Shown: piece by piece, positions 1 through 64,000 of the stretch
Layout of the letters: each line of letters begins with the position of its first letter
Numbering within the stretch: the first letter of the stretch is position 1
Assembly: GCA_021234155.1 (NCBI GenBank)
Contig: JAJEKV010000074.1
Location: forward strand, 1,142,154-1,206,153
Direction: 5' to 3'
DNA length: 64,000 nt
Source of the DNA: Isoetes taiwanensis
Lineage: Eukaryota > Streptophyta > Lycopodiopsida > Isoetales > Isoetaceae
Notes under the pieces: model-generated
Seen by the model: the letters and a program-made list of their open reading frames with translations, nothing else
Databases searched by the model: none
Told to the model about the DNA's origin: nothing
Translations under genes and position numbers: made by a program

Positions 1-760
1 GTCCGACCTCCCACAGTAGAGCCGTAAGCAAGGGAAGGAAGATGATTATCAAAGAAAGTTGACAAAGCTATGAGCAATGTGTGGAAGACTAGGAAGTTGG
101 CCGGGTTCTGGAAGGACAAAGTCGCATGGAGGCGTAAGCCCGGCTTGATGAGATGGAAGAGTTTGGCAACTCTTATGGCATGAAGGATAAGGATATAGGA
201 AAGCTGCTCCAGCAAACTTGATAGGGGCAGCTAGAATCGGTGGAAAGGCTATGCAAAGTCCAACAAGCTCAAAAGGAACAGCTTTAGATTCAAGACCTTC
301 AAAGAAGGCTTCGCGACATTATGTGCCTTAGGTCACATACTAAAGCGCATCCGGCAGCTCTACGATTGAACCAGTGGGTACCTTGTCAAGAGTGTAAGTA
401 TACTGGGAATTATGTGACTCGTGGGCTCCATGTTCCCTGTCTCGTGAAGGGCAGCAGTTGAAAACTTACATTGAGGGACCGAATAAAGAAATATCAAAAA
501 GGCTAGTCCGGAGAATCAACCCTAAGTCGATTAAGCGGCCGAGGATAAAGCCATAAGTTTGGAAGAAGCTCCAAAGAACACCGTGTGAGAGACATCGGCC
601 TTCAAAGGAAAGTCAGGCGCAAGCATCAAAAGGCAAAGACCGAGTAAGCAATCAACAGCAACTCGCCATCAGAGGCCAACAGCAAGGAAGAGCTCAGGGT
701 AAGAACTTTGGGGACCGTAAGCCGCAGAATGCATCAGGGGGCAGCGTGTTAAAGCGCATT
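1..760 (+). mobile_element. LTR-retrotransposon internal (gag-like) fragment, copy A
   Basis: This stretch matches 14,594-15,330 nearly base for base with many small indels, so it is a dispersed repeat. In pieces it reads as a basic, Gln/Leu-rich, coiled-coil-like segment (around 270-330) followed by CQECKYTGNYV and a later His and Cys (about 377-440), loosely like a retroviral zinc knuckle. No frame stays open for long and I see no protease or polymerase motif. The link to a gag gene is inferred from the adjacent LTR and primer binding site of the same family. The fragment runs off the left edge and is cut at 760 by a MITE. Confidence 0.5.
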
Positions 761-1082
761 GGGTGAAAGCATGCTAGGGTGTACCATCTAAAGTACTTTT
801 TAGGGAGTGTAAAACTACCCAGAAAAGTACTCAGCACTGGGTACTGGGAACTTGCATAAATGCCACAATAAAGAATAAGTTTGAGAGTTAATTCATTTAT
901 TTTAGTCTCTAATGGTATTGTTATCCTTTACTACTATAGACTGGCATGTTATTGACCTTCAATTCAAAAAAATTCACTTGATTTTAATGGAAAGAAAAAA
1001 CAAAAAGTATCAGTTTTAAAAGTACCCAGTGTAGGTACTTTTGAGGGTTCCAAAAGTGGTACACCATAGCATGCTTTTACCC
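761..1082. mobile_element. 322-bp MITE with ~27-bp terminal inverted repeats
   Basis: The left end starts GGGTGAAAGCATGCTAGGG and the right end, reverse-complemented, starts GGGTAAAAGCATGCTATGG; the similarity runs for about 27 bases (GTGTACCA follows in both). The element is flanked by ATT at 758-760 and 1083-1085. The related copy near 15,300-15,345 carries a single ATT and no insert, so this is a true insertion with a 3-bp target duplication. Subterminal AAAGTAC/GGTACTTTT motifs form further inverted pairs. There is no coding capacity. The GGG ends and 3-bp duplication recall PIF/Harbinger (Tourist-like) MITEs, although their usual target is TAA/TTA, so the superfamily is uncertain. Confidence 0.85.
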
Positions 1083-1085
1083 ATT

Positions 1086-2096
1086 CTAGACAGCCTGACG
1101 AAAGAGAAGAGACAGGGGGGAAGAGACCTCTGAGCCCATGTATTGTAGTATGCTCCTAGATAGAGCCCTGTATTATCCCATTAGATGCGGCCTGTGTACA
1201 AGAGACCACCGGGTCATAGATGCTATGGATTGGCTTAGCACCAAAGAAGGGACGCTGGTGAAGTGGGGGTGGGTCTTGCACGAACATAAAAGGCTCCCCG
1301 AGACTCCTGGCCAAAGGCTAGGCCCCGAGCCGGTCACGTGAGGGCCGGTATGGGTCTCGACACTCCTTGGGTGTAGAGGTGTGACCCGTATGGGGCACCT
1401 TGCACTTTGAGTAGATTTAGGGTGAGTAAGTTGCACGGATGCCGGGGTCGCTGATGCACACGTATTCTCTAGCTCACCCATGGAACCACCTTTGGCATGA
1501 TCCCGAAGGGGACACTTCCCCGACCTGCCTCGTCGGACCCGGGCCATGAACCCTGAGTAGGCTCAGCAGGGTGATACCTCAAGCCACAAGGTCTCCGGGA
1601 AGCTATAAGCGAAGCCATAGCGTGAATCGACCCATCCGCAAAGTGTGCCTGAGGGGGGGCGGATGGAGTGGACAACCCTAGCGATGTTCTATGCCCTAGG
1701 TTATACCTTTGTCTGCTGATCTCTTGAGGCCGAGCCGTCAGTCTATCCTCACAGGAGTCTGAACCGGGGTAGAACCTGGGGTTTGGGTGTTTTCCTTAGG
1801 ATTAGATGCATATTCTTTGCCGTGGGTATTTGGATGGATGTTCCACCCTTCGTGGTGGTTATTTATATATATATTTGTGCTGTGTGCTAACATGTATTCA
1901 CGCTTCCGCGACGTAGGAGCCCCATTGAAGGCGCGTAATGGGCGAATGACCCTCTCTGTGTCCTTCACTCGGGCATCTCTCCATAGATGGCCCGATAGAC
2001 AACTGAGGGTCATCGCCACGGGCGAGATGGTCGCCATGGGAGGGGAAAGTCCCCGTATGTATACGGCCGGGGGTCGTATATATTCAAGGAGCGTCA
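1086..2096 (+). mobile_element. Truncated LTR of the LTR-retrotransposon family, copy A
   Basis: From about 1115 the sequence aligns with the second part of the complete LTR at 42,378-44,008, for example TAGTATGCTCCTAGAT and ATTAGATGCGGCCTGTG in both. Its last 270 bases align with 13,105-13,378. It ends at the primer binding site, so this is the 3' part of an LTR. Bases 1086-1115 still belong to the gag-like segment (GACGAAAGAGAAGAGAC occurs in both internal copies), so gag sequence is joined directly to an LTR interior. That requires a deletion or rearrangement. Confidence 0.7.
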
Positions 2097-2099
2097 TAG

Positions 2100-2111
2100 T
2101 GGTATCAGAGC
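2100..2111 (+). other. Primer binding site for initiator-Met tRNA
   Basis: TGGTATCAGAGC is complementary to the 3' end of plant initiator methionine tRNA, the usual minus-strand primer of plant Ty1/copia and many Ty3/gypsy elements. It lies directly after the LTR end, as expected. Confidence 0.85.
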
Positions 2112-2460
2112 CATGATTTTGGTGGACCAGATCATAGCACTGGCCATGTCAAACTCGTTAGGTCGTTAGCTAGTGAGTGAGGATTTTAGAGTAGTATGAG
2201 ATTTGGGGTGTGTAGTAGATGTCGCCATGATTGACTTAATGTGGTTTAAGTGGGATTAAGAGGAGTGTACCCGGTGCAAAAACCCTAACCCTAAGTGGCG
2301 CGGCAGGTACCTGTGTTCTTGCCGGGCGACGGTGGCGACATCGAGGTAGGGGTGCCCGCCACCCTACTAATTTAAAAAAAAAAAAAAAAAAAAAAACCCT
2401 AAGGCGGGCAGTGGGGTACCCGGAAGTAACGCCGAGGTAGGGGTGCCCGCCACCTTTAAA
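2112..2460. other. Leader remnant with A-tract and two short TIR-like motifs
   Basis: The sequence after the primer binding site shows no reading frame. It holds AACCCTAACCCTAAG (2282-2296), too short for a telomere remnant, a run of about 24 A (2373-2396), and two copies of GAGGTAGGGGTGCCCGCCAC (2343-2363 and 2434-2454). The same motif forms a foldback at 4272-4366. Confidence 0.5.
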
Positions 2461-4258
2461 AAAAAGTATTTTTATTTTTGGTCCAAATTTAGACTAGTCT
2501 TGTCACTAGAATATCATCTTGTACGGACTAGCTAGAAATATCCTCTCCGGCAAAGTGGAGGACACGATAGGCACAAGTTCTACCACGCCGGGATCATGGC
2601 CGTATAACCCCAAGAACCCCAAATATAAACACACCGGCCGGGTTTGAACCCCCACCAAGTGCACATTTATTTTTTACTAGGCCTATACCAACTCATCACA
2701 CATCCGTTGGGCAAAACTTTAGCCATACATGCACACTTTGTAGGGCATATCTCCCTCCCTTAGGAAGTCAAAATTTTGTATTTTTTATTTTGGTCCAGCT
2801 AGACTAGTCTTGTCACTAGAATATCATCTTGTACAGACTAGCTAGAAATATCCCATCGCCGGGCCAAGGCAACCAAAGTGGAGGACACGATAGGCACAAG
2901 TTCTACCACGCCGGGGATCATGGGTCGTATAACCCCAAGAACCAACTCCCAAATATAAACATACACTGGCCGGGTTTGAACCCCCGACCAAGTGCACATT
3001 TATTTTGGCATTACTAGGCCTATACCAACTCACCACACATCCAGTTGGGCAAAACTTTAGCCATACATGCACACTTTTGTAGGGGATATCTCCCGCCTTT
3101 AGGAAGTCACGAAAATTTTGTATTTTTTATTTTTGGTCCAAATAGACTAGTCTTGTCACTAGAATATCATCTTGTACGCACTAGCTAGAAATATCCTACC
3201 GCCCAAAGGCAACCAAAGTGGAGGACACGTATAGGCACAAGTTCTACCACGTCCGGGATCATGGCCAGATAACCCCAAAGAACCAACTCCCAAATATAAA
3301 CATACACCGGCGGGGTTTGAACCCCACCAAGTGCACATTTATTTTGGCATTACTAGGCCTATACCAACTCACCACACATCCGTTGGGCAAAAACTTTTAG
3401 CCATACATGCACACTTTGTAGGCAGATATCTCCCGCCCTAGAAGTCACGGAAATTTTGTATTTTTATTTTTGGTCCAGCTAGACTAGTCTTGTCACTAGA
3501 ATATCATCTTGTACAGACTAGCTAGAAATATCCCATCTTGCCGGTCAAGGCAACCAAAGTGGAGGACAACGATAGGCACAAGTTCTACCACGTCGGGGAT
3601 CATGGTCATTATAACCCCAAAACCAACTCCCAAATATAAACATACCGGCGGGTTTGAACCCCCCACCAAGTGCACATTTATTTTGACATTACTAGGCCTA
3701 TACCAACTCACCACACATCCGTTGGGCAAAACTTTAGCCATACATGCACACTTTGTAGGCGGGATATCTCCCGCCCTAGGGAAGTCACGAAATTTTTGTA
3801 TTTTTATTTTTGGTCCAGCTAGACTAGTCTTGTCACTAGAATATCATCTTGTACGAGACTAGCTAGAAATATCCTACACCGGTCAAGGCAACTAAAAGTG
3901 GAGGACACGTGATAGGCACAAGTTCTACCAATGTCGGGGATCATGGCCAGATAACCCCATAACCAACTCCCAAATATAAACATACACTTGCCGGGTTTGA
4001 ACCCCCACCAAGTGCACATTTATTTTGGCATTACTAGGCCTATACCAACTCACCACACATCCGTTGGGCAAAACTTTAGCCATACATGCACACTTTGTAG
4101 GCGGGATATCTCCCTCTAGGAAGTCACGGAAATTTTGTATTTTTATTTTTGGTCCAGTTAGACTAGTCTTGTCACTAGAATATCATCTTGTACAGACTAG
4201 CTAGAAATATCCTACTGCCGGTCAAGGCAACCAAAGTGGAGGACACGTATAGGCACCC
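2461..4258 (-). repeat. Tandem array of a ~335-bp unit with tRNA-like A and B boxes
   Basis: The phrase AGACTAGTCTTGTCACTAGA recurs at 2491, 2801, 3144, 3481, 3831 and 4160, giving spacings of 310, 343, 337, 350 and 329 bp. There are five full units and a truncated sixth. On the minus strand each unit carries TGGTGAGTTGGTATAGG (A-box-like, e.g. complement of 3019-3034) and, about 36 bases on, GGGGTTCAAACCCGG (B-box-like, e.g. complement of 2972-2988). That order and spacing is what a tRNA-derived SINE head shows. Units differ mainly by 1-3 base indels in GC-rich spots. It could be a SINE amplified in tandem or a satellite that captured a SINE head. Confidence 0.75.
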
Positions 4259-4271
4259 GACGTATCATCTT

Positions 4272-4366
4272 GACTTGGTGGCGGGCACCCCCTACCTCGA
4301 CGTGCCCGCCAACTCACCATTACTAGGCCTATACCAACGCCGAGGTAGGGGTGCCCGCCACCAAGT
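4272..4366. repeat. Small foldback with ~30-bp arms
   Basis: GACTTGGTGGCGGGCACCC at 4272-4290 continues to about 4301, and its inverted copy ends at 4366 with GGGTGCCCGCCACCAAGTC. The loop contains a displaced scrap of the neighbouring 335-bp unit (ATTACTAGGCCTATACCAA). The same arm motif occurs twice at 2343-2454, so this motif brackets the tandem array. Confidence 0.65.
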
Positions 4367-5660
4367 CAACCCTTTACCAATGGGCTAAGTTCCTCTATCA
4401 AGGAATATAATAGTTCTCATTTTATTTATAGTGGCTCGCTTTTCTATTTAAATTAAAAGATCCTTTCCATAGATCCACATTGTGGGGCAAATAACTCCAC
4501 CGAGCAAGCTTTTTTTCGCCATAGTCACGGGAGCAAGCTCTCTTGCCATAGCCGCCCGAGTAAGGGGCCTTGCCATAGCCATGGGAGTCAACCTCTCTCC
4601 ATAGTCCACCCGGATAACTGTAACCATACATAAAGCTAGTATCCCTAGGAATAAACCACCAAATGAAACGACGTAATCTAGCAAGTCCGCCAACTTGTTA
4701 TGATAATATCAACTCACTTGGTGGGACTAATTTCGAATTTAATTAACAACGACAGGGCAACTCTCTAGAATAGCAAAGATGTGTTATATCCTTGATATTC
4801 TTTAAGCGGCCTTATAATAATGTCCAGCTTATGCTGCCCTCTACCTATATTTTTTCCCTTTGGTAGATGCCTTGATAACACAATTTCTTCTGCCTTGCCA
4901 TGATTCAATCCATACTACATTCACATGCTTTATATTAGACCTTATTCGACATTATACAAGTAATGTTTTATAGACATAATTCTAATTAACGTTGCCTCTC
5001 TCTAGTGTCTAAACCTTGACTCGTCTTATTCTCCCAGAGAAAGGATCTCCTTGTTGTCCAACCGACTAGGGACTGCCATGCAGCACCCTTCTAGCTAGAC
5101 CATGGGTAGCTTTAATCCTACCACCCTTCACTACTGCTTCTCAATGGTCATGTTCTTTTTATGGACCATTTCCCCAGACTAGGATACATACCCTGTAATA
5201 CGTAATGAGTGCTTGTGTTAGACCCTTACAATAGTGTTAACACCTTCATTCTAAATCAATCCCGGCTACAAACTTTAGTATTATTTTGTGCCAAACCTCA
5301 CCGCCTATATGGCTGTGAATAATTATCTGCGCCACACGCCGTCAAATTGACAGCAGCCTACCCTCTTTTGGGGTTCTTCCACTGTAAGGGTCCAATGACA
5401 TCCAACTACTGTTGGCTATCCTCCTTCTAGGATATCTAGATATGAACCGGGAAAAGTATTTCCAACCATTATTTTAGTGCCTAAACGTCCTTAGGTTCCG
5501 CAAATGACCTTACATATGTCCAAGCAAATTATGTGAGTATCATAGAGCATACTACCACCCAAAGACCTCTCACGATAGGCCTCCTCTATTAAGAGACCTT
5601 GTGTTCAAGTCTCTGGGGGTCCGTCATATGTCCTCATGGACGCTGCCAATGTCGCATGAC
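4367..5660. other. No gene seen; short minisatellite
   Basis: This stretch has stops in all frames and no recognised domain. Around 4515-4615 there are about four copies of a ~30-bp phrase built on GCCATAG(C/T)CA(C/T)GGGAG. A distant relative of that phrase appears at 17,280-17,410. Confidence 0.4.
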
Positions 5661-7340
5661 GAATAGATATTATCTAACTATCTATTTAAAAGAGTTTTTC
5701 AGCTCTTGCTGCCTTTCAAGCCGCAGGTATATCTTTGCATGTTAGCAAAGACTACCCTTCATGTTAGACAATAACCTTTCTACCCAGATTGCTAAACATC
5801 TTTAATAAGGGTCCTCAGTATTCCGACCCTTACGCCTGCTACAACGTACACAACTCACCCGTTTTGTTGTGACCTTTACTCGATTAAGTCACCAGTCAAT
5901 TACTCGCTGCATTCATTAATCGTCTTGTGGCTTCTAAAAGCTATTATATATTCCTATATTGTTGACCCACCTATCATTTGGGGTTGTGATTCAACGTTGT
6001 TCTACATCCTCAAATATTGGTGTACATTTCTCTTGTCATGATGTTATATTTGTTGTTACAGCATTCCAAATGACTTATCCTCATTTAATATAGTCATGGC
6101 CTAAGGCCAGGTGAGCCTTCGTGCTAATCCTAAATTACAGGTGTCAAGGTATCTGCACAGTATTTTATGAGTCTTCTCTAATCTAGGCATTTTGATATAA
6201 CGGACTTGTGGCCATGTTCGAGTCCTGTATATTGATTTACACCTCCATGTAACCCATGCTTTTCACCTCTTTTGATCGGTATGGATCGTAATGGGAAAAG
6301 CTAATCTTAGGTGTCTATTCAAGACACATTTGACTTTAGCATGTAACTCCCTATTTGATACTATCACAAATTGTACTGTTATTTCTTCAACCCCTCATCT
6401 TAAGCTTCATTCTATTGTGCGTTGACATTTATTTGGGGTGCCAACTTCTGACCATCCTTAGCCTACAACGGGTAGATATTTGTTTGCTCATCGAACATAC
6501 TCTAAACCCTTGTGATAACTTTGGGACCTTTTCGTTTTCTCTCATACTACATGCGCCACTTAGATTACCTCTCCGGCATGTTTGCCTTCATTATGTGTAC
6601 GTACTGTGTACATAACAAACATATATCACTCACCCCCGATGCTAGGCCTCTGCTCTAACCCATTGAGTAACTTGTATTAGTTCTTATGATGTGGCTGTAC
6701 CACCTACTTCCCAAATGAGGAGGCCAACTCTATATTGGACTTGTACATGTTGATGTATTCATGTGCGAGCCCGATGCATGTTTGATAACTTGCCCATGTA
6801 TAGAGGGTTCTTTGATAGCCCGACTTTTCCACTTTTATCTTATCTACATCTGTTACCTTTTGTTCGATGATGTTTTGATATCGGACTTGGTCCTTCAACT
6901 TCTTATGATAAGTATGTCAATGCACCTTGGTGCTTAAACTCTTCTATGTTTTAAGCTTTCATGCTATTACCTTTGAAAATAAGAAATTACCTTCCTTTTT
7001 ATGTATACTTCGCTTCTAACTGCGGTTTTCGATTAGCAAAATCGTTGTTTAACTAACCCCAGTAGCAGAATGACATTATTTCTAAGAGGGAGAATGTGGC
7101 CCGTTCCATGTATTTATATGAGTATACATATAAATAAGGCATACGTCACCCAATAAAAATCTACGCCACCATGGAGTATCTTAACCTAAAGGGGTTGACC
7201 TAAAAGAAAGGATGAATTTAAACTTATGGTACTTTCTTCCCGATACATAAACTATAATTTTCCCATGGGGATTATGCCATAGTTCAAAGAGTTTCTACCA
7301 TAGTCAAGGCCTTTTCTAAGGTTCCTTCAGTTAATTTATG
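5661..7340 (+). mobile_element. Retroelement 3' end, left arm of a large inverted repeat
   Basis: This arm pairs with the reverse complement of 7857-9556. The outer ends match (GATATTATCTAACTATC against GTTAGATAATATCC at 9539-9552) and so do the inner ends (TTTTCCCATGGGGATTATGCC at 7258-7278). Many indels separate the arms. Near 7082-7093 the purine run CTAAGAGGGAGAA is followed by TGTGGC at 7094, the typical order of polypurine tract and LTR start. The upstream part would then be decayed internal sequence, but I could not recognise an integrase or polymerase motif in it. Confidence 0.55.
7082..7093 (+). other. Candidate polypurine tract
   Basis: A purine-rich run is followed immediately by TGTGGC, which would start a 3' LTR. 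The mirrored site at 8094-8107 reads CTAGAGGGGGAGAA on the minus strand and is also followed by TGTGGC. Two independent copies of this arrangement support it. Confidence 0.5.
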
Positions 7341-7856
7341 TTTTAGCCATGTTTGTCACACTAACCTATTTTTTCTTAAGTTAGCATGTAACCTCAGCTT
7401 TTGATCCTTTGAATGTTGTGATCTTTGGCTCCCTCATAATGAAATTGGAGAACTAAAACCTGGTCTTCAATACAAGGAAAACCAGTGTTTCAATCTTAGT
7501 TATTCTTGCCATATGATTATCAATTCCTTACCCTCTTAAAGTTTCAAAGTCCTAATCTCTAAGCGGGTCTATCTTGTAGGAGCAACGGATCCTCGACTTC
7601 TACTTCCATTACTAATTGTTTCCCCTTGAGTACAGGTAACTCTCTTAGGATATATGGACTCTTTGGTCTATATAATCTCACCTTATGTAATCTATACACC
7701 TCGTCTTGATTTTTATCGGGGACTTGGAATTACTATGTATTGCCCTCTTCTCGGTTATCCCTAAGATATAATCGCCAAGTGGTAGGTACTCTTTCTTTTC
7801 TTCCATGCGGGGTTACGTATTGTTTAGGTTAGGTGTGATGCAAAACAGCGGCGAAA
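7341..7856. other. Spacer of the 5.7-9.6 kb inverted repeat
   Basis: About 516 bases separate the two arms. I see no reading frame, tRNA-like box or known motif here. It may be the remaining LTR interior of one of the two copies. Confidence 0.4.
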
Positions 7857-9556
7857 CGGCGAATTAACTGAAGGAACCTTTTAGAAAAGGCCTTTGACTG
7901 GTGGTAGAAACCTTTGAACTATGGCATAATCCCCATGGGAAAAATTATAGTTTATGTACGGGCTAAAGTACCATGTTTAAATTCATCCCCGCTTAGGTCA
8001 ACCTCCGTTAAGAGGATCTATGGTTGCACTTTTTATTGTTATTTGCCGCCTTTATTTAGCATGTATACCACAGTAAATATGATGGAACGCCACATTCTCC
8101 CCCTCTAGAAATAATGCCGCCCTCAAAGATTGGGGTTAGTTAAACAAAATGACGCTAAGACCGAACTCCAGAATAGAAGGAAGTATACATAAAAAAGGAA
8201 GGTAATTCCTTATTTTCAAAGGTAATAGCATGAAAGCTTAAACATAGAAGAGTTTAAGCAACCAAGGTGCATTTGACATACTCTATCAAGGCGAAATATC
8301 GAAGGACCTAAGTCCATATCAAACATCAACGTAACAAAAGGTAAATGTATGTATGCAGATAAAGTGAAAAGTCGGGCCAACAAAGAACCCTCTATACATG
8401 GGCAAGTCAAGCATCGCCCGCACATGTGAATATCAACATGTACAAGTCCAACATAGAGTTGGCCCCTCCCCATTTGGGAAGTAGGTGGTACGTACCACAT
8501 CATAAGAATCCAATAAGGTTACATTTCACGGGTGCCAGGAGCGTATTTCAGCATCGTGGGGTGAGGATATATGTTTGTTGAGGTACATAGCATGTACACA
8601 TATCGCATAAACATGCCGGAGAGGTAATCTTAAGTGATGCATGTAAGGAGAGAAAACGAAAGGTATTCCTGTGCCAATGGATGAAGGGTTTAGGAGTACG
8701 TTCTAGACAGAGCAAAACAACATTCAATTCGCTGTAGGCTAAGGTATGATGTCGTAGGTTGGCACTGGGGCAACGTCAACGGCCAATAATGGGAAGCTTT
8801 AAGATGAGGGGTTGGAATAGCACAATAGTACACCTGTGATAGTGTACCAAATAGGAGTTACATGCTAAAGTTCAAAATGTGTCTGAATAGACACCTTAAG
8901 ACTAGTTTTTCCCACATGATCCATACCGGATCGCAGGGGAAAAGCATGGGTTGGCATGGAGGTGTAACGTAATAGCAGACCAACATGGATACAAGTCCGT
9001 GTTATATCAACGTCGGCATTGCAGGGAAGACCTCATAAATACCGTAATTCCTTGATGACTGCTGTGTAATTTAGTGAGCCTAAGGTTCACCCGCCTTTAG
9101 GCCATGACCAGGCTTAAATGAGGATGCCAAGTCATTTGGAATGCCGCAACAACAACATAACATCATGACAGAAATGTAATAACCAACATTTGGAGGATGT
9201 AGAACAACGTGCTGGACCATAACCCCAATGATAGGTGGGTCATCAATATAGGGAATATATAATACGCTTAGGAAGCCACAAGACGCATTAATGAATAATG
9301 TGAAAAGGAGAATTGGATTGGTGACTCTATCGAGTAAAGGGTCACAACAAAACGGTGAGCGTAATGCTTGTAGCAGCGTGAAGGGTCGGAATACCGAGGG
9401 ACCCTTATTAAAGATAAGTTTAGCAACTGGTAGAAAGGTTATTGTCTACGATGAAGGGTAGTCTTTGCTAACATGTGAAAAAGATATACCGCCACAAAGC
9501 AAGCAGCCAAGAGCCGAAAAACTCTTTAAATGTATAGTTAGATAATATCCGATGTA
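7857..9556 (-). mobile_element. Retroelement 3' end, right arm of the inverted repeat
   Basis: This is the minus-strand counterpart of 5661-7340. Reverse-complemented, it runs from decayed internal sequence through GTCGGGCT-type stretches shared with 6815-6830, to CTAGAGGGGGAGAA (8094-8107), then TGTGGCG as an LTR start and about 235 bases of LTR. The two copies therefore face each other tail to tail. Both arms have stops in every frame. Confidence 0.55.
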
Positions 9557-12360
9557 TATTTTACACATTTTCTTAAATCCCAAAACCAACAAATGTTTCA
9601 CTATAAATAATGAAGTAATTCATTGGTATCTAGAACCTCCAGTAGCTAGGCTCATTATTTGCTATTTCGACACCCTTCCAAACCATCCTCTGGTGTTTTT
9701 GAATGTAATATCACCCATATGCTAGACTTACTCTAGCTATTCTCATTGATTTGAACTCTTTCTCTCATCTCCCTTAGTACTCCATGTACTTAGATAGTCA
9801 ACTCCCAACCATTGGGATAGCTTAGTGCATATCTCTCTCGGTGGGACCATACCTTAACCTTAATACCTTCTCAGATATAAGCATATCATTATGTTTTTCA
9901 GAACATTGCTCTTAATATGCCACCGCCTCTTTGTAACAACAAATGAATATTCTACCATCTTCCTAATATGATATTATCCGGATGTCACAATCGAAGATCC
10001 TTTTGATATCTCCTCGCTAGTGTAATAATATTTGGTACTACTAAGTCCTTCCAACATCCAAGACCACACGTTGTTATTATATGATATAGCAAATATGTGT
10101 GCACCAATCTTAAGTCTTACACTCATATGTAACTCGTCACAAGGGGCATTTGAAGTATTCATACTTGGCGGCCAACTTATTTCAACTTGGTTATCTAGTA
10201 CCATGTTAGGGAAAGTTTCACAATTCAATTAGCCTTAGCTCTGCCTTCGCCCTCAAGCTCTAGTCATTAGTATTCAGAGGTCTATATGGACTGTGAACCA
10301 AAAGTTCTAGTATATATCCCATTCTCTTTAGTTATGTTTTACCATTAAATGGTCCTAGTATATATATACCAACGCTGAATTACTCCTCGGATACTACCAT
10401 ACCAAGTCCAGGAGCACATCCTCCTGGTGAGATGTTCATTGGCGCTTCACCTTGTTCATACTCCACTTTCGTATGTTCAATCTGGTTATTCCTAAACTTA
10501 TATTTGAAACGTTGTTTACAACAACTTTCAAGCACCTTCTTACCCCCACTTGTCGTAGGTATATTACTTTCGCTTATTATGCCTCGCTTCCTACCAATTG
10601 TCGCCTTCTTCACCTTTGTGTGCAACCATGTTCCACACTATTGTCCGCTCTTTTATTCGGCATCTTGATGCTCCCAACTCACATAAGATGTGGTCATTTC
10701 TTAATTTATATAATGTTTTTACAATGCCCTGTATTTAACCAATATCATAAGCATATCCACATCGCTACGTGGTCTTCTCGCCTATAATCTTGGCGCCTTT
10801 TATTGCACACCTCGTGAACAACAATCTCTGGAAACCAGCATATATGCATAAATCCTTAATCCGTATTCTTTATGGATCCGCCTCCTCATACCACATTATT
10901 CTCTACCTTCCTCACAAGATCATACCTCCATTCAAGTAGCAATAGCTATAAAATGTCGAAACCTAGTTCTTGCTGGTCTCCTTTCGTGAGCCGGTACTTA
11001 TAATCCGATCCACCTTAGTATAATAATTCCCCTAATCTGGTCGCATGGTAGATAATCATGTTAATTTCTCCATCATATATGGTACTATATCCACCCCTTC
11101 TACATGGAATGGCAATATCCATCATTATGCATTAGCTCCAAATGGGACTGTGCATGTAAGTTCTCTCCGCCACCGTGACACTTATAGTCACAATCAGCCC
11201 TTCCTCGCGGATACGAGGATCGTGATAGCCATAGCATCGCCAGAGGCAGAAGGACCTCGGGCGGTACCAGCTATGTCTAATGACCTTCCGCGAGATGTAC
11301 CCGTAAATATAAGAGCATCCGCATGCGGATAAATTCCATGGAAATAATAATAATATGAATAAGTAATCCAAAGGCAAAAATCGACGCGAATATAACCCTA
11401 CTGCTACAGACTACAATGAGGATGATGGGAATATTTCAAAGATAATTAAAAGGAGCTATTTAAACACATAACTCCAAACACAACAAAAGGAGATAATTAT
11501 GTATGTTCACAATAAACTCGAGAACAACTAGACTTAGATTATCTTAGAAGGTTGCGAATAAGAATTACGAAGAACGATGCCCCAGAAGTTCATAGCTAGA
11601 GCATAGCGAAAAGTGTCGACACAGCATCTATTACACCATTAAAGTGGTAAGCCTAAATGAGGGGCATGTCAAATAATCGAGGGTAGGACCTTGGTGGGTT
11701 GTCAAAACTATAACAAATAGGGAAAAACAAAAATTCGACATACAAAATTAAATTAAATGGGTCGTAATTAAATGGATTGCAAGCGACGGAGAATATAATA
11801 CATATACAATGGTTAATATCATTAGAATCACTTTCTACTAAACAAAGGCGAGCTAGAATAACCCGTTACAATATAAGAACAAACAGAAGTTGCTTGTGTC
11901 TAGTACCCCCGTCCACAATATATAATCAATTACACGTGCGTGTACAAAAGACTAAATTCAAACATATAATTTCAAACAAAGGAGAGATTCCACACACCTT
12001 GGACCGCTTCACTTGATTCTTGAACATGACAAAGTCCGTAGGACCTAGCAATCTCACGCCATCTCTTTTATGGAGGGAGACTTTTCCAGGTACGCATGTA
12101 TTGCCCACGAAGAGTAGTCTTGATGTCGAGGACAACATCACTTTTAAGGTGAGAATAGACGCTCCACGTATTTATGCTCTTTATATAAATATCGCGAATA
12201 TCGCCACTATGAATAATTAATGGCACATTAATTATTCATAAGCTAAGGTTGGGGCTATGTTAATAATTAAATTATAAAGGTGGAAACCTAACCTTAAACC
12301 CCACCGGTTCAAATATAATATTAAAGGGCCTAAAATACCAAATTAGTTAATACAGTCAAC
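9557..12360. other. Unrecognised, probably decayed repeat DNA
   Basis: Several short minus-strand open stretches occur (10,625-10,380, with a Lys/Arg-rich start; 10,228-9,974; 12,141-11,926), but none shows a recognisable domain. The minus strand at 12,141-12,003 ends in CCAAG followed by GTGTGTGG, which could be a splice donor or chance. From 11,340 to 12,360 the DNA is AT-rich with no frame. Confidence 0.35.
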
Positions 12361-12371
12361 CCTAGAAGCTG

Positions 12372-12653
12372 CTACACTGCCCGTTCCATTGGGCAAGGCA
12401 GTATTTCCATTTTGGACACCCAAATTAGGGCTTTTGTGCCCCAATTCGAATTAGGAGCAATTGTAGAGATGGGGAGGGAGGGTTGCTGCTCAGCACCCTT
12501 CAGCCAAATCGAGATGGTTTCATCCCAAGCCCTCGGGACATTCCTGGACCTGCTAGTCTCAGAGTCAGCCGCAGCACCAGAGACAGCGCCCTCCTGGGGC
12601 ATTTGCTGTGCGTACTGCCTCCCGTTCTCAAGTAAGCTAATTGCAGGAACCAA
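12372..12653 (-). pseudogene. Isolated open stretch of unknown identity
   Basis: The minus strand is open for 93 codons and encodes a Ser/Ala/Gln-rich peptide ending SKMEILPCPMERAV. The plus strand is open over much of the same span, so the coding strand is unsure. GC content is higher than on either side, and no domain is recognised. It could be a captured exon or part of a retroelement. Confidence 0.2.
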
Positions 12654-12984
12654 ACTTTACTGCAAAAGGTGAAAGTTCTCTTTATCTCCCATTCGGCTAC
12701 TCGCCTCTCGCGAAAATTACGGATTGACAGTTCTTTCAAAGCATTGCCTTCGGAAAACCAAATTGGGCGTGGTGTTATAATCTCCAGCCCGGGCGTACGG
12801 CATGCCCGTGACAGCAGCCCCGCATTATCCCACATGCCTCGCAGCAGCAATCAACGTCACAGATGCCATGACGCAACACCAAAAAGCAGCGGACGCAAAG
12901 GGGCAAAGTGCGGAACATGACGGATTGGCATAAAGATTGGAATTCGACTTTGGCTGGCGATGAATGGCACCCACGGCGTTCATC

Positions 12985-13378
12985 ACGTGCCACCGCCCGC
13001 GATCTCTTGAGCGCCGCAGCCGCCGCCTATCCTCGCCGCGAGTCTCAACCGGCGGCAGTAAACCTCGGCCAGTGCTCTTGCATTGCATTTTGGCCATTCT
13101 TCGCCGTGCGCTTGACGGGATGCCCCACCTTCGCGGGTGGTTATTTATATATATATGGCGGCGGTTTGTGCTGCAGTTAACATGTATTCACGCCTCGCCG
13201 CATCGAGCCCCATTGAAGGGCGCAATTTACCGACCCTCTCAGGTTCTTCACTTCCTGCATCTTCCATAGATGCCCGGATAGACCCGGAGGGTTCGCCACT
13301 CTGCTGAAAGATGGTCGCCAGTGGAGGGGAAAGTTCCTCAGATGTATACCGGGTCGAGATATTCGTGGAGCGCCACAC
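12985..13378 (+). mobile_element. LTR 3' fragment of the LTR-retrotransposon family, copy B
   Basis: It aligns with 1,719-2,093: GATCTCTTGAG, GGTGGTTATTTATATATATA, TAACATGTATTCACGC and GATGGTCGCCA appear in the same order in both. The end GAGCGCCAC corresponds to the LTR end before the primer binding site in copy A, but the primer binding site itself is not preserved here. Confidence 0.7.
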
Positions 13379-15340
13379 CCATCATTCCGTAAGAAATTTC
13401 AGGAGATCCCAAAAGTAAAGGCCAGGCCAAGCTCGAAGAGGCCCAAGCTCCGCAGCATCAGCTAAGGCCCATGAAAATGCTGAGAAGCTTCTAGCAGTAC
13501 TGTAACTTGGAGAATGCAACTACCATGTGGAATGAGATCTTATGGTATTAGATATCTTCTGGCAAATTGAGAAGAGGCAGCATACGGGCGGAACCAAGGC
13601 AGTTCGGTTCGTGTATCATCTTCCGCCCTAACCAAGGCCGATGATAGTTTTCCATAAAGAATTCAGCCCAAGAGGTGAAGAGTCCGGGTGGCACTCCTTA
13701 TAGCACTTTCGTGCTTAGCGATGCAGAATAGACGGAAAGTAGACCATGTTACATTCTCTTCAAAAAGATCTCAGAGTCCTTCATGCTCTTGACTTAAGGC
13801 CACTCGGGGATCACCTCTGTCGTAAGAGGGATAACCGCATCTAACTTCCTAAGACCTCAAAATGGCAAGAGCATTTGAAGGGAGGATCTATGGCAAGAAT
13901 CCACGTAACGCTTCTGCTAGTGATAGGGATTGAAGAATAAGCTCAAGAACTTCTTCAAATCTATGAGAGGTGACCGATAAGAAAATTGCTTGTCAATTAA
14001 GTAATTGTATATTGATATTCCTCTTCGCTTATCATCATGTACTTTATATATTACCGTCTTATCATGATTCGAACTTATAAGGAATTTCATATGATTTCTT
14101 TTATGACTAACGTTAATTCAATTGTAAGCAAGAATGATTTAAATGGTTCAAATCCAAATAACAAGTATTGATGATTAATCCTGTAAAGAAGGAACTCCCG
14201 CTCGTGCTCGCACAAGGTCACAACACGTAAGGCACCCGTAAACCCATTTGGACTAGGGGATCAAGATGACAACAATCCACGAAATGACCGGAAGCAATTA
14301 ACTAGCGGCTCAAGTGCGTAGTTGAGGTCCCATTGCATCACCATCCACCTGCCATCCCCATTGATGAATGCCCACATCATGCACCCTCGCCCACCACCAC
14401 TTCCACCGCTACCCCGCCAGCGTATCAGTATGCCCCAGCTGGTCGGAAGGTGGACAATCGTGAAACGCCGGTATCAGTGAAGAGGAAAAGGAGTAAACGA
14501 AGGGAGTTCAACACCACGAAGCCTTCATCGACACTTTACGCCAAGACAGCCGAAATGCAGTCCGACACTCACGTAAGAAAGCCGGCAAAGGGAAGGAAGA
14601 TGATTATAAAGAAAGTTGACGGGCAAGTATGGTTAAATGTGTAAAGACTAGGAAGGTCGGGCCTCGTAGCCGACGTCGCATGGAGCGTAAGCCCGCTTGA
14701 TGAGATAACAGTTCCGCAACCTTATGGCATGAAGGATAAGGATATAGGCGTTGCTGCCAGCAAACTTGGATAGTTTAGAATCGCGGAAAGGCTTGCGTAA
14801 AGTCCAAACAAGCTCAAAAGGAACAGCTTGCAGATTCAAGACCTTCGAAGGCTCGGCAGACATTATGTGCCTAGGGTCACATACCTTAGCGCGCGCATCC
14901 GCCAGCTCTATAGATTCGAACCGTGGTACCTTTGGTCGGCGAGTAAAGTATACGAGGAATTATGCGGGACTCGTGCTCCATGTTCCCGTGAGTTCTCGAA
15001 GGCGCGCTTGAAACTTACATTGAAGGGACCGAATAAAGAATATCAAAAGCAGCGAAGTCCCGAAAGCAATCAACCCTAAGGTCAAAGGGCGGGTTTCCAG
15101 GATAAAGCCATGGGTGCCGAAGAAGCTCCAAAGAACGCCGAGAGACAAATTGCCTTCAAAGGAAAGCCCTAACGGGCGTTATCAAGGGCGACCGTGAGTA
15201 AGCAATCAGCAACCACGCATCGGGGAGGCCAAATGTTAGCGGAAGAGCTCGTGGTAAGAACTTTGGGACCGAAGTCGCGTAACGCACGTAAGGCCGCGTT
15301 AAAGCGATTTCCCAGACACCGGACGCAAAGAGAAGAGACG
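13379..15340 (+). mobile_element. Internal region of the LTR retrotransposon, copy B
   Basis: This follows the copy B LTR and contains, from 14,594, the same gag-like segment as 1-760 and 1083-1115. Around 15,300-15,345 it carries the empty site of the MITE found at 761-1082. A leader of about 950 bases with many stops comes first. No polymerase domain follows, so the element is truncated at about 15,340. Confidence 0.55.
14333..14644 (+). pseudogene. Gag-like open reading frame remnant
   Basis: This frame of 103 codons starts at ATG and has a His/Pro/Thr-rich first third, followed by a strongly basic stretch (VKRKRSKRREF) and a Lys-rich tail. It lies between the LTR fragment and the repeated gag-like segment, so it is probably the N-terminal part of gag. 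The downstream frame is interrupted by stops and indels. No homologue is recognised; the assignment rests on position. Confidence 0.35.
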
Positions 15341-16870
15341 TGAATGTATTGAGAAGAAGCGCGCGCTCTCAGGTGTGCCTGCCTGTGGCAATCAACACAT
15401 GATTGCCCATTCGCCAGCGCAAAATTAAGCGCAGCTTATGGATTGGGATTCACGCAATATTGAAGACGCATGATCACATGAGGCCCGTGATTTCATAGAT
15501 GGTGAGTGTCATCCGGTGCAATATTGAGTCTTGGTGATATTGAAAATCACCGACATAAGTTTTTATGATTTTTGTCAACATGTATTTTTCCTTCATCATA
15601 TTTTTGTGGGAACTATATCGTGCTTTGTTTATCTTCTAATTATATGATCTCGAGCATTACCACATGTGAAAAACTAAATTACAACATGAAAGTAAGATTG
15701 TTTTTCAAAATAGTTACATAAGCTATTTTAACAAAGCACCACATGTGTTATTGAAGTCTTGTTATTATTTTGATAAAGCTATATTGTTTTTAAATTAAGG
15801 ATATAAAAACATTATGACTAACATATATAAAGTCTTGGTGTTTTGGGTTATCTCTTAGTTAATAAATATTGACATCGCGGCTTATTTTATAAATAATAAA
15901 CAGTTATTTTGAACTAACTCAACATCTAATAACGTGGCTTACTTTTTTCAAATAAAAAAAATCATTATTATCACATAAGTAGAAAACAAGGAGGTGGTGT
16001 TTCTAATAACTTCTAACCAATCATATATTGACACGCGGCATACATTCAAATAAAAATTCATATTTACCACAATTAAAAAATTAATAAGGACTATTTAAGA
16101 CAAAAAATATTGTATATTCCTCATTTGGATATTGAATATCAGAAGCTTATTCTCTCATGGGGAATTAAATATTGATGTTTATTCTCTCGATCATTATGTA
16201 AGTGCTTCCCCTGTCAAGTTTTTATTTTATCTTTTTCATTGATAAATTCATTAGGGCAAATAAATGTGCCATTGCAACCAAGGGAGATTGATACGGAAAA
16301 GATGCACAATAAATTCTAGAGCGTATAAACCATAAACCTCTACAATACCGGTTAAGGAATGAATTGATTATTTTGTACAAAGCCATTAATGATATCATAG
16401 CTTAATCAAGCAATCGTATCTGTGATCCTACCTTTAACAACATAATAGAATAAGCGTTTTCAAAGACACAAATTGGATTTGACGGTAATACTCATTTCAG
16501 ATATCCACCCGATTTGAAACCAGTTTTCAATCACACTCTCAGCATACGCCAAATAAGAAGTAAGATGAAGCTGAAAGCTCAAAGTCAAGCTTCGTGGATA
16601 CATATCACAGTTTCAGTTCACAAACTCTAACCACCGACACAGAACGGCCCCTATTTTACCGTAACGTGGAGCATCTAGAGCAAAAAATAAAGTTGCGGAG
16701 AAATCTCGAGAAGAATTGAAGTTTCACCTCAATTCTGTAGAAAGTCAGGAATGGAGTACAAAAAGATCTCATTTTTTCTCTTCCTTTGCATCTAACCTAC
16801 GTAGTCCGGATTTGCTAATACGCTCGCTTTGGTAATGTTAACATTATTTGATGCATCGGGAATCCAATAG
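15341..16870. other. AT-rich stretch without genes
   Basis: Long A/T runs and stops occur in all frames. I see no terminal repeats, tRNA-like boxes or reading frames. Confidence 0.5.
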
Positions 16871-17650
16871 ATGCCGTTGTTTTATAACGCGGAACAGAGT
16901 AAATCGCTCGCATGGCATCTTTCAACCGCCACATTTTTAAAAAGGCTCATACAAAATCCTCCTAACAAACAACAAACCCAAAGAGCTAAATCCTGTGATC
17001 TACAATTTGAGGGTTTCCAAGATCCTCAGGCCGCCCCCTCGCGCCTCGCGGATGCAGGTAAAGTTGCCTTTTCGCAGCATCTCGGCCGCCATACGGAGAC
17101 AAATTTGCAAAACAGCAGGCCGCGTCTACGGTGAACTCACCGCCATAGTTATACAATGCACGGGCTTTGTTAATCTATGAAACGTAAGAGCTATTTAGTC
17201 TAAGATTGAGTTAATAAACTGCAGTCTTCTCCTTCATAACCCCAAGACATAACCAGAATCGTTCCTTCATGTCGCCGCAAGCCATAACCCATATTTCACC
17301 TGATCAACATAGCAAAGAGGCTCCGACATCGCCATAGCTGCGAAGGGAAAGAAAATATGGCTTATTGTCATAGCTAAGAGTCTTATCGCCATAGCCAATG
17401 GAGGGAAATGAAAAGATACGTATTAATCTCAGCCCCGGCTAGAGCCAATGAAAGGGAGAGGACCCCGGACAATATCCCCGGCCGCTGATCATAATAAATC
17501 ACAACGCCATTTTAAGGGCCAATAATATAATAGATCTGGATCAAGATCGTAGTCATCCATCTTCGGTTATAGCAAAATATTTTAATGGTTTAATTCATAT
17601 GTGATCATTCTTATGGTTGAAATGACGGGCTCCCCTAGGATCCATCCCTC
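16871..17650. other. Possible promoter-proximal exon scraps, unresolved
   Basis: On the plus strand CGGATGCAG is followed by GTAAAGT (17,050-17,065), a good splice donor after a possible ATG. On the minus strand a 30-codon frame opens with ATGGCGGCCGAG (17,092 downward). Neither can be tied to a known protein. From 17,200 a loose repeat of CCATAGC phrases begins. Confidence 0.2.
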
Positions 17651-17652
17651 AT

Positions 17653-19298
17653 CATGCCATCTGGCTCCGGAAGATGCCACGCCAGCCTAATATGCCAAGC
17701 AAGATCTAAACATGCCACTGCTGCTCCAACATGCCAGATGGCTCAAACATGCCACGTGGCTCCACCCATGCCACCTAGGGCCCAACATGCCAAGGTGGCT
17801 CAAACATGCCATCTAGTCCAACATGCCACCTAGGCTCAAACATGCCAAGGTGGCTCAAACATGCCACCATGTCTCCAAATGATCCAGCACCAAAACGCCA
17901 CCAGGGCTCCAACATTCCAAGTGGCCTCAAACATCCCACATGGTTCCAACACGCCAACCAGGGTCTAAATACGCTGTGGTCTAAACATGCCACGTGGGCT
18001 CTAACACATGCCAATTCCTAGTTGGCTCCAACATGCTGCACGCAGCTCCAAATGCCAGCGATTCGGGCATGCCAAGGTGTTCAAACACGCCACCTAGGCC
18101 CAACATGCCAAGCAGGGTTTCAAACATGCCACCTAGGCTCTGTAACATGCCAAGGTGTTCTCAAACATGCCAAATCTGGCTCCAACATGCCACCTTAGGC
18201 TCCGTAATGACGCTTAGGTGGTCAACATGCCACGTAGTCCGAACATGCCACCCAGTTCGCCTTCAAACATGCCAATGGGTTCAAATGCCACCTGCACGCG
18301 AAACATGAATATTGCTGGGCTCCAACACGCCACCAGGTCTCCAAATACGCTGGCAGTGGCTCAACCATGCCAATGGCTCCGAATCGCTACAGGGAGCTCA
18401 AACATGCCACTCCAGGCCCCAATATGCCAAGGTGGTCAAACATGCCACCTAGACTCCACATGCCAGCAGGAGCCAACATGCCACCCAGGCTCCAACATGC
18501 CAAGGTGGCTCAAACATGCCATGTGGGTTTCAAATTTTCACCTAGGCTCTAACATCCAAGGTGGTCTCAACATGCCACTAGTTCAAACGCAAGCTGGCGG
18601 TGGTTTTAAACATACCACCTAGGTCTCTAATATGCCAAGGTGGTTCTCCCAAACACAGACATGTGGGTTTCTCAAACACGCCAATTCTGGCCAAACACAA
18701 GGTGGCTCAAACATACCATGGGTTTCCAACATGCCACCTTGTGGGTTCCAAATATGCCAAGGTGGATGCGCATTTTGGTGAGCTGGGCCATGCCGCCTAG
18801 GCTCAAACATGCTAAGGTGGCTCAAAACATGCCAGCAGGAGTCTAACATGCCACCTAGGCCCAAATACGCCGCTGTGGCTCCAAAATGCCAAGGTGGTTC
18901 AAAAATGCCACGTGGCCCAACATGCCACCTCCAAGCTCCAACATGCTGGCAGGAAGTTCAAACATGCCAATGGGTTTCTGCAAACATGCCACCCAGGGCT
19001 CCAACATTTGCCAAGGTGGCTCAAACATGCCATGTTTTGCTTCAACATGCCACCTAGGTCTAACATGCCAAGGTGGCCCAACATGCCACGCAATCTAAAC
19101 GCCACTCAGTCTAAGCAACATTACGCCAAGGTCATGCCGCCCTAGGTATCTCAACATGCCACCTGAGGGCTCCGTGATGCTCAGCAGGAAGTTCAAACAT
19201 GCCAGGCTGCTCCAACATGCCCCAGGGTCTAAATATTAACGCAGACCCAAATACGCCAAGCATGGTTCGAAATGCCAAGGTGGCTCAAACATGCCATG
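17653..19298 (+). repeat. Minisatellite array 1 (19/38-bp unit, forward)
   Basis: Two alternating 19-bp half units, CATGCCACCTAGGCTCCAA and CATGCCAAGGTGGCTCAAA, repeat across 1.65 kb with substitutions and short indels. GCCACCTAGG in one half can pair with CCAAGGTGGC in the next with one mismatch, so each 38-bp unit is a potential hairpin with a ~10-bp stem and ~10-nt loop. The array runs in all three frames without many stops, which gives spurious open frames. It is the reverse complement of the array at 21,440-24,013. Confidence 0.9.
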
Positions 19299-19652
19299 TA
19301 AGTACGAAGCGACCAGGGACTTCATGCGCCAGCCACATGCAAACCCTGTTCTTTGTCCGGTCGCCCGCGCTAATGTTGCCGGGCGGAACGAGACTGACGT
19401 CATGCCATCTCGTAACCACAGTGAAATGCACCAGTGACCAGTTACACGCCATTTTCGGCAACCAAAGAGTCGATCGAACTCCTTGGCCACAAGCAAAGAT
19501 TTCGCAGCCAGCCCTTGCATCCGGTTGAATACGCAACACGTTGAAGCTTACGCCGTATTCCCATTCACCAAACTTGGTTCCGTGAGCAATGTCAATAAGC
19601 TGACCATCGTAGTCGGCTCGATACAGTTCAGTGGGGAAAGTTAAAACATCGC
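19296..19652 (-). CDS. Open frame of unknown function in the core between the arrays
   Basis: The minus strand is open for about 118 codons, from just after a TGA near 19,652 down to the array edge. It includes segments TELYRADYDGQLIDIAHG, GEWEYGVSFNVLRIQPDA and LPKMACNWSLVHFTVV. Composition looks like a globular protein, and the opposite strand has stops over the first half. There is no obvious ATG start, so it is likely an internal exon or a fragment. It stops abruptly where array 1 begins. I do not recognise the family. If the arrays are the arms of a transposable element, this would be its cargo or a captured gene piece. Confidence 0.35.
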
Positions 19653-21439
19653 GTCAGAGCCGTGAGTAGATTGGGGCCAATCATCGAAGGTTTGGGGCAT
19701 CGCCTCTGACGATATTCTCCTCCACGCGATGATATTATGTACGAATCGACTAGATAGCAGCAGCTGTTGTGGTTATTGAAGCTGCTTCACATTGCTGGGG
19801 TCGCAGCTTGGGGTACCTACAGTATTGGGGACATGGTCGAGAAGTTTGAATCTAAAACATGAAGGTCAGAATCGCATGGAATGTTTCGGTCTCTTTCCGT
19901 GGTACCAGAAGTCATGGGCTTTCAGCAGGTTGCGCTTCATCGAGGCCACAGATTCAGTCCCCAGGTGTTATTTCGCCGTCGCGGTTTCATATGCATGAGC
20001 TTAGAAAAGGCACCTAGTTATCTGCTGAAAACGACACGCTTGGCCTTCAAACAAACCCAATAACCCCAGCAAACATATAGGTTTACGCTTCGGAGGCTAA
20101 AACGCGGTCGCTTTTCGATAAAGCCAGGCGCACCTTTACAAACACATGGGCGCGGAGCCATGGCAACCCAAATAATAGAGCTCTACTCCAGCCCTCGTCC
20201 ATCCCTAATGATCCCAAACACTTATAATGCTCACAAAAGGCGCCTTTGGACTTCCTCAAAATGCCATTAATCGAGGAGGATACCGCCCAAACCCCATTCC
20301 ATCGGGCCTCCTATTGCTTCATGTTTCAATTGCGCCTTCTCAAATCCGCGTCCTGCGCAATCGACGAAACTTCCTCACCCCCATAACGTAAACCCTTCAA
20401 TAACCTACCGCCATGGTTTACGCTTTGAGGCTATATCCAAAATGTGAATTCGACCGTGATCTCGTACTAACAAGTCATCCACCAGAGAGGGTGTTGACGT
20501 AAGATAGACTCCTAAAATCTTTCTAGAAGCGCCGCCCCAAAGGTCCCTCCTGAACCCCGCCACCGGACGGCAACTTTCCCACTCCGTAACCCAGGAATCT
20601 CACCGCCAATGGACTCAAATCGTACATTACTACCTTGAAGACCAAGTTTCGTGGGCGTAAGACTACCCTTTCCAAGAAGCCAAAGTAGTCCATGTCCAAC
20701 ATGTCAGTAGTCAATTGGTTTAAGAGGTGGCTTAATACCGCCATGTAGAGGGCTCATGTTTTTTCGCTGCAAAATGACCGTGAGCAATCCTTGGTCCCTA
20801 GGTAATTTTGCCGTCTCGATGGCATGGCGGTCGCACTATTATTTTGAGCGTTTTGTACCGCCCGGTCTACAAACACTGGCGTTTACACTATCGCATCGCC
20901 AGGACGCTGGCCGTTTGGATAAATTCTCTTTGGACCGACTCGATTTTTTGAACGCGATCAAAGCAGTTAATTCTGAACGCATCAATTCACCGGTCGGATA
21001 GGGAAACCGAGCTCGTGGGAGTGGGAGCACCGGGCATTTACTCCTCCTGTGAGCGAGGCGGCAGAAAAGTCGCCTTTGGTAACCTTTTTGAGGTGTCCAT
21101 CTGGTCTCGGGCTCTCTCTCCCTCTGGGTGAGGGAAGCCAGAAAGTCCGGCCTCGTTTGATTTGGGAAGGGTGTCAGCCTACAGTTCTTCAAGATCCTCT
21201 AAGCCTCCCATCCCTTGCCAAATTCCCACCAAAAATTTGGAAGGTTATCATATTTTGCATAAAACCTACCACGTATCCATGTCACCATCATCTAGCCATG
21301 TCACCCAAAAATTCTGCTAACATCACCTTAATGAAAAGACCAAAGATGGACATCTTTCATTTGGCCTAGTCAAACTCTCGACCTTGCTTACTATACGCCA
21401 TGTCACCACTTCATGCTCTAGGTGGTATAAGCTTGATTT
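19653..21439. other. Rest of the core between the opposed arrays
   Basis: This DNA is GC-richer than the surroundings, with short open stretches on both strands. The plus strand has 60 codons from ATG at 19,881, 37 codons from ATGGCAACC at 20,160 and 81 codons at 20,756-21,001. The minus strand is open at 21,192-20,839 (117 codons). None could be matched to a protein family. The patchwork of frames suggests broken exons. Confidence 0.3.
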
Positions 21440-24013
21440 ATGATGGCATGCCCGAAGTCAATGCAGCATGCTGGAGCCTGGGGATGAGAGCAAGTTGGAG
21501 CCCGCGGCATGTTGGAGCCACACCGGCATGTTCGAGCCACCTTGGCATGTTTGAGCCTAGATGGCATGTGGAGCCACTCAGGCTTTTGAGCCACCTTGGC
21601 ATGTTTGAGCCTAGGTGGCATGTTGAGCCCAGATGGCATGTTTGAGCCACCTTATGCTGGTTCACATGGCATTGAGCCTATGGCATAAGTTGGATTCAAG
21701 GCATGTTGCAGCCTATCTTGGTTTGTTTCCCACCTTGGCATGTTCTGTTTAAGGCATGTTGGGAGTCTAGGTGGCATGTTTGAGCCACCTTGGCATTGCT
21801 TGAGCCTAGGTGTGCCAAGCTGGAGCCACTGGCCACGCTTGGAGCCAACTTGGCATGTTGGAGCCTAGGTGGCATGTTGGAGCCCATGGCAGCATGTTTG
21901 AGCCACCTTGCATGCTGAAGCCTAGGTGCGGTGATGTTTTTGCCACCTTGGCATGTCGGAGCCCACTGGCATTAAGGGAGTCCATGTGGCATGCTTGAGC
22001 CTCCCAGCTCTCGTTGGGAGCCTAGGTACGTTTGGTTTTTATCTGAGAGTGTTTGAGCCACTGCATGTTTGAGCCTAGGTGGCATGCTGGTTTGTGGTGG
22101 CATGTGCTGGAGCCCAATGGCATTGGGCGGAGTCCACGTGGCATGCTTGACCCACCTCGCATGTTGGAGCTCAGGTGGCATGTTGGAGCCTATGTGGCAT
22201 GTTGGCTTCATCTGGCTTGGCATGTTGGAGCCTAGGTGGCATGTTGGAGCCTCGCGTGGCATGTTTGTGACACCTTGGCATGCTGGAAGCCTGTGTGGCA
22301 TGTTTCACCACCCTGGCATATGCCATTCAATGCGGGCATCATGGAGTCCACGTGGTATAGTTTCAAACACCCTGGCATATTGGAGCCTTAGGAAGAAGTT
22401 TGAGCCACCTCGCATGTTTGAGCCTAGGTGGCATGCGTTGGAGCCTAGGTGGCATGTTGGAGCCACCTTGGCATTGGAAGCGGGGAGCCCACGGCATTAT
22501 GGAGAGTCCAATGCGGAGGTTGACCCACCTGGCATGCCGGTTTCCAGGCGGCATGCTGGTTTCCATGGCATGCTGGTTCATGGCATGTTTGAGCCATCTT
22601 GGCTATGTTTGCTTCACCTTGGCATGTTTGAGCCAAGGTGGCATGATGGCCTTGGCATGTTGGAGCTCTACTTGCATGTTGTGAGCCACCTTAGGGGCAT
22701 GTTTGAGCCCAGGTGGCATGTTTTGAGCCACCTGCCATGTTGGAGAGCCATAATGCGTCCTTTTAGCCACCTTGGTATGTTTGAGCCTAGATGGCATGTT
22801 GGGAGCCTAGGGTGGCATGCTCTGGAGCCACCTTGCCATGTTAGGAGCCTCACTTGAGATGTTGGAGCCTAGTGCTGTTTGAGCCACCTTGGCATGTTGG
22901 AGCTTAGGTGGCATGTTAGAACCACCTTGGCATGTTTGAGCCACCTTGGCATACTTGAGCCCATGTGGGCATGCTGGAGCCTCAAGATGGCATGCTTGAG
23001 CCATCTTGGCATATTGAAGCCTAAGTGGCATGTTTGAGCCACTGCTATTGTTGGAGCCTGTGTGGCATGTTGGTTTCACCTTTGGCATGTTCCACCCACC
23101 TCGCATGTTTGAGCCTAGGTGGCATGTTGGAGCCACCTTGGCAAGTTGGAGCCCGCTGCATGTTTGAGCCCACCTTGGCATGTTTTATTTCCTAGATGAG
23201 TATGTTTTAGCCACCTTGGTGCATGTTGGGATTCACATGGCATGCTCTGAGCTCACCTGGCATGTTGGAGCTCTTTTATGGCATGTTGGAGTCTTAGGTG
23301 TTTTGAGCCACCCTCAAGATGTTAGGAGCCTAGGTGGCATATTGGAGCCCATGTGGTATGTCTCGGAGCCACCGTGGCATACCCATTTTGTGGTGGCATG
23401 TTTGAGCTCCTCCCAGATGGTTTCCCACTGCATGTTGGCCTAGGTGGCATGTTGGGGTAGTGGCATATTGAGTCTAGGGTGGTATGCTGGTTCTGTGTAT
23501 GCAGGAGCCTATAGGTGGCATGTTGGAGCGCCTCGAGGTGGCATGTTGGAGCCCACATGGTATGTTTGAGCCACCTTGGCATGTTTGGAGCCTAGGTGGC
23601 ATGTTTGAGCCTGAGGTGGCATGTTGGAGCTTTAGGGGTATATTGCTCTGATTTCACCTGGCATGTTGGTTTCAGGGTGACATGTTGAGCCCACGGCATG
23701 CTCTGAACCACCCTGCTATTGGAGCCCATGTGGCATAGTTTGAGCCACCTTGGCATGTTAGAGCCTAGGTGGATTGTTAGAGCCAGTAGCATGTTAGGAG
23801 CCATGGTGGCATGTTGGATAGGTGGTATGCTGGAGCTTCAGGTTTGAGCCACCTGGCATGTTTGAGCCTAGGTGGTGGCTGTGAGCCACCCTAAGTACGC
23901 CGGAGCTCAGATGGCATGGTGGAGCCACGAACTCTGGCATGTTGGAGCCACCTTGGTGATGTTTGCTTCACCTTGGTTGGTGGCATGTTTGACACCTTGG
24001 TGGCATGTTTGAG
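21440..24013 (-). repeat. Minisatellite array 2 (same unit, inverted)
   Basis: TTGGAGCCTAGGTGGCATG and TTTGAGCCACCTTGGCATG alternate for about 2.57 kb; these are the reverse complements of the half units in array 1. Runs of several kinds of imperfect unit occur, with occasional missing bases. The longest open frame in the window (22,069-22,857, 262 codons) lies here and is a by-product of the repeat. Confidence 0.9.
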
Positions 24014-24409
24014 CCAAGTGGATTAAAAATTTGGCCATTCCACATCCCTATGCCGTAGTGCTTGTATGTACACTTAAATGATATCTTTATTTGATTAAAT
24101 AATTCTTATGAACTGAAATTATTTCATTGACCAGAAATCCAATAATCTCTGATTTAACCTCAGAAAACCATTGACCTCATATCCTCAAATGGATTTGTAT
24201 AAGATAACTTAATATTTATTATTATTCCTTCCTTCCCTTCACGCTCTCGGCTTCTCCTCTTCCCTCTTCCCCTTTCTCGACTTGTCCCCAGGATAAAGAA
24301 AGATCTTTGATCTGACCTGACGGATCCTGTTTTATAATTTATAAAATATGGAATACTTTTGGCGGGTGTCATATGAGTAATGATTGATAATGATAAATTA
24401 AGAACCTTA
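24014..24409. other. AT-rich flank without genes
   Basis: This flank has no reading frame or repeat of note. A pyrimidine-rich patch (CCTTCCTTCCCTTC) lies at 24,227-24,240. Confidence 0.4.
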
Positions 24410-25520
24410 ATTACACCCTCTTTAGAACCTATACATCCTTAGAAAAAACCTTAAAACCACATATACTATAAACCCCATCTCCAAATACACCTCCTTAGGA
24501 AATGGTCACCACCAAAAGAAAACCACAGCCCTTTAACAAAAACATAAATTTTTTAAAACCACACGCCCTAAAAGCAAAGACTACGTACTCTATGGGTGGA
24601 TGAAGTCTCTACCAACCTTGCGTATAAAGCAGGATGGCCCGCAATGAATTGGGAAGCCCCGGGCCGGAAAGACAAGCAAGCCTGGTTCTCACATGGAATG
24701 TGCAGTATCACGATGTGGACCAAGCATACACCGGTTGAACGGCCGCCTGAAGGGCACTTCGATGTTTGTTTATGGCTGCTTTGGATGTAGAGGCCCCGCC
24801 ACACGTCAAGGTGGCAATTATCGACAAAGAAGCATCCCATGCTCACGAGGGGCCCACACTACCCGCGCACCCATCTACCCATGAAAGTGCGTGGGTGATT
24901 GCTTCCATTCAAGACAGGTGCACACCACACCGCGATTTGAGACAGAGAGATGGATTCGTGAGCCGCGAGGGACAGAGTCTGGGTCAGTGATGTCAACAGG
25001 CGCCATTGAGGATGAAAGTCACGCCCTCCAGGTCTGTTCGGCGTGTACGCAGCGGCCATCCGCTCGGTATGCTCTAAGCCAGCCCCATCGTGCCGCCCCT
25101 CGCATGAGCAACGAGCACCGCCTCTCAGAGGCTTGTTGGGATCGCATACCCCGGAGGTGGATGGATACGGACCAAGCATGCCCCCATGTCCCACATTATG
25201 TATATAATCATATGTCACATCCTTATTGCTACTTGCTTCCTAAAAACCCTCTCAGCGGGGTTTTTAACTCGGTGTGACACGCCTGGCCGCCTCTCTCTTT
25301 GTACTTGGGTCCCATAGGTCAGCTTGGTCTCAGGGATCTATAAAACCATATTCTATTCTACTCCTTTAAAAAACCAAGTACTTACTTATAAACCATATTA
25401 ATCTTCAAAATCTACACCTCCTTAAAACACTTCACCACTCAAGCAAAACCACATTTCTTTTAACAAAAACATACCTCTCAAAACCACACGCCCTAAAAAC
25501 ACGTTCATGCCTCCTTAAAA
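24410..25520. repeat. GC-rich block between direct repeats
   Basis: The flanks 24,420-24,580 and 25,345-25,510 are diverged direct copies: both contain CACCTCCTTA, TTTAACAAAAACATA and AAAACCACACGCCCTAAAA in the same order. Between them lies about 740 bases of GC-rich sequence (24,590-25,330) with overlapping open stretches on both strands (up to 128 codons at 24,891-25,277 plus) but no recognised domain. The layout resembles two short LTR-like copies around an insert, or a tandem duplication split by an insertion. Confidence 0.45.
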
Positions 25521-25529
25521 AATAACAAT

Positions 25530-25862
25530 TTGGACGTTTCTTGTCCACTTAGAAACAAAATAATCAAGTACTTAGTAAAACTACACCTCCAATGCATCTA
25601 CATGTTGAAATCTCTCAATAAAGAACATGTGGACTCTAAGAAAACTATATCTTTTCAACAAGTGGACCAAAACGTAGTGAGTGTGTACCACCAAATTGGG
25701 TTGGGATTTCGCTGGCATTCATATATACATATTTTTGAAGAATCAGATTATCAATATATTAAAAGAATGGTAATGGCAAAGCAAGTGAGTGAGGAAGGAG
25801 AATCGCCTCTAAAGAGACAGCCGATACTGACACTCCACAAACAAACTCACAAAAAAACCTAA
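25530..25862 (+). CDS. Small open frame, unknown
   Basis: This frame has 110 codons from ATG, rich in Lys, Gln and His, and follows the second direct repeat. No domain, signal or transmembrane segment is evident. AT-rich surroundings make a chance frame possible. I see no splice sites that would link it to another exon. Confidence 0.15.
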   Translation: MDVSCPLRNKIIKYLVKLHLQCIYMLKSLNKEHVDSKKTISFQQVDQNVVSVYHQIGLGFRWHSYIHIFEESDYQYIKRMVMAKQVSEEGESPLKRQPILTLHKQTHKKT

Positions 25863-25929
25863 ACCTCTATCATTGCATAAAACCACTATCACTATCTACA
25901 ATACCTAAGTAAGTCCTAAATGGAAAACT

Positions 25930-27000
25930 TCCCCGGCCTACTAGTCCCTAGGAACACCGTAGTTTCTTTGAAATAGCTTGTACCCGAAGCCCAGGGAATC
26001 GTGAGAGGCCGCAGCTCAACTCCCCCGAAGATCCACAACCGCCGCCCAAATCGCCCACACACCAACCAAGCCACATTACATGCAAGTTTGCCGCCGCAAG
26101 AGCCGCCAAGCACCAGTGATACAATACATGAAGAACCGGCCGGGTTAGTCAATTCACTCAACAGTCCTAACCCATCCCCCAAACCGCAGGGCCAACCGCA
26201 TAATGCCCACAGCCTCAACATGAAGGCCACAACAGCGGGCGCAGAGGGCTCCACACTCGCCTAAATCGACTCACAAGGGCATTCACCCCGCATACAAATG
26301 GCACCACCGCCACGGCACCCTAACCTTCGGGGAAGTGAGCTCCATGTCCACGCCCAAACTGAAATACCGTAGAACCCTAAGCCGCAGAGACCACTTGTCC
26401 GAAGGGGCAAGGTGTCATGAATAGTCACACTTGCACAAGACCCCTGCATTGTCAAGAAGACACAACATCCTGATGAACCTTCCAAACTCAAGCACCACCA
26501 CATCATCCCTCGAGGGACTATAGGGTATGTGTAGTGGAATACTCCCCGCCAATTTTGGTTCCCGTGATAGCCCCGTCACCACCGCTGCCGCAAAGCCAGC
26601 TCGAAGCAACTCCAATGCCACCACCACCCCAATACCAATCCTCCAAGGTGAGCAATGCGAGTCGCCCAACCGGCCCGTCCGAGCGCATGAACGGCGGCGC
26701 CCAAGCGGCGCGCGCAGGGGTAGAGGAAACCCGCAAGAAAGGGAGAGTGGTGATAAATCGGTAAGTACAATCTAGCCGGAAGAGCATGCACATGATCCCA
26801 AGCCCCAAACACCCCCTGAAAAGGGATGCATGTGGGAAAGGCCGAAGACCATACAACAAGCCTGTGGCAACTCCACATGCACGGCACGGCTTCCCAAAAT
26901 GCCACACAATGGCTAAGAGACTCAGAACAACGTCCAAGACTGTGAGAGAAGATGCTCCATCTCCGTTGCATCGCTCCAAACAAACTTGAGACCAACACCT
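25930..27000. other. GC-rich segment open on both strands, unresolved
   Basis: The plus strand reads as Pro/Ser/Thr-rich peptides (26,001-26,264), which in plant LINEs is typical of the ORF1 linker. The minus strand is open for 153 codons (26,979-26,518) with Gly/Trp-rich sequence. I cannot choose between strands. A retroelement ORF1 remnant is the simplest guess. Confidence 0.25.
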
Positions 27001-29330
27001 TTACTATACAATGCCAAATGGTGAGTATATCGTGGTAGCAAAAAACTTAATTCAAAGCATCTCCCAAAGACCAAAGACCCAAAAATACATTTTTTCCCAC
27101 CTTCAAACATTTTTTTCCCACCCTTCACCTATAGTACCAACGGTATTTCCCTCGGGCTTCGTTTATTCGTTTAGCTTGCACTGCGATATTAATCATTGGC
27201 GATGTTTGCTCACTTTAATGAATGCACTTCAAGTAACTGAACCACTAGACAAACGAATCTAACTTTTCAATTTGTGTTTTCCAAATCTTCTTTCCCTAAC
27301 TTTCTCTCGTTACCTACAACCCGGAAATTTATGCTTGATTTCACATTAAACAAACAGATAACCATGGTAAAAGTAGCGTGATTGATCCTACCGCCAAGCA
27401 ATAATTCCTAACCAACCCATTTGCCTGCAAGCAAAAAAGCAACAAAACAAAATTCTATGGGTTTAGGGTTCAACTCCTCACATCTATTTTTGTATTCTTT
27501 TCCAGTTGAACGTTTCTTTAAGACCTGACTCATTACCATTGTCAATCTAAGAAGACTTAGCGCGTATGCACCGCTAAACGAGGGCGCTCATCCCTCTAAT
27601 TTCGGAATGATCTCATATATCCTCAAGCAGCAGAGTACAATGAAGTTTGGGATACCAACCGGTCATTCCCCGCAAAACTTCCATTGACAAGGTAAGGTCA
27701 GAAAGCACCTAAGAAGCCTAATAGAACTTCGAAAGCAAAATATACCCCGGACGTGGGTTGAAGAACGAGAAGTTAGAAAGACAAGATCATACCTGACATT
27801 TGTGATCCGGTCGCAACCTTCCGAGAGCAAAGCAGATCCAATGTAAGTCTGGGTTAATTGGGCAGCAATAAAAGCATAGAGTAGAGCTCTACAAAGAAAT
27901 AAGGTTAAAAGTGAACTCCACCAAATAAAGGTTCACAGCAGAAAGTGCAGAGGTCGAACCCAAAGAAATCAATAAACACCGGAAGCATAAATAGAAAGCC
28001 TAAGCCAGAGGCACTAGTATTAAATTAGAAGGAGGCTCCGTCCATTGAAAGCTTGCACGTAGCCCAATAGCTACACGTTTCGGGAGAATTACGGGATTCC
28101 AACTGAAGTCATGGGTGCACGTGACGGCGGTGAAATCCCAAACACGCTAAGAAGTCGGGATTTTAGTCTCCAAGAAGGAGCTTAGTTGTCCGGGCCCCAG
28201 TTAAGGGGAGCTTTTCGGGTTTCTCCACAAGAGAAATTGCAATAGTTATCAACATCTCACGCCTTCAAGCGCCACAGGTCCCCATGTCAGGCTCGCTTGA
28301 AAGCCACCGAAGCTCGAGAGAGAGAAAGACATGGGCAGGCTACGCTCAAAGCTCTTTGCTTGAAATGGGGTGGCCCAAGATGAGGGATAGTTCACCCAGT
28401 GGCCACTATAGTCAGCTGAGGTGAACAATGAAGTGCGCCTTGCAAAAAGCCAAGCAAAGACTTAGCTTAATCTCAACAAGTCTTAGGCTTACAAGGAGAG
28501 CCGCCACCATGAGCATCCATCTCCGGCGGACATTCAGTTAATTGAGATGAGGAGAGATGCTCCACAGCGCGGGTCGGGTATTCCGTGAAGATGATTACAC
28601 CCCTAAGTCCGGAAGCTGAAATGTGGCTGTATATCATGTCACCGCCCGAGTTTGTTTAGCGGAGAAGACGTAACGCCTCTTCGGAACACCAAACGCTCAA
28701 AGAAAGTTTAGTGGAGGAATTGGGAAGACAGCCAAGCAGAACCCTATATACCGGGCAGCACACAAACAACAAGTTGAGACAATGACCCTAGATGAGGTGG
28801 TAGCTACACCCGTGAGCCAAAGAACAAGAAAAGGAAGCACTGAAAACACCTTCTAGTAAAGGATCCACCTGGACACAAGTCTACAAGGACTCGAATCTAT
28901 CAGGGCAAGAACAAAGAAAAAGGTACACCGCTATTCTCAAGTGGGTACATTTAGAAGTCAGAGACGCGAACGCGATCAGGCAAGCAAAATACAGCCATAA
29001 TGCAAAGACTAAAGACTGAAAGGTTAAAGACACCAACACCGCCCAAAGCAGCATTCCAAAGAGTTCCTCCGACGATGCCGAAATACAATATAGTTCCAAA
29101 TTCTCGGCAGCATCCCTACAAAGGCCTCCTAACACTCTGTTGCGGGAAGACAAGGATGTTGGAAGACCCGGAATATAGTGGATAAGCAGTGAACAAGGCT
29201 GTGGGTCAATCACAAGGCTCACAAGGTCCGTGACCAAAAAATGTTATAGAGCCCGAGTGAGGGTGAGTCGATGATTCGTTGATGAGGACGGCCTATAGAT
29301 CGGTCTAGGAAAAAACCCTCAGCCTAATGT
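27001..29330. other. No gene recognised
   Basis: From 27,550 to 29,300 the plus strand has a Lys/Arg- and Ser-rich flavour but stops appear every 20-40 codons. It may be a decayed retroelement internal region; I found no primer binding site or catalytic motif to prove it. AT-rich DNA follows to about 29,900. Confidence 0.3.
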
Positions 29331-29980
29331 AATTTATATGTACTTGTTTCAGCCCAATTTTGTTTGCACAAGACGCCATCGCTAAAAAGGTTTTGTTTAA
29401 TACTTAATATATTTATTTTCCCCATTGTGTCCTTTGTAAATTTGTTTCGAAGCTTCAACCTAGGGATCAATATGCATTTGCCTGAATCCTCGAGAAGGAG
29501 AGAACCCGCATATAATGAAGAAACCAAAATGCAAAAACAACCTATTACATATAAAAGGTGCAATCCAATATTTAAGATCAAGCAGCTTATTTTATTTGTC
29601 TTATTTCACTTGGCATAATGTTCTCAAGTTTCAGCTTTGGTAATTGTAGCACCACTTTTGATTTTGGCAGAGACCAAGGAAAGTAGTTTCTTCGTGGATA
29701 GGTTGACAAACCACCTAGTCCCTTAAGCCACCACTTGGTAAGGGTTATCGAGCAGCCGAAAACACCCATACATTGGGGCAGTGGAGATACAGATAAGGAT
29801 GTATCTAACTATGGCTATCAAGACTTCCATCATCCTGGTAGCAAAGATAAACTGTAGTCCGCCAGCCGCAAAGAATAACCAAAGACGCCCAGATAGCACT
29901 TTCCAACAGTAGTCCAAAGATGCACAAGCACGATGCCAGACATCGACAATTGGTTGCAAACGCCGAGGATGGACACCCGT

Positions 29981-30705
29981 ACCAAGTGCATGGTGCTTGA
30001 CATAAATGGTGTAATCGCAATGCATTACAAATAGAGGAGAATGAACGGGAAAATCTTGCATCCACCACAAACTAACCATGTTGTAAAGAAACCGCAAGTA
30101 AGTACCTCATTTGGTGCACTGTGGTATCATGAGTTTGTGGAGTGGGCACTCCAGAGGTTTGATGTTGTGATTTGGAGTGCTTCTCTACTTCTAATACAAG
30201 GGATATGGTGGATGCATTGTTCTCGATTTGCCTGCATTCTTTGAAGATATATGGTCAAGAGCATTGCTATGCATGCGAAAGCATCCAACCAAAGACGTAA
30301 AAACAACTTTTTCAAGGAGTTGAAGGTTGTACTGAGGATTTTCCTCAATATCATGGTATGATTTTTTTTGGTTGATGACAAAATGCATTACAAAGGGTTT
30401 CTAAACCCTGCACAAACCGCTCATGTTATGCCTTTCAAGGGCAAGAAGAGGACAATTTTTGGAGAAGTTTGTGTGTCCAACTTTGGAATACTTGTCTTCA
30501 TACATAGCATGAAACGATCTCACAAATTCATTTCACCGATGCATGGTTGGCCCCGGAGACAGTTTTGCAAAGTTGATTACCGTCTCAACAACTACCTTGT
30601 CTCTTTACTATATCCTCACAATGCCTCCCTTGAAGTACAAAGGTACCAGGCACCCTTCCCCGGCATGCAGCATGACTTTGAAGACTTTCATGACTCATGA
30701 AGTAA
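29981..30705 (+). pseudogene. HAD-superfamily (FCP1/CTD phosphatase-like) pseudogene
   Basis: The motifs of a plant HAD-like, TFIIF-interacting CTD-phosphatase-type protein appear in order. KCMVLDINGVIA at 29,984 corresponds to motif I, where this plant subfamily has LDLNG in place of DLDGT. FVEWALQRFDVVIWSAS at 30,134 corresponds to the FLxFxxxxFxVxIWSS block. Then come DMVDALFSICL (after a frame change near 30,190), LVDDKMHYKGFLNPAQTAH at 30,368 (the acidic motif III DD and the NPP/TA block), and after another shift LEKFVCPTLEYL near 30,465. A TAG interrupts near 30,027 and at least three frameshifts are needed. In the intact family the enzyme dephosphorylates Ser/Thr of proteins; this copy cannot. 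I see no introns, so it may be a single exon or a retrocopy, but no poly(A) tail was found. Confidence 0.75.
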
Positions 30706-30949
30706 CCATTGTATACTACTTTTTGTAATATATATGCATGATTACTTTGTGTTATCTTGAGTATTGAGTGATCTTGTAAGATGTCTCTAATCTTGAGTGT
30801 ACAATTTTCTCTGTAATATATATCAAGCTTACTCTCCAATACTACAAGCATTGTTTCCAATACTAAAATACTCCAATACAAAGAAATCCAATACTACAAA
30901 AACTTTTGTCTCACAAGCATTGTCTCCAATATAATGATCAAAATTTGAG

Positions 30950-33900
30950 ACAAGTACACAAGTAACTACAGACTGGCCAAAATGATAAAACAACTAGGTC
31001 AAAGCATATTCAACCTTCATATGGCGGATCACAATGATCATCCGGGTGAGTAGCCCGATCAAGGGAAAATCTGTTGGTGCCGTGAATCTGATTCATCTCA
31101 AACTTGATAGCTGATAATGTGATGATCAGACCGAAGGTCGCCTTTGTCTTCAAGTAGCTCCTGGGTACCATCCAATAGACAAAGATAGTACAAACCAGCC
31201 AACACATGTTCATCGACATTGAAGGTTCGACCCCCTAGCTATCCTTGACAATTCTCAAGGATATGCCTCTGCTTAACATTTCACCACATAGAAATCTGCA
31301 TTCTCCCTCGATTTCCCTCTCGGCTACAACATCAAAGTTATCACCTTCCTCTATGTTTCCACTAAGCCATTCTCCATCACCTTCAAAAAATGCCTCATCG
31401 ATTTCGCCTTCAGCACCTTCACCAAGAGACTTTTCGGCCTTAGAGTAACATATTTCCAATTCTTTAACCTCGCTTGTTCACACAAGATGACCGCTTTCCT
31501 TTCAAACAAGCTACCACGTAAACAACTTAAACCTCTATGAGCCCGCCTTGTGCTTGATTTGGGCTGGTATGTCCCGATGTCGTATAATCTTGGTCCTTTC
31601 TAATTTCGGGCAATACCCAAATTCCTGGCCTGTCCTATCAACATCATCCTTTCCAATGAACTGTGGTACCCGCAAAAAGCCGGAAGAACAAGTATTGCAT
31701 TCCACATACGCTATGTAGGCACAATAAAAGAATACACACGATAAAAAGCGTATGAAAGCACTTTTTAAAGCGTATGAAAGCATGTTAAAAGCAAATGAAT
31801 GATGAAAGCATATTACCTCTTGATGTCCCCGCATTCCACCTTCATTCCATTGCGTGGCGAATTCACAGCATCGCCAAGACTCCCTAAATCTCACTCCATC
31901 ATACTTGAGCCGCTTTCTAGTGAATGCCCCTTTAAGGACTCCCCTTGCCCATCGTGGTTTCCCTTACCATGGGCTGTCCCAAAGAAATTCCATATTATTT
32001 CTTTCCCTAGCTCGTGGTGATATCTTGGTAGGAAATAGAATGGCCTAAGCAGATTTGAATTGGCTAGAACAAACCATCCGACCAAACTATATGCCCGAGA
32101 ATTCTACACCATTTGATACTAGCCATGAATTGTGCTTTCTAAGACAAGGTCAGCACAAAAAAAGAGTGTCATGAATCTTGTCATCACTCAAGTAAAATGG
32201 GTTTCCTTCAATAGCTTCATCCCGTAGAGTTGTCCATCCTATACGTGATGTGGACGAATTGTTATCCGTCATTGTGCCAATGCCGGCTTTGAACCTCCCT
32301 TTGTATTTTTATGTTGTAATTCTCCGCAAAATCACTACGTAAATAATGGTGCCATCTTGATATTGTCCAGTAACCCCCGAATTGCATGGCCCGCCATCTA
32401 GCCCTCGTAATTGTGTGGCACCTAATATCTTCAATGTGGAACCACGTGATATGAAATGAAATCCTTCACCGCCGTTCTCTTGTAAGACAATCTAAGGGGT
32501 GACTTTTGGTCCTTTCCTTTTTTTTCCCCTTGCCATTTGAGGTCTCATCTTGTGTTGCATCTTCAAGTCAGTGTCCCACCACCGCTTTGATTTCTTACTT
32601 TTGTTTCCCCTTCTTCTCAATTTGTGCAAGAGGCTATGTCCCACCAAATTTTGCCTTGGATTTCTTACTTTTTTGTTTCCCTTCTGGTGGCATTGATCTT
32701 TTTTCCTGCGCAATTGCCACTTTGTAACGGTAACGCTGCAACTCCACCAAATTTCTTTTCCTCGTTTCCACTGAATCAGAACAAGGTCTCAGAGCATATA
32801 TTACGTAAGATTAGCGCATGTTGAAAGCACAAAAGCGTATTCAGCCGGATGACAACACATATCAGCATGTTTCAAAAGCAATAAAGAGAGTATTACCTTT
32901 TCAAACGCCTTCCATTCAAGCAAGAACTCATAATTCTATCTTTCTCTTTGGACATATACGAAGATTTTTATGCCACACTTCCCACATGTCCGCATCAGCG
33001 GCCATGTTTATACCATTCTTCACCGCTTTTGTTGCAAACCACAACCCTCCGAGCTCATTTGGTTGAGTCATACGTGATGTTGGCCGGCCGCATAATTCTC
33101 ACCAGTCCACAGACCTCGGGTGCACTTGCACTTTCACCATGGAATCCGCCAAGACCTTAATGCATTCGGCATACCCGCATACCCAACTTCATATGGTATA
33201 TGCAACAACGTTTTGCTTCGATACTTTCTTTACATAAATAGGCTTCAACTTCTAAAGCCTTTAAGCAAAACAGGGTGTTCGTGATGTGCCTTTTTGTATT
33301 GTTGATATAGTTGCAAATTGAATGGTGGCCTTTGGTTAGAATATTTATGCAATAATAGCAAAAAAAAAGAATGTATGGAAACTTGTACTTGTGGGACCTC
33401 CATAAGGTGCAAGGAATAAGAAATTGAAGCCCCGACTCTCCAACAAAGTGTTCACAACATCTTTCTTGCAAGGAGAGACTCTGCTATTTTGTTTCCAGAA
33501 TTCTCATATGCTTTGCTTGCAAGCGTGGGTGAGAGAATCGCGACCTCAACCTCCTTTTGGAAACAAGACCACCTAACCATTTCCAAGGAAGGCTTCCGAT
33601 TTCTTAATGCAAAGCAGCTTGCAATAGTTGACCCTCATGCAACCTATCATAAGAAATATTGCACATTAATCAATGAACATATCCCAGCCAAAGATCACTC
33701 ACAGATACAAGCACTTGAAAGCATGAAGAAGCACAGTGCATGAAAGCAAGAATTAGATGTACCTAACAGCCCCTCGCCATAGTGGAATTGCATCTCGATT
33801 TTGTGGAAGAAGCCATCACAAGTGTAGAGGTTCCGCTCTCCAAATATCATGGTTCCTTTGCCTCTTTGTGGCTGCCATTGTCCTGCTTCAAGTTGCCGAG

Positions 33901-34380
33901 CAAAGACTCCCCCGCTGCCTTTGCACTCCTTTGATTTGGCAAAATTCCGTGTTCTAGATTTCCATTTCAGGTGATGAACCACCCCTTTCATCACATCGGC
34001 CTTGAGTTCGGGTGAATGCTTTTTGGTGAGCTTATTGAAGTAATCAACTACTTGCTTGGCTATTTCTTGCCTCGCATCTCATGCCCGATCCTCCCGCTCA
34101 ACCGCCGCTTTTCATCTTATTCCGTAATCAGATTCTCTTTTTCTCGCCGCATCCAATTTCTTGTAAATTGCGAGGAAACCGGATCTTCACGTGATATTTC
34201 CCCGGTTGCATTGACATCCAACAAATGAACACCGTATTGGGATTCATCAGCCGAAAAATCCAATGCTAAACGCGTGATTGCCTCCCGCATGCCTGTGATC
34301 GTGAGCCATGAAATTCCCCGGAGAGGGAGTGATGAGTGAATTGAGGGAAAATTTTCGCGGGCCATGACGGTAATCCATTT
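30950..34380 (-). pseudogene. Minus-strand spliced gene or pseudogene with short introns, family unknown
   Basis: Four introns with GT-AG ends can be read on the minus strand: 33,762-33,644, 33,388-33,259, 32,896-32,771 and 31,816-31,711 (119, 130, 126 and 106 nt). Acceptors such as TTGTGCCTACATAG are good. The first exon (34,365-33,763) begins MARENFPSIHSS and later reads EIAKQVVDYFNKLTKKHSPE and GTMIFGERNLYTCDGFF. Another exon reads NELGGLWFATKAVKN and ADADMWEVWHKN near 33,070-32,970, and a later one is Lys/Arg-rich (32,713-32,492). Several exons need a frameshift or stop skipped, so it is likely a pseudogene or a badly read gene. A minus-strand LINE lies just upstream, beyond about 34,500. 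I do not recognise the protein. Introns share the phrase GAAAGCATG in the plus strand. Confidence 0.5.
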
Positions 34381-34499
34381 TGCAACGCATTACCACACCA
34401 CTCACAAAAAAATCCAGCCAAAATCCCACAATCATTTTCCTAACGGTTCGCTCGTGAGGTGGACGGTAAAGCGCATATGAAGGGCGTTAAAAAATGACC

Positions 34500-37260
34500 T
34501 GCAAGCATACACCCATCAAGACCTTGCATTAAGCAAAAGCGTGGGCTTTAAGCGGGCAAAAAACCTCTGCATAAGCATATCCGGACGCGATGCTTTTGAT
34601 ACCCACTCAGCATACTTTCACCAAATCCGCATGGCTAAGCCCCCATCCTCCCGGGCTGAGACACTTCCACCAAGCCACTTCAACAACCGCCCCTTCATCA
34701 TCCCCGCCCCACACAAAAATTTCTCGAACAATCTTATCCAAAGCCCCAAGATCTTACCCTCGTGAGCTAACATCGCAGATGCCGATACACATGAGTGCTA
34801 CAGTACCGACTTGGCAAATGTTGATCCTACCCCGCCATGGACAACTTGCTACCCTTCCACCAATTGAGGTGTTTCTCAAGTACCCCCGCAAAAATCTCAT
34901 CCCACACCCCTCCCCATGGAAACATCCCTCCAAAGGGAATACCCAACAACTTAGTACACACATTACCCTGAAGCACCTTCCAAGGGAATAGAGCCAAACA
35001 AGGGGAGGCGTGTCGCTTGGGCCCATAATGCGGAGCATTTACCCTAATTCAAAAGAATGCCCGAGGCCAAGGAGAAAGTATCCAAAGAAACCCTTCACAT
35101 TCCGCGAAATTCCTCTCTTCGCCACCAAGAAGAGGAAAGTGTCGCTTCAAGAACCGTTAATAATCTGCTGGTACCATCCCAAGCATCCCAAGCCCATCCA
35201 CCACCCCTCCTCTATCGGGCAGCCAAAAACAATCGAGACAAAGGTTTCTGCCACAATTGTAAACAAAACGGCGCCAAAGGGCACCCTGACGCACCCATCT
35301 GCCTAAGGAGAAAAAGGCGGAGGGTTCACCCCTCGCACACCACCATAGCCCGTGCCGACTGGGTGTGCAGCTTCATGATCGTCAGAAAAGCGTGGACCAC
35401 AGCCTCAACGCTAACATCATGGCGCATACAAGAACTCCTTAACGACACTATCGTAAGCTTTGGCAAAGTCAAGCTTAAGATAGGCAATGCCTTGACCTCG
35501 TTCTCCTAGCCCAATAGAGGCCCTCATAAGCATGCGGGCACATTAGTCAAAATGTTCCTCCTGTGAACAAACCCAGACCGCACCTTACTAATGGAAGAAG
35601 TCAACACCTAGCTTTCAACTTTCACCAGGTAGCTTTTAGAATCATCTTGTACGTAGAGGGATAACAAGGAGATAGGCCTCCAATCATTAATAGTAGAAGG
35701 CTATTTAACCTTAGAAATCAAGGAAATGCATGCGTATTCAAGATCCTATCCATTTGAGAAGACCGCAAAGAACTCAAGATACACCCGCAACGCATCACCA
35801 GCCCACTCCCAATAAGTCCGAAAGAACTCCACAGAATGCCATCCAGCCCAGATTATTTATCCTGGCCATGCACATACATGCCTCCGCTAAATCCTCTCGA
35901 AAGCTCCTCGCTTCTTAAGCTTCACGCCGATGAGACAAAAATAGATGGCTTAACAACCCCAAAACAAGCTCCTACATCTCCCGCCATAGGGAAGAGTGCG
36001 CAGCGAAAAACCCCGAGAAATGAGCATGCACATACCTCTGCAAATCAGCGGATCCTCCAAAAGTCCGCCATCGTGCAAAGCAAGGGACGCCATAGATGCC
36101 GCGATATCGCCACGCTTAGCCGCCTCCGGAAGAACACCGACGAATCTAGTGCCCCCTCCTTTCAACCGTAAGGGCTACTTCACACGCCTCGCGACTTTAA
36201 CTCGCTTCCAGAAGCAAAGAATATGCTGCAACACCGCATTCTCCTCTAACGCCATCGTGAAGGCTGGCGCCCTTCTCCTCCAACTCCCCGGATAGAGACC
36301 ATGCAACTCCCCGCCGCCTCCCCGCCGCACACACCGCCTACCAAAGACCTTGGCAAAACGCTTCACCTCGCCAACGCTAGCCACCATACCGCATATACCC
36401 TTCGTGAGATGAAAAAGGTATCACTTCACAACTCCCGCACCGGGCCGAAATCTGCATCAGCCGTAAGCTGCGTGTTCAAACTAACACCGCCCTAGAGGGC
36501 CGAGAGGCAACCGCACTCGACCGACAAAACCTGAGGGTAATGATCAGAAATGGAGGTAGACAGAATGTTACCCTGGCGAAAGAGGGCACACCATCCAAAG
36601 GCACATGGGGAAGCATAACACCGGTCATGCCTAGCATACGCCCGCCCGCACTAATCTGCCTATTACAATAGGTGAAAGACAAGTCCCTGTGGACCTCAAC
36701 CAAGGCCAAATCCCCGAACAAACGAGACCATCGGTTTTCAAACCCATGCACAACCCTGGTTCTGCAACCAGAGCGATCCTCTACTCGCTTCTACCATATT
36801 GAAGTCCCCTAACAAAGAACCAAGCGACCTCAAGAACCCACCAAGGGCTCGCAGCCTTTATTCCGGACTGTGGGCCCATAAAGCACCCCACCGAGAAGGC
36901 TGATTAGGGGCATAAACATTCACAATTCCCCACTCTTGCCCTCCCTCCAACCACTTAATTATTGCCCACCCACCAAACCTGCTCAAGCATGTGTGCCAGA
37001 GTACGCATGACTCGCATATACATCCATCCTCCAAGCAATAAGAGTACCCCCACTAGTCCTACCCCCTCGACATAAGAAGAAGCAATAGAGCCAAAATGCC
37101 TACCTACCATATTCATGAGCCCCGACATATCACCCTCGGGTGGACACTTATGGTCCCACAATGCAAACAATATCAGACGCAAAGTCGCCAAGTGCCAAAG
37201 AAACACTCATTTTGCCCCTCTTACTACTAGAGGACCGCACCCCGCAAGACATTCCAACCG
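34500..37260 (-). mobile_element. LINE with endonuclease and reverse transcriptase, inactive
   Basis: Reading 5' to 3' on the minus strand, the apurinic-type endonuclease comes first: GDFNMVE at 36,812-36,790, and TSISDHYP at about 36,552-36,530. The linker (36,170-35,950) carries ALHDGGLLEDPLI. The reverse transcriptase follows, with WRPISLL at 35,690-35,660, YLKLDFAKAYDS at 35,481-35,446 (catalytic Asp in motif A), VRQGCPLAPF-like at 35,305-35,265, LLGIPFGG at 34,955-34,930, and IVREIFVWGGDDEG with VAWWKCLSPGGWGLS at 34,735-34,650. The Y/FADD box between the last blocks is not legible. Stops and frameshifts occur throughout. It is an L1-type plant LINE that copied itself by target-primed reverse transcription; this copy is dead. 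No poly(A) or target duplication was found at its low-coordinate end. Confidence 0.85.
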
Positions 37261-37399
37261 AGGATCGACCTATTCATCCCTGAGGAGAAGTGTCCAGCCC
37301 CACATGCCTACCCACCACCATCAGCCCACTCCACGAGTTATCATCTAGAGCCGTGAGGATTAATCACAAAGAATGTGACCCACACCAGACGACGTGAGA

Positions 37400-39563
37400 T
37401 TCCACTTAACACGTGTTGGAAGTTCCCCAGCACCTCCATACAGGCCATGGGCCACACTAGTCTCTACTCTCCAACCGGCTGCTCCAGCCACCTCATGCTC
37501 AAGACATACCGCCACCGACATCCCCAGCAGGATCATCAGCCCCTCCCACCCCTGCCCCCTCAGACCTAGCCACAACCAAATCATCTGAGCCCTCCCCTGA
37601 GCCACCACGTCCCCTAGCCCCACCATCCAATGGGCGGCCAACAACAAGCCTGCCCCGGCCTCGTCCCACACCACCTCTCCCAACCACACCACCTCGTCCA
37701 ACTCCATTTACTGCACCACGGAGTCCTCTGCTTGTTGCCTCAGGAACAGAGGCGTCCCGGGCCCCTGCATCAACACCCGCAACCCCTACCACATCACAAG
37801 CACCCGCAGGATCATCAACAGGGTCAGATGGTAGCCCAATAGATGGAAACATCCGTCGGATCTCAGAGCCATTCAAAAGCTTCAATCGGAAGAGAAAATG
37901 CCAGGGACCACTACGCACTGGAAGAGAATGTTGGATCTGCATTGGAAGAAATTATTAAGGATTTGGAGAAACACCTATTTTGGTGGTCTATCCCAAAAGT
38001 GCCTCTTATTGGTCGTATCACAGAGGCCAAGTCAGTCCTTAATAGTACCCACGTATATATGGCTTCATTGTTACTAGCCCCACATGTCAAAGTATATGAA
38101 CTCAATGCAAGAGCCCAAAATTTCATATAGGGTGGCACTAAGGAGGGTGTTGTGATTAAGGTGGCTTGGTCCAAATGCATCCGTCTAAAATGGGCAAGTG
38201 GTCTCGACATGATGTACTTCTCCCTATAGAGCAAAGTCCCCATTTCAAACTTCATTTGGAGGCTTTTAAATGATTAAAATGACTCTATTTTACGCCTTCC
38301 CAAGCAATCTCTTAGTCATTGTATCCCTATAGGCAAGATTGTCAAACTAGTTTCGTATTGGGCATTGTTTCATCCTTTGCAGTTTTTTCCAAATGCTTCT
38401 CCTTTTTTGCATGGATTATTGGCAACACAGGATGTAGTTAGACATCTTTTTTGGTCGTGCCCTTCCACCCATGCCCTATTGCAGATTCACTGGTATTGTG
38501 TACCTCTGCCACTGAACCTCTTAGCATCTCCACTTGCTGCATCCATTCATCCCAATGCACAGAGATGATGGGTTCTTGCAGGTGCTATTTCTATTCAAGT
38601 ATGGTATGAAGGTGGTCACCTACTAGCTTCACTTGAGTTTCAAGATAATTTTTTACTCTCCCGTTGGGATGTGTCTGTCTGGGTGAAGATAATAGAGAAT
38701 TTGCCTCTTATGGAGGAGGTTGGTGGCATGGAAATGATGGATTTGGGTTTGCCACAAGGATACACAAAAGGCAAGTACTTTGTCAGCTCCATATATCGCA
38801 TTCTCTTAGCTCCACAGTCCTTCCCACTGTGAAATGTGTGGCACTTGCAGATTTCACAACCCAGTTGGATTCGTACATGTTATTGGCTTTGGGATAAGTT
38901 ACTTCATCCCAAAGTGTCTGTTCTTTAGTAGCAAGTTATCCGTAGGTGCCTGCATATTAACGCCTTAAGACATCACTATAATCTACCTACATCTGCAATA
39001 TCCCGCTCTGTCTTTTTAGACACTGAGGCTTGAGCATTGTCACTTTGTTTGTACAGGGTTTTAACCGACATGGACCTGGCTACAAGGTTTTTCTAGCAGT
39101 GCATTGGATATTCAACGTGTCCTCTTGGAATCATACCCTAATGCATGGCCCCCATCTAAGCAAAAGGCATTTCATCTTGGTTTTGGTTGGCTCCTGTAGT
39201 CACTCTGGAAGTGCCGATGACACCACATTTTCTAGGGCATGTATTCATCTGCTTGTGGAGTCATTGTTGTAGCATAGGCTAAGATGCTAATGGCTTATAG
39301 ATGTTCCTTCCTGAAGTCAGACATGAAAGATCACATTCAGATTCAATACATTTAAATTAACTCTTATAACTATTCTACTCTTCGATATTCAATACATTTA
39401 ATTAACTCTTATAACTATTCTACTCTTCGATGAAGTGCACAGTGTTTTACGCTCATGTTCCAGAGGCATTTTTCTTGTGCTTACACAGATAGCCGAGATA
39501 TTTATTTACATGGTATAATTTTACTCTTGATGAATAAAAAAAATGTACATCCTTAAAAAAAAA
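37400..39563 (+). mobile_element. LINE 3' portion ending in poly(A)
   Basis: A Pro/Ser/Thr-rich segment (37,500-37,950, ORF1-linker-like) runs into the C-terminal part of a reverse transcriptase at 37,954: EKHLFWWSIPKVPLIGRI, AKSVLNSTHVY, ARAQNFI then GG and VAWSKCIRLKWASG. Further on come VVRHLFWSCPSTHA (about 38,430-38,475) and GKYFVSSIYRILL (38,770-38,808), both typical of the zf-RVT region after plant LINE polymerases. An A-tract at 39,553-39,563 follows AATAAAAAAAATG, consistent with a 3' end. The endonuclease and polymerase palm are missing, so the copy is internally deleted. It is head to head with the LINE at 34.5-37.26 kb. Confidence 0.75.
39336..39431. repeat. Direct duplication of ~45 bp inside the LINE 3' region
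   Basis: The phrase ATTCAATACATTTAAATTAAC...CTACTCTTCGAT occurs twice in a row with a one-base difference. Confidence 0.8.
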
Positions 39564-40889
39564 AAGGAACCTTTTAAATTCTGTTCAAACAGATTTCTAC
39601 CTTTCATGGACTTTTGCAAAGACCACTTCGGGCCAATATGCAGCCTTAAGCCAAAACAGGTGTAAAATTGACTCCTTAAAAATGGTCAACATTTATCAAA
39701 GCAGAAGAAAGTACGAGATTCTATGATAAGTAACGATTTCCTTTTGTCATTCCAATTAACGTTTTTCGTTCAATACATCATTTTTACCTTCATAAGAGTT
39801 GATAATTGAAACTAGAACAGCATAACATAAAGTTTAAATTTCCCTTTCTTTCGAATCAACGCTATAGAGTTCAATAGGCTTCTCAGAATTTTATCTTCAA
39901 CGTCATCACGTCTCGTAGCTTTTCCAATGTGAATAAATAGGAAAACACACGTAGGAGCAAGAAATCCCATTACCTGCAGTGAAACCAGAGGACACTAGCC
40001 TAAGAAGGGTAAGAGCCTAAGTCACTAGCAGGTAAGCTACGGATCTCTTGGGCTCTTCACCCTTCACCATGCATGTTTAAATAACCAAAATATAAAGTAT
40101 ATTTAGTCCTTATACCATCCTAGCAACAGCAAGTGCAAACCCTGTATAATGGTCTTTTTAACATTTCAGTACTGAACATATGATGCAAACAGGACAACCA
40201 TTTATTTGTCAAGTTAAAAACCTACTTCATTATCTGTATCGCCAAAATATAACTGTAAATCATCACTGTTATTCAATCATCAGCAATACGCATTTAAATC
40301 TTGCACTATCCTATGTTCTACAGCCTCCCCTGCATTTAAAGCATTAGACCCAGGTCTATGGTAGAGCTATAATATCTTCAAGTTCCCTGATAACTTCAGC
40401 TTAACCTTGACGTCCCATTGTATTAATTTCTTCTGCACATAGCCTTATGTTAGCTGCAAGTAACTTTGCCTTCTAGCCCGTGAGAACATCTATGTAAGCT
40501 CAATCTAGGCCAAACTTACGTCTTTGAAAAAGCATGGGCAAAAAAGCCAAGTGTAAAATCGACTCATCTGATTAATTTCTCATCTCCAATATGACGACAC
40601 TATACGTACCCCTGTTTACAGAACCCCATATCACAACATGCAATCAGAGTACTGCCATTTAATTATCAAAGGAAATTTAATATGTTCAATTCATTTTCCA
40701 TGATCAGAAATATGTTAAGCTGCATGGATTTTCGTTTTATCATGTCTACACTGTAAGACTAAAGATGTAAACAACACTAGGTGTCAAATCATCAGCCCAC
40801 TGGCAGAATCTAATGCAACAGTAAAAAAATCATCACGTCTACTCAAAATATGCAAGGTGTATGGATTCAAGAATGCCAAGTAGTGTAAC

Positions 40890-41050
40890 CTGAGATCTAA
40901 AATCTGGCCGCTCTAACATCATGAAATTAGCTGAATATTTTGTTGGCACAGCACTCATGGAGTCATATGCTCCTTTTAATAAGCTTGTTTGGCCAAAGAG
41001 GCTGTCATGTTCAGTAACCACAATACGCTCAAAATTTGTGTTAAGTCCAC
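40890..41050 (-). CDS. Exon-like open stretch, unknown protein
   Basis: The minus strand reads FERIVVTEHDSLFGQTSLLK, GAYDSMSAVPTKYSANFMML and ERPDFRSQ without stops, then CTCAG followed by GTTACAC as a plausible splice donor at 40,889. The peptide looks like folded protein, with mixed charged and hydrophobic residues. No upstream or downstream exon could be assigned, and the family is not recognised. Confidence 0.3.
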
Positions 41051-41894
41051 CTTGTTATTACTCTATTCCTTCCATTTTACATCATTACCCTATCCTTTCT
41101 ATTTTCTGGTATAAGATCAGTGGTCATATCAGCTATTGGTTATCAAGCCATAACTATACAATTCAAATTAGTCTGTCACATGTCACAGGTCAACTTTTAT
41201 AGAGCATCATCTTCTTAACAACATATTTCCCTCATTTCTCTATGGCTACCAATCTGAGGACTGCAAATAGATCATACATTCTAATGCCACTAGATTTCGT
41301 TTAGACCTAATAGATCTACCATTTAGTTTGGAAAAACATTACTGAATGTGAAAATATCATGATGCAATCCTCATTAAATCAAATATTCAAGCATTTTAGT
41401 TAGCTTGATGCTTAAGTCTTAATCTACTGTAACTCATAAACGATATGAACTAAAATTGCTAGATCAACAGATTAAAGGTTTAGTAGTTTTTAGTTTCCCC
41501 ACGGGTTTCCTTCGTAACCACTTTGATACATTTAGCAATCTTCATATCTTGGCAATTACATTAGGGGGTTTTGATTTGTTAGACATGGTATTGCTTTTTT
41601 CCTGATGCTCATTTAACATATGTCAACTTTATAGTGGCAATCACACCTTGCTCATCATCTTTTAGAAGTTCTCTTTTGATCGGCCGGTTTTCCCCCTCCA
41701 GACGAGTCTCTCACCAAAATGCATGCGATTCAACACCGTCGGATCGCCATTTTGGGGAGAGACGAGGCTATATATACGTCTTTGGGCTCTTTCTCCATTA
41801 TCGGCGTCTTCTCACAACAGTTTTTTTGGGTCTTAGTTTCCTCCCTCCCCACCCTAAGTTGTTTGCATTCATGTTTTTCATTTGTGATTCCATT

Positions 41895-42065
41895 TCCCGT
41901 GGCTCGCGTGACCAACCCCTCTATATTTGAGAGGTTATGTTGTTTTAAGATATGATGTTATGTCGCTGCGGGCTCAAGGTGACCAGCCCCCTCTCGTATT
42001 TGAGAGGTTATGTTGTTTGAAGATATGCTCTTATGTCGCGTGGCTCGCGTGACCAGGCCCTTCTC
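41895..42065 (+). repeat. ~72-bp unit repeated 2.4 times
   Basis: GTGGCTCGCGTGACCA..CCC, TATTTGAGAGGTTATGTTG and AAGATATG recur at about 41,900, 41,972 and 42,043. Confidence 0.75.
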
Positions 42066-42377
42066 TTATTGGAGGATTGTGATTTATCATGGACCAGCCC
42101 CCTTGGGAGGCTTCACCAATCCGGCGTGATGGCTTCTATTTTTTGAGTTAATTGCTTCTTTTTGTATTGTTTCTTTTCAGGTCATCTCATCCTATGGCTT
42201 ACTTTGTTATGCTACTTTTCTAACGTCTAATGCATTCGCTTGTTTTTTTTCTCCTATGTTTTCGTGTGATCATGGCTATTTCTTTCTTTTGTTCGCTTCT
42301 CCCATGGAGTTTGAGATGCATCGCCTGATTTTATGCACCTCCATCTTGTGCTTCCTCGAATTTTTCATCATCGATCT

Positions 42378-44008
42378 TGTGACGCCCGTGGAAATATACC
42401 ATAAATACGTATATTACTAGGATCATTACTATACAAGTCTATCTTCATAGCCTTGTATACCATAGATTGTGGCACTAGGGGCATGACTAAGCTATTCATA
42501 TAACTTAGCCAACCTTAGGTTAAGACCATCTTCCACGTGGCCTTAACCTATTGGGCACCCGCCACACCCGGACTTACTCCTATTGGAGCCACGTGGCATA
42601 ACATGTGAACCCTAACCTATAAAGGCCTAAACCCTAACCCTAGGCCTCTTTTCTCTGCCCAACAAATTGGAACCTTTCGCGCGCCGAAAAACTCCATTTC
42701 GAGAACCGCCTCACCGTGGCATAGCCTAGCAAAGAATGAGTTCCCTGAGCGTGAGCGCAAGGAGTGGGAGCTACCAACACTTCAAGACCATGGAGACGCC
42801 AAGATTGGGAGGGAGTGCTTCGAGCGTGCATGCGTAGTAGTGCTCATAGAGTTCATCCGGAATTAGCATTCCGTATGAGTTAGTATCTTGTATCTAGGGT
42901 AGAGCCATCCTAGAACCCTCATGCATCATCTTGAACCCTAATCAAGGAACCCTAACCGTAGTTAGATTTGTATGATTAGGTTAAGATGTTCTTATGATTA
43001 TTCTCATGATATGATGATTATGTGAGGATGGTTGATCATGTTTGCTCCTCTTGTATTGGGAAGGGGGTAGAGACCTAGAGCCATATGTAGTATGCTCCTA
43101 GATTAGATCCCTTAGTTCCTATTAGATGCGGCCTGTGCATAGGAACCCACCGGGCTATGGAGGCTATGATATGACTCAAAGACTACACAACGGGCTAGAG
43201 GCAATATTTTTGAGGATCCCCGCCGAAAGGGGGCTACGGGATCCCATAGTGGGCTAGGCTTATGGCTCATTCACTTCGTGTGGGCCGAGCATGGTCCCGA
43301 CACCTCCCCCGGGCGATGGTGTCGCCGCGCCCTCAAGAGTTGCAAGTGTCGGGCTTTGGCTCTTGTTTTGGGGTTCACCGGGTATGAATCGTGGTGTCAT
43401 CCACGATTCTCTAGCCGCCGAGGAGCCTCTAGACCCCGGAAGGGGAGATGCAACCCTTCCCGCCTCGACCAGACCAGGAGATGCAACCTGAGTAGTCCCG
43501 GTGGGTGATACCATGGGATTGCGTGATCCCGAAGGCTAGAGTCATGTTAGAGCCCCCCGATCTAGCCCATCCGCAAAGTATGCACGTGGAGGGGCGGATG
43601 GAGTGGTCAACCCTAGCCATTGTCTTATGCCAGCCCTCGCCATTGTTATGACTCGGTCTGCTCTATCTTGAGGCATAGCCAGTCAGTCATCCTCCTTATG
43701 AGTCGGAGCCATGGGTAGGAGCTCTTATGTTTTATAGTTTATGGTTATCTTCTTTGCTCATATGGATATGTGATGGACTACCCTTCGAGGTAGTATGTTG
43801 TATTGTTATTGCTAGTTCTGACGTTGTTTATGCTTCCGCTGTGATAGGAGCCCATAGGGGAAGGGCGCAAGGCAACCTTTCCCCTTCCCGCACTAGGATT
43901 CTCTCAGAGTGCGGGATAGACGGAGGGCCCATGCGGTTGAAGGACCGGATGGGGGATTTCCTGCCGAGTGTACGGCCGGGTGCCGTATATTTAGCAGGGA
44001 GCATCACA
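42378..44008 (+). mobile_element. Complete 1.63-kb 5' LTR, copy C
   Basis: It starts TGTGACGCCCGTGG and ends CATCACA, one base before the primer binding site. The second half aligns with the truncated LTR at 1,115-2,096 and with 12,985-13,378. CCTATAAAGGCC at 42,617-42,628 is a likely TATA box for the element's own promoter. The matching 3' LTR is not in the window. TGTGACGCCCG-type ends with a long LTR are common in plant Ty3/gypsy elements, but no polymerase is present to confirm the superfamily. Confidence 0.8.
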
Positions 44009-44009
44009 A

Positions 44010-44021
44010 TGGTATCAGAGC
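44010..44021 (+). other. Primer binding site for initiator-Met tRNA, copy C
   Basis: TGGTATCAGAGC follows the LTR with a one-base gap, as in copy A. Confidence 0.85.
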
Positions 44022-45760
44022 AATGTTCTTGGTTGACCAAGAGCTAGCCCTAACCATATCCATGAATAAGTAGACTAACTGGCCTAGCTAAGGAATGGAA
44101 TGAGAATTCCAGTCTTGAACCGCGAAATGTGGGAGAAATTTTTTTCCCATTAGTAGGGTCGTAATTAGATTAAGTATAGTCTAAGTGGTAGAAATAATAT
44201 AGTCAAAAGAAACCTTCTAGTAAATTTGAGCTCAAGTTGTTCATGAACCGCACCTTTCAAGTGAAAAATTGAATGAGAAATCGCTCAAAATAAAGCTTGA
44301 AAGAAAATGGCGGGAAATGACCACTACTTGGCCCAAAAGGAATTAGGAAATTTTGAGAAATAGTTAAGTGATTAGGGGAAGTACCTTAATTAATAACCCA
44401 TAGTTATAATAAAATTTACTCTTAAGAAAAGTAGCTATTAAACCTATAGAAGCACCTCTACTCCCTAGAAGTTCCCAAATGGTAGCTTGAACCTCCCCTT
44501 TACCCTTGTAAGGCGAATTATAAGCTAATCTCCGAAGCTGCCAGAAGAGTGTCCACTGAACAAACAGCCGACGAGATCGATCCAAAGGAGCCGCGAAGAT
44601 AGAGGCAAGATCGCTCGAAGAGGCCACCACCAGGGAAGCTAAGTTGTTAGGAGGGCCAAACAAGTAGCTAGGAAGGTTGGAGGCTCCAGCTTGCACCGGA
44701 ACGTTGAAGCACTCACGCGGGCGGACAAGCAAATTCTTGAGGCCCCATGACCTAGGTCGGGGCATCTAACTTAGCCACTCAAGCTCTTGAGACCGAATCG
44801 CTTCACCTCAGTAAGGAATGATCGCAAGGCTCGGGGAAATTGAGATCGCGGGAAGGCCGGCTTCTAAAGGTGAGGAGGTAAAAAGAGCAACCTCGCAAGA
44901 GCAACCCCAAAGAAAGAAGAGCGGTGTGAGGAGCAAGTAGCAAGAGCAACCTCGACAAAGAGGGAGCAACCCCAACACCGTGAAGAGTGTGAGAGCAAAG
45001 AAGCAGAAGAGCAACCCCTCGGCAATACGAGAAACCCCAACAGGAACAGCAAAGAAGGGGAGCAAGCAATCAATGCTAAGAGAAGGAAGGAGGAGGCGTA
45101 TGCAAGGGAGAAGCTAACGGCGAGGCGTGAAGTTAGGGCAGAGGGGAGCGCGGGTTATCGAGAGAACCACAACCGCATCTAACCGGCAGAGGATGAGCCC
45201 GAGGAGGAAGGACCACACCAACAAGAGGGGGAAGCAAGAGGCTAAAGAAGAAGACGAGGAGGCTCGGCAACCATAGCCAATGCAGTCCAAGGAGGGCAAC
45301 ATCAGCGAGAAGCTACTTAAAGCTGAAGCAAGATGTGGAGTAGGAGAAGAAGAAGGCAGCATGCAAGATTCATCTCCGCCAACGGATCTGACAAGGTAGC
45401 CGACCAGGATCGAAAAGCCAGCCTCCACCATCTCGACTCGATTCTCCGAAGAAGGTCCGCCATGGGCCAAATCCCCAGCACAGTACAACTGCTCGACATA
45501 TTTGGTATTGCCAATAGTGCACCAGTCTGAGGATTCAGGAAGCCTCTTTTCGAGTGCCTACATCAGGCATCTATGTAGGAGTTCAAGATGGACTACGACT
45601 ACCGAGACACATCAACGACGGCAGAGTCTCGCCAGGAAGCGGCCAAAGCCGAGGAGGCCAAGATCTGCACCATTCATGCCAAGAGGATGACCATTATGCT
45701 CAAGAGCATGAACTAGCACGGAGGATTAGAAAAGATGAAATTTAGGAATCTTCGAATAAA
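44022..45760 (+). mobile_element. Decayed internal region of copy C
   Basis: The sequence after the primer binding site is interrupted by stops. From 44,880 to 45,060 it is a degenerate repeat of AAGAGCAACC. Further on, 45,590-45,715 reads in one frame as MDYDYRDTSTTAESRQEAAK and EEAKICTIHAKRMTIMLKSM, a short coiled-coil-like tail ending in a stop. A 133-codon minus-strand frame (44,765-44,364) also exists. The strand and identity of any gag gene are uncertain. Confidence 0.35.
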
Positions 45761-46480
45761 ATTTTGAACTTGTATATATCTATATATAATAATAAAGCCG
45801 TTTTAGGATAGTTTGTGCGCGATCTTGTCCGTTAATTTTATTGTGTGTAAAAATATCAATTTTAAGCCGTTCAATAATTAGTATTTTGCCTAGGTTAATG
45901 CATTCCCGAAACGACGTCCTATTGACCGGAAGTATGTTTTTGGAAATGCTCACTTCTCTGTAAATAGGGATCGATTACAAAGCATCCTTTCGGGGGGCTT
46001 AAAGGATTAAAGGAATTACAGAATTAAAGGAACTCTGCACGATTCTAGCGGTGGTAGGAAAACTACAAAAGCTCATGTTATGGCGGCACGATTCTAGCGG
46101 TGGTAGGAGATATGTGGCAAAATCTTGGCATTTGTTATTACATTCAGTTCCAACTCACATCCGAACATGCCTATCAACAAGAAACACCAATGGATTTGCG
46201 TCTTCTTTTAGGGAACCAATTACGCAGAAAAATTCTTGCTCGATAGCCGGTTTGGTGATTGCTTTTTGGCATATCTATCTTTTGCCGTGAAAAGTCAGAT
46301 TGTAAGGGTTTATTTTTGTTAATGTTAGGATTTCTATAGGAGTTAAGGCAGCTCAACTTCTTCGGCAGTTCAACTTCTTTTTTCAAGCTTATTATGACAT
46401 GATGCCATAGCCACTTTGCTCTTTAAGAAGGTTTGTTACCCTATCATAAGCTTTTCAGCCTTTTCCTGTAAGTTCGGATT

Positions 46481-46712
46481 GTCCTAGACTCAAGGAGCTA
46501 TTGCAAATGTTGTGAGGAGTTTGGTCACAGACCATTTGGAGGAGCTTATGCTACCATTTGAATTTGAAGATTATGCGCAGGACCTGATGCAGTTATCTTG
46601 TTCCTTCTTTGAAGAAAACGTGGTTGACAATAACTTTTTACAAGATGTGATGACTCTAACTACGAATCTTGATCTGCAAAGATTGCACGCTAATGTCTCT
46701 AATACTTCTTAA
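46481..46712 (+). CDS. Terminal-exon-like open stretch, unknown protein
   Basis: The segment reads RSLVTDHLEELMLPFEFEDY and AQDLMQLSCSFFEENVVDNN and ends with a stop after NVSNTS. It is strongly acidic and likely helical. It lies in otherwise stop-rich, AT-rich DNA, which makes it stand out. I could not link it to other exons or to a family. A retrocopy fragment is an alternative. Confidence 0.3.
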
Positions 46713-46857
46713 ACAACAATGGAGATTATGTGGATTGCAATTTATGAAGCTTGGAAGACAGAATGCCTGGTGTTTAGATTTTCTGCAATGAAGGTCATTG
46801 AGAAAGGTACAAGATCTTGGGGGCAATTATTAAACTGATCAGTGCAGAAATCAGTGT

Positions 46858-47290
46858 GGGCATAAGCATGTTATGCGCATTGAATTTTTTTAAATTATTT
46901 TGGTCCCTTCGATTTATCTGGCAGAGATCTACGGTTTTTTTTTCTCTCTTTGACCCCTCTCACGGCTCCTGGAGTCGGACCCCTCTTTGCAGGCAGAGCT
47001 TGAGCTTGGATCACGAAGCAATAATATACATTCTTGGCAAATACATAACTTGCTCCTGCATGTGCAAATTGCTGTAAGCATGTTATGCGATTGAATTTTT
47101 TAAATTATTTTGGTCCCTTCGATTTATCTCTTTGAGATCGGTTTTTTTTTTCTCTTTGACCCCTCACTCACGCTCCTTGAGTCGGACCCCCCTTTGCAGC
47201 AGAGCTTGAGCTTGGATCACGGCAATAATCTACATTCTTGGTAAATACATAACTTGCTCCCTCGCATGTGCAAATTGTTTGTAAGCATGT
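46858..47290 (+). repeat. ~217-bp tandem duplication
   Basis: Two copies begin GCATGTTATGCG and contain TTTGGTCCCTTCGATTTATC, GGAGTCGGACCCC and ACATAACTTGCTCC in the same order (46,867-47,083 and 47,084-47,290). The copies differ by several indels. A further 30-bp phrase (TTTTCTCGATTGTTGACAC) is duplicated at 47,335 and 47,399. Confidence 0.85.
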
Positions 47291-50200
47291 TTCGACTTAT
47301 CAGCAAGAAAAAACAATTTCGCTCTCTACGTGCCTTTTCTCGATTGTTGACACTAATGGCTCTTAACCCCCAGATACAAGATGATTATGCGGAATCTAAT
47401 TTTTCTCGATTGTTGACACTAATGGCTTGACGGATTTTGAAGATGGTTCCGGAACTGCCAAAGCAATGAACTTTACTTAGCCATACTGCCATAGCTTGAT
47501 CCAGCCTGTGTTTTGTTGGCTGAATCGTGCCTGGGCTCTTATTTTGTCGACGTAGAGGATTTTGAAGAGCCATTTTTCCTGCCATGTCCTTCAATCCCGT
47601 GGCATTGTGTGTTACTGGAATGTTTCATCAAATTATCTTCGTGGGAAAATCGTTTTCCTACTCCTTCCTTTTTGTAAGTTTTTGATGATGGTTATCACTA
47701 CTTCATTTCCACAGCCAAGGAGTATAATACTTCATTAAGTTTGGAACATTGTAATTGCATGATTAATCTTTCAGGACGTGCTGGTAAGGATGTCAATAAC
47801 TTAGTTTGCTGCATGACATGACCATTCTGTTAGGCTAGATTATTGCAATCTGAAGCAAGAGTAAATCTGTTGCTTGCCTCATTGTATTAAAAACACATCG
47901 TGAGGAAACAAGAAGGGAGGCAAAACAATGATTTCCTTCGTTGGGCATTTTAAGATTAAACTTTACATATGTGGCTTTTCTTTCTTGGCTTTATCAAGTA
48001 GGGCCAAAGGAAAGTCTATGGAAGAAATGCCTCATAATTGTCAAGCCATGTGAGAAATATTTGCGATGGCACATCAGACCTGTTTGTGCAGTCCAGACTT
48101 TACCAGAGAAAAGTAAATTGAATGCGTTCAGTATTTTAGTTATATGAAATAGAATTATGGAATTTGTCCAAATATTTTTCCTTATAGTTGTAAAACATCA
48201 CTGTAGGTGCAAAAGCTTTTGTTTTTCCTTGTGCTCAAAATTCGAATGTGTAGATTATGATGAGGTCCCCCGTAAGTCGAGGACCTTCAGATATTTATGC
48301 ATGTATGGGTTATTGCAGCAACTCAACCGGGGTGAAATATATCAATAAAGGGTGATGGAGTTTAAGATGCAACGTGTACCTTCCTGTAAGTGTTTACTCA
48401 AATCCCTTATTAGCTTGTTTACTAAAGTCCCTTATTTGCTAGATCTGACTAATATATAGCTTAGCTCAACAAGTTCGTAACGTATGACAATTCCAGTAAG
48501 CTGGGCTAAGGGCCCGGTTCAGTTATGTTAGTAATTGGAGTTACCCTTTCTACTTTGAGACGCCTCTAAAGTCAGTCCAGTCCTTTGGATCCAAAGATGC
48601 CACTGTCTTATCCCCTCAAGATCTATGCCACAAAATCAAGTCACACAATATTTGAATGAAGCTTAGAGAATGTGCTCTCATCTTGACTTTTTATTGCCAT
48701 AATCTCCTATTACATTTATGAATGATCTTTAAAAGGATCCTCTATTTCTAGGTTTTGTGGTTGTGGACTTTTCAGAGGCTGAGGAGTTTGAAGAAGTTGT
48801 ATCAATTATTTGGTCATCAATATGCCAAACTGACTCTAGCATCCTACGAAAGTTCCTACATGCATTATAAGCCATCTCCATGTTCACAAAACTGTATTTC
48901 CAATGGAGTTCATGTCTGCAACCTCAAAGCAGCCAGAGATGTTAAAATATTTTTTAGGCTTTTGCACATTAACCATAGTCAAAGCATATTGACACATTAA
49001 GACCTCCGAGTAGTTGTTTGAATGCTTCAAGAAAAATCTCCCAGAGGAAATGGCATATAAAAACATGTAAGAAGGACGATACAATACCATGTTTAGACTT
49101 AGTCTCTTTTGCTTTTGCTTTGAATTAGCAACATATGAAATAAATCCATGATGCGATGCCAAAATGACTCCTTCAATCCCGCGACATGGAATTGAAAATA
49201 GAACCCTTATGCTCAAACTTTTGTCGACTCTAAAGATCTATATAACATGGAGTTTTTTTTTACTCTAAATTGTCTTTATCAATTACGGCCAAAGGAATAT
49301 TTATAGAAGAAATGCCTCATGATTGTCAAGCTGAAAGCTTGCTATTCAAGACAATGTTTTAATAAACAGCCCTATTCCATTTTGACTTAGGCATGCCTTA
49401 TTCCATTCTAATGGTGGCATAGGGGACCGTGATGACCCAAAGTTTATTCTAATAGGCTTTGTTAAGAGGACCATGTTCTATGTTCAATGTTTACAAGTAT
49501 AATTTGATGCTAACTTGTAGGCTGATCCATGACTTCTTCCCCGTGCAATTTGCCATAACAGAAACCATGTGGACATACAATATAGGTGTGATGTAGCTCG
49601 CATACAGAATATATCTCACCTTAGAGCAGCTGGTCTGCATGTGAGAGATGAATTATTTGTTGCAATAATTCAAGCAATAGAAGTACTGTTGTTTTCTATC
49701 GATTGTGTTTATTTAGAAAGTTCATCAGATATAATAATTATGAACCACCCATTCATAGTTGGCTTAGAAATTAGTGCTACAACTAATGAGACACTTCCAA
49801 CATACCAACCAGGCATACGAATATCTAGATGTGGTACACACATATAACCGTGAGAGAAATGTTTGCAATTGCACATGAGACCTGTTTGTACAGTCCAGAC
49901 TTTACGAGCAAAAAATAAATTGAAGGTCTTCAATATTTTAGTTCTATGAGACGAAATCATGGAATTTGTCCGTGATATTTTTCATTGTAATTGTATGGTT
50001 CATCTTCTTGGTCATACAAAAGCGTAAATTGTTCTTCAAGATATAATCAAGCACAATCTTATAGGATGCAAATCTTTACTCGATTGATTGCAAAGACAAG
50101 AACGTGGAGCTTGAAGGTAGTGCTTTGACCATGTGGTCCATTTGGCTCCCCGCAAGAACGTGGAGCTTGGGAGGTAGTGCTTTGACCATGTGATCCCCGG

Positions 50201-52949
50201 ATACTTATTAATTTGAAACATCTATGGCGCTTTCTAACATAATCAACAGCCTGATGAGAAATGAGCAGATAAGCATGAGAGGAGACCGCACTATAAAAAC
50301 TTGACCATTTTTATTTGAATTAAAAAAATAAATCTTAAGTGCATCGATGCATAGAGACAAGTAGAGAACGACTTAATGGGGCCTTCTAATTATGAGTATT
50401 GATACATTATAAATGGTGCTTTGATTCATCTCTCCACTTCTGAAGTTCTTCAATGCTGCTTTTTCAATCTTCTTCTGCTTTGCATAAGCTATGGCATATG
50501 AAGAAATATGTTTGATTACAGGTCTCTTCAAGCATAAGTTTGATCTAAATATGGCGGGCTAAAGTTTCTCCTTTTAATGTCTCTTTCAGTGTAGAAGATG
50601 TTGAAGTGCCAAATGTATGTTTCAGATGCATGCTCTGTTAGGTTAAACATAATCTTTTGTGTAGATATGTTATGTGTGTATGATTCCAGTAGTAAAATCC
50701 ATGCCTTCTCATGATTTGCAGGCATTCTGCAGAGTTGTAATTGGGGCTTTTTGCAATTGCAACCACGCAGGTGACAAACACTTTGCCTAAAGTCCGTTAT
50801 GCTTTTCAGATTTTGACGTTGTTTGAAGTGGATGCATCCCCAGATTTGTAAGTTTAATAGTCGACTTTTAACCGACCTTAGAGTTGGCCGCTATCTCCAC
50901 TCGCATTACGCTTTGCTTACCATTCTGCAATTCTAAATTCTTTCAATCTATCCCACAGGTGAGCAATTAAATAAAATATGTTTATCTTTTTCTTCCTCCT
51001 CCTTTTGGTTCTTTTGAATCTGTTGCATGTTTTACTTCTAAACAGATTTTTTATTTTCTAGCCATCCTAAGTAATGCATTCTTTCCACGGATCTTAAGTA
51101 ATGCATTCTACATGGTGCACTTTTTCTTTAATTTGGCCATATATGGGCCCAGACTGCAATAAGATGCTATTTCATACAACACGGAGATTTCCAGCTACAG
51201 TTTGCCTAAATGATGTTACTCTTTTGGTATGTTCATGCTGTTAGGAGAAGTGGATACATGAGCATTTGTGAACTCTTAATTGAACTATGTGGCATAGATT
51301 AAAAGTAACAAAAAATCCATGGAAATCACTTATATTGATTTTCATATATCGCAAATTCCTCATTCAGGAGCTATTGGCAAACGCACTTGTGTGGAGCATC
51401 CAGCAGAAGAGACTTAAATGTTCTTATTTCAAATTAACTGGATTATAAGTCATGTGCAGTGGTGGTGTATTTTGCATGAGATCCGGTACCCAGACGTCGG
51501 CCTTGGCAATGTGGTTGATACAAAGCAAATGCGGATTTCAAGGATTTAAAAAGGAAAACATTTTTCATAATGTAATCTGTTGCATTATTCCTTTTTGGTT
51601 CTTGATGCTCAAACCAAGCTATATAAGTTGGATCACATGTTGAACAGCCATGTACATTTGTCCGAAGTTAAACAATTGTTGTTTTGCTATCAAATGTCCA
51701 CAGCTTTTCTTCTTATTTATTCAAGGATTTATGATTGAGACTACATGCTATGGTCGAATGTATATATGGTGTTTTGCTAATAAATGTCCCCATCGTTTCC
51801 TTCCTTATATTTATGCAATCTATCAAATGTTCATGGTTTTTCTTCTTATATTTATTCAAGGATTTATGATGGGTCTAATATAGATGTGGTGTTTTGCTAA
51901 CAAGTGTCCATGGTTTCCTTATATTTATGCAAGAATTGATGATGAGGCTGTATGCCATATCGCTTAGGATCTATGATGAAAATAGATGGTGTTTTGCTAT
52001 CAAATGTCCATGGTTTTTTTCTTTAACTTTATGCAGCATGATATGTATGCTATGGTCGTCTAGGGGTTCATGATGAGAATATATGCTAGGTGTAGACATT
52101 TGGTAACACCACTTTTGTCAGGAGAATGCAACAGTTGTGTGACGTTTTCACAAATATTATTGAAAAGATGAATATACGAAACATTTATAACTAAATCGAG
52201 GTACATGAACATGTCATGTTGTTGTAGACCTATTATAATCATCCACACTCCCAGCTTTGTCTGGTGCAAAGAATCGACAATCCATCAGATATTCATACAG
52301 TTTATAGTGCATAGTTTTTTTTGAATCGACAATCCATCAGATATTCATATAGTTTATAGTGCATAGTTTTTTTTGCCTTCCATCCTTTTTGTTGTTCGAA
52401 CCATCACCTTGAAGCAGTACGTGAAGCAAGTTGCAAATCTGTCAGGAACTTCGAATAAACTTATCTTAGCTTAAGGAATGAAAATTATCATGGATTTTCA
52501 TTAGAAATGTTGAACCTGAGCTTATGGGCACTTTGACATAATCCATGCTCAGAAACATTTGCATATAATCCAGGCTCATAAACATTTGCACAAATTCCAA
52601 CATTAACATTCCTTAATCATTTAATACTAATCCAGCATTTGCCTTCAATTTATGCTTGACGAAAAGCCCAGCAACGCTGGGCACTTTTTCTAGTATGACT
52701 TATATTGCCTGACCGTTGATAATTGGGGCCATCTCGGCCTTCCAAATAACCACGTGTCATATTGGACGGCTATGGGTCGTTAGCCTTCATTTGTTTCTGT
52801 TCGATTGGTTTTTGCTGCGGGCGACTCCGGAGCTGATTTTGTTTGTGGCCCGCCTGTTTCCATGTAGGTAGGGCAGAGTTACATAATTCGGCCTTGAATC
52901 TTAGCCACAGCCATAGCCACAGAAATATGATTTGAAACCAAACTAAGCT
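47291..52949. other. AT-rich DNA with diverged duplications
   Basis: The block 47,985-48,180 recurs at 49,285-49,337 plus 49,848-49,990, split there by ~510 bp. A ~55-bp phrase (AAGAACGTGGAGCTTG) is doubled at 50,097-50,205. A loose repeat of TGTTTTGCTA(T/A)CAA(A)TGTCC recurs about five times at 51,677-52,020. A 52-bp phrase (GAATCGACAATCCATCAG) is doubled at 52,271-52,375. Small frames at 48,755-49,000 and 49,569-49,847 are of unknown worth. Confidence 0.55.
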
Positions 52950-52952
52950 GAA

Positions 52953-53378
52953 ATGGTTTCTATCCGCAATTTCTTCAAGTTTCTCCGTCGCATATGGTAC
53001 TGCCTTGTCTGGCCCTCATCCAAAGAAGAACCCTATTCACCTCCGGCCATGGATGCACCCACTGATCTTACCAAGCCTTCCTTGCCAATTCCATTTCCCC
53101 TCAAATATCTGCAGGATCTTGAAGGCCGTACATATTTTTCATTACTGTGGTGTTTTATTGTGCAGAAGCTTGGATGGACGAAGACAAAAAATTTGGAAAA
53201 GAAGAAAAAAGGGACCAGGGAGCTTTCTACCTATGCTGTACTTGCTCAATTTTCGGTTCTTGGAGTTGAAGATGTGTTTCAGGGTGCCCAAACTCTGTTT
53301 GGGCTACGTTTTGGCATTGATTCGCCACTCAGCCACTCCAGGATTCAGAAGCGAATGCTTATTTCCCATGGCTACTAG
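52953..53378 (+). CDS. Open frame, possible 5' exon of an unknown gene
   Basis: This frame of 141 codons starts at ATG. It begins MVSIRNFFKFLRRIWYCLVW, a basic and hydrophobic stretch that could act as a targeting or anchor segment. A Pro-rich part (KEEPYSPPAMDAPTDL) and FPLKYLQDLEGRTYFS follow. TTGTGCAG at 53,158-53,165 looks like a splice acceptor, so the true exon may end near 53,130 with a later exon starting at 53,166. The frame then continues with a Lys-rich patch and a stop at 53,379. The stretch is less AT-rich than its neighbours. The family is not recognised. Confidence 0.35.
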   Translation: MVSIRNFFKFLRRIWYCLVWPSSKEEPYSPPAMDAPTDLTKPSLPIPFPLKYLQDLEGRTYFSLLWCFIVQKLGWTKTKNLEKKKKGTRELSTYAVLAQFSVLGVEDVFQGAQTLFGLRFGIDSPLSHSRIQKRMLISHGY

Positions 53379-54803
53379 ACCAATGCTTTGTTCGTACAGT
53401 CAATTTGGATTGAATTTACAGACTTCTGGTTGTTGAAAATATGCAAGGCTTTCTCAGTGCAGATTGCATTCCGGCTTGAGTGACCAAGTGAGACGTAGAT
53501 TGCCATACCCTGCAGAGGTTTACAGTAGAGGTTTGGTCTCCATAAATTCAATATCGTGAGTTAAGTTTTTCTTTTTTTCTGTTTTAGTGATGTCTAGATT
53601 TTGCTATGTCAGATTTCATTCTTAGCTCCTGTATAGATAGTTGGCAGGCTGCGTTCTCATTTTGCATGCTCTCACATATAAAACTTTATGTTGGAGCAGA
53701 TTGTGGAGACAAAAGGCTGTTCAATTACATTCTTGATCACTTTGTTCAGAACCCTGGCTGCATGCAATACTTCTTATGGATATGGTTTAAGCATTTCAAA
53801 ATGATTTTTGAGTAATTTAGGCTTTGCCTTGCACAAATGCAAAGTGTCTTCTCTGGCTTCCAGGTTCATGTCTTCCTTTGTCTATGCCATTTTCTTGATA
53901 ATTCTTTTAAAGTTGAATGCTGCTCTAATTTCGTCTCTCGTTTTGAGGTCATTTTGTTTGCAGAAATAGGTAGTCCTCTGAGGATACTAAAGTGAATCAA
54001 AAGGCTTGGAAATATGTTACTGAAGAGGAGGGGTGACAGGAGAGGGTCTGTGCATGTTGTTATGAACTTTAGCCTATTTCTCAAAAGGATCAGACTATAT
54101 TTCCTCGCTTTAATGGTTGCATTTTTGGATGTTGTATCATGGTGATTTTAGCAGTGAAATTTGCTGTGATGAATACTGCATAAAGCGTAAATAAGTTTCA
54201 AGGTAAAAATTGGTTGTATTTTTGCATTTTGCATTGTGTTAGGCATTGTTGTTGCATTCTCTAACTCTGAAGTGGGTTATTTGAATCACTGCAAAAGGAA
54301 GCAGATATTGACTTCACAAACTCAAAGACAGATCTTGTGATGAGCTTCAGCTGATGTGTTTTTATGCCCATGGCTTCTGCTGTGTCAATTCCCACGTGCA
54401 AAGTGCTTTTGTTAACCTTGAGGTTTGTATTACTCCATTCATTGTCCTCTCTAAATCCAAGTTAAGTTCTAATTGAAGTACAATGTTCATGTCTCGAAAC
54501 ATATAGCAGCATACCAATTTGTGCATTTGCCAATTTATGCCCTGAAGAGGACCTTCGATCTGTGATGGAAGATATCTATACTATTGATCGCTATATTGTT
54601 GCTTTGGCTTTGGATAAGCAGAAAAGACCTTGCGATTGATTCCATTTTGGTACATTCCTTTGTATGCAAACCCTGATGCATTTGGTAGCATGTGGCTGAT
54701 TTTGCAGGTTGGTTTTCAGAAATTTTCAAGTGCACTCAGGACAGCATATATCATGAATGGACATATTCTGTAATGCAACCCGTCTAGATCTTTTCCATGT
54801 ATA
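53379..54803 (+). other. Intron-like DNA with a small exon-like stretch
   Basis: Most of this is T-rich with stops. At 54,537-54,640 one frame reads PEEDLRSVMEDIYTIDRYIV then ALALDKQKRPCD and a stop. TTTTGCAGGTTGG at 54,704 is a plausible splice acceptor. It may belong with 52,953-53,378 but this is not shown. Confidence 0.25.
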
Positions 54804-55148
54804 ATGGAACCAAATTTGTTGCCTATCTCAAATGCCAAATCCATTGGTCAGTTCAGGCAGAATCTAGGTTCTATGCAATCCAAATGCGTTTTAATCTTTT
54901 TAGACGACCAAATGCAAAGGGCTTGCTTCAGCAAATATCTTGACAGTCCGGACAGCAAATACAACATGATACTTGGAATGCTGTACACACTACTTGCTTC
55001 AGGAAGTATGAATGCCCGGTTGGCAGTGGAAGCTAGTTCCAACAGGGCTTCAGCACCCCTAGTAGTGGAGGCAACAATGTATGGAAATCTGCAATGGTTT
55101 GAATACCATAAGTTTCCTAATATGCATCTGGGAACAATGCAGACATAG
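54804..55148 (+). CDS. Open frame, unknown protein
   Basis: This frame has 114 codons from ATG with a balanced composition, including SKYNMILGMLYTLLASGSMN and an Ala/Ser-rich turn. It follows a possible splice acceptor at 54,704 and could be a downstream exon of the candidate at 52,953. No family is recognised and no donor was identified at its end. Confidence 0.25.
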   Translation: MEPNLLPISNAKSIGQFRQNLGSMQSKCVLIFLDDQMQRACFSKYLDSPDSKYNMILGMLYTLLASGSMNARLAVEASSNRASAPLVVEATMYGNLQWFEYHKFPNMHLGTMQT

Positions 55149-56779
55149 CAAATCGCTTGGCTACCAACAATATAGGAGGGTTGCTAAGTATTTCTATAGC
55201 TGGATTACCCAGTCTTTGTAATGGCATAAATATATTGTCAATAAGTTGGTGGTAATCAGTACCATACAGATCATTTTTCTGAACGGAAGGCTAGAAAATC
55301 GTTGCAGAGGAGATCACAAAATATTTGGTTATGCCGGCTATAGTGAAGAACATGGGTTTTTGTTTTCCTCAGATATCAAAATTCTCTGAATTGAAGCTTG
55401 GGGACAGGGTTAGGATTCTTATTACCGCTTTGCACTTTGAGCTATGAGCTATGGCGACATTTAAGGTGATGATTTGTAGTTCCATTTACAAAAGTTGATC
55501 CATCCTTTGTAAGGTATCCAGGGTTTTGCATGCAAATGGGATGTGCTTAAGCTAGCATGTTTAATCCAGGATTTCAAATTTGCTCACACTGTTTGATAAT
55601 ACACATTCTTTATCACTTGGATAATTTGCGCAATGTGATTTTGCTGGAAATAACTTTTAGACTTTTATCTAGGATAATATTCTTGGAATGCTTACATTGA
55701 CACTCTCCTTCTTTATGCAGATCCGCCATCCTTGTGATTTTGTGGGCCTGACGAAATGCATATCTTGGAGCTTATGCTCATGTTATTTAAGGTGATGATT
55801 TGTAGTTCTGTTTAGAAAAATTGAGTTATTTGCTACATTAATAGTAATTGTCATTGATTATTGGTTAGCTTATTTCCTTCCATGACCATGCATGTCTTTT
55901 CAGGATAGACATTAGTTATTGGGGTCATTTTCGTCTTGCCCAACAATTGATTCCATAAGAGGCCTGTTTATAGTGTGATACAGTTCAATAGACTAGTTGC
56001 TTTGCCTCCTATAGCCATGCATGTTTCTTAAACTTAAACAATACTTATTAAAGGTGCCCTACTGTTAGTGAAATTAGTGTTGTAAGCAGATAGCAGCATG
56101 TAGTTTAATAAGGTATTGGTTTGGATTGGAAGGTATATGGGTTGTTGCAGTCTAGTAGGTTAATAAAATATTGATGGCATTGAAGTGCAAAGAGGAGCGA
56201 TCCTTTGCTGCGATGGGCAGAAGAAAAATGGAGGGACTGAGTGTTGAAGAGAAAGAGAGAAAAAGGATAGATTAAACGAGAATTTCCATAGGAAGTATGC
56301 TGAAATGCCTGACAAAGAAAAACGAGCTTAGAAAACCACAAACGATGCATGATTTCCAGGGATAAATTTGATGACTACCTTCATTTTGATTAGTATTCCA
56401 TATCTTGTTGTAATGTGCAACCTTGCCTACGAAACATGCAGGTGATATGATATAGATAGGGTTTATTTCTAAAAAACGCACTTAACCTATGAAGGGACAT
56501 GAAGGCAACAGAAAAATTATCAGTGTTTGCTGTTAGGCCTTGAGAGTGTAATTGACCCAACTCCATTGGGGGGTGAGTATAATAGTAGAATAGAAGGCAA
56601 TGGCTATGTCATTCTTTTCGTAATGAATAGAATCAAACAACACTAATGCACCTCATGATAACCCAAGGTTACGATTTTGTATTCATTTTTTGGGTCACTA
56701 CCCACACTTGCATCACAACAACAATGTAATTGTCAATCACATTTGCTCAATAAATACCTTAAGAACAAACACGGTGCAT
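55149..56779. other. AT-rich DNA without recognisable genes
   Basis: A phrase of ~45 bases (TTTAAGGTGATGATTTGTAG) occurs at 55,459 and 55,787. Otherwise there are no frames, repeats or boxes of note. Confidence 0.4.
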
Positions 56780-56905
56780 ATTTTAGTGTGTGCATATTCT
56801 AGTGTGTGCATTTGCTCGATCCTACGGTGCATATTCTAGTGTGTGCATTTGCTCGATCCTACGGTGTATATTCTAGTGTGTGCATGTTCTAGTTTGTCTA
56901 TGTTC
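56780..56905 (+). repeat. 44-bp tandem repeat, about 2.5 copies
   Basis: GTGTGTGCATTTGCTCGATC followed by CTACGGTG(C/T)ATATTCTA repeats. The CGATCCTACG core reappears inverted at 59,914-59,923, next to the first (TA)n tract. Confidence 0.8.
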
Positions 56906-58106
56906 CAGTTTTCTAAGAATTTACGAAGATTCTGTCTTTTTATGAGATTTCCTTATTCTAGGATTTAAGTTCTCTTAAGTTTTACGAGATTTCATTAGAT
57001 TCCTTTAGATTCTCTTACATTTTGTGAGATTCCCCTTAGATTTTATGGAGATTCCCTTAAATTCAATGAAGGTGACGTCATCGTTGTATGGTGCATGTTC
57101 CAATTTTAGCGTGTTTCTATGGTGCAAGTTGCCTTTGCACCATAGAAACATGCTAAAATTTTCCCTTTGTTTTTGGGTATACTTTTCTCGGGGTAATTTT
57201 CCGTTGCTTTTCTAATTATTATTTCCATGAATTTGTTTCCAAAAGGGGGCCACGAATTTGGGGTCTCGGGTCTCGCAAAATTGTGGACAAGAAAGTTCGT
57301 GTGTGGATTAGACACTAGCGAATTTGCAAAGGTGGAAAAATTATGGACAGAAGAATTGCATTAGTAATTTGATGCCCAATGCATGCACAAAGCCCTCATC
57401 CTTCTTTATGTCATGAGCAGAGCATTCTCATTTGATTCTTGGAGACAAGTCTCCTGCTAAGCTTCAACAGTTTCCATGCTTTGCAGGTCATGCCGAAGAA
57501 AGAGATGTGGTCAATTTCCCATCAAAAGGATCATAAATAATTATCTTCGATTCTCCGAGTATAATGGTGGAATTTTTACAACCATGAATAGTCTTCCTAG
57601 GCTATTTAACACTATTTTAAACAATAGACAACCTTCACTATAACCATGAACCATTAAAAAGCATCTAATGTGAACTCTTTTGGCCCACTAGTTACATTTG
57701 CATCATGAAACTTGAAGAAACATTAACGATAGACAAACAACCACCCACCCCACTATTGTCACACATTATTATAGATAGAACAAATATACTTAATACCAAC
57801 GATCACCCCTTGCCACATCGACATGCAACAATTGTAACTATCACATCAACATGCAACAACTATAACTACATTCTAATGCAAAAATTCTTAGAACCTTCAT
57901 AGAATCTAAGAGAATCTTACAAAATCTAAAAAAATATAAGTGAACCTAGAGGTATCTCATAAAATTTAAGACTACTGAATATACATAATATCTTGGAGAA
58001 CCTAAGGGAATTCAGGGAAGGCTTGATGGAATTTTGCAAAGTTTCATAATATCACATAACAATCTCATAAGGACTTGCACCATAAGAACTCACACCATAG
58101 CAACAT
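56906..58106. repeat. Arms of an AT-rich inverted-repeat element, first nest
   Basis: Plus-strand phrases such as GATTCTCTTACATTTTGTGAG (56,910-57,075) and their inverted forms such as AATCTAAGAGAATCTTAC (57,902-57,920) face each other. The right arm continues beyond the LINE at 59,770-59,930, whose reverse complement matches 56,817-56,940. The LINE therefore split this element. The middle (57,170-57,880) is AT-rich and has no gene. Confidence 0.55.
57102..57160. repeat. 26-bp hairpin with 7-nt loop
   Basis: AATTTTAGCGTGTTTCTATG (57,102-57,121, continuing to 57,127) pairs with 57,135-57,160. The only imperfection is a G/T pair, which would be G-U in RNA. The arm contains the ACATGCTAAAAT end motif shared by the other palindromes of this region. 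Confidence 0.85.
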
Positions 58107-58115
58107 GCTAAATAG

Positions 58116-59759
58116 ATTTTTGACTTCCGGATTGGTTGGAGATGGTTTCTTGGCTTCCTCACTAGCGGCGGCCGGGAAAGGGGTCGCCCCTAATCCTCAC
58201 TTATCGAAGACCGCAGATTGTCGCAATTTTCTTTCTCGCTTTCCAAATCGATGGCTAGCACAAGGGTTTTGGTGTCCGGTTTTTCGTGATTCTCGCCTCC
58301 ATCCGCCTCGTTTTCGGTTTTCTTGGAGTTTCTTCATGGCGGCCTCTCCGGCCTTCTCGACATTATCCACTAACGTGGATCTTTGCTCCGATGCTTCGCC
58401 AGGTAAGCATTGTGTTTTTTCCATTGAACGTATTAGTCCGCCAAGAAAAATTTCCATTCGTGTTTTTGCAAAACCCAAGTCGTCGCTTTCAACTATCTCC
58501 TCGCCGTGATCAAGGCATTTCGCCCGCATCCAGAAGAAAATTTTTGAGATTTTGAAGCTTTTCTTGCCGGCTGTTTCCTTCCCAAATTAAGCCCCATAGC
58601 CACCGTTGCCCCCCGCCTTCCTTCCCAACCGCCAAGGTTCTTTTACCACTAAATTTTCCTCCACGCTACTCACCGGCCCAAAGATATCCGCCATTCTCGT
58701 CTCACTTCATACCTCCTCCTTTTCTTGAATTTCTCGCCTTTGCCCTTCCTTATCTCCATAGTCGCCGATTCTCTCAAGTTTAAACAAAGAAAGGGGCGTA
58801 ATTCCAAGTGAAGCAAAATAGAGAGCAAATACGACGGGTGGTCTCGCAAAATTTTGGGGTCAATGGCCTTTTCTTTCCTTTGTGGATGCACAATAAAATG
58901 GCTCGGTTGCCTATAAGGTTGAGTAATTAAGATGCTGTGGCTATGAGAGAAGATGCTTCAAATTTCTAGATAATTGGTACCAGTATTCTTTCCTCAGTCC
59001 AGAATGCCGAAGCTTTTCCCTTCCTCTTGCTCTTTCCTACTAGCTTAAAGGTGTAGAGTTGTTTCTTGAAGAAAAGAAGAAGAATAGATTAGCCTGCTCT
59101 TCATTTTTTGATGAGATCTTTAACCGGATCTTCAATGCGATGAGTCATATTTTATTGGACCGTTTGAGATGCCGAGCTAGGGAATTTTATTGAGCAGAGG
59201 AAGCCTATATATCTTGAGCCGACTTTAGGGAGGAGTCTCGGTAGCTGGGCTTTGGGGGTCTAGCACAAGTGATTGCTTCATATCCCGACAATGCAAAGAT
59301 TTCGATGACTACATTCATTCTAGGCCTAATCGCATATATTCCCCGGTACAATCAAGTATTGATTAATTTGCGACGGGGTTAGTTGGAGTCGTGTTAGCTT
59401 CCCTTGAGCAATGCGAGATTGCTCATGTTTTCTTCATGCCTTTCTCCGCTTAGCCTCTACTCTTGCAAGAGGTGGTTCATAGAGCATTCAAGGTATATTT
59501 GTAGCTTGTGGAAAATTTTTTTGTCTCTGTAGTATTCCTCTAGCTGGGAAGATGTTGATTTGATCATGTAGTACTAGTTAGTTGGAAGAAGAGGTTTGAG
59601 GAAAAGTATAAGTACCAAGCTTCAAATATTATATTTGATCCACATGGGATCCTTTGTACTTCAAGGTTATTTGATCCTTTATGGGATCTTTCGATGTAAT
59701 TCTGCCTATCTCAATATAAATTTATCTTACCTTCAAAAAAAAAAAAAAAAAAAAAAAAA
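58116..59759 (+). mobile_element. LINE-type retroinsertion with poly(A) and perfect 9-bp target duplication
   Basis: GCTAAATAG occurs at 58,107-58,115 and again at 59,760-59,768, directly after an A-tract of about 25 bases. The insert is 1.64 kb. Its first 400 bases are open on the plus strand and encode an Arg/Ser/Phe-rich peptide (FPNRWLAQGFWCPVFRDSRL) that could be an ORF1 start. The 3' end, with TTTATCTTACCTTC before the A-tract, is of the kind seen in plant LINEs. The middle shows no polymerase, so the copy is internally deleted or is a gene retrocopy moved by LINE enzymes. The perfect duplication and intact A-tract suggest a fairly recent insertion. Confidence 0.75.
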
Positions 59760-59768
59760 GCTAAATAG

Positions 59769-60097
<329 letters not shown>

Positions 60098-60916
60098 TCA
60101 ATTTTTTTTAACATGTTCCTATGTGCAAGTTCTTATAAAAGAATCTCTTGAAAATACTCTAAATTCATAGATTATCTAACATTCTACCAAGGTTCTCTCG
60201 AGATTCTGCCAGGGTTCTCTAAAAATACCAAGGGTTCTCTAAATTTTATAAGATTCCCTAGATTTTCCAAGATTTTATGAAGAAGATCCTTAGATTCTCT
60301 TAAGATTCATTTTAGATCTTGTGAGATTGCCTAGGTTCCCTTACATTATATGAGATTCAAAGAGATTCTATAAATATTCCCTTACATGCTCTAAGATTTC
60401 ATCAACATTTTCTTAGATTCCCTTAGATTTTATGAAGATTCCTTTAGATCCCCCCAAATTTTAAGAGATTCCCTTAGGCTTGTAAATATTTTCTAGATTC
60501 TCTTATATTTTATAAGATTTTCTTACATTTTATTAGATTCTTAAGTTCCTTTACATTCTAGAACTTTTTAGAACATTCTAAGACTTTTGGGAACATTCTA
60601 GACTTTCAATATATTCTAGAACTTTCACCAAGTGTATTTTCCTAGATTTCCTTACATTCAAAGTAGATTCCCCTACATTCCTAGAACATTCTAAAACTTA
60701 TTAGAACAATTTAGAACTTTTTGGAAGGAATTTTCTTAGATCCCCACTAGATTCTCTTATGTTCTAGAACTTTCTAGAAGATTCTAGAACTTTCTAGAGC
60801 CTTCCGGAACATTCTAGAGCCTTCTTGAACTAGCTAGAATATTATAGGCTATTTTATCTTAATGGCAATATTACCCATAAGTATAATTGAAACATATAGA
60901 TTATTCATTGAATTAA

Positions 60917-60980
60917 TGCTTGGTCTAGTGGTTTAGAGTGGGGTTTTGGGGGTTGAGGACGGGGGGGTTGAATCCCCGAT
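60917..60980 (+). repeat. tRNA-like SINE head in the left arm
   Basis: TGGTCTAGTGG at 60,921-60,931 fits the A box and GGTTGAATCCC at 60,966-60,976 fits the B box of RNA polymerase III promoters, with the spacing of a tRNA gene. The sequence between them does not fold into a convincing cloverleaf, so a functional tRNA is unlikely. Confidence 0.65.
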
Positions 60981-61722
60981 AACATAAAAAATTTTAAAAG
61001 CCTTTCCTTAAGGGATGAGCATTCAACATGAGCCTTAGGATCTTGGGCTTCGATCAGCGATCAAGATCTCACCATATAAAGCAATATGAGCCGTGGGATG
61101 CATCATATAATTCCTAAAGCCATGTGGGCCATTGGGATATGTGCCCCGCCACACAGCCGTAGGATCTCGGATCGGCTTGTCGGGGATCAAATGCGTGGGA
61201 TGGATGGGTTACATATAGTCTATATAAGAACCCCCAACCGATGCGGGCCTTAGGATCGTCCCCCAAAAGCCGCGTGAAGCGTAGGATCACCGGATCCACC
61301 GTCGAGGATCAGATCCAACTTTGGGCCCGTAGGATGGTGTCTATATGGGGGCGTGTAGCTCCCCAAGCCATTTGGGCGTGGGATGTGTCCCAGCAGCGTG
61401 ACCGTGGATCCGGTGATCCTACCGGCCCACGGGCTTTGGGACGATCCTAAGGCCCGCATCGGGTTGAGGGTTCTTATATAGACTATATGTAACCCATCCT
61501 ACTGGTCCATGTTAATTTGATCCCGATCGCGATCCGAGATCCTACGGCTCGTGTGGCGGGGCACATCCTACGGTCCATGGCTTTAGGAATTATATGTGAC
61601 GATCCTACTACCATATTGCTTTTATATGGTGAGATCTTGATCGCTGATCGAAGTCTAAGATCCTAAGGCTCATGTTGAATGCTCATCCCTTAAGGAAAGG
61701 CTTTTAAAATTTTTATGTTATT

Positions 61723-61782
61723 GAGGGATTCAACCCTCGTCCTCAACCCCCAAACCCCCACTCTAACCACTAGACCAAGCAT
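61723..61782 (-). repeat. tRNA-like SINE head in the right arm
   Basis: This is the inverted partner of 60,917-60,980, with A box complement at 61,768-61,778 and B box complement at 61,725-61,735. The B box reads GGTTGAATCCC, as in the left arm. Confidence 0.65.
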
Positions 61783-62617
61783 TAATTCAATGAATAATTT
61801 ATGTTTCAAATATACTTAAGGGTAATATTGCCATTAAGATAAAATAGCCTATAATATTCTAGCTAGTTCAAGAAGGCTCTAGAATGTTCTGGAAGGCTCT
61901 AGAAAGTTCTAGAATCTTCTAGAAAGTTCTAGAACATAAGAGAATCTAGTGGGGATCTAAGAAAATTCTTTCAAAAAGTTCTAAATTGTTCTAATAAGTT
62001 TTAGAATGTTCTAGAATGTAGGGGAATCTACGGGAATGTAAGGAAATCTAGGAAAATACTTCCTAAAGTTCTAGAATATATTGAAAGTCTTAGAATGTTC
62101 CGAAAGTCTTAGAATGTTCTAAAAAAGCTCTAGAATGTAAAGGAATCCTAAGAATCTAATAAAATGTAAGAAAATCTTATAAAATATAAGAGAATCTAGA
62201 AAAATATTTACAAGCCTAAGGGAATCTCTTAAAATTTAGGGGATCTAAAGGAATCTTCATAAAATCTAAGGGAATCTAAGAAAATGTTGATGAAATCTTA
62301 GAGTATGTAAGGGAATATTTATAGAATCTCTTTGAATCTCATATAATGTAAGGGAACCTAGGGCAATCTCATAAGATCTAAATGAATCTAAGAGAATCTA
62401 AGGGGATCTTCATAAAATCTTGGAAAATCTAGGGAATCTTATAAAATTTAGAGAACCTTGGTAGAATCTTAGAGAACCTTGGTAGAATCTGAGAGAACCT
62501 TGGTAGAATGTTAGATAATCTATGAATTTAGAGTATTTTCAAGAGATTCTTTTATAAGAACTTGCACATAGGAACATGCTAAAATTGGAACAATGCGCCG
62601 TAGGACGTATTAATTTT

Positions 62618-62805
<188 letters not shown>

Positions 62806-62994
62806 AAAGTCAACTTCGGTCCGCTCACAAAGCCTAGCTCATGGCCGCTTTGCAGCCTCATTTGGCGCCTTCGACTGGTTTCATACGTTTTTGTCCAAAA
62901 ATGCATTGAAAGGTTCTTAGTGCACATGCTAGCCTCTTGCCATGCATTCTAGTGTCTTGTAGCACCCCATTCTAGCTTTTCAATCTATTTTGAA

Positions 62995-63100
62995 CCTCAT
63001 CTTAAAAGAATTCCCACATCATCTTAAAAGAATTCCCACAGTAGCGGGAATTGAACCTCCCAACCCCCCCGTGCCAACCACTGAGGGCGGGCATCCTTTG
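62995..63100 (-). repeat. tRNA-like SINE remnant
   Basis: On the minus strand CTCAGTGGTTGGCA (63,087-63,072) resembles an A box and GGTTCAATTCCCGC (63,057-63,044) a B box. A 22-bp phrase (CATCTTAAAAGAATTCCCAC) next to it is duplicated at 62,998 and 63,020. It is a third tRNA-like head in this corner of the window and differs from the palindrome heads. Confidence 0.5.
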
Positions 63101-63671
63101 TGTTTTGAATTACAATCCTTAATTATATTTAAGCTTTAATAATGTTAGATGATATTAATGGCCAAGCCTTAGACTTAGAACCAAGATCCTTAAGCTAGAC
63201 AGAGACAGCATCTGCACTCATCATAGCTTAATTGTCGCTCTTATCTTGCTAAGTGTCTTCTTGTCTACATATAGGTAGTATAATTAAACCTTTTTCTTAG
63301 AAACCCAGCTAGTTGCCAAGGCCTTAGCAATTGTTGTCACACGTTGGTATGATACACTAACACACGTTATAGGTGCACTATCATCAAGTGTCTTCAGCCA
63401 TGCCTTTGTATCATAGATAATTATCTAGGAATTCATTCTATCTAGGTAATTCAGTCTAGCACACCAAGTACACCCAGTGAATGAGTCTCCTTCTACCACC
63501 CCATAACAGTAAATAAGTACCTTTCTCAGTGTCTAGTAAAGTGCCAAATGCCAAGTGGGTCAATTGAGGTAGAGTGGATAAAGGGATAAAAACAGGGTTT
63601 GTAAAGTAAGTAGATATAAGTAATTATTCTTGTGGTAGTATTAGTTACCTTGTGCTAGGGCAGTAAAATAG
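63101..63671. other. AT-rich DNA without recognised features
   Basis: I see no reading frame, terminal repeat or promoter box. It ends in AGGGCAGTAAAATAG, which could serve as a splice acceptor for the open frame that follows. Confidence 0.35.
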
Positions 63672-64000
63672 GTCAGGAGAACCTTCGTTACAGATCCTCG
63701 AGCCTCGACAGTGGAGCCACTCGACAACATCAATGAATTGAAAGCAGAGGGCAAACTTATGGAGGAAACTTCAGCAAATCAAAGGCCAAGATGGTGTACA
63801 GGGAAGGCCGAACACAAATACGAAAGGGGAGCCTATCGGAAGGACGACTGCGACATCAAGATTAGACATAAGAATTGCCAAGAGGGCTATGCAACAGCTA
63901 ATGGGCATCATGGCACTTATGAAATTGATGACATTAGGGGAGGAACACCTCCTAGTCAAGGATACTCTCCAAGTGCCATATTGTCTCGAGGAACGACCCC
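63672..64000 (+). CDS. Partial open frame running off the window edge, unknown
   Basis: One frame is open for 109 codons to the last base, beginning VRRTFVTDPRASTVEPLDNI right after an in-frame TAG at 63,669. It is charged and hydrophilic, includes KYERGAYRKDDCDIKIRH, and ends with a Gly/Ser/Pro-rich piece. The first ATG lies at about 63,759. It may be an exon preceded by an intron or the start of a gag gene. A 62-codon minus-strand frame overlaps but looks weaker. No family is recognised. Confidence 0.35.

Follow-up and report, generated by a model that had tools for sequence, protein, structure and literature searches.

Two kinds of mobile element resemble the locus described here, namely foldback elements and CACTA (En/Spm) transposons. 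SoFT is the name of one foldback element, and Galileo, of the P superfamily, makes a 7-bp target duplication. In the nematode foldback Tm1 there are 1-9 units of 13-15 bp and a 9-bp duplication (PMC3169594), and among the Drosophila foldbacks described, Galileo and Tetris, the latter has ~220-bp units and no coding capacity (PMC4079207, PMC3688188). Plant foldbacks are also in print: the parts of two papers compared here name FARE, Tnr8, MuTAnT and TAFT and cite a 1997 plant foldback paper (PMC3169594, PMC4486113), and MuTAnTs are described as lying in TA microsatellites with 9-bp duplications (PMC4486113). Among plant CACTA elements, mirrored subterminal repeats with units of 10-20 bp are already published (PMC8978399); for instance, each end of Jozin of Chenopodium carries 8-13 units of 12 bp (PMC8978399), and Tgmt* of soybean carries 4 repeats in 159 bp and 24 in 732 bp (PMC2613891, PMC4219821). 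The statement in our first-pass annotation that no clear plant counterpart with this unit is known was thus wrong or incomplete.

We analysed a stretch of 64,000 nucleotides from Isoetes taiwanensis (the window) with two facing repeat arrays, and consider it likely that they belong to a high-copy, non-autonomous family of CACTA-like DNA transposons with giant mirrored subterminal repeats. These repeats also confer a foldback shape on the element. As far as the papers compared describe them, CACTA elements such as Jozin and Tgmt*/TgmR* are alike in a 3-bp duplication, short inverted ends starting with CAC, mirrored 10-20-bp units and a total length around 8-20 kb. The element here differs from CACTA in its CACACT ends, its 1.6-kb palindromic core and the fact that no transposase was found, from Jozin and Tgmt* in having 123-126 units in each 2.4-kb arm (three complete copies), and from the CACTA elements of those papers in arrays placed farther inside the ends. 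Its repeat arms are far longer than in the descriptions found.

With Tetris, Galileo and Tm1, in the descriptions compared, it shares long inverted tandem-repeat arms around a middle domain; the arms of the window copy are likewise unequal in length, and no coding capacity was found, as in Tetris. Unlike in these foldbacks, the arms lie inside distinct 31-bp ends, the target duplication measures 3 bp as against 9 bp in Tm1 and MuTAnT, and the units, ~123 per arm, are 19 bp long as compared to those of Tm1 and Tetris. MuTAnT and TAFT (PMC4486113) are plant examples of this foldback shape, but the element here is not of the TA-microsatellite type of MuTAnT. Elsewhere in the window, a palindrome at 60.1-62.6 kb resembles the MuTAnTs as described, which the array element does not.

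Opposed arrays within a longer element

Tandem Repeats Finder reported 19-bp and 36-39-bp periods at both arrays, which are diverged. Each array is strand-pure: the left one has 42 copies of the heptamer CATGCCA on the + strand and 0 on the - strand, and the right one has 0 and 60, respectively. When the arrays were tiled with two 19-mers, A (CATGCCACCTAGGCTCCAA) and B (CATGCCAAGGTGGCTCAAA), 68 of 1648 bp on the left and 112 of 2572 bp on the right stayed unassigned, with mean edit distances of 4.09 and 3.85 as compared to about 9 in shuffled arms and the core. A and B alternate in 32/43 neighbour pairs of the left array (reached by 5 of 2000 permutations) and 55/77 of the right (0 of 2000); since this exceeds the permuted order, the 38-bp dimer is real. 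Two opposed arrays of one 19/38-bp unit, 1.65 and 2.57 kb in size, had been recognized in the first pass, and the periods, strands and tiling bear this out. No viral or prokaryotic contig in the collections searched matched the dimer pattern exactly, and the one paper retrieved by a literature text search with the unit strings was unrelated.

On the + strand of both arms, pyrimidine transitions are in excess at 30 of 37 unit positions (sign test 0.0002), a hypothesis formed after the totals had been seen. Seven direct repeat pairs in the first 47.3 kb, including one within the element, together show 52 C/T and 26 A/G differences (C/T ahead in five pairs, ties in two); a pair near 48 kb goes in the opposite direction (3 C/T, 13 A/G), and a 339-bp array is only slightly asymmetric (C to T 14/445, G to A 9/310; T to C 7/415, A to G 5/500). 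The excess, being post hoc, present in other window repeats and reversed in one pair, was not taken as a property of the element or as a signature of its transcription.

When the 1.66-Gb source genome was searched with a 901-bp piece of the left arm, at least 139 matches were obtained (40 of 3762 candidates scored); the top seven reach 81-83% over ~880-890 bp. Opposed arms (+ then -) lay within 10 kb at 10 of the 12 best-scoring fetched loci, the core was common to all 12, at least partly, and the piece 16600-17660 matched 19 of 20 fetched loci, again at least partly. Four loci (L009, L011, L015 and L018) are 89-93% alike over 9.3-10 kb. The unit therefore recurs, as had been proposed for checking, in opposed pairs with a shared core, here within longer shared flanks. 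Across the loci seen, arms measure between ~1 kb and about 7 kb; locus L028 carries about 7 kb of array in one orientation.

Comparison of genome copies gave a complete length of about 10.5 kb, and the window copy, about 10.3 kb long (Table 1), is by its alignment a worn member of this family. Positions 17653 and 24013, at first taken as the edges of a 6.4-kb element, are only array edges; the ends are 1.7-2.3 kb farther out in the window copy, and the arrays start ~2.25 kb and ~1.3 kb from the termini, a warning that the edges of arrays should not be equated with element ends. Position 67 of one complete copy (C930) aligns to window position 15390, and position 197 of two others (C1072 and C1047) to 15552; the left terminal inverted repeat and the target duplication of the window copy are not recognisable or readable in the window. 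The complete copies (n = 3), with 123-124 units in the left arm and 123-126 in the right, have a mean edit distance of 1.8-2.0.

Table 1. Parts of the element copy in the window (positions in nucleotides)
Feature	Position	Strand	Basis and remarks
Whole element	15390..25685	+	Aligned to three complete copies; left end approximate, first ~66 positions unrecognisable
Left subterminal region, AT-rich, no coding signal found	15390..17652	+	Tested piece 16600-17660; Pfam
Left arm, 82 diverged 19-bp units (38-bp A/B dimer)	17653..19300	+	Heptamer, tiling
Core	19320..21430	.	Comparison with copies; palindrome in three complete copies
Right arm, 129 diverged 19-bp units, opposite orientation	21446..24017	-	Heptamer, tiling
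Right subterminal region	24018..25685	+	Contains ~100-150-bp direct duplication, 24397-24584 and 25361-25525
Probable insertion, about 0.78 kb	24585..25360	.	Probable because the direct copies on either side adjoin each other in complete copies
Right terminal inverted repeat, ending GTGAGTGTG	25656..25685	-	Alignment to complete copies

The nearest-neighbour unit lies in the same arm at a rate of 0.689, as against a permuted mean of 0.526 (0 of 300 permutations). There is no privileged register between the two arms in the window copy or in one complete copy, so the notion of the arms as collinear copies of one another was dropped. This lack of collinearity, like the single orientation at L028, would suit a tandem array, minisatellite or satellite, that an inversion or insertion had divided, with no element involved. 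We give that explanation practically no credence, as opposed arms, core and flanks recur jointly at many loci, where the copies end sharply at common boundaries and carry target duplications, and the complete copies refute it. Equally hard to credit is an artefact, whether an inversion made in assembly or a fold-back read. The assembly is rich in 1-3 base indels between repeat copies, so the sequence may be noisy, and such divergence would be in keeping with an artefact; however, the identical layout is found on many contigs, which excludes an assembly inversion, six different flanking sites adjoin the complete copies, and the arms differ in length and in their variants, as the same-arm rate indicates. 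None of the outcomes named beforehand as fatal to the first-pass annotation (single-orientation blocks for the most part, a core of unique host DNA, an assembly inversion) was encountered: opposed pairs recur, the core is shared and the layout stands on many contigs.

The core had been described as GC-richer and gene-like. Its GC content of 0.493 is above that of the outer flanks (0.43-0.45) and below that of the arms (0.52-0.54), so the first half of the description holds against the flanks only. The core is not gene-like, because its longest open frame, of 130 aa, is at chance level (238 of 500 shuffles reach 130 aa) and a six-frame Pfam search of it matched no family; a separate Pfam search gave two sub-threshold matches (E 0.14 and 0.099), and a coding core was rejected. 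It is a non-coding palindrome, continuous over ~1.6 kb and 81-82% self-complementary in 3/3 complete copies. In the window, the right part of the core (from 19989) matches copies mostly at 73-78% and the left part at only ~60-66%. Pfam likewise matched nothing in six frames of the window at 12.6-17.6, 24-29, 33.5-38.5 and 43-53 kb, or in the last 1449 bp of the left subterminal region of one complete copy. Among ten other ORFs of the window, the sole match was a weak one to AP2 (E 0.0077, below cut-off), and neither the Rfam nor the tRNA scan of the window returned a hit.

Termini, target duplications and superfamily

The terminal inverted repeats are 31 bp long and imperfect (CACACTGACCCC.../...GGGGTGAGTGTG), matching each other at 26/31 positions in 3/3 copies. 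A 3-bp target duplication was present in all seven complete copies read, representing six distinct sites: TAT in C1072, GAG in C1047, TAT in C930 and in C912 near 2.39 Mb (flanks identical to those of C930), AAG in C1044, ATC in C912 near 1.198 Mb and TTA in C1056. Direct matches of 5 and 7 bp are possible in C1072 and C1047 if the right end is set shorter. Genome-wide, the terminus pattern occurs 914 times forward and 911 times in reverse (reversed-pattern control, 0 and 0), which suggests a family of roughly 900 elements.

The 31-bp ends and 3-bp duplication thus fit the CACTA kind and not that of FB, Galileo or MULEs. Of the proposed foldback element, the mobile element with inverted tandem-repeat arms and a shared core stands; ends of the FB/Galileo kind do not, and the 7-bp duplication of Galileo was not observed. 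Alternatively, the arms might be the terminal repeats of a MULE-type foldback, as in FARE, MuTAnT and Tm1, with a 9-bp target duplication and, in autonomous members, a mudrA/Phantom-type transposase. Its dot-plot shape is alike, with long inverted arms of short tandem repeats, and an exact 9-bp direct repeat (ATTCTTATG) does lie beside the arrays, at 17607-17615 and 24102-24110. This 9-mer, however, is at chance level (P 0.127 from shuffles, 0.106 from random window pairs) and internal to the element, in sequence common to other copies, and the complete copies have their 31-bp repeats outside the arms, with the true 3-bp duplications there. We therefore hold a MULE foldback to be very improbable, and refuted as to its target duplication. 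Directly beside the arrays there were no convincing outer inverted repeats; GTAGTG at 24055, tried as a CACTA end, had no partner (248 of 500 shuffles were equally good), the true ends being farther out.

The 19-bp unit falls inside the CACTA subterminal range and is mirrored (+ left, - right), though 1.3-2.25 kb inside the ends. A canonical CACTA/CACTG start was not found, the element ends starting CACACT; the end letters CACACTGACCCC and CACACTCACCCC share with CACTA the first CAC, plus a CACT displaced by two bases. It is unlikely that the element stems from a different superfamily that makes 3-bp duplications (PIF/Harbinger, or one still undescribed), with the CAC start a coincidence. PIF/Harbinger has a TWA target preference, and TAT, GAG, AAG, ATC and TTA do not follow it in general. 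Such an origin would accommodate the CACACT ends and the absence of a transposase from the parts scanned, and PIF/Harbinger also makes 3-bp duplications (PMC2213677), but mirrored 10-20-bp subterminal arrays are, where described, a CACTA trait (PMC8978399).

No transposase was found in the scanned parts of one complete copy or in those of the C1056 subtype, where the only matches, DEP (E 0.04) and Cas6 (E 0.00023), in X-laden frames and below curated cut-offs, are read as spurious; THAP, the transposase type of autonomous Galileo members, gave no match in the scanned parts of the element. Transposase_21 (PF02992), the tnp2 transposase of autonomous CACTA members, has at least 167 matches in the source genome (150 of 2311 candidates scored). 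With three such proteins as tblastn queries, no transposase was detected in the window and the three complete copies, nor in the 18-kb C1056 stretch and 20 kb of the 21-kb C112 candidate. An autonomous partner with CACACT ends was not found among the members and parts scanned.

Possible mechanism and significance

For a CACTA-like element, we propose that the 19-bp units are putative binding sites of a DNA-binding protein that an autonomous CACTA relative provides in trans, by analogy with the En/Spm subterminal repeats and the role proposed in Tgm. Once bound by protein, the ends might pair by way of the mirrored arrays, and an enzyme of the Transposase_21 type would cut at the CAC ends and insert with a 3-bp stagger. 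Extreme array length could raise the affinity for the shared transposase. As a side effect, transcripts may form long double-stranded RNA and become targets of silencing; a folding prediction agrees with the first-pass annotation that a transcript across the arms would form a long duplex.

Taken jointly, and in a reading that we regard as rather unlikely, CACTA-derived parasites (roughly 900 copies, each with about 250 mirrored putative sites and a transposase not self-encoded) would out-compete their autonomous relatives by array length, and transcribed copies would be multi-kilobase hairpins feeding family-wide small-RNA silencing, so that hundreds of loci would have the architecture of a natural transposon killer; within the CACTA-like group, the CACACT ends would mark an end-recognition class of their own. 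If the CACTA-like assignment is right, subterminal repeats of this kind can grow to kilobase mirrored minisatellites, and a CACTA-type element can adopt a foldback shape, so that two classes usually separated by dot-plot shape converge. The family probably offers many hundreds of natural copies in which to ask whether more binding sites lead to more transposition or to more silencing.

Opposed arrays and their recurrence

We note that the two facing arrays of one unit described in the first-pass annotation are real and segregated by strand: the left array has 42 copies of the heptamer CATGCCA on the + strand and none on the - strand, against 0 and 60, respectively, in the right. The 38-bp dimer consists of two 19-mers, A and B, in alternation, and tiling with these (tile lengths 12-28) resolved 82 units within 1648 bp on the left and 129 units within 2572 bp on the right, at edit distances averaging 4.09 and 3.85 as compared to about 9 for shuffled arms and likewise for the core. 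The alternation exceeded that of permuted order in both arms. The two arms of the window are not collinear with each other, and the fraction of units with their nearest relative in their own arm was 0.689 vs 0.526 for permuted labels (reached by 0 of 300). When these arms were folded alone, 1144 of 1575 base pairs joined arm to arm, with a longest perfect run of 22 bp and a minimum energy of -2203 vs -1520 with the right arm reversed. The gene-like character also claimed for the core was not sustained: its longest open frame is at chance level (238 of 500 shuffles had one as long), and Pfam gave no credible match to ten ORFs or in any of the six frames. The sequence immediately flanking the arrays holds no convincing inverted repeats.

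A left-arm search of the assembly holding the window (1,658,258,908 bases) gave at least 139 matches (40 of 3762 candidates scored), and among those scored seven reached 81-83% over ~880-890 bp. Twenty loci were fetched: the 12 best-scoring, seven picked for opposed hits, and one single-orientation cluster (L028). Recurrence as opposed pairs with a shared core, a check proposed by the first-pass annotation, was confirmed. By density map, 10 of the 12 best-scoring loci carry opposed arms, + then -, within the 10 kb fetched (the exceptions being L016 and L019; L010 has additional array pieces), as do all seven picked for opposition, and L028 does not. The core is matched in 18 of the 20 loci (not L023 or L028), the left flank at least partially in 19, and the right flank in nine. 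L028 (C1026:11046500-11056499), where the unit runs in single orientation for ~7 kb and off the fetched stretch, also has an exact right end, and is a copy whose arm has greatly expanded.

A mobile element with inverted ends and 3-bp target duplications

The family is a mobile element. Since four loci (L009, L011, L015, L018) are 89-93% identical across 9.3-10 kb, the element extends far past the arrays, and three copies extended leftward each have a single starting point of homology. The left end CACACTGACCCCAATTTTTGGTCCACAGTTG agrees at 26 of 31 positions with the right end CACACTCACCCCGCGTTTTGGTCCACTGTTG read in reverse complement; the ends of the copy on contig C930 differ slightly from these. 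With the right end set at GAGTGTG, matching 3-bp flanks were read at 7/7 complete copies: TAT (C1072, C930, and C912 near 2.39 Mb), GAG (C1047), AAG (C1044), ATC (C912 near 1.198 Mb) and TTA (C1056). These represent six distinct sites, because the C930 and first C912 copies (L009 and L012) lie between identical flanking letters on both sides, reflecting either a segmental duplication or an assembly that contains two haplotypes. A script with a sliding end returned longest direct matches of 5 bp in C1072 and 7 bp in C1047, and nothing beyond unrelated 4-mers in C930; we read the duplication as 3 bp, the length common to all copies, in preference to the script. A 9-bp direct repeat beside the arrays resembled a MULE duplication and was rejected as one: chance predicts such a repeat in 11-13% of comparisons. 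L014 retains the left end and lacks the right, and neither end was found within the stretches fetched for L016 and L017. Among seven loci with side-by-side arms, a left end at ≤5 mismatches was found in four (L021, L023, L024, L025) and not in L022, L026 or L027.

The complete copies on C1072, C1047 and C930, 10.5-10.6 kb in length, comprise an AT-rich left region of ~2.25 kb, a + arm of 123-124 units, a core that in all three is a ~1.6 kb palindrome (81-82% self-complementary), a - arm of 123-126 units, and a right region of ~1.2 kb that includes a short direct duplication. Their mean unit edit distance (tile lengths 14-25) is 1.8-2.0 vs ~4 in the window copy, and the C1072 arms folded alone place 1879 of 2006 pairs arm to arm, the longest perfect run spanning 50 bp. 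A second subtype, the TTA-flanked C1056 copy (11.06 kb, two mismatches at each end), contains adjacent + and - arms, palindromic core modules in tandem and a further - arm.

Genome-wide, a 26-base end pattern with two mismatches allowed has 914 forward and 911 reverse occurrences, and the reversed pattern used as a control has 0 and 0. The ~100 end places listed include many facing left-/right-type pairs, paired by eye, ~8.6-14 kb apart (e.g., C23 34270 / 44041; C112 678350 / 688748), some pairs at distances of 16-33 kb, and ends without a partner. This suggests ~900 elements in the genome, perhaps with two haplotypes counted.

The window copy and neighboring repeats

Features of the window
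Feature	Coordinates	Strand	Description
Tandem array	2466-4256		339-bp unit, 5.4 copies, 88% matches
Inverted pair	5666-7336 / 7862-9549		1.7 kb, 78% alike, ~0.5 kb between arms
Window copy of element	~15.39-25.685 kb		worn or noisily sequenced member
Left array	17653-19300	+	A/B units
Core	19320-21430		
Right array	21446-24017	-	A/B units
Probable insertion	24585-25360		~0.78 kb
Other repeat family	25732-27019		sharp limits
TA blocks	59935-60093, 62622-62800		TA microsatellite
Second foldback	60094-62592		2.5-kb palindrome
Heat-shock-element runs	60762, 61902		7 perfect alternating GAA/TTC modules each

On its left side the window copy aligns with element position 197 at 15552, and the C930 alignment begins at 15390 (position 67); its right terminus, GTGAGTGTG, has its last base at 25685. 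The insertion is deemed probable because it parts direct duplicates that adjoin in other copies. Compared with C1072, the core of the window copy differs by 134 substitutions and 118 gap events over 1348 columns, those of C1047 and C930 by 50 and 60 in 1398 and 62 and 53 in 1413, respectively. The window copy is either worn or noisily sequenced, age and base errors being inseparable here. Across the first ~47 kb of the window, as well as in other family copies, 1-3 base indels equal or outnumber substitutions in several repeat pairs, as in long-read assemblies without polishing. A pair near 48 kb has 26 substitutions and one gap. An excess of + strand pyrimidine transitions marks both opposed arms (17653-24017) and five of seven direct repeat pairs of the first 47.3 kb, and is hardly seen in the 339-bp array; it is possibly a sequencing signature.

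Just past the element's right end starts another repeat family, whose listed matches in the source genome number ~40, with identities of 75-81% (40 of 3260 candidates scored). The second foldback is much cleaner (1131 identical, 38 mismatched and 65 gap columns between arms) and sits inside a TA microsatellite, like the MuTAnT/TAFT plant foldback elements. The two heat-shock-element runs of seven modules lie in its arms, and all six runs of ≥3 modules found in the window fall within it, as compared to a mean of 0.03 in its shuffled sequence. The inverted pair has no 7-12 bp target duplication at the edges tested.

Probable affiliation with the CACTA group

The 3-bp duplication, the CAC-starting ends and the mirrored ~19-bp repeats point to membership of the CACTA group; as neither a literal CACTA terminus nor an encoded transposase was found, we file the family as CACTA-like. 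Pfam revealed no transposase in the scanned parts of C1072 (core, last 1449 bp of the left region, and right region in + frames only) or of the C1056 locus (8.95 kb beyond the left region and first two arms), where two sub-threshold matches were judged spurious. Frames ≥150 aa in C1072, C1047 and C930 lie in the arms only, except one (150 aa) in the C930 core. When three Transposase_21 proteins of the source genome were compared by tblastn with the C1072, C1047 and C930 copies, the 18-kb stretch from C1056, 20 kb of a 21-kb candidate on C112 and the window itself, no match resulted. PF02992 is common in the source genome (at least 167 matches; 150 of 2311 candidates scored) and was found in 0 of 14 control genomes.

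We recognized no description of the unit or family in a literature search that left subscription papers mostly outside, which is weak evidence of novelty. Among the published examples consulted, subterminal arrays are far smaller than the 123-126 units per arm of this family: 8-13 units per end in Jozin of Chenopodium (PMC8978399) and 4 and 24 repeats in Tgmt* of soybean (PMC2613891). Subterminal repeats bind protein in En/Spm, and the same has been proposed for Tgm elements (PMC2613891). By analogy, we infer that the units of the Isoetes family may bind a transposase-associated protein.
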